Shown here one piece after another: positions 1-64,000 of a stretch of DNA of 64,000 bases; positions within the stretch are counted from its first letter, which is position 1, and every line of letters starts with the position of its first letter. The position numbers and the translations under genes were made by a program. The stretch comes from Streptosporangium lutulentum (lineage in GTDB: Bacteria; Actinomycetota; Actinomycetes; Streptosporangiales; Streptosporangiaceae), in assembly GCF_030811455.1 (NCBI RefSeq), contig NZ_JAUSQU010000001.1:4588001-4652000 (forward strand). The letters are read 5' to 3'. A model generated the notes under the pieces. That model was not told the origin of the DNA and made no database searches. It worked only from the letters and a program-made list of their open reading frames with translations.

Positions 1-47
1 CCGCCCCGACGATCACCACTGAGCCGTCCTGAACGGGCGGCGGTGAG

Positions 48-1295
48 TCATGCGGCCGGGACGTCTTCGGCCGGCCGGGCGGGTTCGGGGTCGACCAGGT
101 GTGCCCGTTTGGGCAGCAGGAGCGGGGTGGCGAGCAGGAGGACACCGGAGACGGTGATCGCCGCGAGGGGGCTGGTGAGCGTGGCGAGAACGCCCCAGAT
201 CGTCATGAGGGCGGCCTGCACGAGTTTGCTGCTGGCACCCCATGCGCTGAGGACTTGGGCGGCGTGATCCGCGGGGGTCCGTTGCAGGCGTTCCGTGGCG
301 TAGATCGGGTTGAAAACGCCCATGCATGTGATCAGCAGGCCCTCGACGACGATCACGGTGAGGAGTCCGGTGACGCCGGGGTGAACGAACGCGAGACCGA
401 GCGGGAAGATCGATCGCAGCCAGCCGGAGACGGCCATGACCCGGTGCCGGCCGTAACGCTTCACGAGGCGTGCGGAGAGGCGGGCGCCCACGAAGCCGCC
501 GAGTGCCGGGACGCCGAAGGCAAGCCCGTACTCCAAGGCCGAGAAGTGGTATTCGCCCAGCAGGAGGACGGCGAGAAGCGGGACGGTGGCCATGATCAGG
601 CCGCTGACCAGGATCCCGTTGAAAAACAGGCGCCGTAGTACGCGGTCGTGGAGGATGAATCGCCAGCCACGGAGAAGGTCGGCTCCGCGCAGCCTGGTGG
701 CCGGGTCACGGGGGGTCGCGACGTCGCCGCCGCGGATGCGCAGGACCCCGAACGCGGACAGCAGGTAGCTGAGGGCGTCGGCCACGAGGGTGACGACCGG
801 GCCGAGCAGCCCGATGAGCGCGCCGCCGAGGGGCGGTCCGGCCGCGGTCGCCACCCAGCTCGTGCCCTCGAACCTCCCGTTCGCGGTAAGGAGGTGATCG
901 CCGCGGACGAGGTGTTTCAGGTACGCGCCGGAGGCGGCGGTGAAGGCGATGCTCGCGGTTCCGGAGATGACCGAGACGACCAGCAGCTGGCCGTAGGACA
1001 GCAAGCCGAGGAAGTACGCGAACGGAACACTCGCCATCGCGAGGAACCGAACCAGGTCCATCGCGATCATCACCGGGCGCTTGGGCCGGCGCTCGACCCA
1101 CGGCCCGAGCGGGAACGCGATGATCGCCGCGACGGCGAGCCCGGCCGCCTCCAGGAGCGAAACCGCGAATGCGGACGAGTGCAGCACTTGAACCGCGATG
1201 AGCGGGAACGCCCCGAAGGCGATCCACGTGCCGTACGTGCTGACGGCGTAGGCCGACCACAGCCAGCCGAAGTCGGACCCCAATTTCACACGCAC
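48..1295 (-). CDS. MFS transporter (EntS-like exporter)
   Basis: Major facilitator superfamily membrane transporter of about 415 residues, probably a proton-coupled exporter of a small molecule. Around twelve hydrophobic segments are visible, with a charged loop after TM2 (WVERRPKRPVMI) that matches the conserved MFS cytoplasmic loop of the EntS/MFS_3 type. An in-frame GTG lies farther upstream at 1337, but the GTG at 1295 is preceded by AAGGGAG at about 5 nt and gives the normal N-terminus running straight into TM1, so it is preferred. It is divergent from a LysR regulator with about 120 bp between them, the usual layout for a regulator controlling the adjacent exporter. The substrate cannot be read from sequence. 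Confidence 0.85.
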   Translation of the reverse strand: MRVKLGSDFGWLWSAYAVSTYGTWIAFGAFPLIAVQVLHSSAFAVSLLEAAGLAVAAIIAFPLGPWVERRPKRPVMIAMDLVRFLAMASVPFAYFLGLLSYGQLLVVSVISGTASIAFTAASGAYLKHLVRGDHLLTANGRFEGTSWVATAAGPPLGGALIGLLGPVVTLVADALSYLLSAFGVLRIRGGDVATPRDPATRLRGADLLRGWRFILHDRVLRRLFFNGILVSGLIMATVPLLAVLLLGEYHFSALEYGLAFGVPALGGFVGARLSARLVKRYGRHRVMAVSGWLRSIFPLGLAFVHPGVTGLLTVIVVEGLLITCMGVFNPIYATERLQRTPADHAAQVLSAWGASSKLVQAALMTIWGVLATLTSPLAAITVSGVLLLATPLLLPKRAHLVDPEPARPAEDVPAA

Positions 1296-1417
1296 GTGAC
1301 TCCCTTGTGACAACCGATATTTGTGTCCCTGAATCACATCGCCTACAGGAGTGCAGGATCAAACAACTTCCTTTCAGCGAGCCACAACGATCGGTTGAGT
1401 AGGCATAGGGTGAGCCC
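1296..1417. promoter_or_regulatory. Divergent MFS/LysR intergenic control region
   Basis: This 122-bp spacer separates the exporter from the LysR gene and must carry both promoters. It is locally less GC-rich, with ACCGATATTTGTG around 1313-1325. LysR proteins typically bind T-N11-A dyads in such spacers. I see no unambiguous -35/-10 pair, so the assignment rests on gene arrangement. Confidence 0.45.
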
Positions 1418-2386
1418 ATGGATACCGAGGCAATGCGATCGTTCGTCCGGGCGGCCGAGCTCGGACAGCTGCAACACGCGGCCGACGAGCTGGGCGTGAC
1501 ACAGCAGGCGGTCTCGAAGCGGATCGCCGCCCTGGAGCGCGAGCTGGAGGTCCGCCTGTTCACCCGTACCGCCCGAGGGGTCGAACTGACGCTCGACGGC
1601 CAGGCGTTCCTCCCCCACGCGCGGAGTGTCGTCGCGGGTGTCGATCGCGCCGTCACCGCGGTCAAGCCGGGCTCGCGGGCCCTCCGGATCGACGTTCTCG
1701 GTCTGCGAAGCGCGCAGGCCGTCGTCCTGCACGACTATTGGCGGTCGCACCCCGAAACCAACCTCGACGTGGTGACCCTCAGGGTCAACGACCCTCACCT
1801 GGCGGCCGCCGCCGTCCAGGCAGGCGACATCGACGCCTCGTTCCGCGCCGTAACCGATCCGGCCACGCTGCCGCGCGACGTGCGAATGATCCACGCCTTC
1901 GACTCCCCGCTGGAACTCCTCGTCGGCCCCAGGCATCCGCTCGCCTCCGCACGAACACTGACGCCGCCCCGGCTGCGCAAGCTTCGGATCTGGGTGCCGG
2001 GGATCGTGCCCCGAAGCGAATGGGCGGAGTTCTACGATCAGCTCGCCACCGCCTTCGACCTCCGCATCGACGCGACAGGCCCGAACTTCGGCAACGAGGT
2101 ACTCCTCGACGCCCTCGCGGACTCCGCCGACGTGGCCACCCTCGTCGGCTCACGCGACCGGTATCTCTGGCCGACGAACTACGACCTACGCCGCATCCCG
2201 ATCGTGAACCCGACTCTCGCCTACCCGCTCTCCCTCATGCTCCCCAGAACGAATCCGCACCCGGGACTTCAGGCGATCATCAACCACTTCGCAAGCCTGA
2301 CACCGCTCCCCGAGACGGCCTGGCTCCCGTCCTGGGCAACGACGCCACGCCGCAGCGCGGCCCCTCGCGAGCCGGCGAGTAAATGA
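1418..2386 (+). CDS. LysR-family transcriptional regulator
   Basis: LysR-type DNA-binding regulator, 322 residues, the standard family length. The N-terminal winged helix-turn-helix (about residues 3-62) has the family signature LGVTQQAVSKRIAALE, followed by a linker helix and a periplasmic-binding-like effector domain (about 90-295). The ATG is preceded by a GGGTGAG stretch. It is divergent from the MFS exporter, which it probably controls in response to the exported compound or a precursor. The C-terminal 15 residues are basic and proline-rich and probably disordered. Confidence 0.9.
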   Translation: MDTEAMRSFVRAAELGQLQHAADELGVTQQAVSKRIAALERELEVRLFTRTARGVELTLDGQAFLPHARSVVAGVDRAVTAVKPGSRALRIDVLGLRSAQAVVLHDYWRSHPETNLDVVTLRVNDPHLAAAAVQAGDIDASFRAVTDPATLPRDVRMIHAFDSPLELLVGPRHPLASARTLTPPRLRKLRIWVPGIVPRSEWAEFYDQLATAFDLRIDATGPNFGNEVLLDALADSADVATLVGSRDRYLWPTNYDLRRIPIVNPTLAYPLSLMLPRTNPHPGLQAIINHFASLTPLPETAWLPSWATTPRRSAAPREPASK

Positions 2387-2471
2387 CTTGCGACAGGACG
2401 AGGTGAGCCCGCATAATCGTCGAAGCCGATCAGCAGGCGCCCGCTGCGCCTCGAACGAAGGGAGGGTGACC

Positions 2472-2525
2472 GTGGCTGCTTTCTTCATTCATGCCCATGA
2501 GTCCTTTCCCATCGGTTCTCGCTGA
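2472..2525 (+). CDS. Possible 17-residue leader peptide upstream of RIO1 kinase
   Basis: A GTG preceded at 5 nt by a strong Shine-Dalgarno (GGGAGGG) opens a 17-codon frame ending TGA, 44 nt before the kinase start. The peptide begins VAAFFIHAH and resembles nothing I recognise. It is listed only because its ribosome-binding site is better than that of the downstream gene. It may be a translational leader or chance. Confidence 0.2.
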   Translation: MAAFFIHAHESFPIGSR

Positions 2526-2569
2526 CCTGATCGCCACACCGGTGGGCTTCTCGAATCGGAGAACCCGCA

Positions 2570-3442
2570 GTGCCAAAGTCCCCTGAACATCGTCGCCGCG
2601 GCAAGTACGCGCTCGATGACGACGATGTCGAGTGGCTCGACAACACCCCCGTGGACCTCGACGGGCCGCCGTCCGGCGACCGCTGGTCCACCTGGGATCT
2701 GAGCACCCCCACCGAGCGCGGCCCCCGGCCGCATCCCAAATGGCTCGTCACGGAGCTGGCGGCCGTCGACACCGAGCTCGGCATCCTGAAGACCGGCAAG
2801 GAGGCCGACGTCCATCTGCTCTCGCGAGGGGTCCCGGGCACCGACCGGGTCTGCCTGCTCGCCGCCAAGCGTTACCGTTCGGCCGAGCACCGGCTCTTCC
2901 ACCGCGACGCCGGCTACCTGGAGGGCCGCGGCGAGCGGGACAGCCGGATCAGCCGGGCGATGGCCAGCCGGTCCCGGTTCGGCAAGCAGATGATCGCCGG
3001 GCAGTGGGCCAACGCCGAATTCCAGGCGCTGTGCCGGTTGTGGTCGCTGGGTGTGCCCGTGCCGTACCCGGTGCAGATCGTCGGCACCGAGATCCTCGAA
3101 GAGTTCGTCGGCACCCCCGACGGTTTCGCCGCGCCCCGCCTGGCCGCCGTCTCCGACGGTCTCCCCGGCCTGTGGGAGCAACTCGTCGAGGCGATGGTGA
3201 CCCTGGCCCGCGAGGGCCTGGCCCATGGGGACCTGTCGCCCTACAACATCCTCGTCCACGAGGAACGGCTGGTCATCATCGACCTGCCGCAGATCGTGGA
3301 CGTGGTGGCCCATCCCGTCGGCGCGGAGTTCCTCGACCGTGACGCCCGCAACGTCGCCACCTGGTTCGCCGCACACGGTGTGGCCTCGGCCGACACCGAC
3401 TCGCTGGCCTCGCTACTGCGTGCCGAGGCCCGGCTGAGCTGA
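2570..3442 (+). CDS. RIO1-like serine/threonine protein kinase
   Basis: Atypical protein kinase of the RIO family, 290 residues. Visible motifs are a nucleotide-binding region GILKTGKEADVHL (about 64-76), a lysine in LLAAKRYR, the catalytic loop HGDLSPYNIL (about 222-231) with the catalytic Asp and metal-binding Asn, and the metal-binding IIDLPQ (about 239-244), where Asp follows the RIO rather than the classical DFG pattern. The GTG start has a GGAG about 8 nt upstream. RIO kinases act in ribosome biogenesis in archaea and eukaryotes; the bacterial role is poorly defined. It sits alone, convergent with uvrB. Confidence 0.88.
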   Translation: MPKSPEHRRRGKYALDDDDVEWLDNTPVDLDGPPSGDRWSTWDLSTPTERGPRPHPKWLVTELAAVDTELGILKTGKEADVHLLSRGVPGTDRVCLLAAKRYRSAEHRLFHRDAGYLEGRGERDSRISRAMASRSRFGKQMIAGQWANAEFQALCRLWSLGVPVPYPVQIVGTEILEEFVGTPDGFAAPRLAAVSDGLPGLWEQLVEAMVTLAREGLAHGDLSPYNILVHEERLVIIDLPQIVDVVAHPVGAEFLDRDARNVATWFAAHGVASADTDSLASLLRAEARLS

Positions 3443-3512
3443 CCGGCGCCCACCGGCGCCGAGCCGTATCCCCCGCTGCCGGGACGGGCAGCGGGGACCG
3501 GCGCCCCACCTC

Positions 3513-3675
3513 GGAGACGCCGGCTCATCGCGGAACCTCCGTCTCAGGAGACACCGGTGCCTCTCAAGACCTCCGTCCGCAGGAGACACCGGCCCACCCG
3601 CGGGAGACGCCACCCCGCTCCGGAGTGCGCCGGCCCGCCTCGGCCCCGGACCGCGTCAGAGGACGCCGGCCCTCA

Positions 3676-3689
<14 letters not shown>
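3513..3689. repeat. Degenerate GGAGACACCGG repeats abutting the uvrB 3' end
   Basis: The RIO1-uvrB spacer carries repeated copies of a short element. Exact 13-mers caggagacaccgg lie at 3545-3557, 3580-3592 and 3677-3689, and variants (ggagacgcc) at 3513 and 3603. The last exact copy is the final codons and stop of uvrB, so the others look like decayed duplications of that 3' end. No gene is evident in this 230-bp spacer. Confidence 0.6.
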
Positions 3690-5787
<2,098 letters not shown>

Positions 5788-6161
5788 CTGCTCCACTGTA
5801 GGCGGAGCCACCGACAATCCTTCTCCGGTCGCCCGGCCCGCACCCGGGCGGCCACCGGTCACCCCTCCCGTCCCACGGCCCTCGGCCGTACGGCGGGCGA
5901 ACCGCGCCGCCCACCGTCCCACGGCCCTCGGCCGTGCGGCGGGCGAACGCGCCGTCCTCCGGTCCGTCCGCCCTCGACGGCGCGGCCTCCGGTCGCGAAC
6001 CCCCGGTCGCACGGTCGCCGGCCCTGCTGCCGGGGGGAACCGTGCGGCCTTCAATCGTGCGTCAAGCGAACCGCAAGCGTGATGTCCTTGACTGTTCCGC
6101 GCGCCAACGATCACCAAGCGTGATATATCCGCCTTTTGGCCTATGACCATCCGGAGGTTTG
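5788..6161. other. uvrB/SPFH divergent spacer, no gene seen
   Basis: This 374-bp divergent spacer must hold the uvrB and SPFH promoters. TTGACT at 6088-6093 and an AT-rich TGATATATC at 6121-6129 stand out but are too far apart for a standard promoter. The centre carries the 35-bp duplication listed separately. Open frames across it are low-complexity and read as non-coding. Confidence 0.5.
5868..5948. repeat. Two-copy 35-bp direct repeat
   Basis: Copies at 5868-5902 and 5914-5948 differ at one base and are offset by 46 bp. Each contains the inverted repeat CGGCC...GGCCG and could form a small hairpin. They lie upstream of uvrB on its strand. Confidence 0.8.
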
Positions 6162-7712
6162 ATGTCCCGACCGAGAGAAGCCATGCAGGCCACGCTGGCC
6201 GCTGCCCAGGCGATAGGACAGGGCGGTGACGCGCGGCAGGTCATCGGGCAGGCGGTGGGGCAGATCGCCGGCCAGGTCGCCGGCGAGAAGGGGTTCTCAC
6301 TCAACACCTCGGACTTCATGGCCGCCCGCGACCAGGGCGTGTCCCTGGCCACCTCCATCGAGGCCCGCAGCGCGTCGCTGAACGAGGCCGGTGAGATCAT
6401 CAACCGCAGTTTCACCGGCAAGGGCCCGAACGGCGAGCCGGTTCACGTGATCTCACCGGTGGTGATCCCCAAGGACACCACGGCCCGGATCGTCCTCCCC
6501 CTGGTCGGGCTGGCGGCGCTCGGCCTGGTCGGTCTGGTCGCCACCGGGCTGCCCGACGGCGCGCGGGTGCTGTTCGGCCCCCACTACTGGGTCGTGCTGC
6601 TGCTGGCCGCGGGTTTCCTGTGGTGGCGGCGGAGCGTGGTCATGGTGCCCGAGGGCTGCAGGGCCCTGATCACCAAGTTCGGCAAGCTCGTGCAGATCGC
6701 CGAGCCCGGCCGGGTGACGCTGTTCAACCCGTGGAAGCGGGTCAGCTACATCGTCAACACCACCCGCGAGTACCCCTTCAACGCGCCCATCCGTGAGGCC
6801 CCGACCCAGCAGGGCGTCAAGGCCAGCGTCGACCTGTTCCTGCAGTTCCGGATCGAGGACCCGGCCGAGTTCATCTTCGTGCTCGGCTCGGTCGGCGGCT
6901 TCCAGGCCAAGCTGCAGAACGCGATCAGCGAGGTCACCCGCTCCCTCATCTACGCCCAGCGCGCCGAGGAGATCTACGACCTGGTCGGCGAGAGCACCAT
7001 GGGCATGCTGGACAACCTCAACCAGCAGTTCCTGCCCGCCGTACGGCTCACCGACGTGAACATCACGCATGCCGAGCCGACCAGCCAGGAGTACCGGATG
7101 GACCTGGCCGCCCCCGAGATGATCAGGGTGGCCAAGGAGGCGTACACCTACGAGTACGAACTCCAGCTGCGCAAGGAGCAGAACGAGGGCGACCTGATCA
7201 AGGAGCTCGCCGGTCTGCAGGAGCAGCTGTCGGCCATCCACGCCGAGATCGCCGGATACCAGGCCCGGATGGACACCGCGCTGGAGCGCGCGTCCCACCA
7301 GGCGAAGGCCCAGGGAGGCCAGCGGCTGGTGGAGGCCGAGTCCACCGCCAAGGCGAACGCGGCCCTCCTGGAGGCTCAGGCCCTGGACATCCGGGCTCTG
7401 AGCGCGGCCGAGGCGCCGGAGATCCTGGACTACCGCTTCGAGCAGGACCTGCTCGACAAGCTCGAATCCGTGGCCTCCCACATGCCCCGGCTGGTGCAGA
7501 TCGGCGAGACCGCCGACATCGACCTGCTCGCCCTGGCCAAGCAGATGGTCGGCAGCCACGAGAAGCAGCTGTTCTCCGACACGGACATGGCCGCGATCAG
7601 GGACCGGATCACCCAGATCGGCAGGCGTGTCGCGGACCGGGAAGCGGAGATCACCGCTCTCCTGCACCCCGTCTCCGAGACCGTGGCGCCCCCCGCGGAA
7701 GCGAAGGCGTGA
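6162..7712 (+). CDS. SPFH (stomatin/flotillin) domain membrane protein
   Basis: Membrane-scaffold protein of the SPFH/band-7 superfamily, 516 residues. A cytoplasmic N-terminal region (1-100) precedes two hydrophobic segments (about 107-130 and 140-158), an SPFH core starting near [16 protein letters not shown] (about 165-330), and a long Ala/Glu/Gln-rich coiled coil (about 330-450) as in flotillins. The ATG at 6162 is used rather than the TTG at 6159 because GGAGG at 6153-6157 would leave only 1 nt to the TTG. It heads a cluster with a second SPFH gene and Spo0M, sharing a PVVIPKD motif before its first membrane segment with the next protein. A role in membrane microdomains is inferred. Confidence 0.8.
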
Positions 7713-7768
7713 GATGAGCGGTCCGCGAGGAACGAACGGCCCCGTAACGAACGAGGAGCGGTGAACGC

Positions 7769-9019
7769 GTGAGCAACAGAGAGTTCTCCAAGATCAAGGA
7801 ATCCCTGGCCTCGTGGTCGGAGATCCGCCAGTTGCTGCGCGGCGGCGAGTCCGGCCAGCTCGTCCCGGTGGTGATCCCCAAGGATCGCCGCGGCTTCGCC
7901 TGGGTGGCCCTGCTGTTCCTCTCCCTCTATCTGGTGGGCACCGCGGTGCTGGCCGACGGGATGCTCTCCGGTCTCGCCGCGATCGGCGCGGTGGTCTTCC
8001 TCGTCGCGGCGCTGGTCTGGATGTGGCGCCGGGCGATCATCGAGATCGAGGAGGGCACCACCGGCGTGCGCAGCCGGTGGGGGGCGATCGTCGGCGTCCT
8101 GCCCCCGGGACGCCACTACCTGTGGCTGCCGTGGGACCGGGTGGACGCGGTGGTGGACACCTCCACCGAGATCCCCTACTCCGCCCCGATCGTGGCCTGC
8201 CCCACCGCGGAGAACGTGCCGCTGAAGTCCATCGAGTTCTTCCTGAAGTTCCGCATCGTCGACCCGGTGGCCTTCGTCCGGACGATCGGAGCGGGCAACT
8301 TCGACCTCGTGCTCAGCAGCGCCGTACAGGACGCCATCCGCCAGCGCAGCCGCCAGGTCAACACCGAGCGGGCCTACGACCTGCGGGGGTCCGACGTGGG
8401 CGACATGCAGGAGCTCCTGACCCGCCAGCTCGGCCGGTACGGCGTGCGGATCACCGGCGCCAACATCCCCGACGTGCAGCTGCCCGACCAGTACCAGCAG
8501 CACCTGGCCACCCGTGAGAAGGTCGCCAAGGAGCTGTCGGCCTTCGAACGCGAGTGGGAGCTCACCCGCAAGCGGCGGATCGACACCCTCCTGATGGAGA
8601 TAGAGCGCTCCAAGAAAACGCGTGACGCACGTATCGTCGAGGTGAGAGCGGCCGCCAACACCGCGCGTAAGGACGTCGCCCGCATGCTGGAGGAGCACGA
8701 GACCGAGGCCCAGCGAGTGCGCTGGGAGATCGAGGCCAAGGGACGGGCGGAGCTCACCTCCGCCTCGAACGAGGCGAAGGGGCTGCGCCATCTGGCCGAC
8801 TCCTACCGCGACAACCGCGCCGTGCTCGAATACGAGCTGGCCCGCCGCCGGCTGGATGTGGGCGCCAAGCTCGCCGAGAGCGCCCCGCGACCCGTCGTCG
8901 TCCGCACCAGCGGCGCGTCCGGCGAGACCAGCGCGCTGTCCACCCTGCTCCTGGCCCAGATCCTGCCTCAGCTCGGCAGCGGGAACGGCCACGTCAAACC
9001 GGTCGTTGAACCCAACTGA
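7769..9019 (+). CDS. Second SPFH-domain membrane protein
   Basis: A 416-residue protein related to its upstream neighbour. After about 30 residues comes the shared LVPVVIPKD motif, then two membrane segments (about 43-62 and 66-85), an SPFH domain (from IIEIEEGTTGVRSRWG, about 90-260) and a charged helical region (about 255-350) with many Glu/Arg/Lys heptads. The GTG start has GAGGAG about 10 nt upstream. Spacing to the first SPFH gene is 56 bp and to Spo0M 28 bp, so co-transcription is likely. The paired paralogues could form a hetero-oligomeric membrane scaffold. Confidence 0.78.
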   Translation: MSNREFSKIKESLASWSEIRQLLRGGESGQLVPVVIPKDRRGFAWVALLFLSLYLVGTAVLADGMLSGLAAIGAVVFLVAALVWMWRRAIIEIEEGTTGVRSRWGAIVGVLPPGRHYLWLPWDRVDAVVDTSTEIPYSAPIVACPTAENVPLKSIEFFLKFRIVDPVAFVRTIGAGNFDLVLSSAVQDAIRQRSRQVNTERAYDLRGSDVGDMQELLTRQLGRYGVRITGANIPDVQLPDQYQQHLATREKVAKELSAFEREWELTRKRRIDTLLMEIERSKKTRDARIVEVRAAANTARKDVARMLEEHETEAQRVRWEIEAKGRAELTSASNEAKGLRHLADSYRDNRAVLEYELARRRLDVGAKLAESAPRPVVVRTSGASGETSALSTLLLAQILPQLGSGNGHVKPVVEPN

Positions 9020-9047
9020 AAACCTTCTATCCCCTGGGAGTCCCCCG

Positions 9048-9821
9048 ATGGTGTTCCGTAAGCTGATGGCCGCGTTCGGCGCCGGCGTCGAGGTCGACAC
9101 GGTGTTGCAAAACTCCAACGTCCGCCCGGGCGAGGTCCTGCGCGGGCAGGTCAACTTCCGCGGCGGCGGCTCCGACTACAAGGTCGAGGGCATCTTCATC
9201 GACTTCACCGCGGTCGTCGAGGTCGAGAGCGGCGACAACGAGTACAAGTCGACGTACAGCTTCCTGCGCCAGCAGGTCAGCGGGCCCTTCCAGCTCGCCT
9301 CGGGCGCCCCCCAGTCGACTCCCTTCGAGATCCCCGTCCCCTGGGAGACCCCGATCAGCGCCATCGGCGGCCACCCGCTGCGCGGCATGCAGCTCGGCGT
9401 CGCCACCGAGCTCGCCCTGGCCGGCGCGCTCGACAAGGGCGACCGCGATCCGCTGTTCGTCAACCCCCTGCCCGCCCAGGACCACGTGCTCGGCGCGCTG
9501 GACAACATGGGCTTCCGCTTCAAGAAGGCCGACCTGGAGCGCGGCACACTGCACGGCTCGCAGATGCCGTTCTTCCAGGAGATCGAGTACTACGCGGGCC
9601 GCGAGTACACCCGCCACTTCAACGAGCTGGAGCTGACCTTCATCGCCGGTCCGCACGCGCTGGACGTCATCCTGGAGGCCGACAAGCGCGGCGGCTTCAT
9701 GAGCTCCAGCCACGACTCCTACAACCGGTTCACGGTCCGCTACAACGACCACCCGGGCCAGGTGGAGCAGTCGCTCCGCGCGGGCCTGCAGGCCATGGCC
9801 CAGAAGCGTGGCTGGTTCTGA
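9048..9821 (+). CDS. Spo0M-family sporulation-control protein
   Basis: Arrestin-fold protein of the Spo0M family, 257 residues, the usual family length. It begins MVFRKLMAAFGAGVEVDTVL, the characteristic amphipathic start, followed by the conserved PGEVLRGQVNFRGG strand region and the QEIEYY segment near residue 180. In Bacillus, Spo0M modulates sporulation and interacts with the cytoskeleton; in actinomycetes the role is less clear. It is third in an SPFH-SPFH-Spo0M cluster, which points to membrane-associated work. A strong hairpin follows the gene. Confidence 0.88.
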   Translation: MVFRKLMAAFGAGVEVDTVLQNSNVRPGEVLRGQVNFRGGGSDYKVEGIFIDFTAVVEVESGDNEYKSTYSFLRQQVSGPFQLASGAPQSTPFEIPVPWETPISAIGGHPLRGMQLGVATELALAGALDKGDRDPLFVNPLPAQDHVLGALDNMGFRFKKADLERGTLHGSQMPFFQEIEYYAGREYTRHFNELELTFIAGPHALDVILEADKRGGFMSSSHDSYNRFTVRYNDHPGQVEQSLRAGLQAMAQKRGWF

Positions 9822-9849
9822 CCCTCTCCCCTTAGTACGAGCACGGCCG

Positions 9850-9880
9850 CGCCCCGGTCGCCGTCACGGCGGCCGGGGCG
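9850..9880 (+). terminator. Hairpin terminator after Spo0M
   Basis: Stem of 14 bp (9850-9863 with 9867-9880, one wobble) around a 3-nt loop, 28 nt past the Spo0M stop. No T-run follows, as is common for actinobacterial terminators. Confidence 0.6.
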
Positions 9881-10149
9881 TCGCGCGTCTCCCCCCGCGA
9901 CCGTGCCGCGGGCGGGGCGAGGCCGGGATCCGCACCGCCCCGGCACACCCCGCGCGTCTCGCCGGGTGGCTCCGCACCGGTTTCGGGCACGGGAAGCGCT
10001 CCCACCGGTCGACCACCCGCGTGAAAAGGTCCTTGAAAGGGTAAAACGATTCCCAAGGCGAGGCATGGAGTATGCCGGGGTCCGGATCTACGATGACGAC
10101 GTGACCATGACAGCGGGGGCTGACTGTCGACTGGACGGGCGGAGCTTAC
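9881..10149. other. Spacer upstream of the three-gene operon
   Basis: No convincing gene. The stretch 10020-10110 is less GC-rich (TTGAAAGGGTAAAACG near 10032) and is the likely promoter region for the operon starting at 10150, but I cannot pair a -10 with a -35 confidently. Confidence 0.35.
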
Positions 10150-11160
10150 GTGGGGCGGATTGCACGGTTCGGAGCATGGCTCGGTAAGAACGTCGACGGT
10201 TTCATCGCGCTGCTCCTCGCCGTGGGCGTCGGCGTGGTGGGGCTGGTGGACGACCAGATCGACGAGGCCCTCAAAAAACAGGTGATCGAGGGCGGGACCC
10301 TCCTCGTGCTGGCGTTGCTGGCCACCGCCATCCTGCGGGACCGATGGCGGCAGGAGCCGGTCGAGACGGCGATCCGGAAGAGCTTCACCAGCGCCGCCTC
10401 GATTCCCGGCCGGCTGGAGCGGCTGGAGGGCGTGGTCGGCGAGGCGGGGAAGGCGTTGCAGGACCTGTCGGTCGTGCATGTGCTCAACGGCGCCGAGGAG
10501 ATCGCCAAGGCGCATTCCGAGGGCCGCAGGGAGACCGACCGCTGGATCTTCAAGGGCGGCACCGGCACCTACTTCCGAGCGGTGACGCTGCCCGAGTGCG
10601 TCGCGGCGGCCCGCAAGGAGCGGCGAGCGCTGCTGATGCGCCTGGAGATCCTCGACCCGAGCGACGAGCGGGTCTGCGAGGCCTACGCCCGCTTCCGGCG
10701 GTCGATGTCGCAGGAGCCGGACGGCACGGGAGAGATCTGGACGCCCCAGCGCACCCGCAAGGAGGCCTACAGCACCATCCTCGCCGGCTGCTGGTACCAC
10801 CAGCGGTTCGGCCTGCTGGAGATCCACATCGGGCTGTCGGCCACGATGACCACGTTCCGCTGGGACCTCTCGTCGGCATCACTGATCATCACGGGGGAGG
10901 ATCCCCGGCGGGCGCTTCTGGCGCGCAGGGGATCCTTCTACTACGACAGCTGCACCACCGAGCTGATGACCAGCCTGGAACAGGCCAAGCGGGTGCCGAT
11001 CGAATTGGGCAGATCGGTCCCGCTCAGCGACGAGCCCACGATCGAGGAGGTGCGCAGGCTGTTCGAGACCCTCGGCCTGCCCCTCCCCCGCTCCTACACC
11101 GACAGGGACATCGGCGACCTCACACGAAAGGCGCTTCGGGCGAAGAACCCATACCTGTGA
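10150..11160 (+). CDS. Membrane-anchored protein of unknown function, operon gene 1
   Basis: 336 residues, not confidently recognised. Two hydrophobic helices near the N-terminus (about 18-34 and 46-62) are followed by a basic stretch and a soluble cytoplasmic domain. The soluble part has RWIFKGGTGTYFRAVTLPE (about 132-150), then LLMRLEILDPSDERVCEAYARFRRS and a LLEIHIGLS strand. The pattern is faintly reminiscent of phospholipase-D-like or related effector folds, but no HKD motif is present. Its stop overlaps the next start as TGATG, indicating translational coupling to the cupin. GTG start. Together with a cupin and a phosphatase it could be an effector or sensor in a signalling cassette; that is inference. 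Confidence 0.75.
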   Translation: MGRIARFGAWLGKNVDGFIALLLAVGVGVVGLVDDQIDEALKKQVIEGGTLLVLALLATAILRDRWRQEPVETAIRKSFTSAASIPGRLERLEGVVGEAGKALQDLSVVHVLNGAEEIAKAHSEGRRETDRWIFKGGTGTYFRAVTLPECVAAARKERRALLMRLEILDPSDERVCEAYARFRRSMSQEPDGTGEIWTPQRTRKEAYSTILAGCWYHQRFGLLEIHIGLSATMTTFRWDLSSASLIITGEDPRRALLARRGSFYYDSCTTELMTSLEQAKRVPIELGRSVPLSDEPTIEEVRRLFETLGLPLPRSYTDRDIGDLTRKALRAKNPYL

Positions 11161-11810
11161 TGAGATACCAAGATCTGCACAATGAGATGATCAACGGTAC
11201 GGCGCGCGGCTCCCTTCCCGGATGGGCGGGACAGGTTCTCAGGGCCATCGGCTCCGGCGACTCGCCGATCACCGCCGTCCGCCATCCGCTGGGCTTCCTC
11301 TGCCTGCCGCTGGAGCGGACCGAGGAGTACGGCGTGTGCGTGCACGTCTGGTCCGGCGCGCTTCCGCACGCCTCCTCCACCACCTCGCAGATCCACTGTC
11401 ACAGCTGGGACCTGCTCAGCCACGTGCTGTACGGCCGGGTGGAGAACGTCCGCACCGACGTCAGCGACAGCGACACAACCTCGGCCGCCACCCACCGGAT
11501 CTTCGAGGTGGTCAGCGAGCCCGACGGCGACCACATCCGGCCGACCTCGCGCACCGTCAGGTGCGAGAGGGAGACGAGCGAGGTGTTCGGCCCCGGCGAG
11601 ACCTACACGCTGCCGGCCGGGGTGTTTCACGCCAGCCTGATTCCCGGCGACGGCGAGACGGCGACGATCGCGCTCGGCCGGAGCCGGCCGGGCCACAGCG
11701 ACCTGTCGCTGGGCCCGCCGGACCTGCCCGCCCACCTCATCTCCCGCTACCGTTGCGACGCGCGGGAGACCGCCCGCGTCGCGCTGCACGCCGCCCGGCA
11801 CCTGGTCTAG
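11160..11810 (+). CDS. Cupin-fold metal-binding protein, operon gene 2
   Basis: 216-residue protein with both cupin motifs. Motif 1 is HCHSWDLLSHVLYG (about 78-91) with an H-x-H pair and a further His; motif 2 is GETYTLPAGVFH (about 149-160). It resembles the cysteine-dioxygenase-like branch in length, but the substrate is unknown. The ATG shares its A with the TGA of the upstream membrane protein gene (TGATG), and 9 nt separate it from the phosphatase gene downstream, so the three are almost certainly one operon. The metal ligands look intact, favouring enzymatic activity over a purely structural role. Confidence 0.75.
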   Translation: MRYQDLHNEMINGTARGSLPGWAGQVLRAIGSGDSPITAVRHPLGFLCLPLERTEEYGVCVHVWSGALPHASSTTSQIHCHSWDLLSHVLYGRVENVRTDVSDSDTTSAATHRIFEVVSEPDGDHIRPTSRTVRCERETSEVFGPGETYTLPAGVFHASLIPGDGETATIALGRSRPGHSDLSLGPPDLPAHLISRYRCDARETARVALHAARHLV

Positions 11811-11819
11811 GAGGACCGC

Positions 11820-12641
11820 ATGGCCAGTGACACGGATCTGGAGCACGCCCGGCGGATCGCCGTCGACGCCGCGGAGGCGGCCGGGCTGCTGCTCTCCGCG
11901 GGGACCTGCGGGATCGTCGAGATCAACTCCAAGGGCGATCACGGCGACGTGGTCACCAACCTGGACCTGGCCGCGGAGAAGCTGCTGCTCGAACGGGTGC
12001 TGGCCGCCTTCCCCGATCACGCGGTGATCGCCGAGGAGTCGGGGAAGGCGGGCGAGACGGGATCCGGGTGGACCTGGGTCATCGACCCGCTCGACGGCAC
12101 CAACAACGTCGCGATCGGCCTGCCGCTGTACGCCGTGGGCCTGGCCCTGTGCCGGGCCGGGCTGCCGGAGCTCGGGGTCGTGCACGAACCGGTGACCGGC
12201 AGGACCTGGTCGGCGATACGGGGACGGGGTGCCCTCGGCCCCGGGGGTCCGCTGACCGTCCCGCCCTACCGCCCCACCGCTCACGGTCCCGTGCTCGCCT
12301 GGATCCAGGGGTACGGCGTGCGGCGCGGCGACGCCGTGGCGGGGGCGCTGAAGGCGGAGCTGGACGAGCGTGCCCGCCGGGTTCTGAGACTCTGGGCTCC
12401 GCTGCTCGCCTGGGTGATGCTCGCCCGGGGGGACATCGACGGGATCATCGGCTACCGGACCGGGATCGTCGACCTGCCCGGCGGCCTGCTCATCGCGCGA
12501 GAGGCGGGAGCGCTGGTCACGGCCTACGACGGCACGCCCTTCGACGCCTCGCTGTCGGGCGACGAACACGATTTCGTCGCGAGCAGGCCCGGGCTCCTGC
12601 CCGACCTGCTGGAGCTCGTCAGGGAGGGGGTCAGGCGGTGA
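11820..12641 (+). CDS. Inositol monophosphatase-family phosphatase, operon gene 3
   Basis: 273 residues, typical of Mg-dependent IMPase/CysQ/FBPase-like sugar or nucleotide phosphatases. Metal ligands are visible in AEESG (about 71-75) and the signature WVIDPLDGTNN (about 86-96); the C-terminal motif VDLPGGLLIAREAG (about 217-230) keeps the Asp of the usual WDxAAG. GGAGG lies just before the ATG. Substrate could be an inositol phosphate, a sugar phosphate or a bis-phosphate nucleotide such as PAP. It ends the operon and its last 11 nt overlap the 3' end of the convergent permease gene. Confidence 0.85.
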   Translation: MASDTDLEHARRIAVDAAEAAGLLLSAGTCGIVEINSKGDHGDVVTNLDLAAEKLLLERVLAAFPDHAVIAEESGKAGETGSGWTWVIDPLDGTNNVAIGLPLYAVGLALCRAGLPELGVVHEPVTGRTWSAIRGRGALGPGGPLTVPPYRPTAHGPVLAWIQGYGVRRGDAVAGALKAELDERARRVLRLWAPLLAWVMLARGDIDGIIGYRTGIVDLPGGLLIAREAGALVTAYDGTPFDASLSGDEHDFVASRPGLLPDLLELVREGVRR

Positions 12642-13812
12642 GCAGCAAGGCCCCCACGGTCGCGCCCACGCCGACCACGGCCAGTCCGGCCCCGGCCAGG
12701 ACGAACGTCGGTATCGGCACCCGCACCCCGCTCCGGCGGCACCACTCGAACCACAGCAGGATGGCGAGCGAGGCCCACGGGGTGATCACCGATCCGACGT
12801 TGGTGCCGATGAGCAGGGCCAGCAGCTGGTCCTGGTTACCCATGGGGATGACCTTCTCCACCGCGGTGTAGGCGGGCAGGTTGTTGATCAGGTTGGCGAG
12901 TCCGGCGCCCACGGCCGACGCCCGGTAGGCCCCCTCGGCGCCGTCACCGGTCCCGGCCAGGGCGCTCGTCACCTCCGACAGGCCGTACCGGCTCAGGGTG
13001 GGGATCACCAGGAACAGGCCGGTGACGAAGACCAGCAGCTGCCACGGAAACAGCGCGACGGTGAGCTTGGAGCGGTCACGCCAGGCGAAGGCGGCGATCA
13101 TCAGCATCGCGGCGGCCAGGGCGGCCACCTCGATCGGCAGCTCCAGCAGGATGGCGGCGATGAACAGCAGGCACACCACGGCCGCCGTACGGAACAGCAC
13201 CGGGTCGGCGATCGGCTCGGGGACCGGCGGGTCGTAGCGGTCGGCGCCGCGCCGGCCGCGCCGCCAGAAGAACACCCACAGGAAGACCATGGTGACCGCG
13301 ATGGAGACGAGCTGCGGGAACCAGAGCCGCCCGGCGAACTCCTGGACGGACATGTCCAGCCGTTCCATGGCCAGCAGGTTGGTCAGGTTCGAGATCGGCA
13401 GAAGCAGGCTGGCGGTGTTGGCCAGCCAGACGGTGGTCATGGCCAGCGGCAGCGCGGCGATCCCGGTCCTGGCCGCCAGGGCGAGCATGACGGGCGTCAG
13501 CAGCACCGCCGTCGTGTCCAGGTTCAGGAACATGGTGACCAGCGAGGCGAAGGCCGTGCACAGCAGGAAGAGCGCGACGTAGTTCCCCCGGCCCGCCGCC
13601 GCCATCCGGGTCGCGATCACGTCGAAGACCTGAGCCTCCTTGGTCAACTCCGCGAGGATGACCACGGCGCCGAGGAACAGCAGGATGGGCGCGATCCGCT
13701 CCATCTGCCCCAGGGCCTCCCCCGCCGGGAGCAGTCCGGTGGCGACGAACAGCAGCCCCAGCCCGAGCAGGCCGATCCGGATTCGGTCCAGAACACTCAA
13801 TCGCCGCAACAC
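12631..13812 (-). CDS. SLC13/ArsB-type anion permease
   Basis: Integral membrane permease of the ArsB/NhaD/SLC13 ion-transporter superfamily, about 393 residues with 10-11 hydrophobic segments. Family hallmarks include LNLDTTAVLLTPVMLAL, a hairpin region LPISNLTNLLA and a second inverted-repeat half with NLINNLPAY and GTNVGSVITPWAS. The frame is open to 13875; the GTG at 13812 (VLRRLSVLDRIRIG) gives a natural N-terminus, although the ribosome-binding site is weak. It is divergent from the TIR-WD40 giant and convergent with the phosphatase, overlapping it by 11 nt. Likely substrates are arsenite, dicarboxylate or another anion; no ars genes are nearby. Confidence 0.82.
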   Translation of the reverse strand: MLRRLSVLDRIRIGLLGLGLLFVATGLLPAGEALGQMERIAPILLFLGAVVILAELTKEAQVFDVIATRMAAAGRGNYVALFLLCTAFASLVTMFLNLDTTAVLLTPVMLALAARTGIAALPLAMTTVWLANTASLLLPISNLTNLLAMERLDMSVQEFAGRLWFPQLVSIAVTMVFLWVFFWRRGRRGADRYDPPVPEPIADPVLFRTAAVVCLLFIAAILLELPIEVAALAAAMLMIAAFAWRDRSKLTVALFPWQLLVFVTGLFLVIPTLSRYGLSEVTSALAGTGDGAEGAYRASAVGAGLANLINNLPAYTAVEKVIPMGNQDQLLALLIGTNVGSVITPWASLAILLWFEWCRRSGVRVPIPTFVLAGAGLAVVGVGATVGALLLTA

Positions 13813-13934
13813 AATCTGACATGATCCACGAGACCGGCTCGGATTGCACGCGCCCTCTTGATCGAAACACTCCAAAACCCCGCAACGGCGGGCGATACTG
13901 AACTGCGGGCGCGGTGGCGACGGATGGGGACGCG

Positions 13935-16900
13935 ATGGCTCGGGACGACAGGCCGATCGACATCTTCGTCAGTTACTCCCCCGCCGACGAACGCTGGGCC
14001 TCCTGGATCGCGTGGGAGCTGGAGGCCGCCGGATACCGGACGATGATCCAGGCCTGGGACTTCGTCCCGGGCACGCAGTTCATCGAGTTCATGGACCGCG
14101 GCGTCAGCGAGGCCGCCCTGGTGGTGGCGGTGCTGTCGCGAAACTACCTCAGGTCGCGCTGGGGGCGGATGGAGTGGCAGGCCGCGCTCCGCGCCGACCC
14201 GGAGAACCCCTCCAACAAGCTGGTGACGATCAGGCTGGAAGACTGCCCGCTGGAAGGGCTGCTGTCCACGATCACCTGGGTGGACCTGGTCGGCGTCGCC
14301 GATCCCGGCCAGGCGCGTGCGCTGCTGCTCGACCGCATCGCCCAGGCACTGGCGGGCCGGGCCAAACCGCTGGAGCGGCCGTCGTTCCCCAACGGCCCCA
14401 CGCCCATCCCCGGCCAGGTTCTCTCCGCGTCCTTCCGGCGCGAGACCTCACGGACGCGCCGTACCCCGGTGGCGCCGCCCGCCTATCCGGCCGGGCCGTC
14501 GACGCACGCCCCGCGCGAGTCGATCACGCTGCTGCACATCGCGGGTTCCCGATTCGGACGAGGGCTGGCCGAGGAGGGCGAGCCCCTGACGGCCGAGGAG
14601 CTTCAGCCGAGGATCTGGGCGGATCTGACCCGGCTGCGAGACGCCGGGCTGCCCCGTCCCGACCTGATGGTGGTGACCGGTGACCTGACCGAGTCGGGCA
14701 GCCGCAGGGAGTTCGGCGAGGCCGCGGCCTTCCTGACCGGGCTGCGGGTGCTGCTCGGCCTCGAACCGCAACGCCTGATCGTCGTTCCCGGGCCGAGAGA
14801 CATCACGAAGGCGGCCAGCCGGGCCTACTTCAGCAACTGCGAAGCCGACGACATCCGCCCCCAACCTCCCTACTGGCCGAAATGGCGGCACTTCACCGGC
14901 CTGTTCGAGGAGCTCTACCTGGGACTCGACGGCCCGGAGTTCGACAGCGCCCAGCCCTGGACGCTCTTCTCCGTGCCGGAGCTCAAGGTCGTGCTCGTCG
15001 GCCTGAACTCCACCATGGCGATGAGCCATCGCGAGGAGGATCTGTACGGCTTCGTGGGCGAGGCGCAGGCCGCGTGGTTCGCCGAGCGGCTGCGGCCGTT
15101 CGAGGAGTCGGGCTGGCTGCGGATCGGCGCGATCGGCCACCCGCCGTCGCCGTCCCGCCTGCGCGACACCTCGACGCTCGAACACCTGCTGGGCGGCCGG
15201 CTCAACCTGCTGCTGCACGGGGCGGGCGAGGGGAGCCTGGAGAGCCTGCCCTGCCTGCCCGCACCCGGCCCCGGCCGCCATCAGCTCATCGAGGTGACCG
15301 CCACCGGCCTGCGCCGCTGGGACCGCGACGGGGGGGAGATCGCCCCCGCCGAGGAGATCTCGCGCCGCTGGCACGCGACAGGGCTGACCTTCTCGTCGGG
15401 AAAGATCGCGCCCGGACTGCCCCCGCAGCCCCTCCCCGCCGCCGAGCCCGAGCGGACCGCGAGCCCGGCCGCGCTGCTGCTGGAGCGGATCGCGGAGGTC
15501 TGCGAGGCCAGGCACGAACGGGTGAAGATCAGGAGAGTCGCCGACGAGGTCCCGCAACTGCTGGTCACCTACCCCGAGGACGGCTTCATCAGGCAGCTCA
15601 GGATAGGCGCGCACGTCGGCGAGATGACCTCCGGCGACGTGGAGGCGTTCGCCAGGCAGATTCACGCCTCAGGGCTGGAGCACGGCGCCGAACTGATCTA
15701 CCAGGGCCCGCCGCCCGCTCAGGTGCTCCGCGAGGAGATGACCCGGCGAGGGCTGCGGCTGCGCAGCTTCACCGAGTTCCAGGGCCTGCTCGACCTGACG
15801 GGATACGTGGCCGACCAGACGGCGCGGCTGCTCGCGGACCGGCGCTACCCGCACGAGCTGTACGTCGCGCAGCGCTTCAGGGAGCTGGACCGGCCCGGCC
15901 AGCTGGTCAAGGACGGGCTCACCGACGAGCTGATGCGGCTGCTGGCCACCGACCACGGCCGGTTCCTGCTGGTGCTGGGCGACTTCGGGCACGGCAAGAC
16001 CTTCGCCCTGCGCGAGCTGGCCAGGCGGATCCCGATGGAGCTGCCCCACCTGGCGCCCATCCTGATCGAGCTGCGCGCGCTGGACAAGGCGCACTCGGTG
16101 GACGGCCTGGTCGCCGCGCACCTGGCCAACCACGGCGAGGACGTCATCGATCTGAAGGCCTTCCACTACATGCTCCGCCAGGGGCGCATCGTGCTGCTGT
16201 TCGACGGATTCGACGAGCTGGTGACCCGGATGACCTACGAGCGGGCCGCCGATCACCTGGACACGCTGCTGCAGGCCGCCGAGGACAAAGCGAAGATCAT
16301 CGTGGCCAGCCGCACCCAGCACTTCAAGTCCAGCGCCCAGGTGCTCACCAAGCTCGGCGAGAAGGTGGGGCTCCTGCCGCAGCGGCGCGTCCTCAGCGTC
16401 GAGAACTTCACCCGCCTGCAGATCCACTCCTACCTCGTCAACCGCTACGACGGCGACAAGAGCGCGGCACAGGACCGCTTCTCGCTGATGAGCGACATCG
16501 AGGACCTGCTCGGGCTGGCCAGGAACCCGCGCATGCTCAGCTTCATCGCCGAACTCGACGACCAGCGGCTCGCCACCGTGGCCCAGGCCAAGCACACCAT
16601 CAGCGCGGCGATGCTGTACCAGGAGATCCTGGGCTCCTGGCTCGCCTTCGAGGAGCACCGGGTGAGCGGGGTGCGCGGCACGCCCACCGGGCTGCGCCGC
16701 GAGGAGCTGTGGCAGGCGGTGAGCACGCTGGCGCTGCGGCTGTGGGAGAGCGGCGAGGCCTACCTGCGGCCCGCGGAGCTGGCGGAGGTCGCCGAGACGC
16801 TGACCGGGCTGGCCGACGGGCAGCTTTCCGGCCAGCAGACCGCGCACGCGGTGGGAACCGGCAGCCTCATGGTCCGCACCGAGGAGGGTCTGTTCGGGTT

Positions 16901-19622
16901 CATCCACTCCTCGGTCATGGAATGGCTGGTCGCCCGGCACATCGCCGCGACCCTCGCCGACCCGGTGACCCTGGCGCTCAGGCCGCTGTCACAGCTCACG
17001 GTCGAGTTCCTGTGCGACCTGGCCGACGTGCGCGCCTGCCAGGCGTGGGCCACCGAGGTGCTCGCCACCCCCGGCGCGGACGACGTCTCCCGGGCCAACG
17101 CCATCAAGATCACGACCAGGCTGCGTACCCCGGCGATGTCCGACCTGCGCGGGGCCAACCTGCGGGGCGAGGACCTGTCCTCGCGTGACCTTCGGGAGGT
17201 GGACCTCACCGGCGCCGACCTGACCGACGCCACCCTGGTCGGCACCGACCTGTCCCGCGCCGTGCTCCGCGGCGCCCGGCTGAACGGGGCCCGGCTGGAC
17301 GAGGCGAAGCTCACCGGCGCCGACCTGCGCGGCGCCGACCTGACCCGGGCCAGGCTCGCCAGGGCGGACCTGCGGGACGTGTCCCTGGCCGGAAGCCGCT
17401 GGCAGCGGGCGGCGCTGATCGACGTCACCGGTACGGTGCCCGGCATCCCCGAGCTGCGCGGGGCGGCGATCGCACCGGGCCAGCCGGTCGAGACCCAGCT
17501 GGCCCCGGCCGCGATCGGCGTGCCGTACGGCTATCACTTCCAGTTCAGCAGGCTGCCCGATCCCGTCGCCTACAGCCCCGACGGCGAGACCGTGGTGATC
17601 GGCAGCGACGACGGCGGGGTGCTGCTCTGCGACAGCGGCACGGGCCTGCCGATCAAAAATCTGCAGGGCCACCGGGGACGGGTCTACGCCGTCACCTTCA
17701 GCGGCGCGGGAGACCTCCTCGCCACCGGGGCGAGCGAGGGAACGGTCCGGCTCTGGGATCCGGTCACCGCGACCCCCTCCCACGTGCTCACCGGCCATCC
17801 CGACGGGGTGTGGCCGGTGCTGTTCAGTCCCTCGGGGCGGCTGATCGCCGCGGGCGGCGCGGACGGCGTCGTGCGGGTCTGGGACACCGCCACCGGGCTG
17901 CCGCACCGGGAACTGTCAGGCCACGACGCGCCGATCTACACCGCGACCTTCGACGCGGGCGGCGAAACGCTCGTCACCGGCGACGCGAACGGGACCATCC
18001 GGATGTGGAACGTACGGACCGGCGAGATCCGCCGGACCCTGATCGGGCACCGCGGCGCCGTCTACCGCATCGCCTACGACCCCGCCGGCACCGTCCTGGC
18101 CGCGGGCGACCGGGAGGGCGTGGTCCGGATCTGGGATCCCGAGAACGGGCGGATCCTGCACGAGCTGATCGGGCACACGAACAGCGTCTACACGCTGGCC
18201 TTCGCCCCCTCCGGGCAGTTGATGGCGACCGGCGACACCGAGGGCACGATCCTGCTGTGGGACCCGGTCACGGGCGCCTCACGCGGCGCCCGCACCGGCC
18301 ACAGGACGGCCGTCTACCAGGTCGGGTTCAGCCCGGACGGCTCGCTGCTGGCCAGCGCCGACTCCGACGGGACGGTCCACCTGCAGGACGTCACCGGCCG
18401 CCACGAGCGGCTGGAGCTGGCCGGGCACCGAGGTTCCGTCTGGCCGTTCGCGTTCCGGCCCGACGGCGAGCAGCTCGTCACCAGCAGCAACGACGGCACC
18501 ATCCGGCTCTGGGATCCGTCTACCGGGCAGTGCCAGCGCGTCCTCCGCGGTCACGGCCGCAAGATCACCTCAGTCCGGTTCAGCTCCGACGGCAGCATGC
18601 TGGCCACCAGCGGCAACGACGGGGTCGTCCGGGTCTGGGAGCCGCGCACGGGCCGCCGCCTGCGGGAGTTCACCGGGCAGTCCGACCGGCTCATCTCCGC
18701 CGTCTTCAGCCCGACCGACCCCACGCTCGCCACCGCGAGCAACGACGGCGGGGTGCATTTCTGGAACGCCGCCACCGGCGACTACGAGCGCGAACTGCAC
18801 GTCGAAACCGACCACGTCTGGGCGGAGGCGTTCAGCCCCGACGGAGACCACATCGCCACCGCCAACGACGACGACAGCGTCTGCGTCTGGTACCGGGCGA
18901 CGGGCCGCCGGGCCGTCAAGCTCGCCGACCACCGCGGGCGGGTCCGCTCCATAGCGTTCAGCCCCGACGGCCGCTCCGTGGCCACCGGCTGCGACGACCG
19001 GCTGGTGCGGATCTGGGACGTCGAGACCGGCGAGTGCGTCGCGACCCTGGAGGGCCACACCGGCCGGATCTACTCGGTGGCCTTCGGACCCGACGGCACC
19101 AGGCTGGTCAGCGCGAGCAACGACGGCGACGCCCGCGTGTGGGAGCTGCGGCCCGGCAGTCCCGGTCAGGTCAGGCTCCTGCACACGCTCACCCGCCATT
19201 CGGGAGGGCTGTGGTCCGCCGCCTTCAGCCCGGACGGCTCGCTGCTGGCCACCGCGGGCGACGACCTGACCGTGCGGCTCTGGGACACCGCCACCGGCCG
19301 GCACCTGCACGCGCTGACCGGACACACCCACCGCATCTGGTCACTGGCCTTCTCCCCGGCCGGAGACCTGCTGGCCAGCGCGGGCGATGACGGCGCGGTG
19401 ATCCTGTGGAACCTTCCCCTTGGCACCGCTCCCACCCAGCGGGTGGTCCTCCTCGGCCTGCCCGAGGGGTGGGCGGCGATCGCTCCGGACGGCCGCTACA
19501 AACTCGTGGGCGAGGTGACCGGCCAGTTCTGGTACGTCGTCGGCACGCGGAGGTTCGAGCCCGGAGAGCTGGACGACTACCTGCCGGCGATCGGGAAGAT
19601 CCCCCTGGACGCGGAGTTCTGA
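13935..19622 (+). CDS. TIR-pseudo-phosphoesterase-NACHT-pentapeptide-WD40 giant protein
   Basis: 1,895 residues with five regions. A TIR domain (about 7-140; DIFVSYSPADERW) keeps the putative NADase Glu80 in WGRMEW. A calcineurin-like phosphoesterase fold (about 197-460) has lost most metal ligands: LHIAGSRFG replaces the D-x-H motif, VPGPRD replaces GNHD, and LLHGAGEG replaces GHxH. A STAND/NACHT NTPase has Walker A GDFGHGKT (682-689) and Walker B LLFDGFDE (754-761). Pentapeptide repeats A(D/N)LxG span about 1070-1157. About 15 WD40 units span about 1208-1835, followed by a C-terminal cap (GWAAIAPDGRYKL). A GTG at 13914 is an alternative start. This architecture fits a ligand-sensing, oligomerising signalling or abortive-infection protein; the trigger is unknown. 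Confidence 0.9.
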   Translation: MARDDRPIDIFVSYSPADERWASWIAWELEAAGYRTMIQAWDFVPGTQFIEFMDRGVSEAALVVAVLSRNYLRSRWGRMEWQAALRADPENPSNKLVTIRLEDCPLEGLLSTITWVDLVGVADPGQARALLLDRIAQALAGRAKPLERPSFPNGPTPIPGQVLSASFRRETSRTRRTPVAPPAYPAGPSTHAPRESITLLHIAGSRFGRGLAEEGEPLTAEELQPRIWADLTRLRDAGLPRPDLMVVTGDLTESGSRREFGEAAAFLTGLRVLLGLEPQRLIVVPGPRDITKAASRAYFSNCEADDIRPQPPYWPKWRHFTGLFEELYLGLDGPEFDSAQPWTLFSVPELKVVLVGLNSTMAMSHREEDLYGFVGEAQAAWFAERLRPFEESGWLRIGAIGHPPSPSRLRDTSTLEHLLGGRLNLLLHGAGEGSLESLPCLPAPGPGRHQLIEVTATGLRRWDRDGGEIAPAEEISRRWHATGLTFSSGKIAPGLPPQPLPAAEPERTASPAALLLERIAEVCEARHERVKIRRVADEVPQLLVTYPEDGFIRQLRIGAHVGEMTSGDVEAFARQIHASGLEHGAELIYQGPPPAQVLREEMTRRGLRLRSFTEFQGLLDLTGYVADQTARLLADRRYPHELYVAQRFRELDRPGQLVKDGLTDELMRLLATDHGRFLLVLGDFGHGKTFALRELARRIPMELPHLAPILIELRALDKAHSVDGLVAAHLANHGEDVIDLKAFHYMLRQGRIVLLFDGFDELVTRMTYERAADHLDTLLQAAEDKAKIIVASRTQHFKSSAQVLTKLGEKVGLLPQRRVLSVENFTRLQIHSYLVNRYDGDKSAAQDRFSLMSDIEDLLGLARNPRMLSFIAELDDQRLATVAQAKHTISAAMLYQEILGSWLAFEEHRVSGVRGTPTGLRREELWQAVSTLALRLWESGEAYLRPAELAEVAETLTGLADGQLSGQQTAHAVGTGSLMVRTEEGLFGFIHSSVMEWLVARHIAATLADPVTLALRPLSQLTVEFLCDLADVRACQAWATEVLATPGADDVSRANAIKITTRLRTPAMSDLRGANLRGEDLSSRDLREVDLTGADLTDATLVGTDLSRAVLRGARLNGARLDEAKLTGADLRGADLTRARLARADLRDVSLAGSRWQRAALIDVTGTVPGIPELRGAAIAPGQPVETQLAPAAIGVPYGYHFQFSRLPDPVAYSPDGETVVIGSDDGGVLLCDSGTGLPIKNLQGHRGRVYAVTFSGAGDLLATGASEGTVRLWDPVTATPSHVLTGHPDGVWPVLFSPSGRLIAAGGADGVVRVWDTATGLPHRELSGHDAPIYTATFDAGGETLVTGDANGTIRMWNVRTGEIRRTLIGHRGAVYRIAYDPAGTVLAAGDREGVVRIWDPENGRILHELIGHTNSVYTLAFAPSGQLMATGDTEGTILLWDPVTGASRGARTGHRTAVYQVGFSPDGSLLASADSDGTVHLQDVTGRHERLELAGHRGSVWPFAFRPDGEQLVTSSNDGTIRLWDPSTGQCQRVLRGHGRKITSVRFSSDGSMLATSGNDGVVRVWEPRTGRRLREFTGQSDRLISAVFSPTDPTLATASNDGGVHFWNAATGDYERELHVETDHVWAEAFSPDGDHIATANDDDSVCVWYRATGRRAVKLADHRGRVRSIAFSPDGRSVATGCDDRLVRIWDVETGECVATLEGHTGRIYSVAFGPDGTRLVSASNDGDARVWELRPGSPGQVRLLHTLTRHSGGLWSAAFSPDGSLLATAGDDLTVRLWDTATGRHLHALTGHTHRIWSLAFSPAGDLLASAGDDGAVILWNLPLGTAPTQRVVLLGLPEGWAAIAPDGRYKLVGEVTGQFWYVVGTRRFEPGELDDYLPAIGKIPLDAEF

Positions 19623-19655
19623 CCCCCGCCGGGGAACCCGCCGTCGCCCGGTGAT

Positions 19656-19822
19656 CCGGCAGCCCGCCGAGGCTCCGGTCGCCGTTCGGAGATCGACGAC
19701 CGCCCGGAGTCGTGATCGCCGTCCACCCGGGGGCCCGGCAGCCCGCCGAGGCTCCGGTCGCCGTTCGGAGATCGACGACCGTCCGAGGGCCCGGGGAGCG
19801 GCCGGAGTCGTGATCGCCGTCC
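19656..19822. repeat. Duplicated 47-bp and 21-bp modules
   Basis: A 47-bp module at 19656-19702 recurs exactly at 19735-19781. A 21-bp module (ccggagtcgtgatcgccgtcc) at 19704-19724 recurs at 19802-19822. They fill the convergent spacer between the WD40 giant and coaE. No gene is visible there. Confidence 0.85.
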
Positions 19823-19825
19823 GGC

Positions 19826-20425
19826 TCAGGACGCGGCGCGGGCGATCAGCTCGGACCAGACCTCGTCCACCCGGGCCTGGAGCTCCTCCAGCGAGCCCTC
19901 GTTCGACACTACGATGTCCGCGAGCTTCAGGCGGTTCTCCCTGGTCGCCTGGGCGGCGAACCGGGCCCTGACGTCCTGCTCGTTCATGCCGCGCAGCTCG
20001 ACCAGCCGGGCGAGGCGAACCTCGTCGGAGGCGTCCACGACGACCACCACGTCGTACATCGGGGCCAGGTTGTTCTCCGCCAGCAACGGCACGTCATAAA
20101 CCATGATCGCGTCGTCGTCCGTCTGCTCCTGCAGCTCGGCGACCCGCGCCCCGACCAGCGGGTGCACGATGGCGTTGAGGGAGGCCAGCTTCTCCGAGTC
20201 GGCGAAGACGATCGAACCCAGCCTCTCCCGGTTGAGCGACCCGTCCTCGTGCAGCACTTCGGTGCCGAAGACCCCGGCCACGTGCGCCAGCCCGGCCGTG
20301 CCCGGCTCGACCACCTCGCGGGCGATCTTGTCGGCGTCGATCAGCACGGCGCCGCAGGCGGCCAGCCGCCGGGAGACCTCGCTCTTGCCCGACCCGATAC
20401 CGCCGGTAAGTCCCACCTTCAACAT
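19826..20425 (-). CDS. coaE: Dephospho-CoA kinase
   Basis: Catalyses the last step of coenzyme A synthesis, ATP-dependent phosphorylation of dephospho-CoA. The 199-residue protein opens with [20 protein letters not shown], a perfect P-loop, followed by [11 protein letters not shown] (the DAD motif) and [15 protein letters not shown]. Length matches single-domain bacterial CoaE. An ATG at 20437 (MLRIMLK) is also possible; 20425 gives the canonical N-terminus. The longer upstream frame runs through the 42-bp tandem repeats and is spurious. Confidence 0.95.
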
Positions 20426-20456
20426 GATCCGCAGCATACGCCGTACGGCCCGCGGC

Positions 20457-20624
20457 ACGGAGCCGTGAAGACGGGTCTCCCCTCCGGTGGTCCACGGTAC
20501 GGAGCCGTGAAGACGGGTCTCCCCTCCGGTGGTCCACGGTACGGAGCCGCGGAGACGGGTTTCCCCTCTGACGGCTCGCGACACGGAGCCGCGGAAGCGG
20601 GTTCTCCCTCCGACGTCCGGGCCG
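20457..20624. repeat. Four tandem 42-bp repeats
   Basis: Units begin at 20457, 20499, 20541 and 20583 with the shared start acggagccg. The first two are essentially identical and the last two diverge progressively. They occupy the coaE upstream region and encode a spurious repeating peptide in the coaE frame. Confidence 0.9.
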
Positions 20625-20642
20625 CCCGCCGACCCCGGCGCC

Positions 20643-21098
20643 CTACAACTGCCGGCGCATGTGGACCAGGGTCAGGTGGTCGCTCATCCGCTCCCTGCGG
20701 GTCTCACGGTAGCCGTGACGGCGGTAGAGCCGCAGATTGCCCTCCGACAGGTGCCCGGTGAACAGGTCGAACGCCAGGGCCGAGACGACCTCGTCGTGAA
20801 GGGCCGTCAGCAGCGTGCCGCCGAGACCCCGCCCCTGAACGTCCGGCGCGACCACCAGGCGGCCGACCATGCAGGTCGTGCCGGACAGCCGCCCCCGGAT
20901 CGCGCCCACGATCCGCCCGGTGTCGCGGGCGACGAGCACCGTCGCCGTCTCGACGGCCTTGCGGATCTGCGCGGCCGACTCCACCAGCGGGGGGATGAAC
21001 GGATCCCCGTAGAGCTGAGCCTCGCCCACGTAGGCGGCACGCTGCACGGTCAGGATCTCGCCCGCGTCCCCGGGCTCCGCCCGCTCGATCACGATCAC
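20643..21098 (-). CDS. GNAT-family N-acetyltransferase
   Basis: 151-residue single-domain acetyltransferase. The acetyl-CoA site is visible in [17 protein letters not shown] (about 82-98), the Q/RxxGxG/A signature, and the C-terminal LYRRHGYRE is the usual strand-turn after motif B. Starts with ATG ([16 protein letters not shown]). Substrate unknown. It is separated from rpsA by a terminator and from coaE by the 42-bp repeats, so is probably monocistronic. Confidence 0.9.
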
Positions 21099-21287
21099 GG
21101 CGCCACCCTAACGGGAACGCGCACGGCGCCGATCAGCGGGTGCGGACCCGCCCCCGGGGCGCCGCTCCGAGCGGGAGCGTCCGGGCCATCCGATCGGCAC
21201 CCGCACGGTGCCCCCTAGGACGCGCACGGTACTCCCCCGGGACGCGTGCGGCGCGGCCTCGAACCGCCCCGGTGGGCACGCACGGAA

Positions 21288-21313
21288 AAGGGCCCCGCCG
21301 GAGCGGGGCCCTT
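21288..21313 (-). terminator. rpsA intrinsic terminator
   Basis: An 11-bp stem (21288-21298 with 21303-21313) with loop cgga lies 27 nt past the rpsA stop. Read on the minus strand it is followed by TTTTCC, making a good intrinsic terminator. Confidence 0.88.
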
Positions 21314-21339
21314 CCTTGAACCGTTATCGCTTCACAACG

Positions 21340-22854
21340 TCAGCTCTGGCCGCCCGCGAGCTTCTCGCGCAGAGCGGCGAGAGCCTCGTCGGAGGCGAGA
21401 GCGCCCGCCGCCGGAGCGGAGGAGCTGCTGGAGCTGGTCGTGGAACCCGAACCGGAGCTCGCGCCGGGGGCCGGGGTCTCACCGGAGTAGGACGTGGGCG
21501 CGGCTTCGCCGGCCTCGGCCTCGGCCTTGCGGGCCTCCTCGACCTGCTTCTTGTGAGCCTCGAAGCGGGTCTGAGCCTCGGCGTACTGCCGCTCCCACTC
21601 CTCACGCTGCTTGTCGAAGCCGTCGAGCCACTCACCGGTCTCCGAGTCGAAGCCCTCGGGGTAGATGTAGTTGCCCGAGTCGTCGTAGGTCGCCGCCATG
21701 CCGTACAGCGTGGGGTCGAACTCGACGTCGGTTCCGATGGCACCCTCGTTCGCCTGCTTGAGCGACAGCGAGATCCGGCGACGCTCGAGGTCGATGTCGA
21801 TGATCTTCACGAAGATCTCGTCACCGACCTGGACGACCTGCTCGGGGATCTCGACGTGGCGCTCGGCCAGCTCGGAGATGTGAACCAGGCCCTCGATGCC
21901 CTCCTCGACGCGGACGAACGCACCGAACGGCACCAGCTTGGTGACGCGACCGGGCACGACCTGACCGATCTGGTGGGTGCGAGCGAACTGCTGCCAGGGG
22001 TCTTCCTGCGTCGCCTTGAGCGACAGGGAGACGCGCTCGCGCTCCATGTCGACGTCGAGAACCTCGACGGTGACCTCCTGGCCGACCTCGACAACCTCGG
22101 AGGGGTGGTCGATGTGCTTCCAGGAGAGCTCGGAGACGTGAACCAGACCGTCGACGCCGCCCAGGTCCACGAAGGCACCGAAGTTGACGATCGAGGAGAC
22201 GACGCCCTTGCGGACCTGACCCTTCTGCAGGGTGTTGAGGAACGTCTGGCGCACCTCGGACTGGGTCTGCTCAAGCCAGGCGCGGCGGGAGAGAACCACG
22301 TTGTTGCGGTTCTTGTCCAGCTCTATGATCTTCGCCTCGAGCTCACGGCCCACGTACGGCTGAAGGTCACGGACGCGACGCATCTCGACCAGGGAGGCCG
22401 GGAGGAAGCCACGGAGGCCGATGTCGAGGATGAGACCACCCTTGACCACCTCGATGACGGTGCCGGTGACGATACCGTCCTCGTCCTTGATCTTCTCGAT
22501 CGTGCCCCAGGCCCGCTCGTACTGAGCGCGCTTCTTGGACAGGATCAGGCGGCCTTCCTTGTCCTCCTTCTGGAGAACCAGGGCCTCGACGTGCTCGCCA
22601 ACCTCGACGACGTCCGCCGGGTCGACATCGTGCTTGATCGAGAGCTCGCGCGAGGGGATGACACCCTCGGTCTTGTAGCCGATGTCGAGCAAAACTTCGT
22701 CTCGATCGACCTTGACGACGGTGCCCTCGACGATGTCGCCGTCGTTGAAGTACTTGATGGTCAGGTCGATCGCTGCGAGGAAGTCTTCCTCGGAGCCGAT
22801 GTCGTTGACCGCTACCTGCGGGGTGCTCGAGGTGGCCTCAGTGCTGCTCGTCAT
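21340..22854 (-). CDS. rpsA: 30S ribosomal protein S1
   Basis: Ribosomal protein S1, which binds mRNA during translation initiation. The 504-residue protein carries four S1 OB-fold domains (about 38-108, 124-189, 209-279, 296-366), the actinobacterial complement rather than the six of E. coli, and a long disordered C-terminal tail rich in Glu/Ala then Ser/Gly. The open frame reaches 23046, but the ATG at 22854 (MTSSTEATSS) matches actinobacterial S1 and lies below the promoter at 23002-23030, so it is chosen. A terminator follows. Confidence 0.96.
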   Translation of the reverse strand: MTSSTEATSSTPQVAVNDIGSEEDFLAAIDLTIKYFNDGDIVEGTVVKVDRDEVLLDIGYKTEGVIPSRELSIKHDVDPADVVEVGEHVEALVLQKEDKEGRLILSKKRAQYERAWGTIEKIKDEDGIVTGTVIEVVKGGLILDIGLRGFLPASLVEMRRVRDLQPYVGRELEAKIIELDKNRNNVVLSRRAWLEQTQSEVRQTFLNTLQKGQVRKGVVSSIVNFGAFVDLGGVDGLVHVSELSWKHIDHPSEVVEVGQEVTVEVLDVDMERERVSLSLKATQEDPWQQFARTHQIGQVVPGRVTKLVPFGAFVRVEEGIEGLVHISELAERHVEIPEQVVQVGDEIFVKIIDIDLERRRISLSLKQANEGAIGTDVEFDPTLYGMAATYDDSGNYIYPEGFDSETGEWLDGFDKQREEWERQYAEAQTRFEAHKKQVEEARKAEAEAGEAAPTSYSGETPAPGASSGSGSTTSSSSSSAPAAGALASDEALAALREKLAGGQS

Positions 22855-23001
22855 GTGTGGAGTTGCTCCGAACGCGGACAGATGTCGATGTGGCGAACGC
22901 GCGGCGGGCTTCTTATCGTTCAGCCGAATGAATTGGCATCGGCGTGATCGAGCGCGAGCCCACTCCGTCCGAGACACGCGCGAGCCCACAGCGCAGCGAT
23001 C

Positions 23002-23030
23002 AGCATATGAGACCAGACGAGTATGGTCAA
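23002..23030 (-). promoter_or_regulatory. rpsA promoter, housekeeping-sigma type
   Basis: On the minus strand TTGACC (23025-23030), a 17-nt spacer and TATGCT (23002-23007) make a near-consensus promoter. Transcription would start around 22995, giving a leader of about 140 nt before the rpsA ATG, long enough for translational control. Confidence 0.75.
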
Positions 23031-23076
23031 TCCAGAGGCACGACACGCGGGCAGATCAGACCGGTTACGGACACGC

Positions 23077-24189
23077 TCAATAGGCGTTGATCTGCTGCCT
23101 CCGCTGAGACCTGATATTACCCCGAAGCCCCTGTGGGATGGAGATGCGTTCGGGATCGCCGTCCGCCGTGTAGCGCTCTCCGGGGTGCCTGTGCAGCCAC
23201 TCCAGCCAGTATTGCGAGCACCACTTGCGGCACTCGCCCTTTTTACCGTTGCTCTGGATCCGCTGGATGGCCCGCCAGTCGAACTTGGTGACGAAAGGCG
23301 AGGCCGACGGCTCGGCGCCGGCCAGGAAGACGCCCTTGAACGCGAACCGGCCCCCGTCCCACGTGCCGGACTGCACGATGGACTTCTTGCCCGGCATCGC
23401 CCCGAAGGGCAGCGCCAGCGTCTCGGAGGGGCCGAGACCGAGTTTCTTCAGCAGCAGTTCCATCCTGACGATCTGCTCGGCGACCTTCTTCTTCGGCAGG
23501 ACGGCCAGGGAGGGGTGCGTCCAGGTGTGGTTGGCCACCTCGAAGCCGTGCGCGGTCAGCCACCGCACGGCGTGCCTCTGGTCGTCCAGGTTCCGCAGGC
23601 CGAACGGCCGGCTGTTCACCCAGAAGGTGGCCACGGGCCGGAAGCCCGGATACTTCCTGGCGACCTGGTAGATGATCCCGACCGCGGTGTCCTTCGCTGG
23701 CATGTCGTGCGCGTCGAACGCGAAATGGCCGCTGTGCCCGTCGTCGAAGGTCAGCACGACGGGGTGCTTGCCCGCCGGAACGTTGATCTCCCCCGTGACG
23801 AACTCCCGCGCGGTGATCGGCACGTAGTCGTCCTTGGCCAGCTTCTCCATCTCCTGACGCACCTGGGAAGGCGTGCGGTCGATGGAGGCCCGCCGCTTCT
23901 TCACGATCCGGTGGTACATCAGCACGGGGATCATCCCCGCCTCGTTGGCCTTCACCTGCCGCGCGAACTCCACGGTGGCGGGAACGGGCGGCGGCAGCTC
24001 GGCCGAGGGCAGGTCGGGCTTCGGCGAGGGAGCCGCGGGCGCGGGCGGGGCGCTCGTCGCCCTGCCGGCCATCGGGGTCGGCGCCGGAGCCTCCGCCCGG
24101 GGGAGCACGAGGAGCCCCACCACCGCCACGGTCACGACCACGACATTGGCGAGCACGACGATCCGCGTGAGGTGGGGTGAACTCCGCAC
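23077..24189 (-). CDS. Secreted/membrane-anchored polysaccharide deacetylase (CE4)
   Basis: 370 residues with an N-terminal signal anchor (about 8-30), a Pro/Ala-rich linker, and a NodB-homology domain. Catalytic motif 1 is VVLTFDDG (catalytic and metal-binding Asp) and motif 2 is NHTWTH (H-x3-H zinc ligands). This family deacetylates peptidoglycan, chitin-like or other N-acetylated polysaccharides outside the membrane. A C-terminal region of about 60 residues contains a close Cys pair (ECRKWCSQYW). GTG start. Convergent with neither neighbour; the rpsA promoter lies just past its stop. Confidence 0.88.
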   Translation of the reverse strand: MRSSPHLTRIVVLANVVVVTVAVVGLLVLPRAEAPAPTPMAGRATSAPPAPAAPSPKPDLPSAELPPPVPATVEFARQVKANEAGMIPVLMYHRIVKKRRASIDRTPSQVRQEMEKLAKDDYVPITAREFVTGEINVPAGKHPVVLTFDDGHSGHFAFDAHDMPAKDTAVGIIYQVARKYPGFRPVATFWVNSRPFGLRNLDDQRHAVRWLTAHGFEVANHTWTHPSLAVLPKKKVAEQIVRMELLLKKLGLGPSETLALPFGAMPGKKSIVQSGTWDGGRFAFKGVFLAGAEPSASPFVTKFDWRAIQRIQSNGKKGECRKWCSQYWLEWLHRHPGERYTADGDPERISIPQGLRGNIRSQRRQQINAY

Positions 24190-24297
24190 AAAACTCCCGT
24201 GCCCGTCGAGGTATCCGGCTGAATCGACAGCCTAGAACAGACTCAGACAGGCCGGGCATTCACCGATATCCGGCGCCTTTCCCCATACGGCCGGCGA

Positions 24298-27006
24298 TCA
24301 GTGCCCGGCGTCCTCCCAGGTGCGGCCGACGCCCAGGGAGACCACCAGCGGGACGCGCAGGGAGTAGGCGGCGTTCATCCGGTCGGTGACCAGTTCGCGC
24401 AGGGTCTCCAGCTCCCCCGGGGCCACCTCGAACACGAGTTCGTCGTGAACCTGGAGCAGCATCCGGGAGCCCAGCGCCGCCTCCTTCAGCGCGCCGTGCA
24501 CGTTGAGCATCGCGACCTTGATGATGTCGGCCGCCGAACCCTGGATCGGCGCGTTGAGCGCCATCCGCTCGGCCATCTCCCTGCGCTGCCTGTTGTCGCT
24601 GTTCAGGTCGGGAAGGTAGCGGCGGCGGCCCAGGATCGTCTCGGTGTAGCCGTCGTTCCTGGCCTGGGCGACGATCGCGTTGAGGAAGTCGCGGACCCCG
24701 CCGAACTCCTCGAAGTACTCCTCCTTGAGCGCCTTGGCCTCCGACACCGGGATGCTGAGCTGCGCCGACAGCCCGAAGTCGGACAGACCGTAGGCCAGGC
24801 CGTAGTTCATCGCCTTGATCTTGGCCCGCATGTCCCCGTTGACCTGCTCGGGGGCGATGTCGAAGACCCGCGCCGCGGTGGCCCTGTGGAAGTCGTGCCC
24901 CGACTCGAAGGACGCGATCAGCGCCTCGTCCCCGGACAGGTGGGCCATGATCCGCAGCTCGATCTGGCTGTAGTCGGCGGTCAGCAGGGTCTCGTAGCCG
25001 GGCCCCACCACGAAGCCCTGCCGGATCCGGCGGCCCTCGGAGGTGCGGATCGGGATGTTCTGCAGGTTGGGGTCCTTCGAGCTGAGCCGCCCGGTGGCCG
25101 CCACCGTCTGCTCGAACGTGGTGTGGATCCGCCCGTCGTCGGAGATCTCCTTGATCAGGCCCTCGACCGTGGTGCGCAGCTTGTCCTGGTCACGGTGACG
25201 CAACATGATCGTCGGGAGCTCGTGGTCGGTCTGCGTGGCCAGCCAGGCCAGCTGGCCGGCGTCGGTGCTGTAACCGGTCTTGATCTTCTTGGTCTTGGGC
25301 AGCGCGAGCTTGACGAACAGGATCTCCTGGAGCTGCTTGGGCGAGTTCAGGCTGAACTGCTCGCCCACGGCGGCGTGCGCCGCCTCGACGGCCTGCTTCA
25401 CCGCGGCGCGGAACTCCGACTCCAGGCCGCCGAGCTGGTCGCGGTCCGCGGCGATCCCGGCCCGCTCCAGCTCGGCCAGCACGGTGACCAGCGGCAACTC
25501 CACGTCGCCCAGCAGATAAGTGCCCCCACGCGGCTCCAGGAAGGCCTCCAGGGCGTCGGCGAGCTCCCGGACGGCCAATGCCCTCAACGCCAGGTCGCGG
25601 GCCGTGTCGTCGCCCTCATCGTCGTCGAAGAGGCTGGCCTGGCCCCCGGCCTCCGCCTCGCCGCGCAGCTCACGCCGCAGATAGACCTTGACGAGCTCCT
25701 CCAGCGGGAACGACTTCTGCCCCGGCATCGCCAGGTAGGCCGCCAGCGCGGTGTCGCAGGCGAGGCCGCGCAGCTCCATGCCGTGTGCCCACAACGCCAG
25801 CATCGGGCCCTTGGCGTCGTGCACGTCCTTGGCCTTCGACGCGTCGCCCAGCCAGTCGCGCAGGGCCTTCTCGTCGGCCTCGGTCAGCGCGGCGGGGTCG
25901 ATGAACGCGGCCCGGCGCGCGCCGGTGCCGTCGTCCGGCGCGGCGATCGCGATGCTGTCGATCCGTCCGGTGCCGCTGCCGTACGCACCCTTGAAGGCCA
26001 GGCCCACCCGGCCCTCGGGCAGCGCCCGCAGCCACGCGGCCACCTCGTCGGGCCCCGGCGTGGCGACCTCGACCTCGAAGCCCTCCCCCTCCGGGACCTC
26101 CGCCGAGCCGAGCGTCTTGAACAGCCGCTCACGGATCTCGCCCCGGAACTCCAGCGTGTCGAGGATCTTGTTGATCTCCTCGCGGTCGGACGCGCCGACC
26201 GTCAGGCCCGAGACCTCGTGCTCCAGCGGCACGTCACGGATCAGCTGGGTGAGGCGGCGGTTCATCAGCACCTGGTCGAGATGGTCGCGGAGCTTGTCGC
26301 CGACCTTGCCCTTGACCTCGTCGACCCGGTTGACCAGCTCCTCCAGCGAGCCGAACTCGCGGATCCACTTGGCGGCGGTCTTCTCCCCCACGCCGGGGAT
26401 GTTCTTGAGGTTGTCACTGGAATCGCCGCGAATGGCCGCGAAGTCCGGATATTGGGCCGGGGTGAGCTCGTATTTCTCCACCACCGCCTCGGGGGTGAAC
26501 CTGGTCATGTTGCTGATCCCGACCCGGGTCATCAGCACCGTGACGCGATCGTCGACGAGCTGCAGCGCGTCGCGGTCGCCGGTGACGATCAGCACGTTCA
26601 TGTCCTGACCGGCGGCCCGCGTGGCGAGAGTGGCGATCAGGTCGTCGGCCTCATATCCCGCCAGGGACAGGTGCGGGACGCGCAACGCGTCGAGCACCTC
26701 GTGGATCAGGCTCATCTGGCTGCGGAAGCTGTCGGGGCTCGCGCTCCGGTTCGCCTTGTAGTCGGAGTACTCCTCGTGCCGGAACGTCGGCTCCGACCGG
26801 TCGAAGCAGACCGCCACGTGTGTGGGCCGCTCGTCACGGAGCACGTTGACCAGCATCGAGGTGAACCCGTAAACCGCGTTGGTCGTCTGACCCGTCGTCG
26901 TGGAGAAGTTTTCCTCCGGGAGGGCATAGAAGGCCCTGTACGCCAGGGAATGCCCGTCCAGCAACAGGAGACACGGACGAGTGGGGGTCGCTTCTTTCTT
27001 CGGCAC
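24298..27006 (-). CDS. polA: DNA polymerase I
   Basis: 902-residue family A polymerase for Okazaki fragment processing and repair synthesis. The N-terminal 5'-3' exonuclease (about 1-300) shows YEADDLIATL, TGDRDALQL and the GIPGVGEKTA-type helix-hairpin-helix. The middle 3'-5' exonuclease-like domain (about 315-490) lacks the DxE motif (VGLAFKGAYG in its place), so proofreading is probably absent, as in mycobacterial and Thermus enzymes. The polymerase domain has motif A TADYSQIELR, motif B KAMNYGLAYG and motif C QVHDELVFEV. Divergent from the thioesterase gene. Confidence 0.97.
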   Translation of the reverse strand: MPKKEATPTRPCLLLLDGHSLAYRAFYALPEENFSTTTGQTTNAVYGFTSMLVNVLRDERPTHVAVCFDRSEPTFRHEEYSDYKANRSASPDSFRSQMSLIHEVLDALRVPHLSLAGYEADDLIATLATRAAGQDMNVLIVTGDRDALQLVDDRVTVLMTRVGISNMTRFTPEAVVEKYELTPAQYPDFAAIRGDSSDNLKNIPGVGEKTAAKWIREFGSLEELVNRVDEVKGKVGDKLRDHLDQVLMNRRLTQLIRDVPLEHEVSGLTVGASDREEINKILDTLEFRGEIRERLFKTLGSAEVPEGEGFEVEVATPGPDEVAAWLRALPEGRVGLAFKGAYGSGTGRIDSIAIAAPDDGTGARRAAFIDPAALTEADEKALRDWLGDASKAKDVHDAKGPMLALWAHGMELRGLACDTALAAYLAMPGQKSFPLEELVKVYLRRELRGEAEAGGQASLFDDDEGDDTARDLALRALAVRELADALEAFLEPRGGTYLLGDVELPLVTVLAELERAGIAADRDQLGGLESEFRAAVKQAVEAAHAAVGEQFSLNSPKQLQEILFVKLALPKTKKIKTGYSTDAGQLAWLATQTDHELPTIMLRHRDQDKLRTTVEGLIKEISDDGRIHTTFEQTVAATGRLSSKDPNLQNIPIRTSEGRRIRQGFVVGPGYETLLTADYSQIELRIMAHLSGDEALIASFESGHDFHRATAARVFDIAPEQVNGDMRAKIKAMNYGLAYGLSDFGLSAQLSIPVSEAKALKEEYFEEFGGVRDFLNAIVAQARNDGYTETILGRRRYLPDLNSDNRQRREMAERMALNAPIQGSAADIIKVAMLNVHGALKEAALGSRMLLQVHDELVFEVAPGELETLRELVTDRMNAAYSLRVPLVVSLGVGRTWEDAGH

Positions 27007-27074
27007 ACCGAAAGCCTAGTCTCCTGGTGCGACAGAAAACCTGGCCTCACGCGACTGGAGACAACCCCTTGACC

Positions 27075-27497
27075 ATGACAGACCCCGGCGACGTCACACC
27101 CGGCGTGGAGGAGCAGGTCCGCGCCGCCCACACGAACACGCTCGTCGAGCGGATGGGCATCGAGATCACCGAGGCGACCCCGGCACGGGTGGTCGGCCGG
27201 ATGCCGGTCGAGGGCAACATCCAGCCGTACGGACTGCTGCACGGCGGCGCCTCATGCGTGCTCGCCGAGACCCTGGGCTCGACCGGCGCGGCGATCCACG
27301 CGGGCCCCGGGCGCATCGCCGTGGGCATCGAGATCAACGCCACCCACCATCGCTCGGCCACCTCCGGGTACGTCACCGGCGTGGCCACCCAGGTGCACGG
27401 GGGCCGGACCATCGCCACCTACCACATCGAGATCACCGACGAGCGGGGCCGCCTGGTGTGCACCTCACGCCTCACCTGCATGCTCCGCGACATCTGA
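27075..27497 (+). CDS. Hotdog-fold thioesterase (PaaI/YdiI-like)
   Basis: 140-residue single hotdog domain hydrolysing acyl-CoA-type thioesters. The family hallmarks are YGLLHGGASCVLAETLGS (catalytic helix and HGG), then GIEINATHHRSATSGYVTG. The ATG at 27075 is 14 nt from GGAG, while a TTG at 27069 is 8 nt from it, so the true start may be two codons upstream. Neighbours give no pathway clue; it is divergent from polA, a common actinobacterial arrangement. Confidence 0.88.
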   Translation: MTDPGDVTPGVEEQVRAAHTNTLVERMGIEITEATPARVVGRMPVEGNIQPYGLLHGGASCVLAETLGSTGAAIHAGPGRIAVGIEINATHHRSATSGYVTGVATQVHGGRTIATYHIEITDERGRLVCTSRLTCMLRDI

Positions 27498-27730
27498 TCA
27501 CATCGCGTATTCGATCATAACCCGACCCCGTTTTTGCCTTTCTGGCGCAACTGATCGGATACGCTGGGTGACATCGACGCCCGCGGGGAGGCCGAGTAGA
27601 AAACGTACAGGGTCGGGGAAGCTCTGTACGGCGCCAAAGGCCTCCCCCGGGCTCGTCGGGCCCCATGGGTGAGACCGGCCGGGATCCACCCGGTCTCCCC
27701 TCACCCCGGGGGCCTTGCAGCCCTTCGGCG

Positions 27731-27769
27731 CCTGTACGGCCCGCACCGCGCAGAGGCGGGCCGTACAGG
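27731..27769 (-). terminator. Hairpin terminator of the amino-acid ABC operon
   Basis: Perfect 14-bp stem (27731-27744 with 27756-27769) and an 11-nt loop, 15 nt past the ATPase stop on the minus strand. It may also serve the convergent thioesterase gene. The rest of the 286-bp spacer contains other GC-rich dyads but no gene. Confidence 0.65.
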
Positions 27770-27783
27770 AACGAACCGGCGCC

Positions 27784-28536
<753 letters not shown>

Positions 28537-28541
28537 CGGGG

Positions 28542-29393
28542 TCACCGTCCCTTCATCTGACGCTTCTCCAGCCTGGACGCGAGATAGCCCAGCGGAATGG
28601 TGACGAGCAGGTACGTCACACCGACGACCAGGAGGGGTGTGGCGTTGGCGTAGGTCGAGGCCGTGTCGTTGCCGAACTTCGTGAGCTCGACGTACTCGCC
28701 GGAGACGCCGAGGAACAGCACCAGCGAGGAGTCCTTGAGCAGGGACACGAACTGGTTGGTCGTCGGCGGGATGACGATGCGGACGGCCTGCGGGATGACG
28801 ATGGAGATCATGCCCCGGCTGTAGGACATGCCCAGCGAGCGGGCCGCCTCCAGCTGCCCCTTGGGCACCGCCTGCAGGCCCGCCCTGAGCGTCTCGGCCA
28901 TGTAGGCCGATCCCACGATGGTCAGTCCCAGGATGCCCTGGCCGTAGGTGCCGCCGGGCACCTCGAAGCCGGGCAGCGCCAACGGCAGGAAGAGGATGAA
29001 CAGGAAGATCAAGACCGCGGGCAGTCCCCGGAAGATCTCGATGTAGGCGACCGCGATCCACCGGTACGGCCGCACCGACGACAACCGCATCAGCGCGAAC
29101 AGCAGGCCGAGCAGGAAGGCGAAGACGAAACCGCCCACCGAATAGATGATCGTGTTGAGCAACGCGACCGAGAACAGCTCCGGCAGCATCTCCGCCGCGA
29201 CTTCGGACTTGGCGAAGTTCTGGCCGAGAGGGCCCCACTCGATGCGGGTGACGAGGAAGACGGCCACGACCACCAGCACGACGTACTGGATGATCCGGCT
29301 GATCTGCTGCTTCTTACGCGGACTGAGCTTGGTCCTGCCGGGGGGCACCCCGGCAGGACCTGGCGACTCAGTCGTCGTCGACTGGTCTGTCAT
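28542..29393 (-). CDS. Polar amino-acid ABC transporter permease
   Basis: 283-residue inner-membrane permease of the His/Glu/Gln/Arg/opine family. A hydrophilic N-terminal 30 residues precede five to six membrane segments. The EAA loop is [25 protein letters not shown] in sense, contacting the ATPase. Only one permease is encoded, so the transporter is probably a homodimer in the membrane. It sits 3 nt from the binding protein gene and 5 nt from the ATPase gene. Confidence 0.93.
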
Positions 29394-29396
29394 GGA

Positions 29397-30260
29397 TCAG
29401 CCGAGCTCGCCGGGCTTCTTGCCGAACCACTTCATGAAGATCTGGTCGTACGTGCCGTCCGACTTGGCCGTCGTGATCGCGTCATTGATGGTCTTGAGCA
29501 GGATCGGGTCGGCGCCCTTCTTCAGGCCGATGCCGTACTGCTCACCGGTGTCCAGACTGCCGGCCAGCTCGAAGCCGGCGGCGATGTCCGGCTTCTTCAG
29601 CCAGGTCAGGACGACGGGCAGGTCCTGGATGATCACGTCGACCTGGCCGGACTGCAGACCGAGCAGTTCCTTGGGAGAGTCGGCGAACTCCTTCGGGTCG
29701 AGCCCCGCCTTCTTGGCCTCGTCAAGGCCCGTGGTCGAGGCCTGGGCGCCGAGCTTGAGGTTCTGGGCCTTGACCTCCTCCAGCGTCTTGGCCGTCACGC
29801 CCTTCTTGACCAGCAGCGCCTGGGTGGCGTCGAAGTAGGGAACCGAGAAGTCGATGTTCGCCTGGCGCGCGGGCGTGATGCTCATGCCGGCGGCCGCGAC
29901 GTCGCACTTGCCCGTGGCCATCGCCGCGCCGCTCTTGATGACGGCGAAGTCGATGTCGACGATCTCCTGCGTCAGACCGAGCTTCTTGGCCGCCAGGTCG
30001 ACGATGTCGACGTCGAAGCCGACGGTCTTGTCGCCCTCCTTGAACTCGAAGGGCTCATACGGAAGGTTCGTGCAGGTGGTCAGCTTGCCGGGAGTGACCA
30101 GCTTGGGACCGGCGGCGGCCGCGGGGGCGCTCGACGAGGCACCGTCGCCCGAACTCGCGGTGGTGGTGGAGCCACCGCCGCAGGCCGACAGGCCGAGCAC
30201 GCCGGCGACGGCCACCGCACCCACCGCGAGCGCGCGACGGGAAACAAAACTCAGGCCCAC
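29397..30260 (-). CDS. Amino-acid ABC transporter substrate-binding lipoprotein
   Basis: 287-residue extracellular solute-binding protein, family 3. A signal peptide ends in the lipobox LSAC (Cys about 27), then a Ser/Ala-rich linker and the domain opening LTTCTNLPYEPFEF. GKCDVAAAGMSITPAR and DFSVPYFDATQALLV are characteristic of family 3. It is membrane-tethered by Lgt-type processing and delivers a polar amino acid to the adjacent permease. First gene of the three-gene operon. Confidence 0.93.
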   Translation of the reverse strand: MGLSFVSRRALAVGAVAVAGVLGLSACGGGSTTTASSGDGASSSAPAAAAGPKLVTPGKLTTCTNLPYEPFEFKEGDKTVGFDVDIVDLAAKKLGLTQEIVDIDFAVIKSGAAMATGKCDVAAAGMSITPARQANIDFSVPYFDATQALLVKKGVTAKTLEEVKAQNLKLGAQASTTGLDEAKKAGLDPKEFADSPKELLGLQSGQVDVIIQDLPVVLTWLKKPDIAAGFELAGSLDTGEQYGIGLKKGADPILLKTINDAITTAKSDGTYDQIFMKWFGKKPGELG

Positions 30261-30583
30261 TACGGCCTCCTTACGGTGAAATGTCGCATGTTTTATGGAT
30301 ACCTCAGTGCTGGTGATGCTTCCTCACCCGCACGACCATGCAGATCACCAGTACGACACAATTCGGACAACAACTACATTCAAGGATCCTTAATAAGTAC
30401 CCTGTCCCCATCATGGGACGAGACCGGGCCGTTAATCGAATCGAACGCCTCCCGGCCCACCCCCCGTGGCGAGCGGAAACCGTAAAATCGCCTGTCAGGC
30501 CCTACCCGGCCGCGTCGGGCCCCCGCGTCACCGGCCTCGCCCATCCGTTGAATTCGAAAGCCGCCTCGGTTACGTTGCCCGAT
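30261..30583. other. Divergent spacer, ABC operon / lipoprotein
   Basis: About 320 bp between divergent genes, noticeably less GC-rich around 30285-30420 (AACTACATTCAAGGATCCTTAATAAG), where promoters for both directions are expected. No gene is supported; the open frame crossing it simply extends the lipoprotein frame upstream. Confidence 0.4.
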
Positions 30584-31144
30584 GTGCGCAACCCCCTAAT
30601 CCTGTTCACCGGTGCCATCATGGCCTCCGCCGTCCTGACCGGCTGCACCGGAACAGGGCCGGCGAAATCCGCAGCCCCCACCCCCGCCCCCACCCCGACC
30701 TACGAGCTGCCGCCCCGCCCGGTACGGCCCGGCGAGCGTCCCGTCGACGCCCGGCCCGTGAACGACGGCGACACCCGATTCCAGGTCATCGGCCTGCAGA
30801 CGGGCCTGAGCGGCTTCTTCGGCAGCCACGCCGAATGGCAGGCCAAGGGCCAGTACGTGGTCGTGCGGATCATCGTGGAGAACCCCGGGCGCACCAACTC
30901 CCGGTTTCAGGCCAAACGGCAGAAACTCATCACGACCGACGGCGCGGCCCACAGCGTCGACGACTTCACCCAGGCCATCAAGCGCCAGCCCGACACACTC
31001 CCCGTCGGCGCCGAGGTCAAGGTCGAGATGGACCTGTGGTTCGACATCCCCAAGGAGGCCAAGGTCTCCGCGATCCGGCTGTTCGGCGACCCTCCCCTCG
31101 GCTCCAGCGCCGCCACCGACGGCGCCGAGGTGCCCCTGTCCTGA
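30584..31144 (+). CDS. Small lipoprotein, DUF4352-like
   Basis: 186 residues from a GTG. A short signal peptide ends in the lipobox LTGC (Cys about 19), followed by a Pro/Thr linker and a beta-rich immunoglobulin-like domain with KGQYVVVRIIVENPGR, typical of the DUF4352/TelA-associated fold in secreted actinobacterial lipoproteins. Function unknown; likely extracellular and membrane-tethered. A longer in-frame opening to 30338 exists, but the lipobox position favours the GTG at 30584 (or a TTG at 30575). Confidence 0.72.
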   Translation: MRNPLILFTGAIMASAVLTGCTGTGPAKSAAPTPAPTPTYELPPRPVRPGERPVDARPVNDGDTRFQVIGLQTGLSGFFGSHAEWQAKGQYVVVRIIVENPGRTNSRFQAKRQKLITTDGAAHSVDDFTQAIKRQPDTLPVGAEVKVEMDLWFDIPKEAKVSAIRLFGDPPLGSSAATDGAEVPLS

Positions 31145-31168
31145 ACCGGCGGGCCGCCCCCACGAGAA

Positions 31169-31204
31169 ACGGGCCCGCCGCGCGGATGCGCGCGGCGGGC
31201 CCGT
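31169..31204. terminator. Bidirectional hairpin terminator
   Basis: Perfect 15-bp stem (31169-31183 with 31190-31204), 6-nt loop, between the convergent lipoprotein and livF genes. It can serve both directions. Confidence 0.8.
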
Positions 31205-31223
31205 GACGTCAGGCGATACGGCC

Positions 31224-31958
31224 CTACGCCTGCTCCTCCGACACCTCGTGCGTGACAGCCCCACCGAGGTAGGCGGCCTGCACGGCGGGATCATTGAGCA
31301 ACTCGTCGGCGGGCGCGCTCTTGACCACCGTCCCGGTCTCCAGGACGTAGGCCCGATGAGCCAGCTTGAGCGCCTGCTGGGCGTTCTGCTCCACCAGCAG
31401 CACCGTGGTGCCACGACGGTTGATCTCCGCGATGATGGAGAAGATCTGCTGCACCAGCAGCGGCGCCAGACCCATCGACGGCTCGTCCAGCAGCAGCACC
31501 TTCGGCTTGGCCATCAGCGCGCGGCCGATGGCGAGCATCTGCTGCTCACCGCCGGACATCGTCCCGCCCATCTGGGTCCTGCGCTCGGCCAGCCGCGGGA
31601 ACAGCTCGTAGACCTCCGCCAGATCAGCGGCGAAGTCACCCGAACGCGTGTAGGCGCCCATGAGCAGGTTGTCGTGCACCGTCATACCGGGGAAGACGCC
31701 CCGGCCCTCGGGCGCCTGGCCCAGACCCGCGACGACCCGCTGATGACCGGGCATCTTGCTGATGTCCTTGCCGTCGAAGGAGATGCTCCCCGACGACAGG
31801 CCACGCAGACCCGAGATCGTCTTCAGGGTCGTGGTCTTGCCCGCCCCGTTCGCCCCGATGAGCGTGACGATCTCGCCCTCGTTCACCTCGACCGAGATGC
31901 CCTTGAGCGCCTCGATCTTGCCGTAGTGGACATGGATGTCCTTGACCTCAAGAAGCAT
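31224..31958 (-). CDS. livF: Branched-chain amino-acid ABC transporter ATPase LivF
   Basis: 244-residue ABC ATPase for Leu/Ile/Val uptake. Walker A GANGAGKTT, signature MSGGEQQMLAIGRAL, Walker B VLLLDEPSMGLAP and the typical LivF ending (LAHRAYVLETG). The last gene of livHMGF, its start overlaps livG by 11 nt. A 71-bp stretch of this gene (31365-31435, encoding IAEINRRGTTVLLVEQNAQQ) is copied exactly at 40657-40727 next to an insertion sequence. Confidence 0.96.
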   Translation of the reverse strand: MLLEVKDIHVHYGKIEALKGISVEVNEGEIVTLIGANGAGKTTTLKTISGLRGLSSGSISFDGKDISKMPGHQRVVAGLGQAPEGRGVFPGMTVHDNLLMGAYTRSGDFAADLAEVYELFPRLAERRTQMGGTMSGGEQQMLAIGRALMAKPKVLLLDEPSMGLAPLLVQQIFSIIAEINRRGTTVLLVEQNAQQALKLAHRAYVLETGTVVKSAPADELLNDPAVQAAYLGGAVTHEVSEEQA

Positions 31959-32793
31959 CTGCGGGAGCCCCCAAATACGCCTCGACGACCCGGGGGTCGT
32001 TCCGCACCTCGTCCGGCAGGCCGTCGGCGATCTTCTGGCCGAAGTCCAGCACCGCGATACGGTCGCTGATTCCCATGATGAGGCTCATGTCGTGCTCGAT
32101 GATCAGAATCGTACGGCCGGCGTCCCGGATGTCCCGGATCAGCTGCTGCAGCGCGATCTTCTCCGCCGGGTTCATACCGGCGGCCGGCTCGTCCAGCAGA
32201 AGCAGCTTCGGATTGGTCGCCAGCGCCCGGGCGATCTCCAGCCGGCGCTGGTCACCGTAGGGCAGGTTCTTCGCGTGGTCGTTCGCGCGGTGCGCGATGC
32301 CGACGAACTCAAGCAGCTCCATCGCCATCGCACGGCCGTCACGCTCGGCCTTGCGGTGCCAGGGAAGCCCCAGCGCCACACTGACCACGCCCGACCTGTG
32401 ATGCGCGTCGGCGCCCACCATGACGTTCTCGATGGCCGTCATGTTGTGGAACAGCCGGATGTTCTGGAACGTCCGGGCGATGCCACGCTTCGTGATCTTG
32501 AAGCGCTTGACGCCGCTGATCCTCTCACCCAGGAAGCGGATCTCTCCCTGAGTCGGCTGGTAGACCCCGGTCACCACGTTGAAGACCGTGGTCTTGCCGG
32601 CGCCGTTCGGGCCGATGAGGGCGAAGATCTCACCCTCGTTGATGGTCAGGTCGACCTCACGCAGCGCCGTGACACCGCCGAAGCGCATGACAAGGCTCTT
32701 CAGCTCCAGCATCGCGCGACCGCTCCGCTCCTGAATCGGCGCGGGCACCGGCTCCGGCTCCTGAACCGCGTCCGCGTTCACATCAGCGCTCAC
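31948..32793 (-). CDS. livG: Branched-chain amino-acid ABC transporter ATPase LivG
   Basis: 281-residue ABC ATPase partnering LivF. After a 27-residue Glu/Pro/Val-rich N-terminal extension come Walker A GPNGAGKTTVFN, TFQNIRLF, an atypical signature LPYGDQRRLEIARAL (as usual for LivG), Walker B LLLLDEPAAGMNP and IEHDM. The GTG start forms a GTGA overlap with the livM stop. The family usually starts near MLELK, so translation from an internal ATG cannot be excluded. Confidence 0.95.
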   Translation of the reverse strand: MSADVNADAVQEPEPVPAPIQERSGRAMLELKSLVMRFGGVTALREVDLTINEGEIFALIGPNGAGKTTVFNVVTGVYQPTQGEIRFLGERISGVKRFKITKRGIARTFQNIRLFHNMTAIENVMVGADAHHRSGVVSVALGLPWHRKAERDGRAMAMELLEFVGIAHRANDHAKNLPYGDQRRLEIARALATNPKLLLLDEPAAGMNPAEKIALQQLIRDIRDAGRTILIIEHDMSLIMGISDRIAVLDFGQKIADGLPDEVRNDPRVVEAYLGAPADAS

Positions 32794-33962
32794 TTGGAAG
32801 CCACCTCCTCGCCACGCGCCTCGGGCCCGGGCACCTCGGCTCCGAGCGTACCCATCCCACCGCTTCCCTCTTTCAGTTCCGCCTTGCGTTGACGCGATGG
32901 AAGCAGACCCTCCGGACGGAAGATCATCAATGCGACGAGCACCCCGCCGAAGATCAGCATGCGGTACTCCTCCAGACCGCGGAAACGCTCGGGCAGCCAC
33001 GCCACCACGAACGCGCCCAGCATGACGCCCGGAAGGTTGCCCGCACCACCCATGACCACCGCGGCCAGGATCGTCGCCGACAAAAGGAACTGGAAGTCGT
33101 TCGGGTTGATCGAGATGGACTTCGCCGCCCACAACACGCCCATCGAACCGCCGATGGAGGCACCGATGGCGAACGCCAGCATCTTGAACCGGAACGTCGG
33201 CACGCCCATGACCTCGGCCGCGTCCTCGTCCTCACGGATCGCCGCCCAGGCCCGCCCGACGCGGCTCTTCTCCCAGCGCTTCACCAGGATGATCACAATG
33301 ACGGCCAGGCCCACCAGCAGGTAGTAGTAGGGCTTGGGATCCAGCACGCCGTACTTGAGAGGCTCGACACCCCCGAGCAGATCGGAGACGTTCACCCCGA
33401 GAATATGGAGATCGTTGATGCTCGGCGGGTGCGGGATCCCGCGGATGCCGTTCGGGCCACCGATCTCGTCGGTGTTACGGGCGGTGATGCGGATGATCTC
33501 GCCGAAGCCCAGCGTGACGATCGCCAGATAGTCACCGCGCAGCCGCAGCGTCGGAGCACCCAGCGTGACACCCGACAGCGCGCACAGCGCGATGCCGACC
33601 AGCATGATGACCCAGAAGTTCCAGCCGAGCCTGGTGCCGATCAACGCCATCGCGTAACCGCCCACGGCGTAGAACGCGACGAAGCCCAGGTCGAGCAGGC
33701 CCGCCTGACCGACCACCACGTTCAGGCCGATCGCCAGGATCACATAGGTCCCGATGGGGAAGAACAGAATGCTCGCCCAGTCGGTGTCGGGCGACATGAA
33801 GCTGCCGATGCTGTCCGACGGCAACAGCAGAGCCGCGACGATCAGCAGCAGGTAGACGATCCAGCGCTGCCAGGCCGGAGTGTTCAACCAGCGATCGTGC
33901 GCGACATCGCCGAAATGACCAAGTCCGGTACGGAAACGTGCCAGGGGATTCTTCTGGTTCAT
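32790..33962 (-). CDS. livM: Branched-chain amino-acid ABC transporter permease LivM
   Basis: 390-residue permease with about 9-10 membrane segments. Family motifs GLNVVVGQAGLLDLGFVAFYAVGG and LRGDYLAIVTLGFGEIIR are present, plus the ATPase-contact loop SRVGRAWAAIREDEDAAEVMG. The C-terminal 35 residues are charged and cytoplasmic. It overlaps livH by 4 nt and livG by 4 nt, indicating tight translational coupling. Confidence 0.95.
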   Translation of the reverse strand: MNQKNPLARFRTGLGHFGDVAHDRWLNTPAWQRWIVYLLLIVAALLLPSDSIGSFMSPDTDWASILFFPIGTYVILAIGLNVVVGQAGLLDLGFVAFYAVGGYAMALIGTRLGWNFWVIMLVGIALCALSGVTLGAPTLRLRGDYLAIVTLGFGEIIRITARNTDEIGGPNGIRGIPHPPSINDLHILGVNVSDLLGGVEPLKYGVLDPKPYYYLLVGLAVIVIILVKRWEKSRVGRAWAAIREDEDAAEVMGVPTFRFKMLAFAIGASIGGSMGVLWAAKSISINPNDFQFLLSATILAAVVMGGAGNLPGVMLGAFVVAWLPERFRGLEEYRMLIFGGVLVALMIFRPEGLLPSRQRKAELKEGSGGMGTLGAEVPGPEARGEEVASK

Positions 33963-34927
33963 GCGCGCGCCTGCTGAAGTGATTCACCGAGGATTCCGGT
34001 GGGACGGAACATCAGGACGAGGATGAGGATGACGAAGGAGATCACGTGCTTCCAGTCGGAGCCGAAGAAGATGGCTCCATAGTTCTCCACCAGACCCAGG
34101 GCGATACCGCCGACCAGAGCGCCGCGCAGGTTGCCGATACCGCCCAGGACCGCCGCGGTGAACGCCTTGATCCCGAAGAGGAACCCGATGAAGTAGTTCG
34201 TGTTCTCATAGGAGATCAGATAGAGGGCACCGGCCACACCGGCCATTCCACCGCCGATGAGGAACGTCATCCGGACGATCTTGTTGATGTCGACGCCCAT
34301 CAGAACGGCCGCCTCGGGGTTCTGCGCGGTGGCGCGAATCCCTCGGCCGATCTTCGTACGATTCACGAGGGCGTCGAGCGCGATCATCATACCGATGGCC
34401 GCCACGATGACCAGCACCTGGTCCACCCGGACCGAGAAGCCGAAGAGCTTGAAAAGCTCGGTCCGCTCCATCAGCCGGGGCAGACCCATCTGGATCCGGC
34501 CCTGCTCCGGACGGTTGAACACCTTCGGGATGACCAGGAGCGCGAACAGCTCCTGCAAGAAGATCGAGGCGCCGATCGCCGAGATCAGGGCCGCCAGCCG
34601 GGAGGCACCGCGATTACGGAGCGGCCGGTAGGCGATCCGCTCCAACGCCATCGCCGTGCCCGCCGAAGCCAGCATGCCGGCCAAGATCATCGCCACGATG
34701 ATGCCGACCAACGCGATACCGGTCAGTGGCGAGTTGATACCCAGCACGAACGGCACGAACATCGCACCGAAAGTTCCGATCATGAACACTTCGGAATGCG
34801 CAAAGTTGATGAGCCGCAGCACGCCGTACACCATGGTGTAGCCGAGCGCGATCAGGGCGTAGATCGAGCCGAAGGCAAGGCCGTCGATCGTCGCCGGCCA
34901 GAACTGATTGATGAAGTCATTGAGCAC
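33959..34927 (-). CDS. livH: Branched-chain amino-acid ABC transporter permease LivH
   Basis: 322-residue permease, membrane partner of LivM. Motifs LAFGSIYALIALGYTMVYGVLRLINFAHSE-type start and GIRATAQNPEAAVLMGVD (ATPase contact) are visible. Begins the livHMGF block. It lies 163 bp downstream of the binding protein gene, separated by a stem-loop that may set relative expression. Confidence 0.95.
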   Translation of the reverse strand: MLNDFINQFWPATIDGLAFGSIYALIALGYTMVYGVLRLINFAHSEVFMIGTFGAMFVPFVLGINSPLTGIALVGIIVAMILAGMLASAGTAMALERIAYRPLRNRGASRLAALISAIGASIFLQELFALLVIPKVFNRPEQGRIQMGLPRLMERTELFKLFGFSVRVDQVLVIVAAIGMMIALDALVNRTKIGRGIRATAQNPEAAVLMGVDINKIVRMTFLIGGGMAGVAGALYLISYENTNYFIGFLFGIKAFTAAVLGGIGNLRGALVGGIALGLVENYGAIFFGSDWKHVISFVILILVLMFRPTGILGESLQQARA

Positions 34928-35020
34928 TAGGGTTTACCACTTCTAGCGGGGGTCGCCTGCACTGCCGGTAGCACACCGCTTCCAGCAGAAGCTCGTGGAC
35001 TCTGATGGAAGTACGCAAGA

Positions 35021-35048
35021 AGCGGGAACGCATCGCGGCGTTCCCGCT
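35021..35048 (-). promoter_or_regulatory. Stem-loop between binding-protein gene and livH
   Basis: An 11-bp perfect stem (35021-35031 with 35038-35048) and 6-nt loop about 45 nt past the binding-protein stop. No T-run follows. In transporter operons such hairpins often stabilise the upstream mRNA or partly terminate, raising binding protein over permease. Confidence 0.6.
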
Positions 35049-35090
35049 CCCCGCGCGTCAACTACCTGATCTTTCCTTCAAACTACCGGC

Positions 35091-36296
35091 TCAGCCCAGC
35101 TTGGCCTCGGCAGCCTTGCCCAGCAGGCCGATGGCGCCATCCTTGACCTGGTAGATGTAGATGTCCTTCGCCGCGACCTCACCGTTGGCCTCGAACTTGA
35201 TCTGCTTCGAGACACCCGCGAGGTCGACCGTGGAGATGAACGCGTTGATCTTGTCGGTCGTGGTGTTGCCGGCCTTGACCGCCTCGACGAAGACCGTGGC
35301 CGCGTCATAGCCCTCGGCAGCGTAGATCGCCGGGTCGGCGCTGTAAGCAGCCTTGTAGGTGTCGGCGAAGGCCTTCACCTTGGCGTCGGTGACATCCGGG
35401 GTCGCGATGTAGCACGGGCAACCCACGAGAGCGCCCTCGGCGTTCTCCGCACCGGCACCGTCGATGAGGCCCTTGTCCAGCGAACCGTCGCCGGACAGGA
35501 ACTTCGCGTCCTTCACACCCTTGTCACGGAGCTGCTTGAGCAGGTTGCCGCCCGCGGCGTAGTAACCACCGAAGAAGATCGCGTCAGGCTTGGCAGCCAC
35601 GACCTTGTTCACGACAGAGGAGAAGTCGCTCTCAGCCGGGTCGAGCGAGTCGTTCTCCAGCTTCACGCCCTTGTCCGTGAGCGTCTTCCTGACGACATCG
35701 GCCAGCGGCTTGCCGTACTCGGACTTGTCGTCGATGACGAAGACGTTCTTCGCAGCGACGCCGTCCGCGATGAAGTTGGCGATACCGGGGCCCTGGACGC
35801 TGTCGCTCGGGAGAACCCGGTGCCAGTACTTCCAGCCGTTCGTCGCCAGCGCGGCGTTGGTGGCGGATGCCGAGATGCTCGGGATCATCGCCTCTTCCAG
35901 CACCGGTGCCACCTGAGCGGACTCACCCGAGAACGCCGGGCCGATCATACCGACGATCTTGTCGGTATTGATGGCCTGCTGCGCCAGACCAACGGCCTTG
36001 GAGCCGTCTCCCTGGCTGTCGTACTGGACCATCTCGATCTTCACGGGCGGGTTGGTCTTGTTGTACTCGTCAATGACGAGCTTCGCACCATTCCTGGGCG
36101 GAATGACGATGCCGGACTGTGCACCGGTGAGGTCACCCATGAATCCAAGCTTGATGGTGCCCCCGGCCGCGGCGCTGGAGCTACCGGTTTCCGGGGCGGC
36201 CTCCGTGCCTCCTCCGTCTGAGCAGGCAGCGAGACCGAGGGTGAGCGCCAGACCGGCGGCGAGCACTCCACCGAGGCGTGCAGACTTAGGCCGCAA
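35091..36296 (-). CDS. Branched-chain amino-acid binding lipoprotein
   Basis: 401-residue periplasmic-binding-protein type 1 component of the Liv transporter. The signal peptide ends in lipobox LAAC (Cys about 23) followed by an acidic/Ser linker. GTIKLGFMGDLTGAQSG and MIGPAFSGESAQVAPVLEEA are Leu/Ile/Val-binding family motifs. The start is probably TTG at 36296: AAGGAAGG sits 5-6 nt upstream and the signal peptide then begins MRPKSARLGG. The longer frame to 36404 adds an implausible N-terminus. Located upstream of livHMGF in the same direction. Confidence 0.93.
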   Translation of the reverse strand: MRPKSARLGGVLAAGLALTLGLAACSDGGGTEAAPETGSSSAAAGGTIKLGFMGDLTGAQSGIVIPPRNGAKLVIDEYNKTNPPVKIEMVQYDSQGDGSKAVGLAQQAINTDKIVGMIGPAFSGESAQVAPVLEEAMIPSISASATNAALATNGWKYWHRVLPSDSVQGPGIANFIADGVAAKNVFVIDDKSEYGKPLADVVRKTLTDKGVKLENDSLDPAESDFSSVVNKVVAAKPDAIFFGGYYAAGGNLLKQLRDKGVKDAKFLSGDGSLDKGLIDGAGAENAEGALVGCPCYIATPDVTDAKVKAFADTYKAAYSADPAIYAAEGYDAATVFVEAVKAGNTTTDKINAFISTVDLAGVSKQIKFEANGEVAAKDIYIYQVKDGAIGLLGKAAEAKLG

Positions 36297-36628
36297 GGTT
36301 GCCTTCCTTTCGCCCAGTCCCTCGTCAGGACCGAGTTCACAGATGACCTCCCCTGGCGGGGTGGCCAGGAGGTTGTGTCGGTTAGTACAGCTAGCGGATG
36401 TCACGGGTCGATACAGGACGGCCCGCCGTTGCTGTTTCGTTATTACACCGATCCTTTTCGGCTATCAGACACAAAAGCCATGGTCACTGGCGACCTCATG
36501 CGACCTAGAGAGATCACTCCATGTACGCGAAGCCACACTCAGCACAACGACCAAAGGGCCCGACAAGCCGTCCCACAGGAAAAATCACCAGCGCACCGCG
36601 AAAGCAAAAGGCGACAAAACGCCACAAA
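36297..36628. other. Spacer between liv operon and ANTAR regulator gene
   Basis: 332 bp with relatively low GC from 36430 to 36640 and no supported gene. On the minus strand it holds the promoter and leader of the liv binding-protein gene; a 6-bp hairpin (36352-36369) lies in that leader. It also receives any read-through from the regulator gene. Confidence 0.45.
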
Positions 36629-37240
36629 TCAAACCTCTGAAGCCCCAGCGGCACCGGTCGTCGGCCCCGACATCTCGGCGACCACGACCTCGGCCACCTG
36701 ACGCATGCTCAACCTGCGATCCATTGACGCCTTCTGAATCCACCGAAACGCCTGCGGCTCACTCCACCCATGCCGCTCCATGAGCAACCCCTTGGCCCGC
36801 TCGACCAGCTTGCGCGTCTCCAGCCGCTCCGAAAGAGTCCCGACCTCCCGCTCCAGCGCGGCCATCTCCTCATGCCGGCTGACCGCCATCTCGATCGCGG
36901 GCACGAGATCCGACTTGGTGAACGGCTTCACCAGATACGCCATCGCCCCGGCGTCCCTGGCCCGCTCGACCAGATCCCGCTGCGAGAAGGCCGTGAGAAT
37001 CAGACATGGCGCGATCCGCTGCGACACGATCTGCTCGGCGGCCGAGATCCCGTCCAGGATGGGCATCTTCACATCCAGGATCACCAGATCGGGCCGGTGC
37101 TCCAACGCCATCTTGACCGCGGTCTCCCCGTCCCCGGCCTCCCCGACGACGGCATACCCGTCCTCCTCCAGCATCTCCTTCAGGTCGAGGCGGATCAGTG
37201 CCTCGTCTTCCGCGATCACCACTCGCCGCTGCGTACTCAC
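36629..37240 (-). CDS. pdtaR: ANTAR-domain response regulator (PdtaR-like)
   Basis: About 203 residues. A receiver domain (about 5-120) has acidic pocket EDE, phospho-acceptor Asp in VILDVKMP and Lys in YLVKPF. A C-terminal ANTAR RNA-binding domain (about 135-190) has the ERAKGLLMERHGWSEPQAFRWIQKAS pattern. Homologous to mycobacterial PdtaR, an antiterminator that binds hairpin pairs in target mRNAs. No sensor kinase is adjacent. The GTG at 37240 is preferred to the TTG two codons upstream. It is divergent from the tRNA gene at 37357. Confidence 0.93.
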   Translation of the reverse strand: MSTQRRVVIAEDEALIRLDLKEMLEEDGYAVVGEAGDGETAVKMALEHRPDLVILDVKMPILDGISAAEQIVSQRIAPCLILTAFSQRDLVERARDAGAMAYLVKPFTKSDLVPAIEMAVSRHEEMAALEREVGTLSERLETRKLVERAKGLLMERHGWSEPQAFRWIQKASMDRRLSMRQVAEVVVAEMSGPTTGAAGASEV

Positions 37241-37333
37241 GAGCAAGAGAGTACCGACGTCCGCTAGATTGGGACCACGTCGGCGCCGTCAACTGATTGC
37301 CATCAGCTAGGCTGCACGACAAGTGTTTTGGAA

Positions 37334-37353
37334 AATCCGGACAAGTCCGGATT
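37334..37353 (+). repeat. Palindrome immediately 5' of the tRNA gene
   Basis: A perfect 9-bp inverted repeat with a 2-nt centre (AATCCGGAC / GTCCGGATT) ends 3 nt before the tRNA. It could be a leader hairpin for 5' processing or an operator. Confidence 0.75.
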
Positions 37354-37356
37354 CCT

Positions 37357-37431
37357 GCCCCGGTACCCCAATTGGCATGAGGGAGCGGATTCAAAACCCG
37401 TACAGTGTGGGTTCGAGTCCCACCCGGGGCA
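37357..37431 (+). tRNA. tRNA with CAA (Leu) anticodon and short variable loop
   Basis: 75-nt cloverleaf. The acceptor stem GCCCCGG/CCGGGGC is perfect, as is the T arm GTGGG-TTCGAGT-CCCAC. The D arm pairs CCC/GGG. The anticodon loop TTCAAAA reads CAA (Leu, UUG codons), and the discriminator is A73. The variable loop is only 5 nt, whereas leucine tRNAs are class II with a long variable arm. The anticodon stem has an A31xC39 mismatch and a G27-T43 wobble. CCA is not encoded. A strong terminator follows at 6 nt, so it is a complete transcription unit. Charging identity is uncertain. Confidence 0.8.
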
Positions 37432-37436
37432 CAAGA

Positions 37437-37467
37437 AGAGCCGCCCGACCTGAAGTCGGGCGGCTCT
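37437..37467 (+). terminator. Intrinsic terminator of the tRNA
   Basis: Perfect 13-bp stem (37437-37449 with 37455-37467), 5-nt loop, followed by ATCGTTTT. It begins 5 nt past the tRNA discriminator base. Confidence 0.92.
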
Positions 37468-37530
37468 ATCGTTTTCGGCACCATCCGTAGCGACTTCAAA
37501 ACTGTCGGTAGCGCTTGGCATGGTTGCCTC

Positions 37531-38298
37531 ATGCACTCCCGCGAAACAGTCGACCGTGCACTCCGGCTCTCGGCTCTCGGGCTGGTTGATCGTGAAGTCG
37601 CCAAACTGTGCGGCGTCTCTCTGGGGGCCGTACAGAAATGGCGGACACGGACACGCCGGACAAGTCAGGACGAGGATCTCAGGAGACACCATTCATGTCC
37701 TCGCTGTCACGGCCAGACGCTTGACTTCGAGGCCTATTCCTACCTGCTCGGTCTCTACCTCGGTGACGGTCATATCTTGCTGTGCAAGAAGGGCGTCTAC
37801 CAGCTCTCGCTGGCATGCTGTGGCACCTGGCCCGGATTAATAGAAGCGGCGGCAAAAGTCATGTCAGCGGTTATGCCGACCTCATCCGTCAGCCGCCGCC
37901 GGCATCCGGGCTGGACGGAGGTCAAAAGCTACTCCAAGCACTGGGCCTGCCTGTTCCCTCAGCACGGTCCCGGCCGGAAGCACGAACGAAAAATCACACT
38001 GGAAAGCTGGCAGCGTGAGATCGTCGCGGCGAACCCGGGCAACCTCGTTCGAGGACTGATGCACTCGGACGGGTATCGCGGCGTGAATCGCGTCCGTCGC
38101 CATTTCAACGGCAGTGACCACTGGTACGAGTATCCGCGCTATCTCTTCGTGAACGAGTCCCGGGACATCCTTGACCTCTGCGGGGAGGCGCTCGATCTCC
38201 TGGGGGTGGCGTGGCGCTATTCCAAACCCAACACCATCTCCGTGGCCAAGCGGGGAGCGGTTGAGCGGTTGGACGAGTTCGTGGGGCCGAAGTACTGA
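37531..38298 (+). CDS. HTH-LAGLIDADG homing-endonuclease-like protein
   Basis: 255 residues. An N-terminal resolvase-like helix-turn-helix (about 1-40; LGLVDREVAKLCGVSLGAVQKW) is followed by a small Cys/His knuckle (HHSCPRCHG, about 52-60), then two LAGLIDADG-type motifs: YLLGLYLGDG (71-80) and LVRGLMHSDG (about 173-182). Both retain the catalytic Asp before Gly, so nuclease activity is plausible, though such proteins may act as regulators or maturases. The ATG at 37531 lies 63 nt past the tRNA terminator; its stop is 2 nt from the CCA end of the convergent tRNA-Tyr. The placement between two tRNA genes suggests a mobile gene targeting a tRNA locus. Confidence 0.82.
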   Translation: MHSRETVDRALRLSALGLVDREVAKLCGVSLGAVQKWRTRTRRTSQDEDLRRHHSCPRCHGQTLDFEAYSYLLGLYLGDGHILLCKKGVYQLSLACCGTWPGLIEAAAKVMSAVMPTSSVSRRRHPGWTEVKSYSKHWACLFPQHGPGRKHERKITLESWQREIVAANPGNLVRGLMHSDGYRGVNRVRRHFNGSDHWYEYPRYLFVNESRDILDLCGEALDLLGVAWRYSKPNTISVAKRGAVERLDEFVGPKY

Positions 38299-38300
38299 GG

Positions 38301-38385
38301 TGGTGGGGCGAGAGGGATTCGAACCCCCTCAGTCGAAACACCTGATTTACAGTCAGGCCCGGCTCTCCAGCTCCGGCGCCGCCCC
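38301..38385 (-). tRNA. tRNA-Tyr (GTA anticodon)
   Basis: Minus-strand cloverleaf of 82 nt plus encoded CCA (38301-38303). The acceptor GGGGCGG pairs with TCGCCCC (one wobble). The D stem CCGG/CCGG, anticodon stem CCTGA/TCAGG with loop CTGTAAA (anticodon GTA), a 12-nt variable region and T loop TTCGAAT are all present. Position 8 is C where U is nearly universal. It is convergent with the LAGLIDADG gene, separated by 2 nt. Confidence 0.88.
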
Positions 38386-38443
38386 GTGGTGGCGATTTCA
38401 GGATGGTCTTTCGCCGGCGCGCGCGGCAACGGGTTTTCCGGGT

Positions 38444-38650
38444 TGGCCTTCGGCTGCCCCGCACTGCTCTGCTCTGTCCTCCATCGCCTTGCATCGTCTT
38501 GCCTCGCCCTACCCTGCTCCACCCTGCCTCGCCCCGCCCTGCTCTGTCCCGCCCTGCCCCGCTCCGCCCTACCCTGCTCTGTCCCGCCCCGCCCTACCCT
38601 GCTCCGTCCCGCTCCGCCCCGCCCCGCCCTGCGCTGTGCTGCCTCGCCCG
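38444..38650. repeat. Polypyrimidine minisatellite
   Basis: About 200 bp consisting almost wholly of C and T with isolated G, built from imperfect 5-10-bp units such as ccgccctgctctgtc and ccgccctaccctgct. Frames through it give Pro/Ala/Leu/Ser low complexity. It lies between tRNA-Tyr and the GNAT gene. The remainder (38651-38783) shows no gene. Confidence 0.85.
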
Positions 38651-38783
38651 GTGGGATGAGGCGCGTCTTCGTACGCGGTGCAGGAGAGGCGAGTTCGCCG
38701 GGGCGGTGTCCGGTGGGTGCGCGGGGGCGGCGGTGGGCGGGCAAGTAGGTTGCTCGGAAGACGGTTTATCGAAAGGTGGCGGC

Positions 38784-39443
38784 GTGGAGGCGACGGGGAA
38801 CGGCCGGGATTGCCGGAGCGGGGTCTCGGTGGTCCTTCCCGGGGGTGTGGCTCCGGCGGTCCTTTCGGGAGGTGTGGCCCCGGCGGCCCTTGCGGGGAGG
38901 GTGAGGCTGAGCGGGCACGGGGTGGTGCTGCGGGAGTGGGAGGAGGGTGATCTGGCGGCGATGGTCGGGTTGTTCGACGACCCCGATGTGGCCTACTGGA
39001 CGCCGTTGGTCTCGCCGTTCGATCTGGAGGCCGCGCGGGTCTATCTGAAGCGGGCTCAGGAGAGGCGGGCGGCGGGAAAGCGGGTTCAGCTCGCCGTCAC
39101 CGTCGATGGGGGCGAGCCGATGGGCGAGGTGTTGCTGATGTTGAGCGAGCTGAACCTGGATGTCGCGGAGATCGGTTATGCCGTGGGGGCGGCGTACCGG
39201 GGGCGGGGGCTGGCCGCACGGGCGGTGCGGGTGATGACGGGTTTCGCTCGTGACACCGTGGGTGTCTCGCGGTTGTTGCTGGAGATCGAGGCCGAGAATG
39301 CCGCGAGCGCGGGGGTGGCTCGGGCGGCCGGCTATCGCCTGACGGAGGCGCCGCCGATCCCGGCCGAGGAGAAGGGGCGCCGGATCTCCTTGCAGACGTG
39401 GGAGTACGACCAGGCGTCGATCGGGGTCGGTCCGCGCGGGTGA
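38784..39443 (+). CDS. RimJ/RimL-type GNAT acetyltransferase
   Basis: About 219 residues. After a Gly/Val-rich N-terminal stretch of about 45 residues, the GNAT domain starts at VRLSGHGVVLREWEEGDLAAM and carries the acetyl-CoA motif IGYAVGAAYRGRGLAARAV and the LLLEIEAENAASAGVARAAGY end motif of the RimJ/RimL family (protein or small-molecule N-acetylation). GTG at 38784 has AAGG 7 nt upstream; the frame continues into the pyrimidine repeat, which I exclude. A start closer to the domain is possible. Confidence 0.8.
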   Translation: MEATGNGRDCRSGVSVVLPGGVAPAVLSGGVAPAALAGRVRLSGHGVVLREWEEGDLAAMVGLFDDPDVAYWTPLVSPFDLEAARVYLKRAQERRAAGKRVQLAVTVDGGEPMGEVLLMLSELNLDVAEIGYAVGAAYRGRGLAARAVRVMTGFARDTVGVSRLLLEIEAENAASAGVARAAGYRLTEAPPIPAEEKGRRISLQTWEYDQASIGVGPRG

Positions 39444-39658
39444 GGTGGACGCCGTCGGCTCGTGGGGGTGGGTGGACGGCGTCGATCTGGCGGTGCCCGT
39501 AGAGGGTCGTCCGGTGGGATCAGGGGGCTGGGGCCGTGACCGGGTCCCTCGCCTTTTGTAAAGGCGAGGGGTGTGCCGGGCGGCTGGGGGGTTCGGTGTG
39601 GATCCGGCCGTTCGGGCGGGGTGGTGGTCGTGGTCTGACGGTGGTCTCTGGGTGGTTT

Positions 39659-40102
39659 CTACCAGCCGGCTGGTTTGTTGACCTTCCAGGAAAGGGGCCA
39701 CGCGCCGTTTTTGTTCGTGTAGAGCTGAATGACGACGAATTCACTCTCGTATGAGCTGATTGTTCGAGTGGTCCACACCCCGTTGCACTCTTTGGCGGTC
39801 GGAGAGTCGGGGTCGCCCAGCAGATGAATGCTCATTCTGGCGCAGTAGCCGTCGCCGGGGCCTGTGTCGATCAGCTGCGCCTTTACCGTTGCCGTGTAGT
39901 ACGGTTTCCCCGCTTTCTTACTCCAGATGACGAAGCCGTTCCGTATCCTGGCCACGACCTTTCCGTTCACCGTGAAGGATTTGTCGGGAAAGCGGACGGT
40001 CGCGGTGGTGCCGGCGGTGTTCGCCCATGCGGCCGATGGTGCCACGAGAAACGCCGACAGCATCGCTCCGGCAACGAGCGCGCCTTTCCAGGTTTTTCCC
40101 AC
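39659..40102 (-). CDS. Small secreted protein of unknown function
   Basis: 147 residues with a clear Sec signal peptide (MGKTWKGALVAGAMLSAFLV, cleavage near AWA-NT about 28). The mature part is beta-rich with two Cys (about 85 and 104) that could form one disulfide, and many Trp/Tyr/Lys. It starts with ATG about 60 nt from an AT-rich stretch (40165-40215) likely to contain its promoter. It does not resemble a family I know. Confidence 0.7.
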   Translation of the reverse strand: MGKTWKGALVAGAMLSAFLVAPSAAWANTAGTTATVRFPDKSFTVNGKVVARIRNGFVIWSKKAGKPYYTATVKAQLIDTGPGDGYCARMSIHLLGDPDSPTAKECNGVWTTRTISSYESEFVVIQLYTNKNGAWPLSWKVNKPAGW

Positions 40103-40484
40103 GAACGTGCCTCCCGTATGAGGTGCTTGTGTAAATTCGCCCTATAGGCGACCCCGTTTCGCAAGTCAGGCTATACAACAATTTATGCCAAATAAAGGGA
40201 AATACGATGTTTATGGTGTCGTGTGCCTGGGGTAAGGAGGCGGCCTCTCCCCCGGGCCTGTCGATCCCCTGTTGAGGGATCCGACCCTTATCGGATGACC
40301 CGGCCCTGACCGGAAGCCCTCCCCGCCGGTGGAACGGCCGGCGAGAGCCGGGGTGGCGTGTCCCTGTCGGCAAGGCCGCTCCGGGGACCGATCCCATGTC
40401 GCCCGGAGCCCTCCAGGCAGACGTCACCTCACCGAACAGCCGCCGCGGGCCCCGTGAAGGCTCCGCGAGACCCGGGGAGAGCCC
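40103..40484. other. Spacer left of the IS region, no gene seen
   Basis: About 380 bp. 40165-40215 is unusually AT-rich for this chromosome (TATACAACAATTTATGCC) and probably holds the secreted-protein promoter. The remainder is GC-rich with dyads and no supported gene. Confidence 0.4.
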
Positions 40485-40547
40485 TGGAAAGCCCGGGGAG
40501 AGGTCTGGAAAGCCCGGGGAGAGGTCTGGAAGGCCCTGAGAGGCACC
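40485..40547. repeat. Three tandem 21-bp repeats
   Basis: Units start at 40485, 40506 and 40527. The first two are identical; the third is degenerate. Confidence 0.88.
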
Positions 40548-40656
40548 GGCTTCCCGGGCCACCCCACGTCAGGGGGCGGGACGAACCGCGGCCGGCCTCT
40601 TCGCCATTGGCCGCGGACGAGGTTGAGGCCGGACGTGCCCGGAGGGGATCCGGTGA

Positions 40657-40727
40657 CTTGAGCGCCTGCTGGGCGTTCTGCTCCACCAGCAGCACCGTGG
40701 TGCCACGACGGTTGATCTCCGCGATGA
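40657..40727 (-). pseudogene. Exact 71-bp copy of a livF internal fragment
   Basis: These 71 bases match 31365-31435 of livF base for base and in the same orientation, encoding IAEINRRGTTVLLVEQNAQQ. The flanks on both sides are unrelated to livF. The copy ends 25 bp before the left end of the IS982-like element. No start or stop of livF is included, so it is a gene fragment with no product. Confidence 0.93.
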
Positions 40728-41240
40728 CGACCTCGCCGCCTTCTCGAGACGAGACGAGTAAGTCCGATGTGATCAGTGGTCGTAGGCGATCAGCGAGCGG
40801 GTGACCGGGGCTCCGGTCTTGTTGTTGTGCCAGATTGCCGCGGCCATCGCCAGGATGCGCTGGGCGACGCGGACGGCGACGCCCTCGAAGGTCCGTCCGC
40901 CGTGTTGTTCCAGGTCGAGTTGGCCTTTGAGAGTGTCGTTGACCGACTCGATGAGCTGGCGGACCTTCTTGAGCATTGGCTCGCCGTGCCGCTGTTTCTC
41001 CCGCTTGCGGGAGGGACACAGCAGGTCGATGCCGTGGGCGGCGAGTTCCTTCTCAAAAGGCTTGGAGGCGAAACCCTTGTCGCAGATGAGCAGAATGCCC
41101 TCGCGTTCGGCGATCAGGCCGGCATCGACCTCGAGCATCGCGGCCAGCACCTCCCGCTCGCCGATCTTCGGGTTGGCCAGCGCCCATAAGATCGGCATGC
41201 CGGTCGGGGTGCACACCAGATACAGCCGCAGGCCCCCAGA

Positions 41241-42673
41241 GAGCAATGATCGAAACCTGTGGATCTGCCGGGGAGGGGTGTACCTTCCCGGATCATCCGA
41301 TGATGGTTTCGAGATAAGGCCGACGTTGGCGCGTCGGTCGGGAAGGCACACCCGTGCCGCTCACCGTAGTGCCCGAACCGCCCGCTGACGACAGCTCATC
41401 GACGGCCGCCGCCTCCTCGTTGATCGATGAGATCGTCCGTGAGGGCGCCCGTAAGATGCTGGCCGCCGCGTTGCAGGCCGAGGTGGACGCCTACATCGCC
41501 GCCTTCGCTGACGAGCGCGATGCGGCCGGTCGCCGTCTGGTGGTGCGTAACGGCTCCCATCAGCCGCGCGAGATCCTCACCGCGGCCGGCGCGATCGAGG
41601 TCACGGCCCCGCGCGTCAACGACAAGCGCATCGACGAGCAGACGGGTGAGCGTCAGCGGTTCTCCTCATCGATCCTGCCGGCCTGGGCGCGTAAGACCCC
41701 GCAGGTCAGCGAGGTGTTGCCGCTGTTGTACCTGCACGGCCTGTCCTCGGGCGATTTCATCCCCGCGCTGGGCCAATTCCTCGGCTCGACCGCGGGCCTG
41801 TCCGCGCCGGTGATCACTCGTCTGACCGAGACCTGGAAGGGCGAGCAGCGCGCGTTTGCCGCCCGCGACCTGTCCGGCGCCGACTACGTCTACCTGTGGG
41901 TCGACGGCATCCACGTCAACATCCGGCTGGAGGAGCACAAGCTGTGCCTGCTGGTGATGATCGGGGTGCGCGCTGATGGCCGCAAGGAACTCGTCGCGCT
42001 GAGCGACGGCTATCGGGAGTCGGCTGAGTCGTGGGCCGATCTGCTGCGCGATGCCAAAAGGCGCGGGATGCGGGCGCCGGTGCTGGCGATGGGGGACGGT
42101 GCGCTGGGGTTCTGGTCCGCGCTTCGGGAGGTGTTTCCGCAGGCCAGAGAGCAGAGGTGTTGGTTTCACAAGATCGCTAATGTGCTGGGGGCGCTGCCGA
42201 AGTCCGCTCACCCCGCAGCGAAGAAGGCCCTGGCCGAGATCTGGAACGCCGAGGACAAAAACCATGCCCAGGCCGCGGTCAAGGGCTTCCAGGCCGCCTA
42301 CGGCGCCAAGTATCCCAAGGCCGTGACCAAGGTGGTCGACGACCTCGAGGAGCTGCTCGCCTTCTATGACTTCCCGGCCGAGCACTGGGTGCACCTACGC
42401 ACGACCAACCCGATCGAGTCGACCTTCGCCACCGTCCGGCACCGCACCAAGGTCACCAAGGGGCCCGGCTCACGCGCTGCCGGGCTGGCCATGGCGTTCA
42501 AGCTGATCGAGTCCGCCCAGGCCCGCTGGCGCGCGGTCAACGCCCCTCATCTGGTCGCGCTGGTCCGCGCCGGGGCGACCTTCACCGGCGGCAAGCTCGT
42601 CGAACGACCCGACGACCACGTCCCATCCGCAGCCGCTTAAAAGATCTTGATCCACAGGTATTGACGATTGCTC
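41241..42673 (+). mobile_element. IS256-family insertion sequence, intact
   Basis: 1,433 bp. Terminal inverted repeats of 25 bp match at 21 positions (41241-41265 and 42649-42673, starting gagcaat). The flanks are gccccaga at 42674-42681 and gcccccaga at 41232-41240, an 8-bp target duplication with one extra G on the left. It encodes a full-length Mutator-type transposase, so it may be active. Confidence 0.93.
41354..42640 (+). CDS. IS256-family (Mutator) transposase
   Basis: 428-residue transposase with an intact DDE triad: Asp in YLWVDGIHVN, Asp in LAMGDGALGFW followed by the C/D-H region CWFHKIANVL, and Glu in TTNPIESTFATVR. The N-terminal region includes REILTAAGAIEVTAPRVND, typical of the family. 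GTG start. Length and motifs are complete, so it could mobilise this element and relatives elsewhere in the genome. Confidence 0.95.
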   Translation: MPLTVVPEPPADDSSSTAAASSLIDEIVREGARKMLAAALQAEVDAYIAAFADERDAAGRRLVVRNGSHQPREILTAAGAIEVTAPRVNDKRIDEQTGERQRFSSSILPAWARKTPQVSEVLPLLYLHGLSSGDFIPALGQFLGSTAGLSAPVITRLTETWKGEQRAFAARDLSGADYVYLWVDGIHVNIRLEEHKLCLLVMIGVRADGRKELVALSDGYRESAESWADLLRDAKRRGMRAPVLAMGDGALGFWSALREVFPQAREQRCWFHKIANVLGALPKSAHPAAKKALAEIWNAEDKNHAQAAVKGFQAAYGAKYPKAVTKVVDDLEELLAFYDFPAEHWVHLRTTNPIESTFATVRHRTKVTKGPGSRAAGLAMAFKLIESAQARWRAVNAPHLVALVRAGATFTGGKLVERPDDHVPSAAA

Positions 42674-43164
42674 GCCCCAGAAGAACCGGGAGTGTGAGGC
42701 GCAGTAGCCATAGCCGGCCCAGCCGGCCAGGTTCGAGCGCTGCACGGTTGGGCGCGACATCCCGCACGGCACCGGTGTGGAGTCAACGATCCAGTGGTTG
42801 TCGAACCAAAAGTCGCTGTCGGTGGCCAGCTCCCGGATCATCTGCTTGACCAGGGGCAATGCCGCGCGCAGGCGTTTGTTGTAGCCCGACTGCTGCGGCA
42901 GGTACGGGAACATGCCGGACAGGTGCGTGCGGGCGAAGCGCAGCCAGCGGGCCTCGGAGTGGTGACCGAGCAGCGCCTGGGCCACCGCTAGGCAGACGAG
43001 CTCGGAGTCGCTGAGCAGCGGCGGCCTGCCCATCGATCGGCTTCCTCCGATCTTGTCGTCGATCTTCACATATAGTGCGGTCAAGAGGGTGTTCAGGTCT
43101 TGCGTCACAACATGATCTTGAACGCCCTCTCTTCATGCCCGGTCACCGGCCCCAGACATCGGAC

Positions 43165-43260
43165 TTACTCGTCGAGGGCCGGCAGGCGGCGAGGCGTCTC
43201 CTTCGAGATCTCTCGGAAGAGCGCGTGGACCGGGAACGCGGTGGTCGCCGTCGTGGTCAT
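43165..43260 (-). pseudogene. Possible gene remnant truncated by the IS982-like element
   Basis: From an ATG at 43260 the frame MTTTATTAFPVHALFREIS continues with strongly GC3-biased codons and stops at a TAA supplied by the inverted repeat of the IS. It looks like the 5' end of a gene cut by the insertion, but is only 31 codons and matches no family I recognise. The rest of the 43174-43447 spacer shows no gene. Confidence 0.3.
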
Positions 43261-43447
43261 ACACCCGTGCCATCCGGCCGGACGGCTGCCGTACCGGCGG
43301 TTGTCGGCCGTCTCGGCGGGCCGGGGGCCCGGCCGGTGTGCCGGGCGCGCTGTTCGATCTGACGATGTATGTCGGTGAGTGCGGGGCGGGTACGCCATAC
43401 GAGCACGGGGCCACCGCCGAAGCGATGACCCCGTGGGGACGAGCGTG

Positions 43448-44878
43448 TCAGGCGGGGTTCGAGACCGCCGAACCGATGGTGTGGACGCGCAGCGCGTTGG
43501 TGGAGCCGGCCGTCCCGGGAGGGGATCCGGCGACGATGACGACCTTGTCGCCCTTCTCGAAGCGGGAGTTGGCCAGCAGCGAGGCCTCGACCTGGCGGAC
43601 CATGTCGTCGGTGTGGTGGACGAACGGCACCTCGAAGGTCTCCACGCCCCAGATCAGCGCGAGCTGGTTGCGGATCTCGGGGGCGGAGGTGAAGGCCAGC
43701 AGCGGGATCGGCGAGCGATAGCGGGCCAGGCGGCGGGCGGTCTCACCGGACATGGTGAACGCCACCAGCGCCTTGGCGCCGACGATGGCGCCGACCTCGG
43801 CCGCGGCACGGGCGATGGCGCCGCCGGTGGTCTCCGGCAGCCGGTCGAGGCTGTGGGTGGCCTGCAGCGAGGTCTTCTCCGCGGTCGTGGCGATGCGGCT
43901 CATCGTCTCGACGGCCGCGATCGGGTAGTTGCCGACCGAGGTCTCACCGGAGAGCATGACCGCGTCGGCGCCGTCCATGACGGAGTAGGCGACGTCGGAG
44001 GCCTCCGCGCGGGTGGGGCGCGGGGCGGTGATCATCGATTCGAGCATCTGGGTGGCGACGATGACCGGGCGGGCCTTCTCGCGGCACAGCTCGATGGCGC
44101 GCCTCTGCACGATGGGCACCTCTTCGAGGGGCAGCTCGACGCCGAGGTCGCCGCGGGCGACCATGATGCCGTCGAAGGCCTCGACGATCGCCGGGAGCCG
44201 CTCGACGGCCTGCGGCTTCTCGATCTTGGCGAGCAGCGGGAGGCGGATGCCCTCCTGCTCCATGATGTTGCGCACCACGTCGGCGTCGGAGGGACGGCGG
44301 ACGAAGGAGAGGGCGATCATGTCGCAGCCGGTGCGCAGGGCCCAGCGCAGGTCGGTCTCGTCCTTGTCGGTGAGGACCGGGGCGCTGACGTTGACGCCCG
44401 GCAGGTTGATGCCCTTGTTGTCGGAGATCATTCCGCCGACGAGCACGCGGGTGGTGACGCGCTGGCCGTCGACGCCGGTCACCTCCAGGTGGACGCGGCC
44501 GTCGTCGACGAGGATGCTGTCGCCGGGGCTGACGTCCTTGGGGAGGCCGAGGTAGGTCGTGGAGACCTGCTCACGGTTGCCGGGAAGGTCTTCGGTGGTG
44601 ATGACGAAGACGTCGCCGAAGCCGAGGCGGACGGGCCCCTCCTCGAATCTACCGACCCGGATCTTGGGGCCCTGTAGGTCGGCGAGCACGCCTACGCCAC
44701 GACCGAGCTCGGCGGCAGCCTCCCTCACCCTGTCGTAAACCTCCTTGTGCAGCTCATGGCTGCCATGGCTGAGGTTGAAACGGGCCACGTCCATACCCGC
44801 CACGATGAGTTCGCGGAGGCGTTCGGGAGAGGAGGTGGCGGGGCCGAGGGTGCAGACGATTTTCGCGCGACGAGTCAC
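43448..44878 (-). CDS. pyk: Pyruvate kinase
   Basis: 476-residue glycolytic enzyme converting phosphoenolpyruvate and ADP to pyruvate and ATP. Motifs: N-terminal TRRAKIVCTLGPA, substrate/metal loop NLSHGSHE, catalytic AKIEKPQAVE (Lys and Glu), DGIMVARGDLGVE and ATQMLESMI, and a C-terminal regulatory domain. The GTG at 44878 gives the canonical start; a frame to 44926 adds 16 unlikely residues. It stands alone beside the IS region. Confidence 0.96.
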   Translation of the reverse strand: MTRRAKIVCTLGPATSSPERLRELIVAGMDVARFNLSHGSHELHKEVYDRVREAAAELGRGVGVLADLQGPKIRVGRFEEGPVRLGFGDVFVITTEDLPGNREQVSTTYLGLPKDVSPGDSILVDDGRVHLEVTGVDGQRVTTRVLVGGMISDNKGINLPGVNVSAPVLTDKDETDLRWALRTGCDMIALSFVRRPSDADVVRNIMEQEGIRLPLLAKIEKPQAVERLPAIVEAFDGIMVARGDLGVELPLEEVPIVQRRAIELCREKARPVIVATQMLESMITAPRPTRAEASDVAYSVMDGADAVMLSGETSVGNYPIAAVETMSRIATTAEKTSLQATHSLDRLPETTGGAIARAAAEVGAIVGAKALVAFTMSGETARRLARYRSPIPLLAFTSAPEIRNQLALIWGVETFEVPFVHHTDDMVRQVEASLLANSRFEKGDKVVIVAGSPPGTAGSTNALRVHTIGSAVSNPA

Positions 44879-44956
44879 GGATCCCACCCTAATTGGTACA
44901 GACCACTGGGTTGTGACGTTAGTCATGACGGCGATAAAAAACTGGGTTACATAAAG

Positions 44957-45361
44957 CTACCCCTGGTGAACGGGAGGTGGCCGATCGGTTCCGGCCTTCC
45001 GACGGGGATGCGGGCGGCGTCTCCACAGGTGACCGAGCCAGGAGACGAGCACGAGGATCACCACGCCGAGGCGTACCAGGTTCGTGTGCTCCTCGGGATA
45101 GACGATCCCCTCGATGTAGTGGTCGATGAACCCGCCGGGGGGCAGCCCCCGCTCTCCCGCGTTGCGCCTGCCCCAGTCTTCCGCGACGGTCAGGGGGCAT
45201 TCGACGCCGGTCACGACGGAGGTGAGCCCCCATGCCGCGACGGCCAGGTGTGCCCAGATCAGGCGCGGCCACCGCCAGGCGAGGAACCCGCCGACGGCCA
45301 TGAAGACCAGGAAGAGGAAGTGCACCACCATCGCGGCTTCCCCGATGAGGCGATAGCCCAT
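44957..45361 (-). CDS. DUF2784 membrane protein
   Basis: 134 residues with three to four membrane helices and a conserved loop, ECPLTVAEDWGRRNAGERG followed by GFIDHYIEGIVYP, which is diagnostic of DUF2784. Function unknown. The tail is Arg/Pro-rich and cytoplasmic. ATG start. Located upstream of pyk on the same strand with 78 bp between, so might be co-transcribed with it. Confidence 0.85.
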   Translation of the reverse strand: MGYRLIGEAAMVVHFLFLVFMAVGGFLAWRWPRLIWAHLAVAAWGLTSVVTGVECPLTVAEDWGRRNAGERGLPPGGFIDHYIEGIVYPEEHTNLVRLGVVILVLVSWLGHLWRRRPHPRRKAGTDRPPPVHQG

Positions 45362-45677
45362 GACACGACCGTAGATCCTGACCGGGGCCTCTGTCGCCCG
45401 TTCTCCGGGCGGTACTTCGCGGGCCGGTCCGGGCGGTGGCGGGTAAGGGTGATTTTGGCGTATCCAGACTCGGGCGTGACCTGCGAGGCCCCCTGTCTCC
45501 GCCGCCGGCGCGATCGTCCGGCCGTCGCCCCACCCGGGCCGCCGTCCCCCGCCACCGAACCGGCTGTGTCACTGAGCCGGCTGTGTCACTGAGCCGGCGG
45601 GCCGCTGCCGCCGATCGCCGGGCCGGCGATCGCCGGGCCGCCGGCCGCCCGGGGCCGGGCGGCCGGTCACGGAGCGC
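45362..45677. other. Spacer between DUF2784 and subtilase genes
   Basis: 316 bp of very GC-rich sequence with no supported gene. The right half contains the short duplications listed separately plus GC-rich dyads (45630-45665) that may terminate subtilase transcription. Confidence 0.4.
45560..45640. repeat. Short tandem duplications downstream of the subtilase
   Basis: A 17-bp unit (ccggctgtgtcactgag) is repeated exactly at 45560-45576 and 45577-45593. A 14-bp unit cgatcgccgggccg follows at 45612-45625 and 45627-45640. Confidence 0.85.
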
Positions 45678-47387
<1,710 letters not shown>

Positions 47388-47498
47388 CAATCCTCCGCAC
47401 CTGGGCCGACCAAGGGAAACCACCGTTAAGGCATGCGACCGGCCAAATAATCCGCCCGCCGGTACCGCCCCCATCACCGTACGGCAGGAAAAGCGATA

Positions 47499-47542
47499 CC
47501 GGTGTTGCCGGTACGGCATGCATGCCGTACCGGCAACACCGG
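47499..47542 (-). terminator. 44-bp perfect palindrome after gltD
   Basis: Bases 47499-47520 and 47521-47542 are exact reverse complements with no spacer; the centre is CATGCATG. It starts 9 nt past the gltD stop and precedes the subtilase gene on the same strand, so it is most likely the gltBD terminator. A T-run is absent. A regulator binding site is an alternative. Confidence 0.75.
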
Positions 47543-47550
47543 CGATGTCG

Positions 47551-49029
47551 TCAGACCAGGGGCCGGGCCGTCGGTGGGATCGCGACCGGCAGGGCCGTCT
47601 GACCGGTGAGGTAGCGGTCGGCGGCCGAGGCTGCGGAGCGGCCCTCGGCGATCGCCCACACGATCAGCGACTGGCCGCGGCCGATGTCACCGGCGACGAA
47701 CACGCCGTCCACGGAGGACATGTAGCCCCTGTCGCGGGCGACGTTGCCCCTGGCGTCGAAGAACTCGTCTCCGGCGTCCTGGGCCAGCTCCCGCAGCAGG
47801 CCGTTCTTCTCCGGGCCGACGAAGCCCATCGACAGGGCGACCAGCTCGGCCGGGATCTCCCGCTCGGTTCCGGGAATCGGCGCGAACCCCGCTCCGGGGC
47901 CCTCCACCTCGACCAGGCGAAGCGCCCGGACATTGCCCTCGGCGTCGCCGACGAACTCGGTGGTGGAGACCGCATAGACCCGGTCGCCGCCGCCCTCGGC
48001 CAGTTCCTCGTGAGCGCTCTCCATCTTGAACAGCATGGGGAACGTGGGCCACGGCTGGCTGCCGGGGCGCTCCTCCGGGGGACGGGGCATGATCTCCAGC
48101 TGGGTGATCGACGCGGCGCCCTGGCGGATCGCGGTGCCGATGCAGTCGGCCCCGGTGTCGCCGCCGCCGATCACGACGACGTGCTTGCCCTCGGCGCTGA
48201 TCGGGGAGACGGTGTAGTCGCCCTCCTGGACCTTGTTGGACGGGGGGAGGTACTCCATCGCCTGGTAGATGCCCGCCAGGTCTCGTCCGGTGACGGGCAG
48301 GTCGCGCCACTGGGTGGCTCCGCCCGCCAGGACGATCGCGTCGTACTCCTCGCGGAGCCGGGCCGCGGTGATGTCGACGCCGACGTTGACGCCGGTGCGG
48401 AACTCGGTGCCCTCGGCCCGCATCTGCGCGAGCCTCCGGTCGATGTGCCGCTTCTCCATCTTGAACTCGGGGATGCCGTAGCGGAGCAGACCGCCGATCC
48501 GGTCGGCGCGCTCGAACACCACCACGTCGTGCCCGGCCCGGGTGAGCTGCTGGGCGGCGGCCAGGCCGGCGGGGCCCGAGCCGACGACCGCGACCTTCTT
48601 GCCGGTCTTCGAGGCCGGGGGCCGGGGGGTGACCCAGCCCTCGGCGAAGGCCCGGTCGATGATCTCGACCTCGACCCGCTTGATCGCGACCGGGTCGGAG
48701 TTGATGCCGAGCACGCACGCCGCCTCGCACGGAGCCGGGCACAGGCGGCCGGTGAACTCCGGGAAGTTGTTGGTGGCGTGCAGGCGCTCGATGGCCTCCT
48801 GCCAGTCGTCGCGGTAGACCAGGTCATTCCATTCGGGGATGAGGTTCCCGAGCGGGCAGCCGTTGTGACAGAACGGGATGCCGCAGTCCATGCAGCGTGC
48901 GGCCTGCTTGGTCAGTTCCGGCTTGGGGAAGTCCTGGTAGACCTCCCGCCAGTCGCGGATGCGGACGTCCACCGGGCGGCGGGCCGGCAGCTCGCGTTCG
49001 TGAGTGAGGAAACCCTTAGGGTCAGCCAT
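47551..49029 (-). CDS. gltD: Glutamate synthase small subunit
   Basis: 492-residue flavoprotein passing NADPH electrons to GltB for ammonia assimilation. N-terminal Cys clusters for iron-sulfur binding (CMDCGIPFCHNGCP and CPAPCEAACV), an FAD-binding dinucleotide fold VAVVGSGPAGLAAAQQL and an NADPH-binding fold VVVIGGGDTGADC. The C-terminal VAGDIGRGQSLIVWAIAEGR is typical. Downstream of gltB by 113 bp, same strand. Confidence 0.96.
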   Translation of the reverse strand: MADPKGFLTHERELPARRPVDVRIRDWREVYQDFPKPELTKQAARCMDCGIPFCHNGCPLGNLIPEWNDLVYRDDWQEAIERLHATNNFPEFTGRLCPAPCEAACVLGINSDPVAIKRVEVEIIDRAFAEGWVTPRPPASKTGKKVAVVGSGPAGLAAAQQLTRAGHDVVVFERADRIGGLLRYGIPEFKMEKRHIDRRLAQMRAEGTEFRTGVNVGVDITAARLREEYDAIVLAGGATQWRDLPVTGRDLAGIYQAMEYLPPSNKVQEGDYTVSPISAEGKHVVVIGGGDTGADCIGTAIRQGAASITQLEIMPRPPEERPGSQPWPTFPMLFKMESAHEELAEGGGDRVYAVSTTEFVGDAEGNVRALRLVEVEGPGAGFAPIPGTEREIPAELVALSMGFVGPEKNGLLRELAQDAGDEFFDARGNVARDRGYMSSVDGVFVAGDIGRGQSLIVWAIAEGRSAASAADRYLTGQTALPVAIPPTARPLV

Positions 49030-49142
49030 CGTCGTACCCCCCTAATCCTGAGCAGTCTGGTGAGCGCGGCCGGTGGCGGCCTGGATCGGTGTCGGTGTCG
49101 TTCGCGGACGGCCGGGATCGCCGATACGCGGCGGCATGGGCG

Positions 49143-52100
49143 TCATCCCTGGACCGCCGCGGCCATGACGGCCTCGTCGATGTCGCGGCCTTCGAGCCGG
49201 GCGGATTCGGCGGCCTTCAGGACCCGCTTGTAGTCCGTCGGCATGATCTTGCTGAAGCGAGACGGATCCCAGTCGGCGAGAAGCGCCTTGGCCACCGTGG
49301 AGCCGGTCTCCGTCATGTGCGCCTCGACGATCTCCCGCAGCGCCTCGGATTCGGCCTCGGTCAGCGTCTCGATCTCCACCATCTCGCGGTTGACCCGTTC
49401 GAGGTTGAGGTCGAGCAGGTAGGCGAGGCCGCCGGACATGCCCGCCGCGAAGTTGCGTCCGGTCGGGCCGAGGACGACGACCTTGCCGCCCGTCATGTAC
49501 TCGCAGCCGTGGTCGCCGACGCCCTCGACGACCGCGGTGGCGCCGGAGTTGCGGACGCAGAACCGCTCTCCCATGACGCCCCTGACGAACGCCTCACCGG
49601 AGGTCGCGCCGTACAGGCCGACGTTCCCGGCGATGATGTGACCTTCCAGCGGGGCCTCGTCGTGCGGCTGGACCGTGATCCGGCCGCCTGACAGGCCCTT
49701 GCCGAGATAGTCGTTGGCGTCGCCGGTCAGCCGTAGCGTGATGCCCTTCGGCACGAAGGCGCCGAAGGAGTTGCCCGCCGAGCCGGTGAAGCGGATGTCG
49801 ATGGTGTTGTCGGGCAGGCCCTCGCCGCCGTACCGCTTGGTGACCTCGTGCCCGAGCATCGCGCCGACCGTGCGGTTGACGTTGCGGATGGGCAGGTCGA
49901 GCGTGACCCGGCGGCCGTTCTTGAGCGCGCCCTCCGCGAGCTGGATCAGGGTGTGGTCCAGTGCCTTGGCCAGACCGTGGTCCTGGCCTTGGACACGGCG
50001 GAACGCGGCGCCCTCGGGCAGTTCCGGCTGGTGCAGGATCGGCGCCAGGTCCAGGCCGCCGGCCTTCCAGTACTGCTCGGCCGAGGTGGTGTCCAGCATC
50101 TCGGCGTGGCCGACGGCCTCGTCGAGGCTGCGGAAGCCCAGCGCGGCGAGGTGCTCGCGGATCTCCTCGGCGACGAACTCGAAGAAGGTGACCACGAACT
50201 CGGGCTTGCCGGTGAACCGCTTGCGCAGTTCGGGGTTCTGGGTGGCGACGCCGACCGGGCAGGTGTCCAGATGGCACACGCGCATCATCACGCAGCCGGA
50301 GACGACCAGCGGGGCGGTGGCGAAGCCGTACTCCTCCGCGCCGAGCAGCGCGGCGACGACCACGTCCCTGCCGGTCTTGAGCTGGCCGTCCACCTGCACG
50401 GTGATCCGGTCGCGCAGGCCGTTGAGCAGCAGCGTCTGCTGGGTCTCGGCCAGGCCGAGCTCCCAGGGTGCTCCCGCGTGCTTGAGCGAGGTCAGCGGGG
50501 AGGCGCCGGTGCCTCCGTCGTGGCCGGAGATGAGCACGACGTCCGCGTGGGCCTTGGACACGCCCGCCGCGACCGTGCCGACGCCGACCTCGGCCACGAG
50601 CTTGACGTGCACCCGGGCGGCGGGGTTGGAGTTCTTGAGGTCGTGGATGAGCTGGGCGAGGTCCTCGATGGAGTAGATGTCGTGGTGCGGCGGCGGCGAG
50701 ATGAGGCCGACGCCGGGGGTGGAGTGCCTGGTCTTGGCGATCCACGGGTAGACCTTGTGGCCGGGCAGCTGGCCGCCCTCACCGGGCTTGGCGCCCTGGG
50801 CCATCTTGATCTGCAGGTCGTCGGCGTTGACGAGATACTCCGAGGTCACGCCGAAGCGGCCGGAGGCCACCTGCTTGACGGCGGAGCGCCGGGCGGGGTC
50901 GTTGAGCCGCTCGGAGTCCTCGCCGCCCTCGCCGGTGTTGGACTTGCCGCCCAGCTGGTTCATCGCGATGGCGAGGGTCTCGTGCGCCTCCATCGAGATG
51001 GAGCCGTAGGACATCGCGCCGGTGGAGAACCGCTTGACGATCTCGCTGACCGGCTCGACCTCGTCGATGGGGACCGGCTCGCGGACGCCTTCCTTGAATG
51101 TGAACAGGCCGCGCAGCGTCATCAGCCTCTCGGCCTGGGAGTCCACCAGGCTGGTGTACTCCTTGAAGACCTCGTAGCGGCGTGAGCGGGTGGCGTGCTG
51201 CAGCTTGAAGACGGTCTCGGGGTTGAACAGGTGCGGCTCGCCCTCGCGGCGCCACTGGTACTCGCCGCCGACGTCCAGGCGGCGGTGGGCGTTCTCGGCC
51301 CGCGGGTAGGCCCGCTGGTGGCGGAGCGCGACCTCCTGGGCGAGGATGTCGAAGCCGACGCCGCCCAGGCGGGAGGTCGTCCCGGCGAAGCAGCGGTCGA
51401 TGACGTCCTGGCCGAGGCCGAGCGCCTCGAAGATCTGCGCGCCGGTGTAGGAGGCGACCGTGGACACGCCCATCTTGGACATGACCTTCAGCACGCCCTT
51501 GCCGTACGCCTTGATGAGGTTGCGCACGGCCTTGTGCCTGTCGATCGCCAGGACGCCGGAGGTGACCATGTCCTCGACGGTCTCGATGGCGAGGTAGGGG
51601 TTGATCGCGGCCGCGCCGTACCCGACGAGGAGCGCCATGTGGTGCGCCTCGCGGGCCTCGCCGGTCTCGATGACCAGGCCGACCCTGGTGCGGGTCTTCT
51701 CGGCGATCAGGTGGTGGTGGACCGCGCCGGTGAGCATCAGCGACGGGATCGGCGCCAGGACGTCGGAGGAGCCCCGATCGGAGAGCACGAGGACCCGCGC
51801 CCCGCCCCTGATCGCCTCGGAGGCCTCGGCGCAGATCTCCTCGATGCGGTGGAGCAGTGCCTCGCCGCCGCCCCTGACCTCGTACAGGCCGGAGATCACA
51901 TGCGGGTGGAAGCCGGGCAGCGCGCCCTCGTCGTTGATGTGGATGATCTTCGCGAGCTCGTCGTTGTCGATCACCGGGTAGGGCAGCACGAGCTGGCGGC
52001 AGGAGACCGGCCCCGGGTCGAGCAGGTTTCCCTCGGGGCCGAGGGTGCTGGCCAGGGAGGTGACGAGCTCCTCGCGGATGGCGTCCAGCGGCGGGTTGGT

Positions 52101-53648
52101 GACCTGCGCGAACAGCTGGGTGAAGTAGTCGAACAGGAGCCGGGGCTTCTCGCTGAGCACCGCGACGGGACTGTCGGTGCCCATCGAGCCGATCGGCTCG
52201 GCGCCCACCTTGGCCATCGGCGACAGGATGATGCGCAGCTCCTCCTCGGTGTAGCCGAAGGTCTGCTGGCGCTTGATCAGCGCCTCGTGGGTCGGGATCT
52301 CGTGCGCGCGGGCGGGCAGTTCCTCGAAGCGGACCAGCCCGGCGTGCAGCCAGTCGGCGTAGGGCAGCTCGGCGGCCAGCTCGGCCTTGATCTCGTCATC
52401 TTCGATGATCTTGCCGAGTTCGGTGTCGATCAGGAACATCTTGCCGGGCTGCAGGCGGCCCTTGCGGACCACGTTCTCCGGCGCGATGTCGAGCACGCCC
52501 GCCTCGGAGGCCAGCACGACCAGGCCGTCCGCGGTGACCCAGAAGCGGCCGGGGCGCAGCCCGTTACGGTCGAGGACCGCGCCGACCAGGGTGCCGTCGG
52601 AGAAGGTGATCGAGGCCGGGCCGTCCCAGGCCTCCATGAGCGTGGAGTGGAACTCGTAGAACGCCCGCCGCGCGGGGTCCATCTCGGTGTGGCCCTCCCA
52701 CGCCTCGGGGATCATCATCAGCACGGCGTGCGGCAGCTTGCGCCCGGCGAGGTGGAGAAGCTCCAGCGTCTCGTCGAAGGAGGCGGTGTCGGAACCGCTC
52801 GGGTCGCAGATCGGGAAGAGCCGCGACAGGTCGCCCGGGATGTTGGCGGTTTCCAGCATCGCCTCGCGGGCGCGCATCCAGTTGCGGTTGCCCTTGACGG
52901 TGTTGATCTCGCCGTTGTGGGCGATGAAGCGGTACGGGTGCGCCAGCGGCCAGGAGGGGAAGGTGTTGGTGGAGAAGCGCGAGTGGACCAGTGAGATCGC
53001 GGTCTCATAGCGCTCGTCGCTCAGGTCGGGGAAGAACGCCTCGACCTGCAGCGGGGTGAGCATGCCCTTGTAGACGATCGTCCGGGAGCTCAGCGAGGGG
53101 AAGTAGACGTCCACCTCGTGCTCGGCGCGCTTGCGCAGGCAGAAGGCCAGCCGGTCGAGTTCGAGGCCGCTCTCGCCGTTCGGGGAGGTCACGAACAACT
53201 GCCGGAAGAACGGCATCACCGCGCGGGCGCTGGGGCCGGGAAGCGTCTCCTCGATCGGGACGTCGCGCCAGCCGAGGACCGTCAGGCCCTCCTCGGCGGC
53301 GATCTCCTCGATCATCCGCACGCCGGTCTCGCGGGCCTCGGGGTCGCTGGGCAGGAAGGCCATGCCGACCGCGTAGGCGCCCGCCGGGGGCAGAGGAAGG
53401 TCCACCACCGCGCGGAGGAAGGTGTCGGGGATCTGCGTCAGGATCCCGGCTCCGTCGCCGGTGTCCGGTTCGCTTCCCTGGGCCCCTCGATGATCGAGAT
53501 TGCACAGCGCGGTCAAGGCCTTCGCGACGATGTCGTGACTACGGCGTCCGGCGACATCCGCGACCATGGCGACACCGCAGGCGTCATGCTCGTGCGAGGG
53601 GTGGTACAGGCCCTGAGGCTCGGGAAAGCCGAGGTGGGCAGCAGGCAT
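49143..53648 (-). CDS. gltB: Glutamate synthase large subunit
   Basis: 1,501-residue NADPH-glutamate synthase alpha subunit, making two glutamates from glutamine and 2-oxoglutarate. The N-terminal class II amidotransferase becomes active after cleavage before Cys in [13 protein letters not shown] (about 24). The central and FMN domains include [16 protein letters not shown] and [15 protein letters not shown]; the 3Fe-4S cluster site is [13 protein letters not shown]. The C-terminal GXGXG repeat domain is present. The ATG at 53648 follows GGGAGGG by 5 nt, so the frame to 53798 is discarded. Confidence 0.97.
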
Positions 53649-53850
53649 TGAATCCCTCCCGTCGTCTTGCTTCTTTGGAACAAGCAAAGGGACGACGTTG
53701 GCCCTGCTGCGTGGTGGGTAGACATTACCGTACCCTGCCGGAAACCTGCCTACCCGGTCCGAATCGCACGAATTTAGTGCGGGTTCGCCCCAGCTCATTG
53801 AACGCCGCAGCGTGGTGAGGCATTCCGGATAGGGGCTTTAGGGTGGCCCA

Positions 53851-55464
53851 ATGGAACCGAGTGGCCCGATGGACCCGTTGACGGCGCTCGTCGCGCGCGC
53901 GGGAGTGGACGGCAGGCGACTGCGAAACGCGCTGGCGGCGCTGGGCGACGGACGCTGGTGGACACTGGCGGATCTGGTCCGGGAGACCGCGACGTCGCGG
54001 CGGACCGTCGAGGCCCTGCTGCGCGAGGTCGAACTGGAGCGGTCCGGCGACCGGTTCCGGCTCCCCGCGCCCCCGGCGGACCTCACGGGCCCAGCCGGTC
54101 TCACGGGTCCCGCCGGTCTCACTGTGAGCAGGGCCGTACCGGCCGATCCGGTGGCGCACCTGCTCCCGGACCACGCCGACCTGGTCGCGCGGATGGACGA
54201 GCTGATCGCCAAGGCGCCTCGCGGCCGCCACACGCTGGATCACGTGGCCGCGACCGGCGACACCGTGGTCAGGCGGGCGCTGCTGCTGGACGTCCGGTTC
54301 TGGCTGGACGGCGCCCGGCTGCTGTGCGTGGGCGACCACGACCTGACCTCGCTGGCGACCGCGATGCTGCGTCCCGGGGTCGAGGTGACCGTCGTGGACC
54401 TCGACGAGCGCATCCTCGCCTACATCGCCGAACAGGCCGACCGGCTCGGGCTCGACGTACGGACCCGCTGGGCCGACCTCCGCCTCGGCCTTCCCGCGTC
54501 GGCCCGGGCCTGGGCCGACCTGGCGATCACCGACCCTCCCTACACTCCGGAGGGCGTCGGGCTGTTCGTCGCCCGCGGCGTGGAGGGGCTCCGCGACCGC
54601 GAGCAGGGCAGGATCCTGCTGGCCTACGGCGCGAGTGAGCGCACCCCGGCCCTCGCCCTCAAGGTGCAGAACGCCCTGTCCCAGCTCAACCTCGTCAACG
54701 AGGCGATCTATCCCGATTTCAACCGCTATCTCGGCGCGGAGGCCATCGGCTCGGCCGCCGACCTCTACGTCCTGCGTCCCACCACCAAGACCTGGCCCGC
54801 GGCCGCCGCCCGTGTCGACGGCTACGGCCCCGCCATCTACACCCAGGGCCCGCAGTCGGTGGAGTCCACCGGCTCCGGCCCCGCCGGCCCCTCTGAGTCC
54901 GCGCCGGCCTCCTCCCTCGGTGAGTTCACCCCCGAGGTGCTGGTCGGCGAGTGGCCGGGGGACGTGTTCCCCAAGGCCCCCAGGGCGCGTCTGACGACCT
55001 GGCTCGCCAAGCCGTACGCCAGCGACCCCTCCCGGGTGGCGATGGCCGTCCCCGCCGGGCTGGAGGCGGCGCTCCCCCGGCTCCTGCTGGCCACCCGCGC
55101 CCAGGACGTCAGGGTCACGCTGGCCGCGCCGCCCAAGGACCTGCCCGCCGACCCGCTCTCCACCGTCTACGAGCTCACCGCCGACGGATGCGCCGTCCAC
55201 GCCGTACGGCTGCCGCCTCCCACCACGGACATGGGGCGGATCCTGCGCCGCATCCTGGACAACGCCCACGGCAAGCTCGCCAACACCTGGCGCGAGGCCC
55301 TCATCAGGGCCAGGGGCGATCTGACCAAGAAGCAGGCCCGGGCGATCGTCACCGCCGTCGCCCCCTGGGCCGACGACGTCACCGTCCTCGAACTGCCCGC
55401 CCACCGCCTCCAGGAGCTCCCCGCCGCGGTGGCGAGCTCGCTGACCGTGCCGTGTGAGACCTGA
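53851..55464 (+). CDS. Aminopropyltransferase-like enzyme (BpsA-family) with N-terminal HTH
   Basis: 537 residues. A winged-helix N-terminus (about 8-75, LADLVRETATSRRTVEALLREV) precedes a Rossmann domain (about 90-330) with LLCVGDHDLTSLA, VTVVDLDERIL and AITDPPYTPEGVGLF, matching branched-chain polyamine (bis-aminopropyl spermidine) synthase-family proteins. The C-terminal 200 residues are unassigned. It may be a polyamine or nucleic-acid-related transferase. A DPPY motif also fits an amino-methyltransferase. ATG at 53851 or 53869. Divergent from gltB. Confidence 0.72.
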   Translation: MEPSGPMDPLTALVARAGVDGRRLRNALAALGDGRWWTLADLVRETATSRRTVEALLREVELERSGDRFRLPAPPADLTGPAGLTGPAGLTVSRAVPADPVAHLLPDHADLVARMDELIAKAPRGRHTLDHVAATGDTVVRRALLLDVRFWLDGARLLCVGDHDLTSLATAMLRPGVEVTVVDLDERILAYIAEQADRLGLDVRTRWADLRLGLPASARAWADLAITDPPYTPEGVGLFVARGVEGLRDREQGRILLAYGASERTPALALKVQNALSQLNLVNEAIYPDFNRYLGAEAIGSAADLYVLRPTTKTWPAAAARVDGYGPAIYTQGPQSVESTGSGPAGPSESAPASSLGEFTPEVLVGEWPGDVFPKAPRARLTTWLAKPYASDPSRVAMAVPAGLEAALPRLLLATRAQDVRVTLAAPPKDLPADPLSTVYELTADGCAVHAVRLPPPTTDMGRILRRILDNAHGKLANTWREALIRARGDLTKKQARAIVTAVAPWADDVTVLELPAHRLQELPAAVASSLTVPCET

Positions 55465-55509
55465 CGGAGCCGCCGGCCGTACCGGGCGGGACGGTGGAAC
55501 CGCGTTCCC

Positions 55510-56127
55510 TCAGAGCAGCAGCCGCCGCTGAACGGCCAGGCTGGGGCTGTCCACCGCCACCTGCGAGTAGGTCAGGTCCACCCGCTCTCCGGCCGCCGCC
55601 GGGCCGACCCAGCTCAGGGTGACGTAGTGCCCCAGGGCGCGCGCCTGGGCCCAGCTGTGGGCGCCGTCGAAACCGGCGGGCGTTCCGGGGGCGAGCCGGA
55701 CGAAACCGCCGCTCTTGAAGGCGGTCACGAGCTTGTCGGCGGCGACGGAGTCGGCCAGGTTGAAGATGAGGAACTGCCCGGAGATCCTGCCGTCCGGGGT
55801 CGCGTAGTGGGCCCGCAGCACCTGGGTGCACCCGGCGACCGCCTCTTCGGCGCTTCCCCACACCGCCTGGGCGCAGTCGGTCAGTGTCTCGGTTCCCTTG
55901 ACCGTGAGCGTGACCTCGCCCGCGGTCACCGACCCGCTGGGGAAGATCTCGGCGACGGTCAGCGGCTCGGGGTCGAGGGCCCGGGTGGCGATGGGGTCGT
56001 AGTGGGCCGAGGTCGGCTCGCCGCGGAAGACGGCGGCGCGCGGCTCGGGCGCGCCGCCCCGCAACCACAGGAACGCCGCCGCCCCGGCGACCACGACCAG
56101 CACGACGGCGGCGATCCACTTTCGCAT
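55510..56127 (-). CDS. Membrane-anchored protein, paralogue 1
   Basis: 205 residues. One N-terminal transmembrane anchor (about 4-23) and an extracellular domain with DPEPLTVAEIFPSG, then a conserved Cys pair, TDCAQAVWG and AGCTQV (Cys about 84 and 99), and SGQFLIFNLAD. It is clearly related to the next gene (DPKPLTLKDVF, ADCAAAVWG, GGCTQA). Function unknown. Last of a six-gene operon with MauE, DsbA-like, Lgt and VIT1-like genes. Confidence 0.72.
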   Translation of the reverse strand: MRKWIAAVVLVVVAGAAAFLWLRGGAPEPRAAVFRGEPTSAHYDPIATRALDPEPLTVAEIFPSGSVTAGEVTLTVKGTETLTDCAQAVWGSAEEAVAGCTQVLRAHYATPDGRISGQFLIFNLADSVAADKLVTAFKSGGFVRLAPGTPAGFDGAHSWAQARALGHYVTLSWVGPAAAGERVDLTYSQVAVDSPSLAVQRRLLL

Positions 56128-56166
56128 GACAGACGACCCTACTGGGACAGGCGGTGCGGTGGGGGC

Positions 56167-57039
56167 CTAGGGGGCCGGAACCGCCTCGGGATCGGCCGCG
56201 ACGACCCGGCGGAACACCGCCTTCTCCGCGCCCCTGACCGTCAGTCCCAGGGAGAGGAAGTCGTCCTTGGGACCCGGATCGGCGCCGTCCGCGCGGCCGA
56301 ACCAGACCAGGCCCGCGTAGTGGCCCATGGCGTGACCGCTGCCCTCGGTGTGGCCGCCGACGGGGAAGGGGGCCTTGTCCGCCTCCAGGATCTGGGTCCA
56401 GCCGCCCCGGTGCAGGGTGGTCAGTTCCTGGACGAGCGCGTCGGCGGAGGCGGTGTCACGCAGGTTGAGCAGGGTGTACTGGGCGACGTAGCGGCCGTCG
56501 GCGCTGGCGTAGACGCCCCGGGCGGCCTGGGTGCACCCTCCCTGGGCGAGCAGGTCCACCAGCTCCTGGCCCCAGACGGCCGCCGCGCAGTCGGCGTCGA
56601 GATGGGTGCCGGCCAGCTGCAGCGTGATCCCGTCTCCCTTGAGGGTCTTCTCGGCGAAGACGTCCTTCAACGTCAGGGGCTTGGGGTCGTCCTCGCTCCG
56701 CGCGATCGGCGCGAACAGCTTGGGCGAGACCCAGCCCTTGTAGGTGTCGGGCCGGGGCTGGCCGCCGATGGCCGAGCTGGTGGCCTGTTCGGGAACGTAG
56801 CCGTTGCCGATCGCGCCGACCGCCAGGATGAACCCGAATGTGGCGACCAGCACACCGGCCACCGACCCGGCGACCACCACCAGCCGCTGCTGGAACCGGC
56901 TCAGACCCCACTCGTCGAGCAGGGGGATGCTCCAGGGCTCCGACCTGGACCTGGACCTGGACCTGGCCTTGGGTTTGGCCGGGACCGGCGCCGGGGCCGG
57001 GGCCGAGCCACGGCGGCGCTTGCGTGTGGACGTGCTCAT
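56167..57039 (-). CDS. Membrane-anchored protein, paralogue 2
   Basis: 290 residues. A highly basic N-terminus with an Arg-Ser dipeptide run, one transmembrane helix (about 57-80) and an extracellular domain homologous to that of the downstream neighbour, including the Cys pair (ADCAAAVWG, GGCTQA). Its stop is 39 nt from the paralogue start; its own start is 3 nt past the VIT1-like stop. Possible substrates of the nearby DsbA-like protein because of the conserved Cys pair. Confidence 0.72.
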   Translation of the reverse strand: MSTSTRKRRRGSAPAPAPVPAKPKARSRSRSRSEPWSIPLLDEWGLSRFQQRLVVVAGSVAGVLVATFGFILAVGAIGNGYVPEQATSSAIGGQPRPDTYKGWVSPKLFAPIARSEDDPKPLTLKDVFAEKTLKGDGITLQLAGTHLDADCAAAVWGQELVDLLAQGGCTQAARGVYASADGRYVAQYTLLNLRDTASADALVQELTTLHRGGWTQILEADKAPFPVGGHTEGSGHAMGHYAGLVWFGRADGADPGPKDDFLSLGLTVRGAEKAVFRRVVAADPEAVPAP

Positions 57040-57042
57040 CGG

Positions 57043-57747
57043 TCAGCTCCCTCCCAGGAGGTTGCCCAGAGTGAAGGTCAGGCCGGCCGCGATCACACCG
57101 ACGACGAGCTGGCGCAGCCCGCTGTACCACCAGCTTCGCGCGGTCACCCGGGAGACCAGCGCGCCCGCGCCGAACAGGGCCACGCAGGAGACCACCGCCG
57201 AGGTCACCAGGCCGGTGACCCCCAGCAGGTACGGCAGGAGCGGCAGGAGCGCGCCCACGCTGAAGGCCAGGAACGAGGAGAGCGCGGCGGTCTTCGGCGA
57301 GGGCAGGTCTTCGAGGGTGACACCGAGCTCGGCGCTGGCATGTGCCTCCAGCGCCTTCACCGGGTCCAGAGAGATCTGCCTGGCCACCTCGGCCGCCACG
57401 ACGGGATCGACGCCGCGGCCCTCGTAGAACTTGGCCAGTTCCTCCTGCTCCGCCTCGGGGTGGCGCTCGATCTCGCTCCGCTCGACGTCGATCTCGGCCA
57501 GGGCGAGCTCCCGCTGGCTGGCCACCGAGACGTACTCGCCGCCGGCCATGGAGAACGAGCCGGCCGCCAGGCCGGCCACCCCGGCCAGCACGATGACCCT
57601 GGTGCTGGTCGTGCCGCCGGCGACCCCCGCGATCAGGGCGAAGTTCGAGACGAGCCCGTCCATCGCGCCGAACACCGACGGCCGCAGCCAGCCGCCGTTG
57701 ACATCACGATGCTCGTGATGGATCTCGGCTCGGCCCCCGGGGCTCAT
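57043..57747 (-). CDS. VIT1/CCC1-family transporter
   Basis: 234-residue membrane protein related to iron/manganese transporters. Family features: RPSVFGAMDGLVSNFALIAGV (first helix with Asp), AGSFSMAGGEYVSVASQRE, a cytoplasmic Glu-rich metal-binding helix region, and helices near the C-terminus. Overlaps the lgt stop by 4 nt (ATGA), so is translationally coupled. Likely exports Fe2+/Mn2+ to protect the cytoplasm. Confidence 0.9.
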   Translation of the reverse strand: MSPGGRAEIHHEHRDVNGGWLRPSVFGAMDGLVSNFALIAGVAGGTTSTRVIVLAGVAGLAAGSFSMAGGEYVSVASQRELALAEIDVERSEIERHPEAEQEELAKFYEGRGVDPVVAAEVARQISLDPVKALEAHASAELGVTLEDLPSPKTAALSSFLAFSVGALLPLLPYLLGVTGLVTSAVVSCVALFGAGALVSRVTARSWWYSGLRQLVVGVIAAGLTFTLGNLLGGS

Positions 57748-58955
57748 CGCCGCTCTTTCTCTCCTCCGGACACGGCGTCGGCCGTGACGTCTTCCTGGAG
57801 AGCGCCGTCCTTCGCGGGCACGGTGCTCTCCTTCGCCGGCGCGTCGTCCTCCGCCGGTTCGGTCACGACGACGCTCTGAGGCGTGCCTTCGGGCTCATTG
57901 GCGAGGACGTCGTGCGTTCCGGCGTCCTCGTCGGCGGGACCGGGCTCGTCGGCCTGGTCGGACGGATGCGCCGGGTCGACGGAGTTCGCGGCGCCCGGCG
58001 CGCTCGCGATCGTCTCCGGCCCCTCGTCTCTCGCCGTCCCCTCGCCGTCCTCGGGCGTGTCGGCCTGGTCGGACGGGTGCGCCGGGTCGGCGGCGGAACC
58101 CTCGATGTCCGGCGAGCCCAGGGTGGGCTCCGGCGTCGCGCCGACCGGCTCGTCGTTGGTCTTGTTCCTGGCGTACCAGAAGTAGATCATCGCGCCGATG
58201 AACACGACGATCGAGGTCCACTGGTTGAGCCGCAGGCCGAGGATGTGGTGGGCGGTGTCCACCCGCAGTCCCTCGATCCAGAACCGGCCCACGGTGTAGC
58301 CGGCGAGGTAGAGCGCGAACACCCGGCCGTGGCGCAGGGCGAACTTGCGCCCGATCCAGATCAGGGCCAGGCCCAGCGCCAGGTCCCAGAGCGATTCGTA
58401 CAGGAACGTGGGGTGGTAGGTGTCCACGCCCGGCACCGTGCCCGGCCTGTCGGGGTCGATCTCCAGGCCCCACGGCAGGTCGGTGGGCCTGCCGAACAGC
58501 TCCTGGTTGAAGTAGTTGCCCCAGCGGCCGATGGCCTGGGCGATCACGATGCCGGGAGCGATGGTGTCGGCCACCGCGCTCAGGGAGATTCCCCGGTTGC
58601 GGCAGCCGAACCACACGCCCAGGGCGCCGAGCGCGACGGCGCCCCAGATGCCCAGACCGCCGTTCCAGACGTACAGCGCCTCGATCGGCTCATTGGGTGC
58701 GTTGGGACCGAAGTAGAGTTGCCAGTCGGTGATGACGTGGTAAAGACGACCACCGACCAGGCCGAACGGCACGGCCCAGACGGCGAGGTCCACGATCGTG
58801 CCGGGCTCACCGCCCCGGGCGCGCCAACGGCGCTCACCGATGACGACCGCGACGATGACGCCGAGCACGATGCACAGTGCGTAGGCCCGGAGCGGGACCA
58901 CACCGAAGAGATGCCAGACCCCCTGGGAGGGGCTGGGAATCGAGGCGAGGGGCAT
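57744..58955 (-). CDS. lgt: Prolipoprotein diacylglyceryl transferase
   Basis: 403-residue membrane enzyme that transfers diacylglycerol to the lipobox Cys of prolipoproteins, used by the lipoproteins in this window. Motifs: LGGRLYHVITDW-type, AIGRWGNYFNQELFG (signature with essential residues) and a final GRFWIEGLR. The C-terminal 130 residues are a disordered acidic tail with a repeated DPAHPSDQAD. The tail is long even by actinobacterial standards. Sits between the DsbA-like and VIT1-like genes. Confidence 0.95.
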   Translation of the reverse strand: MPLASIPSPSQGVWHLFGVVPLRAYALCIVLGVIVAVVIGERRWRARGGEPGTIVDLAVWAVPFGLVGGRLYHVITDWQLYFGPNAPNEPIEALYVWNGGLGIWGAVALGALGVWFGCRNRGISLSAVADTIAPGIVIAQAIGRWGNYFNQELFGRPTDLPWGLEIDPDRPGTVPGVDTYHPTFLYESLWDLALGLALIWIGRKFALRHGRVFALYLAGYTVGRFWIEGLRVDTAHHILGLRLNQWTSIVVFIGAMIYFWYARNKTNDEPVGATPEPTLGSPDIEGSAADPAHPSDQADTPEDGEGTARDEGPETIASAPGAANSVDPAHPSDQADEPGPADEDAGTHDVLANEPEGTPQSVVVTEPAEDDAPAKESTVPAKDGALQEDVTADAVSGGEKERR

Positions 58956-58982
58956 GTCAGGTGACGTTACCGTGTTCGCAGA

Positions 58983-59735
58983 CTACTTGGCGGCATCCAG
59001 CACGGCCTCTCGCAGCGAGGCCGGTTTGAAGGCCACATCTTCTCCCAGTTCGGTGCCGTTGAGTTTCAGTGTCGGGGTGCCCTTGAGGTTCTGGGTATCC
59101 AGGATCTTGGTGCTGTACGCGGCGTGATCGGCTGCCTTTTCCTGGCCGGTGACGCATTTCTCGAAGTCCGGGGCGGTGACCCCTGCCTCCTTGCCCCAGG
59201 CGACCAGATCGTCGATCTTGAAACCTTCCGCGGTCTCCGAAGGCTGTCCCTTGAACAGCCTGTCGTGGAATTTTATCCACGGGGTCCCGCCGGGGACGCA
59301 GCGGATCGCCGCCCCTGCCCGGACGGAGTTGCCACGCGTGACGGTCGCGGTGAAGATCGTGATCGGGTGGTAGACCACCTTGGCCTTGCCCTCGGCCGCC
59401 AGATTCTTGATCGTGGCGCCGGTGGTCTCCTCCAGCCCCTTGCACGCCGGGCACTGGAAGTCTTCGAAGACGTCCAGGACCGGCTTCTCCACGCCCGCCT
59501 TGGCCATGACGAAGGAGCCGTCCGCGGCCGCGGTGATCGGCGCGATCGCCGTGGTGGCCTGCTCGGACTCGCTGCCCTTGGCCGCGACCCACCAGCCGGC
59601 CCCCACCGCGGCCAGTGCGACCACCGCCGCCGCCGTGATGGTTACCACGCGCCTCACCCGCTCCTTCTGCCGCTGCTCCTCGCGCTGTGCCTTGACGCGG
59701 TCACGCGTCGACTGATCCCGCGCGGCCTTGCCCAT
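58983..59735 (-). CDS. DsbA-like membrane-anchored thiol oxidoreductase
   Basis: 250 residues with an N-terminal basic segment, one transmembrane anchor (about 28-50) and a thioredoxin-fold domain with active site FQCPACKG (CxxC about 93-96) plus the cis-Pro region GTPTLKLNG. DsbA-family proteins introduce disulfides in exported proteins. The ATG shares a base with the MauE stop (TGATG). Confidence 0.92.
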   Translation of the reverse strand: MGKAARDQSTRDRVKAQREEQRQKERVRRVVTITAAAVVALAAVGAGWWVAAKGSESEQATTAIAPITAAADGSFVMAKAGVEKPVLDVFEDFQCPACKGLEETTGATIKNLAAEGKAKVVYHPITIFTATVTRGNSVRAGAAIRCVPGGTPWIKFHDRLFKGQPSETAEGFKIDDLVAWGKEAGVTAPDFEKCVTGQEKAADHAAYSTKILDTQNLKGTPTLKLNGTELGEDVAFKPASLREAVLDAAK

Positions 59736-60304
59736 CAGTGGTTCTCCTTTTCATGGGACTCCTCTCCGCCGCCCTCGATGTCGTCGTATGGTTCCTGCCC
59801 GGGGACCAGCCCCAGCGCGGAGTCGAGCGCGAACCGCCCTGGTGCGAACCAGGCGATGAGCGCGCCGAGCACGAAGAAGCCGAAGTCCCGCACGATGTCG
59901 AAGAGATAGTTGGGCTCCACTCCCGCTTTGAGCGGACCTCCGCCGCCGAAGCAGCCGCAGTCGATCCGCAGCCCGCGGGCCCACGCCGAGGCGATGCCGA
60001 TGACGAAGGCCAGCATGAGCAGTGCCGCGACGATGCCCGCGACCCGAGTGAGCAGCCCGACAATCAGCAACACCCCTAGGACGATCTCCAGGATGGGCAG
60101 GCCGTAGCCGACCACCGTGGCGAGAGAGTATGGAAGTAGTTCGTATGCCTTGACCGCCTGGACAGAAAGCACCGGGGTGCCGATCTTGCCCCAACCAGCG
60201 ACGATCAGCACACCCGCCAGCAACAGACGCGAGACGGTCGTCACCCAGAGTAGCGTCGAACTCACCGCACGCGACCGAAGAGGCGCGAGCTTATCGGAAG
60301 TCAC
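59735..60304 (-). CDS. MauE/DoxX-family membrane protein
   Basis: 189 residues with four membrane helices; VSRLLLAGVLIVAGWGKIG and LRIDCGCFGG (CxC) are characteristic of MauE, which accompanies disulfide-forming or amine-dehydrogenase maturation proteins. The GTG at 60304 has GAAGG 5 nt upstream; another GTG is at 60310. Upstream partner of the DsbA-like gene with a 1-nt overlap. Probably supplies or regenerates oxidised DsbA, inferred from context. Confidence 0.88.
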   Translation of the reverse strand: MTSDKLAPLRSRAVSSTLLWVTTVSRLLLAGVLIVAGWGKIGTPVLSVQAVKAYELLPYSLATVVGYGLPILEIVLGVLLIVGLLTRVAGIVAALLMLAFVIGIASAWARGLRIDCGCFGGGGPLKAGVEPNYLFDIVRDFGFFVLGALIAWFAPGRFALDSALGLVPGQEPYDDIEGGGEESHEKENH

Positions 60305-60578
60305 AAGCACCTTCGTCTCCTATCCCGGGCGCCCGGCGCCGCCGTCCTCTGCGGGTGCCCGCTGTATCTGAAGGAAACCTCATCATGAGCTGAGTAAGCG
60401 TCGGATAAACCGGTCGGCCTAAAACAGAAGGGAGAGTGACGATGGACGGAGTACCACGATAGCAATCTGAGCACTCCAACACGTGGGGAGGGCGGAACGA
60501 CACCGCCGATTCGGCCACTCAGCGTACTCGGACGCATTCCGGAGGTGACGGAAAACGGTCACTCCGCGGGAACGAAAA
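60305..60578. other. Promoter-bearing spacer between trpA and mauE
   Basis: 270 bp with no supported gene, moderately AT-rich at 60375-60460. It should contain the promoter for the six-gene envelope operon; I cannot single out the elements. Confidence 0.4.
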
Positions 60579-60608
60579 AATGCGGCCGTCCCGCTGGACG
60601 GCCGCATT
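60579..60608 (-). terminator. trp operon intrinsic terminator
   Basis: Perfect 13-bp stem (60579-60591 with 60596-60608), 4-nt loop, followed on the minus strand by a T6 run. 14 nt past the trpA stop. One of the best terminators in the window. Confidence 0.95.
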
Positions 60609-60621
60609 CTCAGAGGAACGG

Positions 60622-61416
60622 TCAGCCGCGAACGCCCGCCGCCAGCTCGGCGCCCAGCTCGCGGACCGCGGCCAGGCCGGAGGCCTCGTCAGGGGCGTCC
60701 AGGATGCGGCGGATGAACGCCGAGCCCACGATGACGCCGTCGGCGTAGCCCGCCACCTCCGCGGCCTGCTTGCCAGTGCCGACGCCCAGCCCGACGCAGA
60801 TCGGCAGCCCGGTGTGGGCGCGGGTCCGCTCGACCAGGCCCTTCGCGGCCGAGCCGACCGACTCGCGGGCCCCGGTGACGCCCATCAGCGAGGCCGCGTA
60901 GACGAAGCCGGTGCAGCTGTCGATGACGGCCTTGATGCGCGTCTCCGGAGAGCTCGGCGCGACCAGGAAGACCGTGTCGATCCCGGCCGCGGCGCTGGCC
61001 GCGCGCCAGGGCTCGGACTCCTCGGGGGTCAGGTCGGGCGTGATCGTGCCCGTCCCGCCCGCGTTCGCCAGGTCACGGGCGAAGCGCTCGGCGCCGTAGC
61101 GGTCGATGGGGTTCCAGTACGTCATGACCAGCGTGGCGGCGCCCGTCTTGGCGACGCCCTCGACCGTGCGCAGCACGTCGGCGATGCGGGTGCCGTTGGT
61201 CAGCGCCCTGTGCACGGCGTCCTGGATCGTCGGGCCGTCCATGAGCGGGTCGGAGTACGGCAGGCCGATCTCGATCACATCGCAGCCCGCCTCCACCATG
61301 GCGCTGGCGGCGGCGATCGCACCGTCCTTCGTGGGAAATCCGGCGGGCAGATAGCCGATGAGGGCGGCGCGGTCGTCCGCCTTCGCCTTGGCGAACACCG
61401 TCTGAAGAGTCGTCAT
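60622..61416 (-). CDS. trpA: Tryptophan synthase alpha chain
   Basis: 264 residues. Converts indole-3-glycerol phosphate to indole, passed to TrpB. Catalytic Glu in DVIEIGLPYSDPLMDGP (also the second catalytic Asp), GTGTITPDLTPEES loop and phosphate-binding GVTGAR / GVIVGSAF regions. The ATG at 61416 (MTTLQTVFAKAKADDRAAL) is the canonical start; the frame extends to 61476 with no support. Ends the trpCBA cluster before a terminator. Confidence 0.96.
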   Translation of the reverse strand: MTTLQTVFAKAKADDRAALIGYLPAGFPTKDGAIAAASAMVEAGCDVIEIGLPYSDPLMDGPTIQDAVHRALTNGTRIADVLRTVEGVAKTGAATLVMTYWNPIDRYGAERFARDLANAGGTGTITPDLTPEESEPWRAASAAAGIDTVFLVAPSSPETRIKAVIDSCTGFVYAASLMGVTGARESVGSAAKGLVERTRAHTGLPICVGLGVGTGKQAAEVAGYADGVIVGSAFIRRILDAPDEASGLAAVRELGAELAAGVRG

Positions 61417-61484
61417 CGTTGAGTTCCGTTGCGGTTCGTGGCCTCCGTCCCCTCCGGGTGGCCGGAGGGGAAGCAAGTCGGTCG

Positions 61485-62729
61485 TCAGAGGTTGAAGTAC
61501 TTCATGGCGGTGCCCATGTCCTTGTCCCCGCGACCCGAGAGGTTGACCAGGATGGTCGCCTCCGGGCCCATCTCGCGCCCGAGCTTGAGGGCTCCCGCCA
61601 GCGCGTGCGAGGACTCGATCGCGGGGATGATGCCCTCGGTGCGGGCGAGCAGCGAGAAGGCGTCCATCGCCTCGGCGTCGGTGATGCCGTGGTAGGAGGC
61701 GCGGCCGCTGTCCTTGAGCCAGGCGTGCTCGGGGCCGACACCGGGGTAGTCGAGGCCCGCGGAGATCGAGTGGGACTCGATCGTCTGGCCCTCGTCGTCC
61801 TGCAGGACGTAGGTGCGCGAGCCGTGCAGGACCCCGACGGAGCCCGCGGTGAGCGTGAGGGCGTGCTCACCGCTCTCCAGCCCTCGGCCTCCGGCCTCAT
61901 ATCCGTGCAGCTGGACGCCCTCGTCGTCGAGGAAGGCGTGGAAGATGCCGATCGCGTTGGAGCCGCCGCCGACCGCCGCCGCGATCGCGTCCGGCAGCCT
62001 GCCGGTGAGCTCCAGCATCTGGCGGCGGGCCTCGACGCCGATGATGCGGGCGAAGTCGCGGACGATCTCCGGGAAGGGGTGCGGCCCGGCGATGGTGCCG
62101 AAGAGATAGTGCGTGTGGTCGACGTTGGCGACCCAGTCGCGGAAGGCCTCGTTGATCGCGTCCTTGAGGGTCTGGCTGCCGTTGGTGACCGGGACGACGG
62201 TGGCTCCGAGCAGCTTCATGCGGGCCACGTTGAGCGCCTGGCGCTCGCAGTCGACGGCCCCCATGTAGATCACGCACTCCAGGCCCATCAGGGCGGCGGC
62301 GGTCGCGGTGGCGACGCCGTGCTGGCCGGCACCGGTCTCGGCGATCACCCGGCTCTTGCCCAGCCGCTTGGTCAGCAGGGCCTGGCCGAGCACGTTGTTG
62401 ATCTTGTGTGCGCCGGTGTGCGTCAGGTCCTCGCGCTTGAGGATGATCCGGGCGCCGCCCGCCTGCTCGGCGAAGCGGGGCACCTCGGTCAGCGTGGTCG
62501 GCCGCCCGGCGTAGGTGCGCAGCAGGTGATCGAACTCGCGGAGGAACGCGACGTCGTTCTTGGCCTTGTCGTATTCGGCCGCCACCTCGTCCAGCGCCGG
62601 GATGAGCGCCTCGGGCACGTATCTTCCGCCGAAGATGCCGAACTTGCCGTGAATGTCCGGGTCGTTGCCGTGGGCGCCGTTCCCGGCGAGGTCGGCGGTG
62701 CTGAGAACGGTTCCTTCTTGCGCTGTCAC
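61485..62729 (-). CDS. trpB: Tryptophan synthase beta chain
   Basis: 414 residues. PLP-dependent condensation of indole and serine to tryptophan. PLP-Lys in [26 protein letters not shown]-terminus, glycine-rich phosphate site GGGSNAIG. Starts 3 nt after the trpC stop; no small trpM-like gene intervenes. 68 nt before trpA. Confidence 0.97.
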
Positions 62730-62732
62730 TGC

Positions 62733-63542
62733 TTACTGCCCCTCGGGTCGGGATGCGGGGTGGGCACCGGCGGTGACCAGGTCGACCACGGCGGCCCGCG
62801 GGTCCTTGCCTGTGACCAGGCTCTCGCCGACCAGGACGGCGTCGGCGCCGGCCCTGGCGTAGGCGAGGAGGTCGTGGGGCCCGCGCACGCCCGACTCGGC
62901 GATCTTGATGATGCCTTCGGGAATCTTGGGCGCCAGCTTGGCGAACACCTCGCGGTCCACCTCAAGGGTCTTGAGGTCTCGCGCGTTGATGCCGATGATC
63001 TTAGCTCCGGCGGCGAGCGCCCGGTCGAGCTCCTCTTCGGTGTGCACCTCGACCAGCGGGGTCAGCCCGATCGACTCGGCCCGCTCGATGAGCGAGACCA
63101 GCGCGTTCTGGTCCAGCGCGGCCACGATCAGCAGTGCCAGGTCCGCGCCGTAGGCACGGGCCTCCCAGAGCTGGTAGGAGGTGACGACGAAGTCCTTGCG
63201 CAGCACCGGGATGTCGACGACGGCGCGCACGGCGGCCAGATCGTCGAGGCTGCCGCCGAAGCGGCGTCTCTCGGTCAGCACACTGATGACGTGGGCGCCG
63301 CCCGACTCGTAGTCGGCGGCGAGTGCCGCCGGGTCGGCGATCGCGGCCAGCGCCCCCTTGGACGGGCTCGAACGCTTGACCTCGGCGATGACCGCCACCT
63401 GGTCGCCGCCCAGCGCCGCGTAGGCGTCACGGGGTGCGGGGGCCCGCTCGGCCCGCTCCTTGAGCTCGGCCAGCGATACGCTCTTCTGCCGCTCGGCGAG
63501 GTCGGCCCGAACCCCTTCGAGGATCTCCTCCAGCACGCTCAC
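62733..63542 (-). CDS. trpC: Indole-3-glycerol phosphate synthase
   Basis: 269 residues, TIM-barrel enzyme of tryptophan synthesis. Motifs [48 protein letters not shown] and VGESLV. The GTG start overlaps the stop of a small upstream frame (GTGA) and has GAGGAGG 4 nt upstream. First of trpC-trpB-trpA. Confidence 0.96.
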
Positions 63543-63619
63543 TTGTCCTCCTCGCGAAGCTCGGAGGTCAGGTCCGCGAACGTTGCCGTGATCATGGTTC
63601 GCTCGCTCCGCTCGCTCAC
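63539..63619 (-). CDS. Possible small ORF coupled to trpC
   Basis: GTG at 63619 (or ATG at 63595) opens a 26- or 18-codon frame ending in a TGA that overlaps the trpC GTG by 4 nt. Residues from the ATG begin [18 protein letters not shown]; codons have typical GC3 bias. It contains no Trp codons, so it is not a classical attenuator leader. The ribosome-binding site is weak. It may be a coupling peptide or chance. Confidence 0.3.
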
Positions 63620-63710
63620 GAGTAAGGTCCCTCCCGGTCGATTGCCCTGTCCCGCCGATGGTATCGGCCCAGCCGAGGTCGCCCCACCACCGGGTAACGC
63701 CTATAGGCGA

Positions 63711-64000
63711 CTACGGAGCCAGAAATTCCCCAAAGGGAACATTTCGCACTATCCAAAATGCGATCATTAAAGTGAGAAATATCCATATATAGGCAGTACG
63801 TATAGATTTGCCGTTAAATGGCGCTCCGCGCCAGGAACGCAGTACCCAGCGTCCCCAGAGAACGGCCAGCACCGGCACCATGACCACGAGGAGCGGATTG
63901 AGCCCCAGGGCCGCGACGGGGTCGCCGTGGGCGAGGGCGTACACGCTTCGCAGCCCGCCGCAGCCGGGGCAGTAGAGCCCGGTGAGCATGAGGAACGGGC
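63711..64000 (-). CDS. DUF2752 membrane protein, 5' end beyond window
   Basis: The visible part includes the diagnostic DUF2752 motif PFLMLTGLYCPGCGGLRSVY, with two Cys, then two to three helices and a C-terminal FLAP. The frame stays open to the window edge, so the true start is outside. DUF2752 genes are frequent near trp genes in actinobacteria; function unknown. Confidence 0.85.
   Translation of the reverse strand, partial: PFLMLTGLYCPGCGGLRSVYALAHGDPVAALGLNPLLVVMVPVLAVLWGRWVLRSWRGAPFNGKSIRTAYIWIFLTLMIAFWIVRNVPFGEFLAP

Follow-up and report, generated by a model that had tools for sequence, protein, structure and literature searches.

A TIR-STAND protein and a neighbouring membrane-protein gene as a candidate self-destruct pathway in Streptosporangium lutulentum

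A TIR-STAND gene and a nearby gene for a protein with two predicted transmembrane segments (2TM protein) together form a strong candidate for a bacterial self-destruct pathway. Both were identified in the window, by which we mean the whole stretch of 64,000 nucleotides of Streptosporangium lutulentum DNA that was analysed. The key motifs of the TIR-STAND protein are invariant in its close family, the active site of its phosphoesterase part is lost throughout that family, the gene stands in a conserved five-gene cassette, and its losses within the genus go together with loss of the 2TM gene. On balance, and with modest confidence, we favour reading it as a conflict protein of the NLR-like STAND type whose output is the TIR, with a partner operon in the same pathway.

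The gene (13935..19622, + strand) is a single open frame from ATG to stop encoding 1,895 amino acids, with the coding part at 13935-19619 and the stop codon reaching 19622. An alternative in-frame GTG is located at 13914. The initial annotation had described a five-part protein, of which the single chain was confirmed; the parts, however, number six, as a NACHT-associated inactive restriction endonuclease domain (NA-iREase3, PF22739; residues 514-621, 15474..15797, Pfam E 2e-37) had been missed. It is preceded by a TIR_2 domain (residues 10-124, 13962..14306, Pfam E 5e-36) and a calcineurin-like pseudo-phosphoesterase (about residues 198-480, 14526..15374) and followed by a NACHT NTPase domain (residues 677-834, 15963..16436, Pfam E 1.5e-10), a pentapeptide-repeat run (residues 1070-1164, 17142..17426, Pfam E 5e-46) and a WD40 region (residues ~1203-1838, 17541..19448, Pfam E 3.5e-134 over 14 stretches), all on the + strand. 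A C-terminal cap past the last WD40 unit (19449..19619, + strand) is touched mostly by WD40/propeller models. Walker A (GDFGHGKT, residues 682-689, 15978-16001, + strand) and Walker B (LLFDGFDE, residues 754-761, 16194-16217, + strand) lie exactly where they had been placed before. The estimate of about 15 WD40 units also holds, with 14 regular units from residue 1245 and a degenerate first unit read by eye, but the pentapeptide run comprises 17-19 units by register and not about 10. With an N-terminal effector, a NACHT domain carrying Walker A and B, and C-terminal repeats in one chain, the protein has the layout of an NLR-like STAND protein. A chance origin is excluded, because of the domain E-values and because dN/dS is below 1 in every computable domain of 17 chosen pairs.

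Bacterial NLR-like proteins are usually recognised by mobile, fast-changing loci. The host of the present gene is a soil actinomycete, and the cassette sits between two anchors that do not belong to it. On the left are a uvrB-like gene (3676-6150, - strand), two SPFH/Band 7 genes (6159-7712 and 7769-9019, + strand) and a spo0M-like gene (8856-9821, + strand), the anchor ending at 9821; on the right, coaE (19826..20584, - strand, Pfam CoaE 8e-59) is followed by a GNAT gene (20643-21098) and rpsA (21340-23046). Locus counts were made on the closest 80 of 174 confirmed relatives, where coaE was found in 59 loci, at most 5 kb downstream of the STAND gene in 58, while 21 showed no coaE. The same cassette set was observed without coaE in the flank examined in Streptomyces, Herbidospora and a Pseudonocardiales MAG. 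Homologues confined to stable core surroundings with no defence neighbours had been named beforehand as what would refute the defence reading, and the close family largely shows this pattern.

Among the neighbours tested, none belonged to a recognised defence system. Six of seven window neighbours had no match in PADLOC, and uvrB matched 13 models (best PbeA, 5e-14). Flanking open reading frames at other loci (88 of 162 sampled, from 8 of 11 loci) matched ten PADLOC families with 1-3 members each, counted over the sample as a whole. With residues 1-1158 as query, the TIR-STAND protein was not found in phage records at E <= 1e-10, and a plasmid collection gave a single match at E <= 1e-30, an 11.85 Mb Nonomuraea record that is taken to be a chromosome. 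A gene of an island or mobile element is thus ruled out by the genomic context and by the phage and plasmid searches.

This setting could also fit a vertically inherited switch for cell death or stress that answers to a housekeeping or developmental trigger and has no anti-phage role; it would monitor the internal state in filamentous growth and cause shutdown through its TIR. The adjoining coaE, the site between uvrB-SPFH-spo0M and coaE-rpsA, and the absence from phages and true plasmids speak for such a switch, as does the finding that STAND protein distances track those of CoaE, GNAT and RpsA combined (r 0.91, 34 loci, non-independent pairs). The repeats of the window family point in the same direction. 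The fungal HET-D/E proteins consist of NACHT plus WD40, and the near-identical repeats of a fast-evolving HET-like sensor are missing here: with blades located by regular expression, which overlooks some, mean identity between blades was 0.37-0.52 and no pair reached 0.8 in any of the 12 members tested. The WD40 sensor part evolves at the pace of the other domains. A hypervariable sensor is therefore unsupported, with the diverged repeats, the protein distances and dN/dS all against it. Among cousins, however, blade identity ranged from 0.41 to 0.86, and five of the eight tested carried near-identical repeats typical of fast sensors.

The distribution of the gene argues further against a housekeeping switch. 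Within the genus, it is complete in six of 16 genomes and absent or decayed in the other ten, and in the taxonomic family only 12 of 60 sampled genera gave a match, so the gene is dispensable. If loss is the rule, it occurred in at least five lineages, according to a tree of 15 of the 16 genomes (G011 not in the tree) with five outgroups chosen among carriers; WD40 matches in the domain search of the genus genomes were counted at E <= 1e-30. These six genomes, and no others of the 16, also have a complete 2TM gene, and each loss of the STAND gene was accompanied by a lost or broken 2TM gene. The transporter gene between the two was retained after STAND loss in three genomes (G013, G002 and G005); STAND remnants are present in G005, and G013 and G002 showed none in the STAND stretch and only short scattered WD40-type matches elsewhere. 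SPFH genes were found in eight of the ten genomes that are without a complete STAND gene. The gene stands beside core genes and evolves slowly, yet is repeatedly discarded. On the whole, the stress switch is a doubtful alternative to an NLR-like conflict protein.

The TIR domain is the proposed output of the conflict protein. The glutamate expected of a TIR NADase is found, by sequence position, at residue 80 (codon 14172-14174), as had been claimed earlier, and is invariant in the 80 alignment rows that reach the TIR, two of the 82 rows ending short of it. In the NACHT domain, Gly682, Gly685, Gly687, Lys688, Asp757, Asp760 and Glu761 are each conserved in all 82 rows. By a simple Nei-Gojobori count on 17 hand-picked pairs (one pentapeptide ratio not being computable), dN/dS of the TIR was at most 0.15 in 16 pairs and the lowest or tied lowest among seven domains in 12. 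At the protein level, NACHT is more conserved than the TIR (mean distance 0.142 vs 0.171), and the constraint on the TIR is therefore not unique. A TIR profile searched against PDB sequences matched best TLR1/2/6/15 and MyD88, and TLR2 also has a Glu at the Glu80 position in the alignment. To our knowledge, TLR2 is not an NADase, so that Glu80 is no proof of catalysis. A TIR serving solely as a scaffold in the manner of TLR/MyD88, recruiting a partner, perhaps the 2TM protein, and lacking NADase activity, would agree with these matches. It is nevertheless unlikely given the complete invariance of Glu80, while two cousins (L133 and L136) have Gln in that column.

The phosphoesterase part had been called a pseudo-enzyme, and the alignment bears this out. 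It matches NCBIfam DS9_1 at residues 198-402 (E 1.2e-11) and Pfam Metallophos (E 0.013), both under cut-off. In motif I, Asp is replaced by Gly in 81 of 82 rows and His by Arg in 78; the D-x-H/Q and GNHD/E motifs occur in 0/82 rows and a GHxH pattern in 2/82. An active phosphoesterase is ruled out by the absence of these metal-binding motifs. All of them are intact in cousins L112 and L113. The phosphoesterase is intact in both relatives found without a TIR, and relatives with a TIR-type N-terminus have it intact, altered, degenerate or deleted. This comparison covered 13 loci, of which L138 and L139 are themselves members of the window family, and L141, broken or masked, stands outside the tree; in L134 the N-terminal domain was assigned to TIR by eye, and a tblastn search with the TIR of the window protein gave no match there. 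In the tree, the window family forms a single group (support 1.00) with a dead phosphoesterase in all 22 members included. A hand-over of the effector role from phosphoesterase to TIR is likely, as judged from sequence, because both TIR-less relatives keep an intact phosphoesterase. The domain before NACHT would then be an ex-effector of the Rv0805/DS-8 kind, now structural, having lost its active site within the TIR-bearing lineage. The relatives thus offer a natural series of effector replacement: phosphoesterase alone, TIR with an intact phosphoesterase, TIR with a dead one, and TIR with the phosphoesterase deleted.

The initial annotation had left out four genes that, with TIR-STAND, make up the cassette; they encode a 2TM protein, a small cupin-like protein, an IMPase-like enzyme and an ArsB-like transporter. 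All five were present in 69 of 73 testable loci, with identical order and strand in 68 of these 69. The partner operon starts with the 2TM gene (10150..11160, + strand, 336 aa, 72/73 loci), whose product has transmembrane segments predicted by hydropathy at about 15-33 and 44-62 and belongs to no recognised family: it had no significant Pfam match (best E 0.19), no macro domain match and none in PADLOC, NCBIfam or PDB, and its family profile gave no PDB match at E <= 5. A pattern search of viral contigs gave 16 matching stretches, none of them confirmed as a relative. Among 198 genomes of the phylum, a draw that probably holds few members, the 2TM profile matched only the own genome at E <= 1e-8. 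The start of the second gene overlaps the 2TM stop (11160..11810, + strand, 216 aa, 72/73 loci). Its conserved product had no significant match in Pfam (HEWD E 0.1) and none in NCBIfam, and is tentatively labelled cupin-like from a weak Cupin_2 match in a single relative (E 0.017) and from reading by eye. The third gene (11820..12641, + strand, 69/73 loci) encodes an inositol-monophosphatase-family enzyme of the IMPase/HisN type (Pfam E 9e-41; HisN model E 4e-33, under cut-off). The ArsB/CitMHS-like transporter (12631..13875, - strand; Pfam CitMHS 8e-35, ArsB 1.3e-24) is divergent from TIR-STAND. In one locus (L082), STAND and transporter are kept and the operon is absent, and a second cassette of the host genome has the transporter, neither the small protein nor the IMPase being matched there. 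The pair of 2TM and small gene was found again on a Rhodococcus plasmid and a Methylobacterium plasmid, and elsewhere adjoins a trypsin-like protease or a phosphoesterase/ORC-like NTPase, which points to an unrecognised two-gene module in two phyla.

As most loci lie in the coaE-rpsA neighbourhood, linkage alone could preserve this order, and the genes might be hitchhiking in a quiet locus with no common function. That is quite improbable in view of the loci without coaE, the joint loss of two genes that flank a retained one, and the renewed pairing of 2TM and small gene on two plasmids. A STAND protein that guards or is regulated by the transporter and senses anion or metalloid stress is very improbable. 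In its favour, the transporter is the opposite-strand neighbour at 77 of 80 loci, with less than 100 bases of upstream sequence to judge from at two of the remaining three, and it also accompanies the second copy in the host genome; such adjacency may, however, reflect a shared promoter region alone. Against it, the transporter outlives STAND loss in three genomes and was not seen next to STAND in the 1.65 kb upstream in L085.

For an NLR-like conflict protein, the following mechanism is proposed. The WD40/pentapeptide part would keep the protein silent and sense a ligand, ATP binding at NACHT would lead to oligomerisation, and the oligomer would cluster TIR domains, which may cleave NAD+ via Glu80 and cause depletion or a signal, plausibly against phages. 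The operon of 2TM, small cupin-like and IMPase-like proteins would act in the same pathway, with the 2TM protein most likely as membrane effector or receptor. Against this mechanism count the core setting, a sensor part that changes at the common pace, the Glu shared with TLR2, and the cassettes with missing members (L082, L085 and the second one in the host genome). The same division into sensor, NTPase and TIR output had been suggested earlier; the NLR layout, invariant motifs and repeated loss agree with it, but the core context and the lack of defence neighbours do not. A bolder and rather doubtful version regards the cassette as a new, vertically inherited immune pathway. There, the TIR-STAND sensor would make an NAD-derived signal, the 2TM protein would read it and perturb the membrane, and its making or clearing would fall to the small cupin-like and IMPase-like proteins. 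The pair of 2TM and small gene would be a portable module, and the dead phosphoesterase would mark the replacement of one immune output by another.

A literature search by titles and starts of abstracts found no publication on this TIR-STAND protein or its cassette and no experiments on the protein, and the name 'EruA' did not occur in the 15 papers listed for it. Several known systems can be compared. In PADLOC, the protein matched seven families, all partially and within the TIR (best bSEFIR, E 3e-9), which does not assign it to a defence system. NCBIfam cut-offs exclude membership in DS-8/DS-9A (DS8 18.6 vs 790 bits, DS9_1 44.2 vs 420 bits) and in the EruA NACHT anti-phage family (29.1 vs 1000 bits). 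The TIR-STAND(NLR) proteins of P4-like satellites, with proven phage defence in E. coli, likewise carry a TIR at the N-terminus, a STAND NTPase in the middle and repeats at the C-terminus of a single chain, but these are TPR repeats; the proteins have no partner genes in view and are encoded by a lone gene on a phage satellite, and the available part of the report mentions no phosphoesterase or iREase part (PMC9122126). DS-8, found by DefensePredictor and proven anti-phage in E. coli, also joins a metallophosphatase and NACHT in one protein; its metallophosphatase residues are required for defence, as the accessible text states (PMC13092281), whereas the window protein has lost them and carries a TIR ahead of this part. 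Fungal HET-D/E NLRs are described in the available text with internally conserved repeats, in contrast to the diverged repeats of the window family (PMC12222747). STAND conflict systems of multicellular bacteria resemble the protein in swapping TIR, calcineurin-like and peptidase effectors at the N-terminus and in their pentapeptide and propeller superstructures; the six-part chain and the cassette do not appear in the available portions of these accounts (PMC7159879, PMC8195603).

Thoeris with a TM-macro ThsA likewise pairs a TIR enzyme with a transmembrane protein bearing a soluble domain, which, from the part of the source at hand, suggests a possible common logic from signal to membrane (PMC11204291). 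There, the TIR protein ThsB and the TM-macro ThsA are separate, while in the window the TIR is fused to STAND, and the 2TM protein has a soluble domain that, unlike that of TM-macro ThsA, matches no known family. Membership in this Thoeris type is rejected on account of the fusion and the missing macro match, and the likeness is one of analogy only. By that analogy, TIR-STAND and the 2TM protein probably act together much as the two Thoeris proteins do, and the pathway, if real, would join NLR-type sensing to a Thoeris-type membrane output.

The open frame at 13935–19622 on the forward strand encodes a protein of 1,895 aa (TIR-STAND), in which Pfam places a TIR_2 domain (residues 10–124), an NA-iREase3 domain (514–621) and a NACHT domain (677–834), followed by a pentapeptide run and then WD40 repeats. 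A calcineurin-like phosphoesterase at about residues 198–480 has a weak Pfam match that misses the cut-off (E 0.013); DS9_1, the NCBIfam model for an anti-phage phosphoesterase, matches residues 198–402 better (E 1.2e-11) but likewise scores below its cut-off. With the Pfam domains and this weakly seen phosphoesterase, the protein therefore has six parts. The initial annotation had described five, overlooking NA-iREase3, and its estimate of about 10 pentapeptide units is revised to 17–19; the residues it gave for Glu80, the putative catalytic residue of the TIR, and for the Walker motifs were correct.

Four further genes form a cassette with the STAND gene. These encode a protein with two predicted transmembrane helices (2TM; 10150–11160) and a conserved soluble domain, for which Pfam, NCBIfam, PADLOC and PDB gave no significant match; a small, tentatively cupin-like protein (11160–11810), whose start overlaps the 2TM gene; an IMPase-family enzyme (11820–12641); and, on the opposite strand and divergent from the STAND gene, an ArsB/CitMHS-like transporter. 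A GTDB contig search confirmed 174 relatives of TIR-STAND, with Streptosporangium subroseum (94%) as the best named match. Among the 73 loci with 6.5 kb or more of upstream sequence, drawn from the best 80 of these 174, all four partners were present in 69, with order and strand identical in 68 of the 69; the transporter was found in every one of these loci, the 2TM gene and the small gene each in 72 and the IMPase in 69. The partner operon is absent from one locus (L082), and one of seven loci with a shorter upstream (L085) shows the small gene and no transporter within 1.65 kb. In Streptomyces, Herbidospora and one Pseudonocardiales MAG, the cassette is present with no coaE in the fetched flank. 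A Herbidospora cassette has an extra gene between IMPase and transporter (L066:8071-8712) with weak matches to 2'-5' RNA ligase/DUF1045. A second, full-length STAND copy in the window's genome of 10.6 Mb (L089, G000:C1:4434624-4440347) is 60% identical and is accompanied by a divergent ArsB-like transporter gene and a 2TM gene of its own, but neither the small gene nor the IMPase has a match there. Broken TIR pieces adjoin an ArsB-like gene at another locus (L115, G014:C87), which appears to be a decayed cassette of this second type.

The strongest evidence for a shared function of the 2TM and STAND genes is their joint loss within the genus. Of its 16 genomes, six have a complete STAND gene and G005 has a remnant. 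These six also have a complete 2TM gene, which is partial in G005, broken into fragments in G001 (without any STAND piece seen there) and missing from eight. The right flank (coaE, GNAT, rpsA) is present in all 10 genomes without a complete STAND gene, and the left-flank SPFH genes were found in eight of them, the stretches taken for G013 and G002 not showing this flank. A block at 6159–9821, made up of two SPFH/Band 7 genes and one spo0M-like gene, is kept in at least 8 of these 10. If loss is the rule, the STAND absences fall in at least five lineages of a flank-gene tree that covers the genus genomes other than G011 and whose outgroups were all picked from genomes carrying the gene. Three genomes (G013, G002 and G005) retain the transporter as a single match over at least 374 of 414 residues, with both sides gone or decayed. 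Since this retained gene has the 2TM operon on one side and the STAND gene on the other, a single deletion cannot explain the joint loss, which also sets the transporter apart. Other patterns occur: G004 keeps the IMPase alone, and in G001 the transporter itself is cut. The absences show that the STAND gene is dispensable, as a costly immune gene would be. In a wider sample of 61 genomes from 60 genera of the family, 13 genomes in 12 genera had a match, two of the 13 being distant cousins.

The 2TM and small genes appear to be a portable pair, found on plasmids with one example each from Methylobacterium and Rhodococcus. On the Methylobacterium plasmid (L142, NZ_CP099612.1), a 2TM homologue (31% over 155 aa) is overlapped by a next gene resembling the small protein (27% over 124 aa), near an operon for a Dam methyltransferase, a DS9_1-like metallophosphoesterase and an ORC/CDC6-like NTPase; this is possibly a small defence locus. 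On the Rhodococcus opacus plasmid (L144, NZ_CP093382.1), overlapping 2TM and small genes come directly after a gene for a trypsin-like protease; the 2TM gene is matched by profile (hhalign 98.6%, E 1.4e-15), and the small gene matches its Methylobacterium counterpart (28%, E 3e-8).

To assess conservation, the query was aligned with the other copy from its genome and the best 80 of the 174 relatives, giving 82 rows, of which the uncut ones span 1,849–2,023 aa. Glu80 is kept in 80 of 80 rows reaching the TIR, and the key residues of Walker A and B in 82 of 82. In the phosphoesterase, the metal-binding motif D-x-H is replaced, mostly by G-P-R; D-x-H/Q and GNHD/E occur in no row and GHxH in 2 of 82. 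Every domain dN/dS ratio computed over 17 pairs was below 1. For the TIR it exceeded 0.15 in just one pair, where synonymous changes were nearly lacking, and in 12 pairs no other domain had a lower ratio; for the WD40 part it ranged from 0.09 to 0.48. Across 34 loci, divergence of TIR-STAND was similar to that of CoaE (0.310 versus 0.283; RpsA 0.060), and its distances correlated with those of CoaE, GNAT and RpsA together (r 0.91). The gene behaves as vertically inherited and not as a hypervariable receptor.

More distant relatives (cousins; 38–51% identity among the matches listed) came from the family sample and from a class sample with matches in 7 of 118 genomes, three of these with the window family, the close relatives with a dead phosphoesterase. 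L113 lacks a TIR and has an intact phosphoesterase at its start (HISDTQFG, GNHD, HGHTH); among PDB sequences, the best match to this part is Rv0805 (E 3e-16), a cyclic-nucleotide phosphodiesterase. L112 has a trypsin-like domain, read by eye, and then an intact phosphoesterase. L132 and L140, from one genome, combine TIR and intact phosphoesterase, which is partly altered in L131 of the same genome; a degenerate phosphoesterase follows a TIR-type N-terminus in L133, L134 (by eye only) and L135, and in L136 and L137 the TIR stands without any phosphoesterase. The genome of L131 (G091, 5 Mb) holds four loci of TIR-phosphoesterase-iREase-NACHT type (L131, L132, L140, L141), three of them with intact-looking phosphoesterase motifs; farther along its sequence, L141 is broken or masked. 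The WD40 blades are on average 0.69 identical in L131 and 0.86 in L132 (three blades). In an iREase-NACHT core tree of 32 sequences, the window family is a single group (support 1.00) with a dead phosphoesterase in all 22 members; several inner cousin branches are poorly supported, and the tree therefore fixes no number of independent degenerations. By a coarse blade finder, mean WD40 blade identity per chain was 0.37–0.52 in 12 window-family members and 0.41–0.86 in eight cousins with at least three blades found; blade pairs at 0.8 identity or more occurred in five of these eight, and none in L133, L134 or L135. The simplest story would be that a fast-evolving STAND protein with phosphoesterase output acquired a TIR, no longer needed its original enzyme and afterwards became stable. 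In TIR-STAND, the fold of the phosphoesterase is still under constraint and therefore probably retains a structural role.

No defence system was recognised among the neighbours given to PADLOC. The window neighbours are uvrB-like, two SPFH and spo0M-like genes on the left, and coaE, GNAT, rpsA, polysaccharide-deacetylase and DNA polymerase I genes on the right. PADLOC gave no match for six of seven neighbours tested; uvrB matched 13 models (best PbeA, 5e-14), as we read it through its helicase part. Single defence genes may stand in the flanks of loci without coaE: among 88 flanking ORFs of eight loci showing no coaE, 10 PADLOC families were matched at E <= 1e-5 with 1–3 members each (CARF_ADA 3, PDC-M42C 2, and mad3, C3a156, AriA, C3a186, mad8, ATPase-Toprim_I-B, PycC and HEC-01A 1 each). 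TIR-STAND had no match among phage records. The context is largely a stable core without recognised defence neighbours, which the initial annotation had itself named as refuting its proposal of a ligand-sensing, oligomerising protein with TIR output. A stress or developmental switch unrelated to phages is therefore a serious rival.

For the TIR-STAND protein, we infer as the most likely scheme, by analogy with TIR-NLR (PMC9122126), DS-8 (PMC13092281) and other STAND proteins, that the pentapeptide/WD40 repeats would sense, the NACHT would oligomerise and the TIR would be the output. As TLR2 has the same Glu, Glu80 alone is no proof of the putative catalysis. The IMPase-like enzyme and the small cupin-like protein could act on a small molecule. 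A step at the membrane is suggested by the presence of the 2TM partner, comparable to Thoeris with TM-macro ThsA, whose TM domains are proposed to cluster upon nucleotide binding (PMC11204291). No description of the six-part chain with its dead phosphoesterase, of the five-gene cassette or of the 2TM pair turned up in the open-access literature searched, most subscription papers lying outside this scope; the kind of protein itself, an NLR-like TIR-STAND, is already known.
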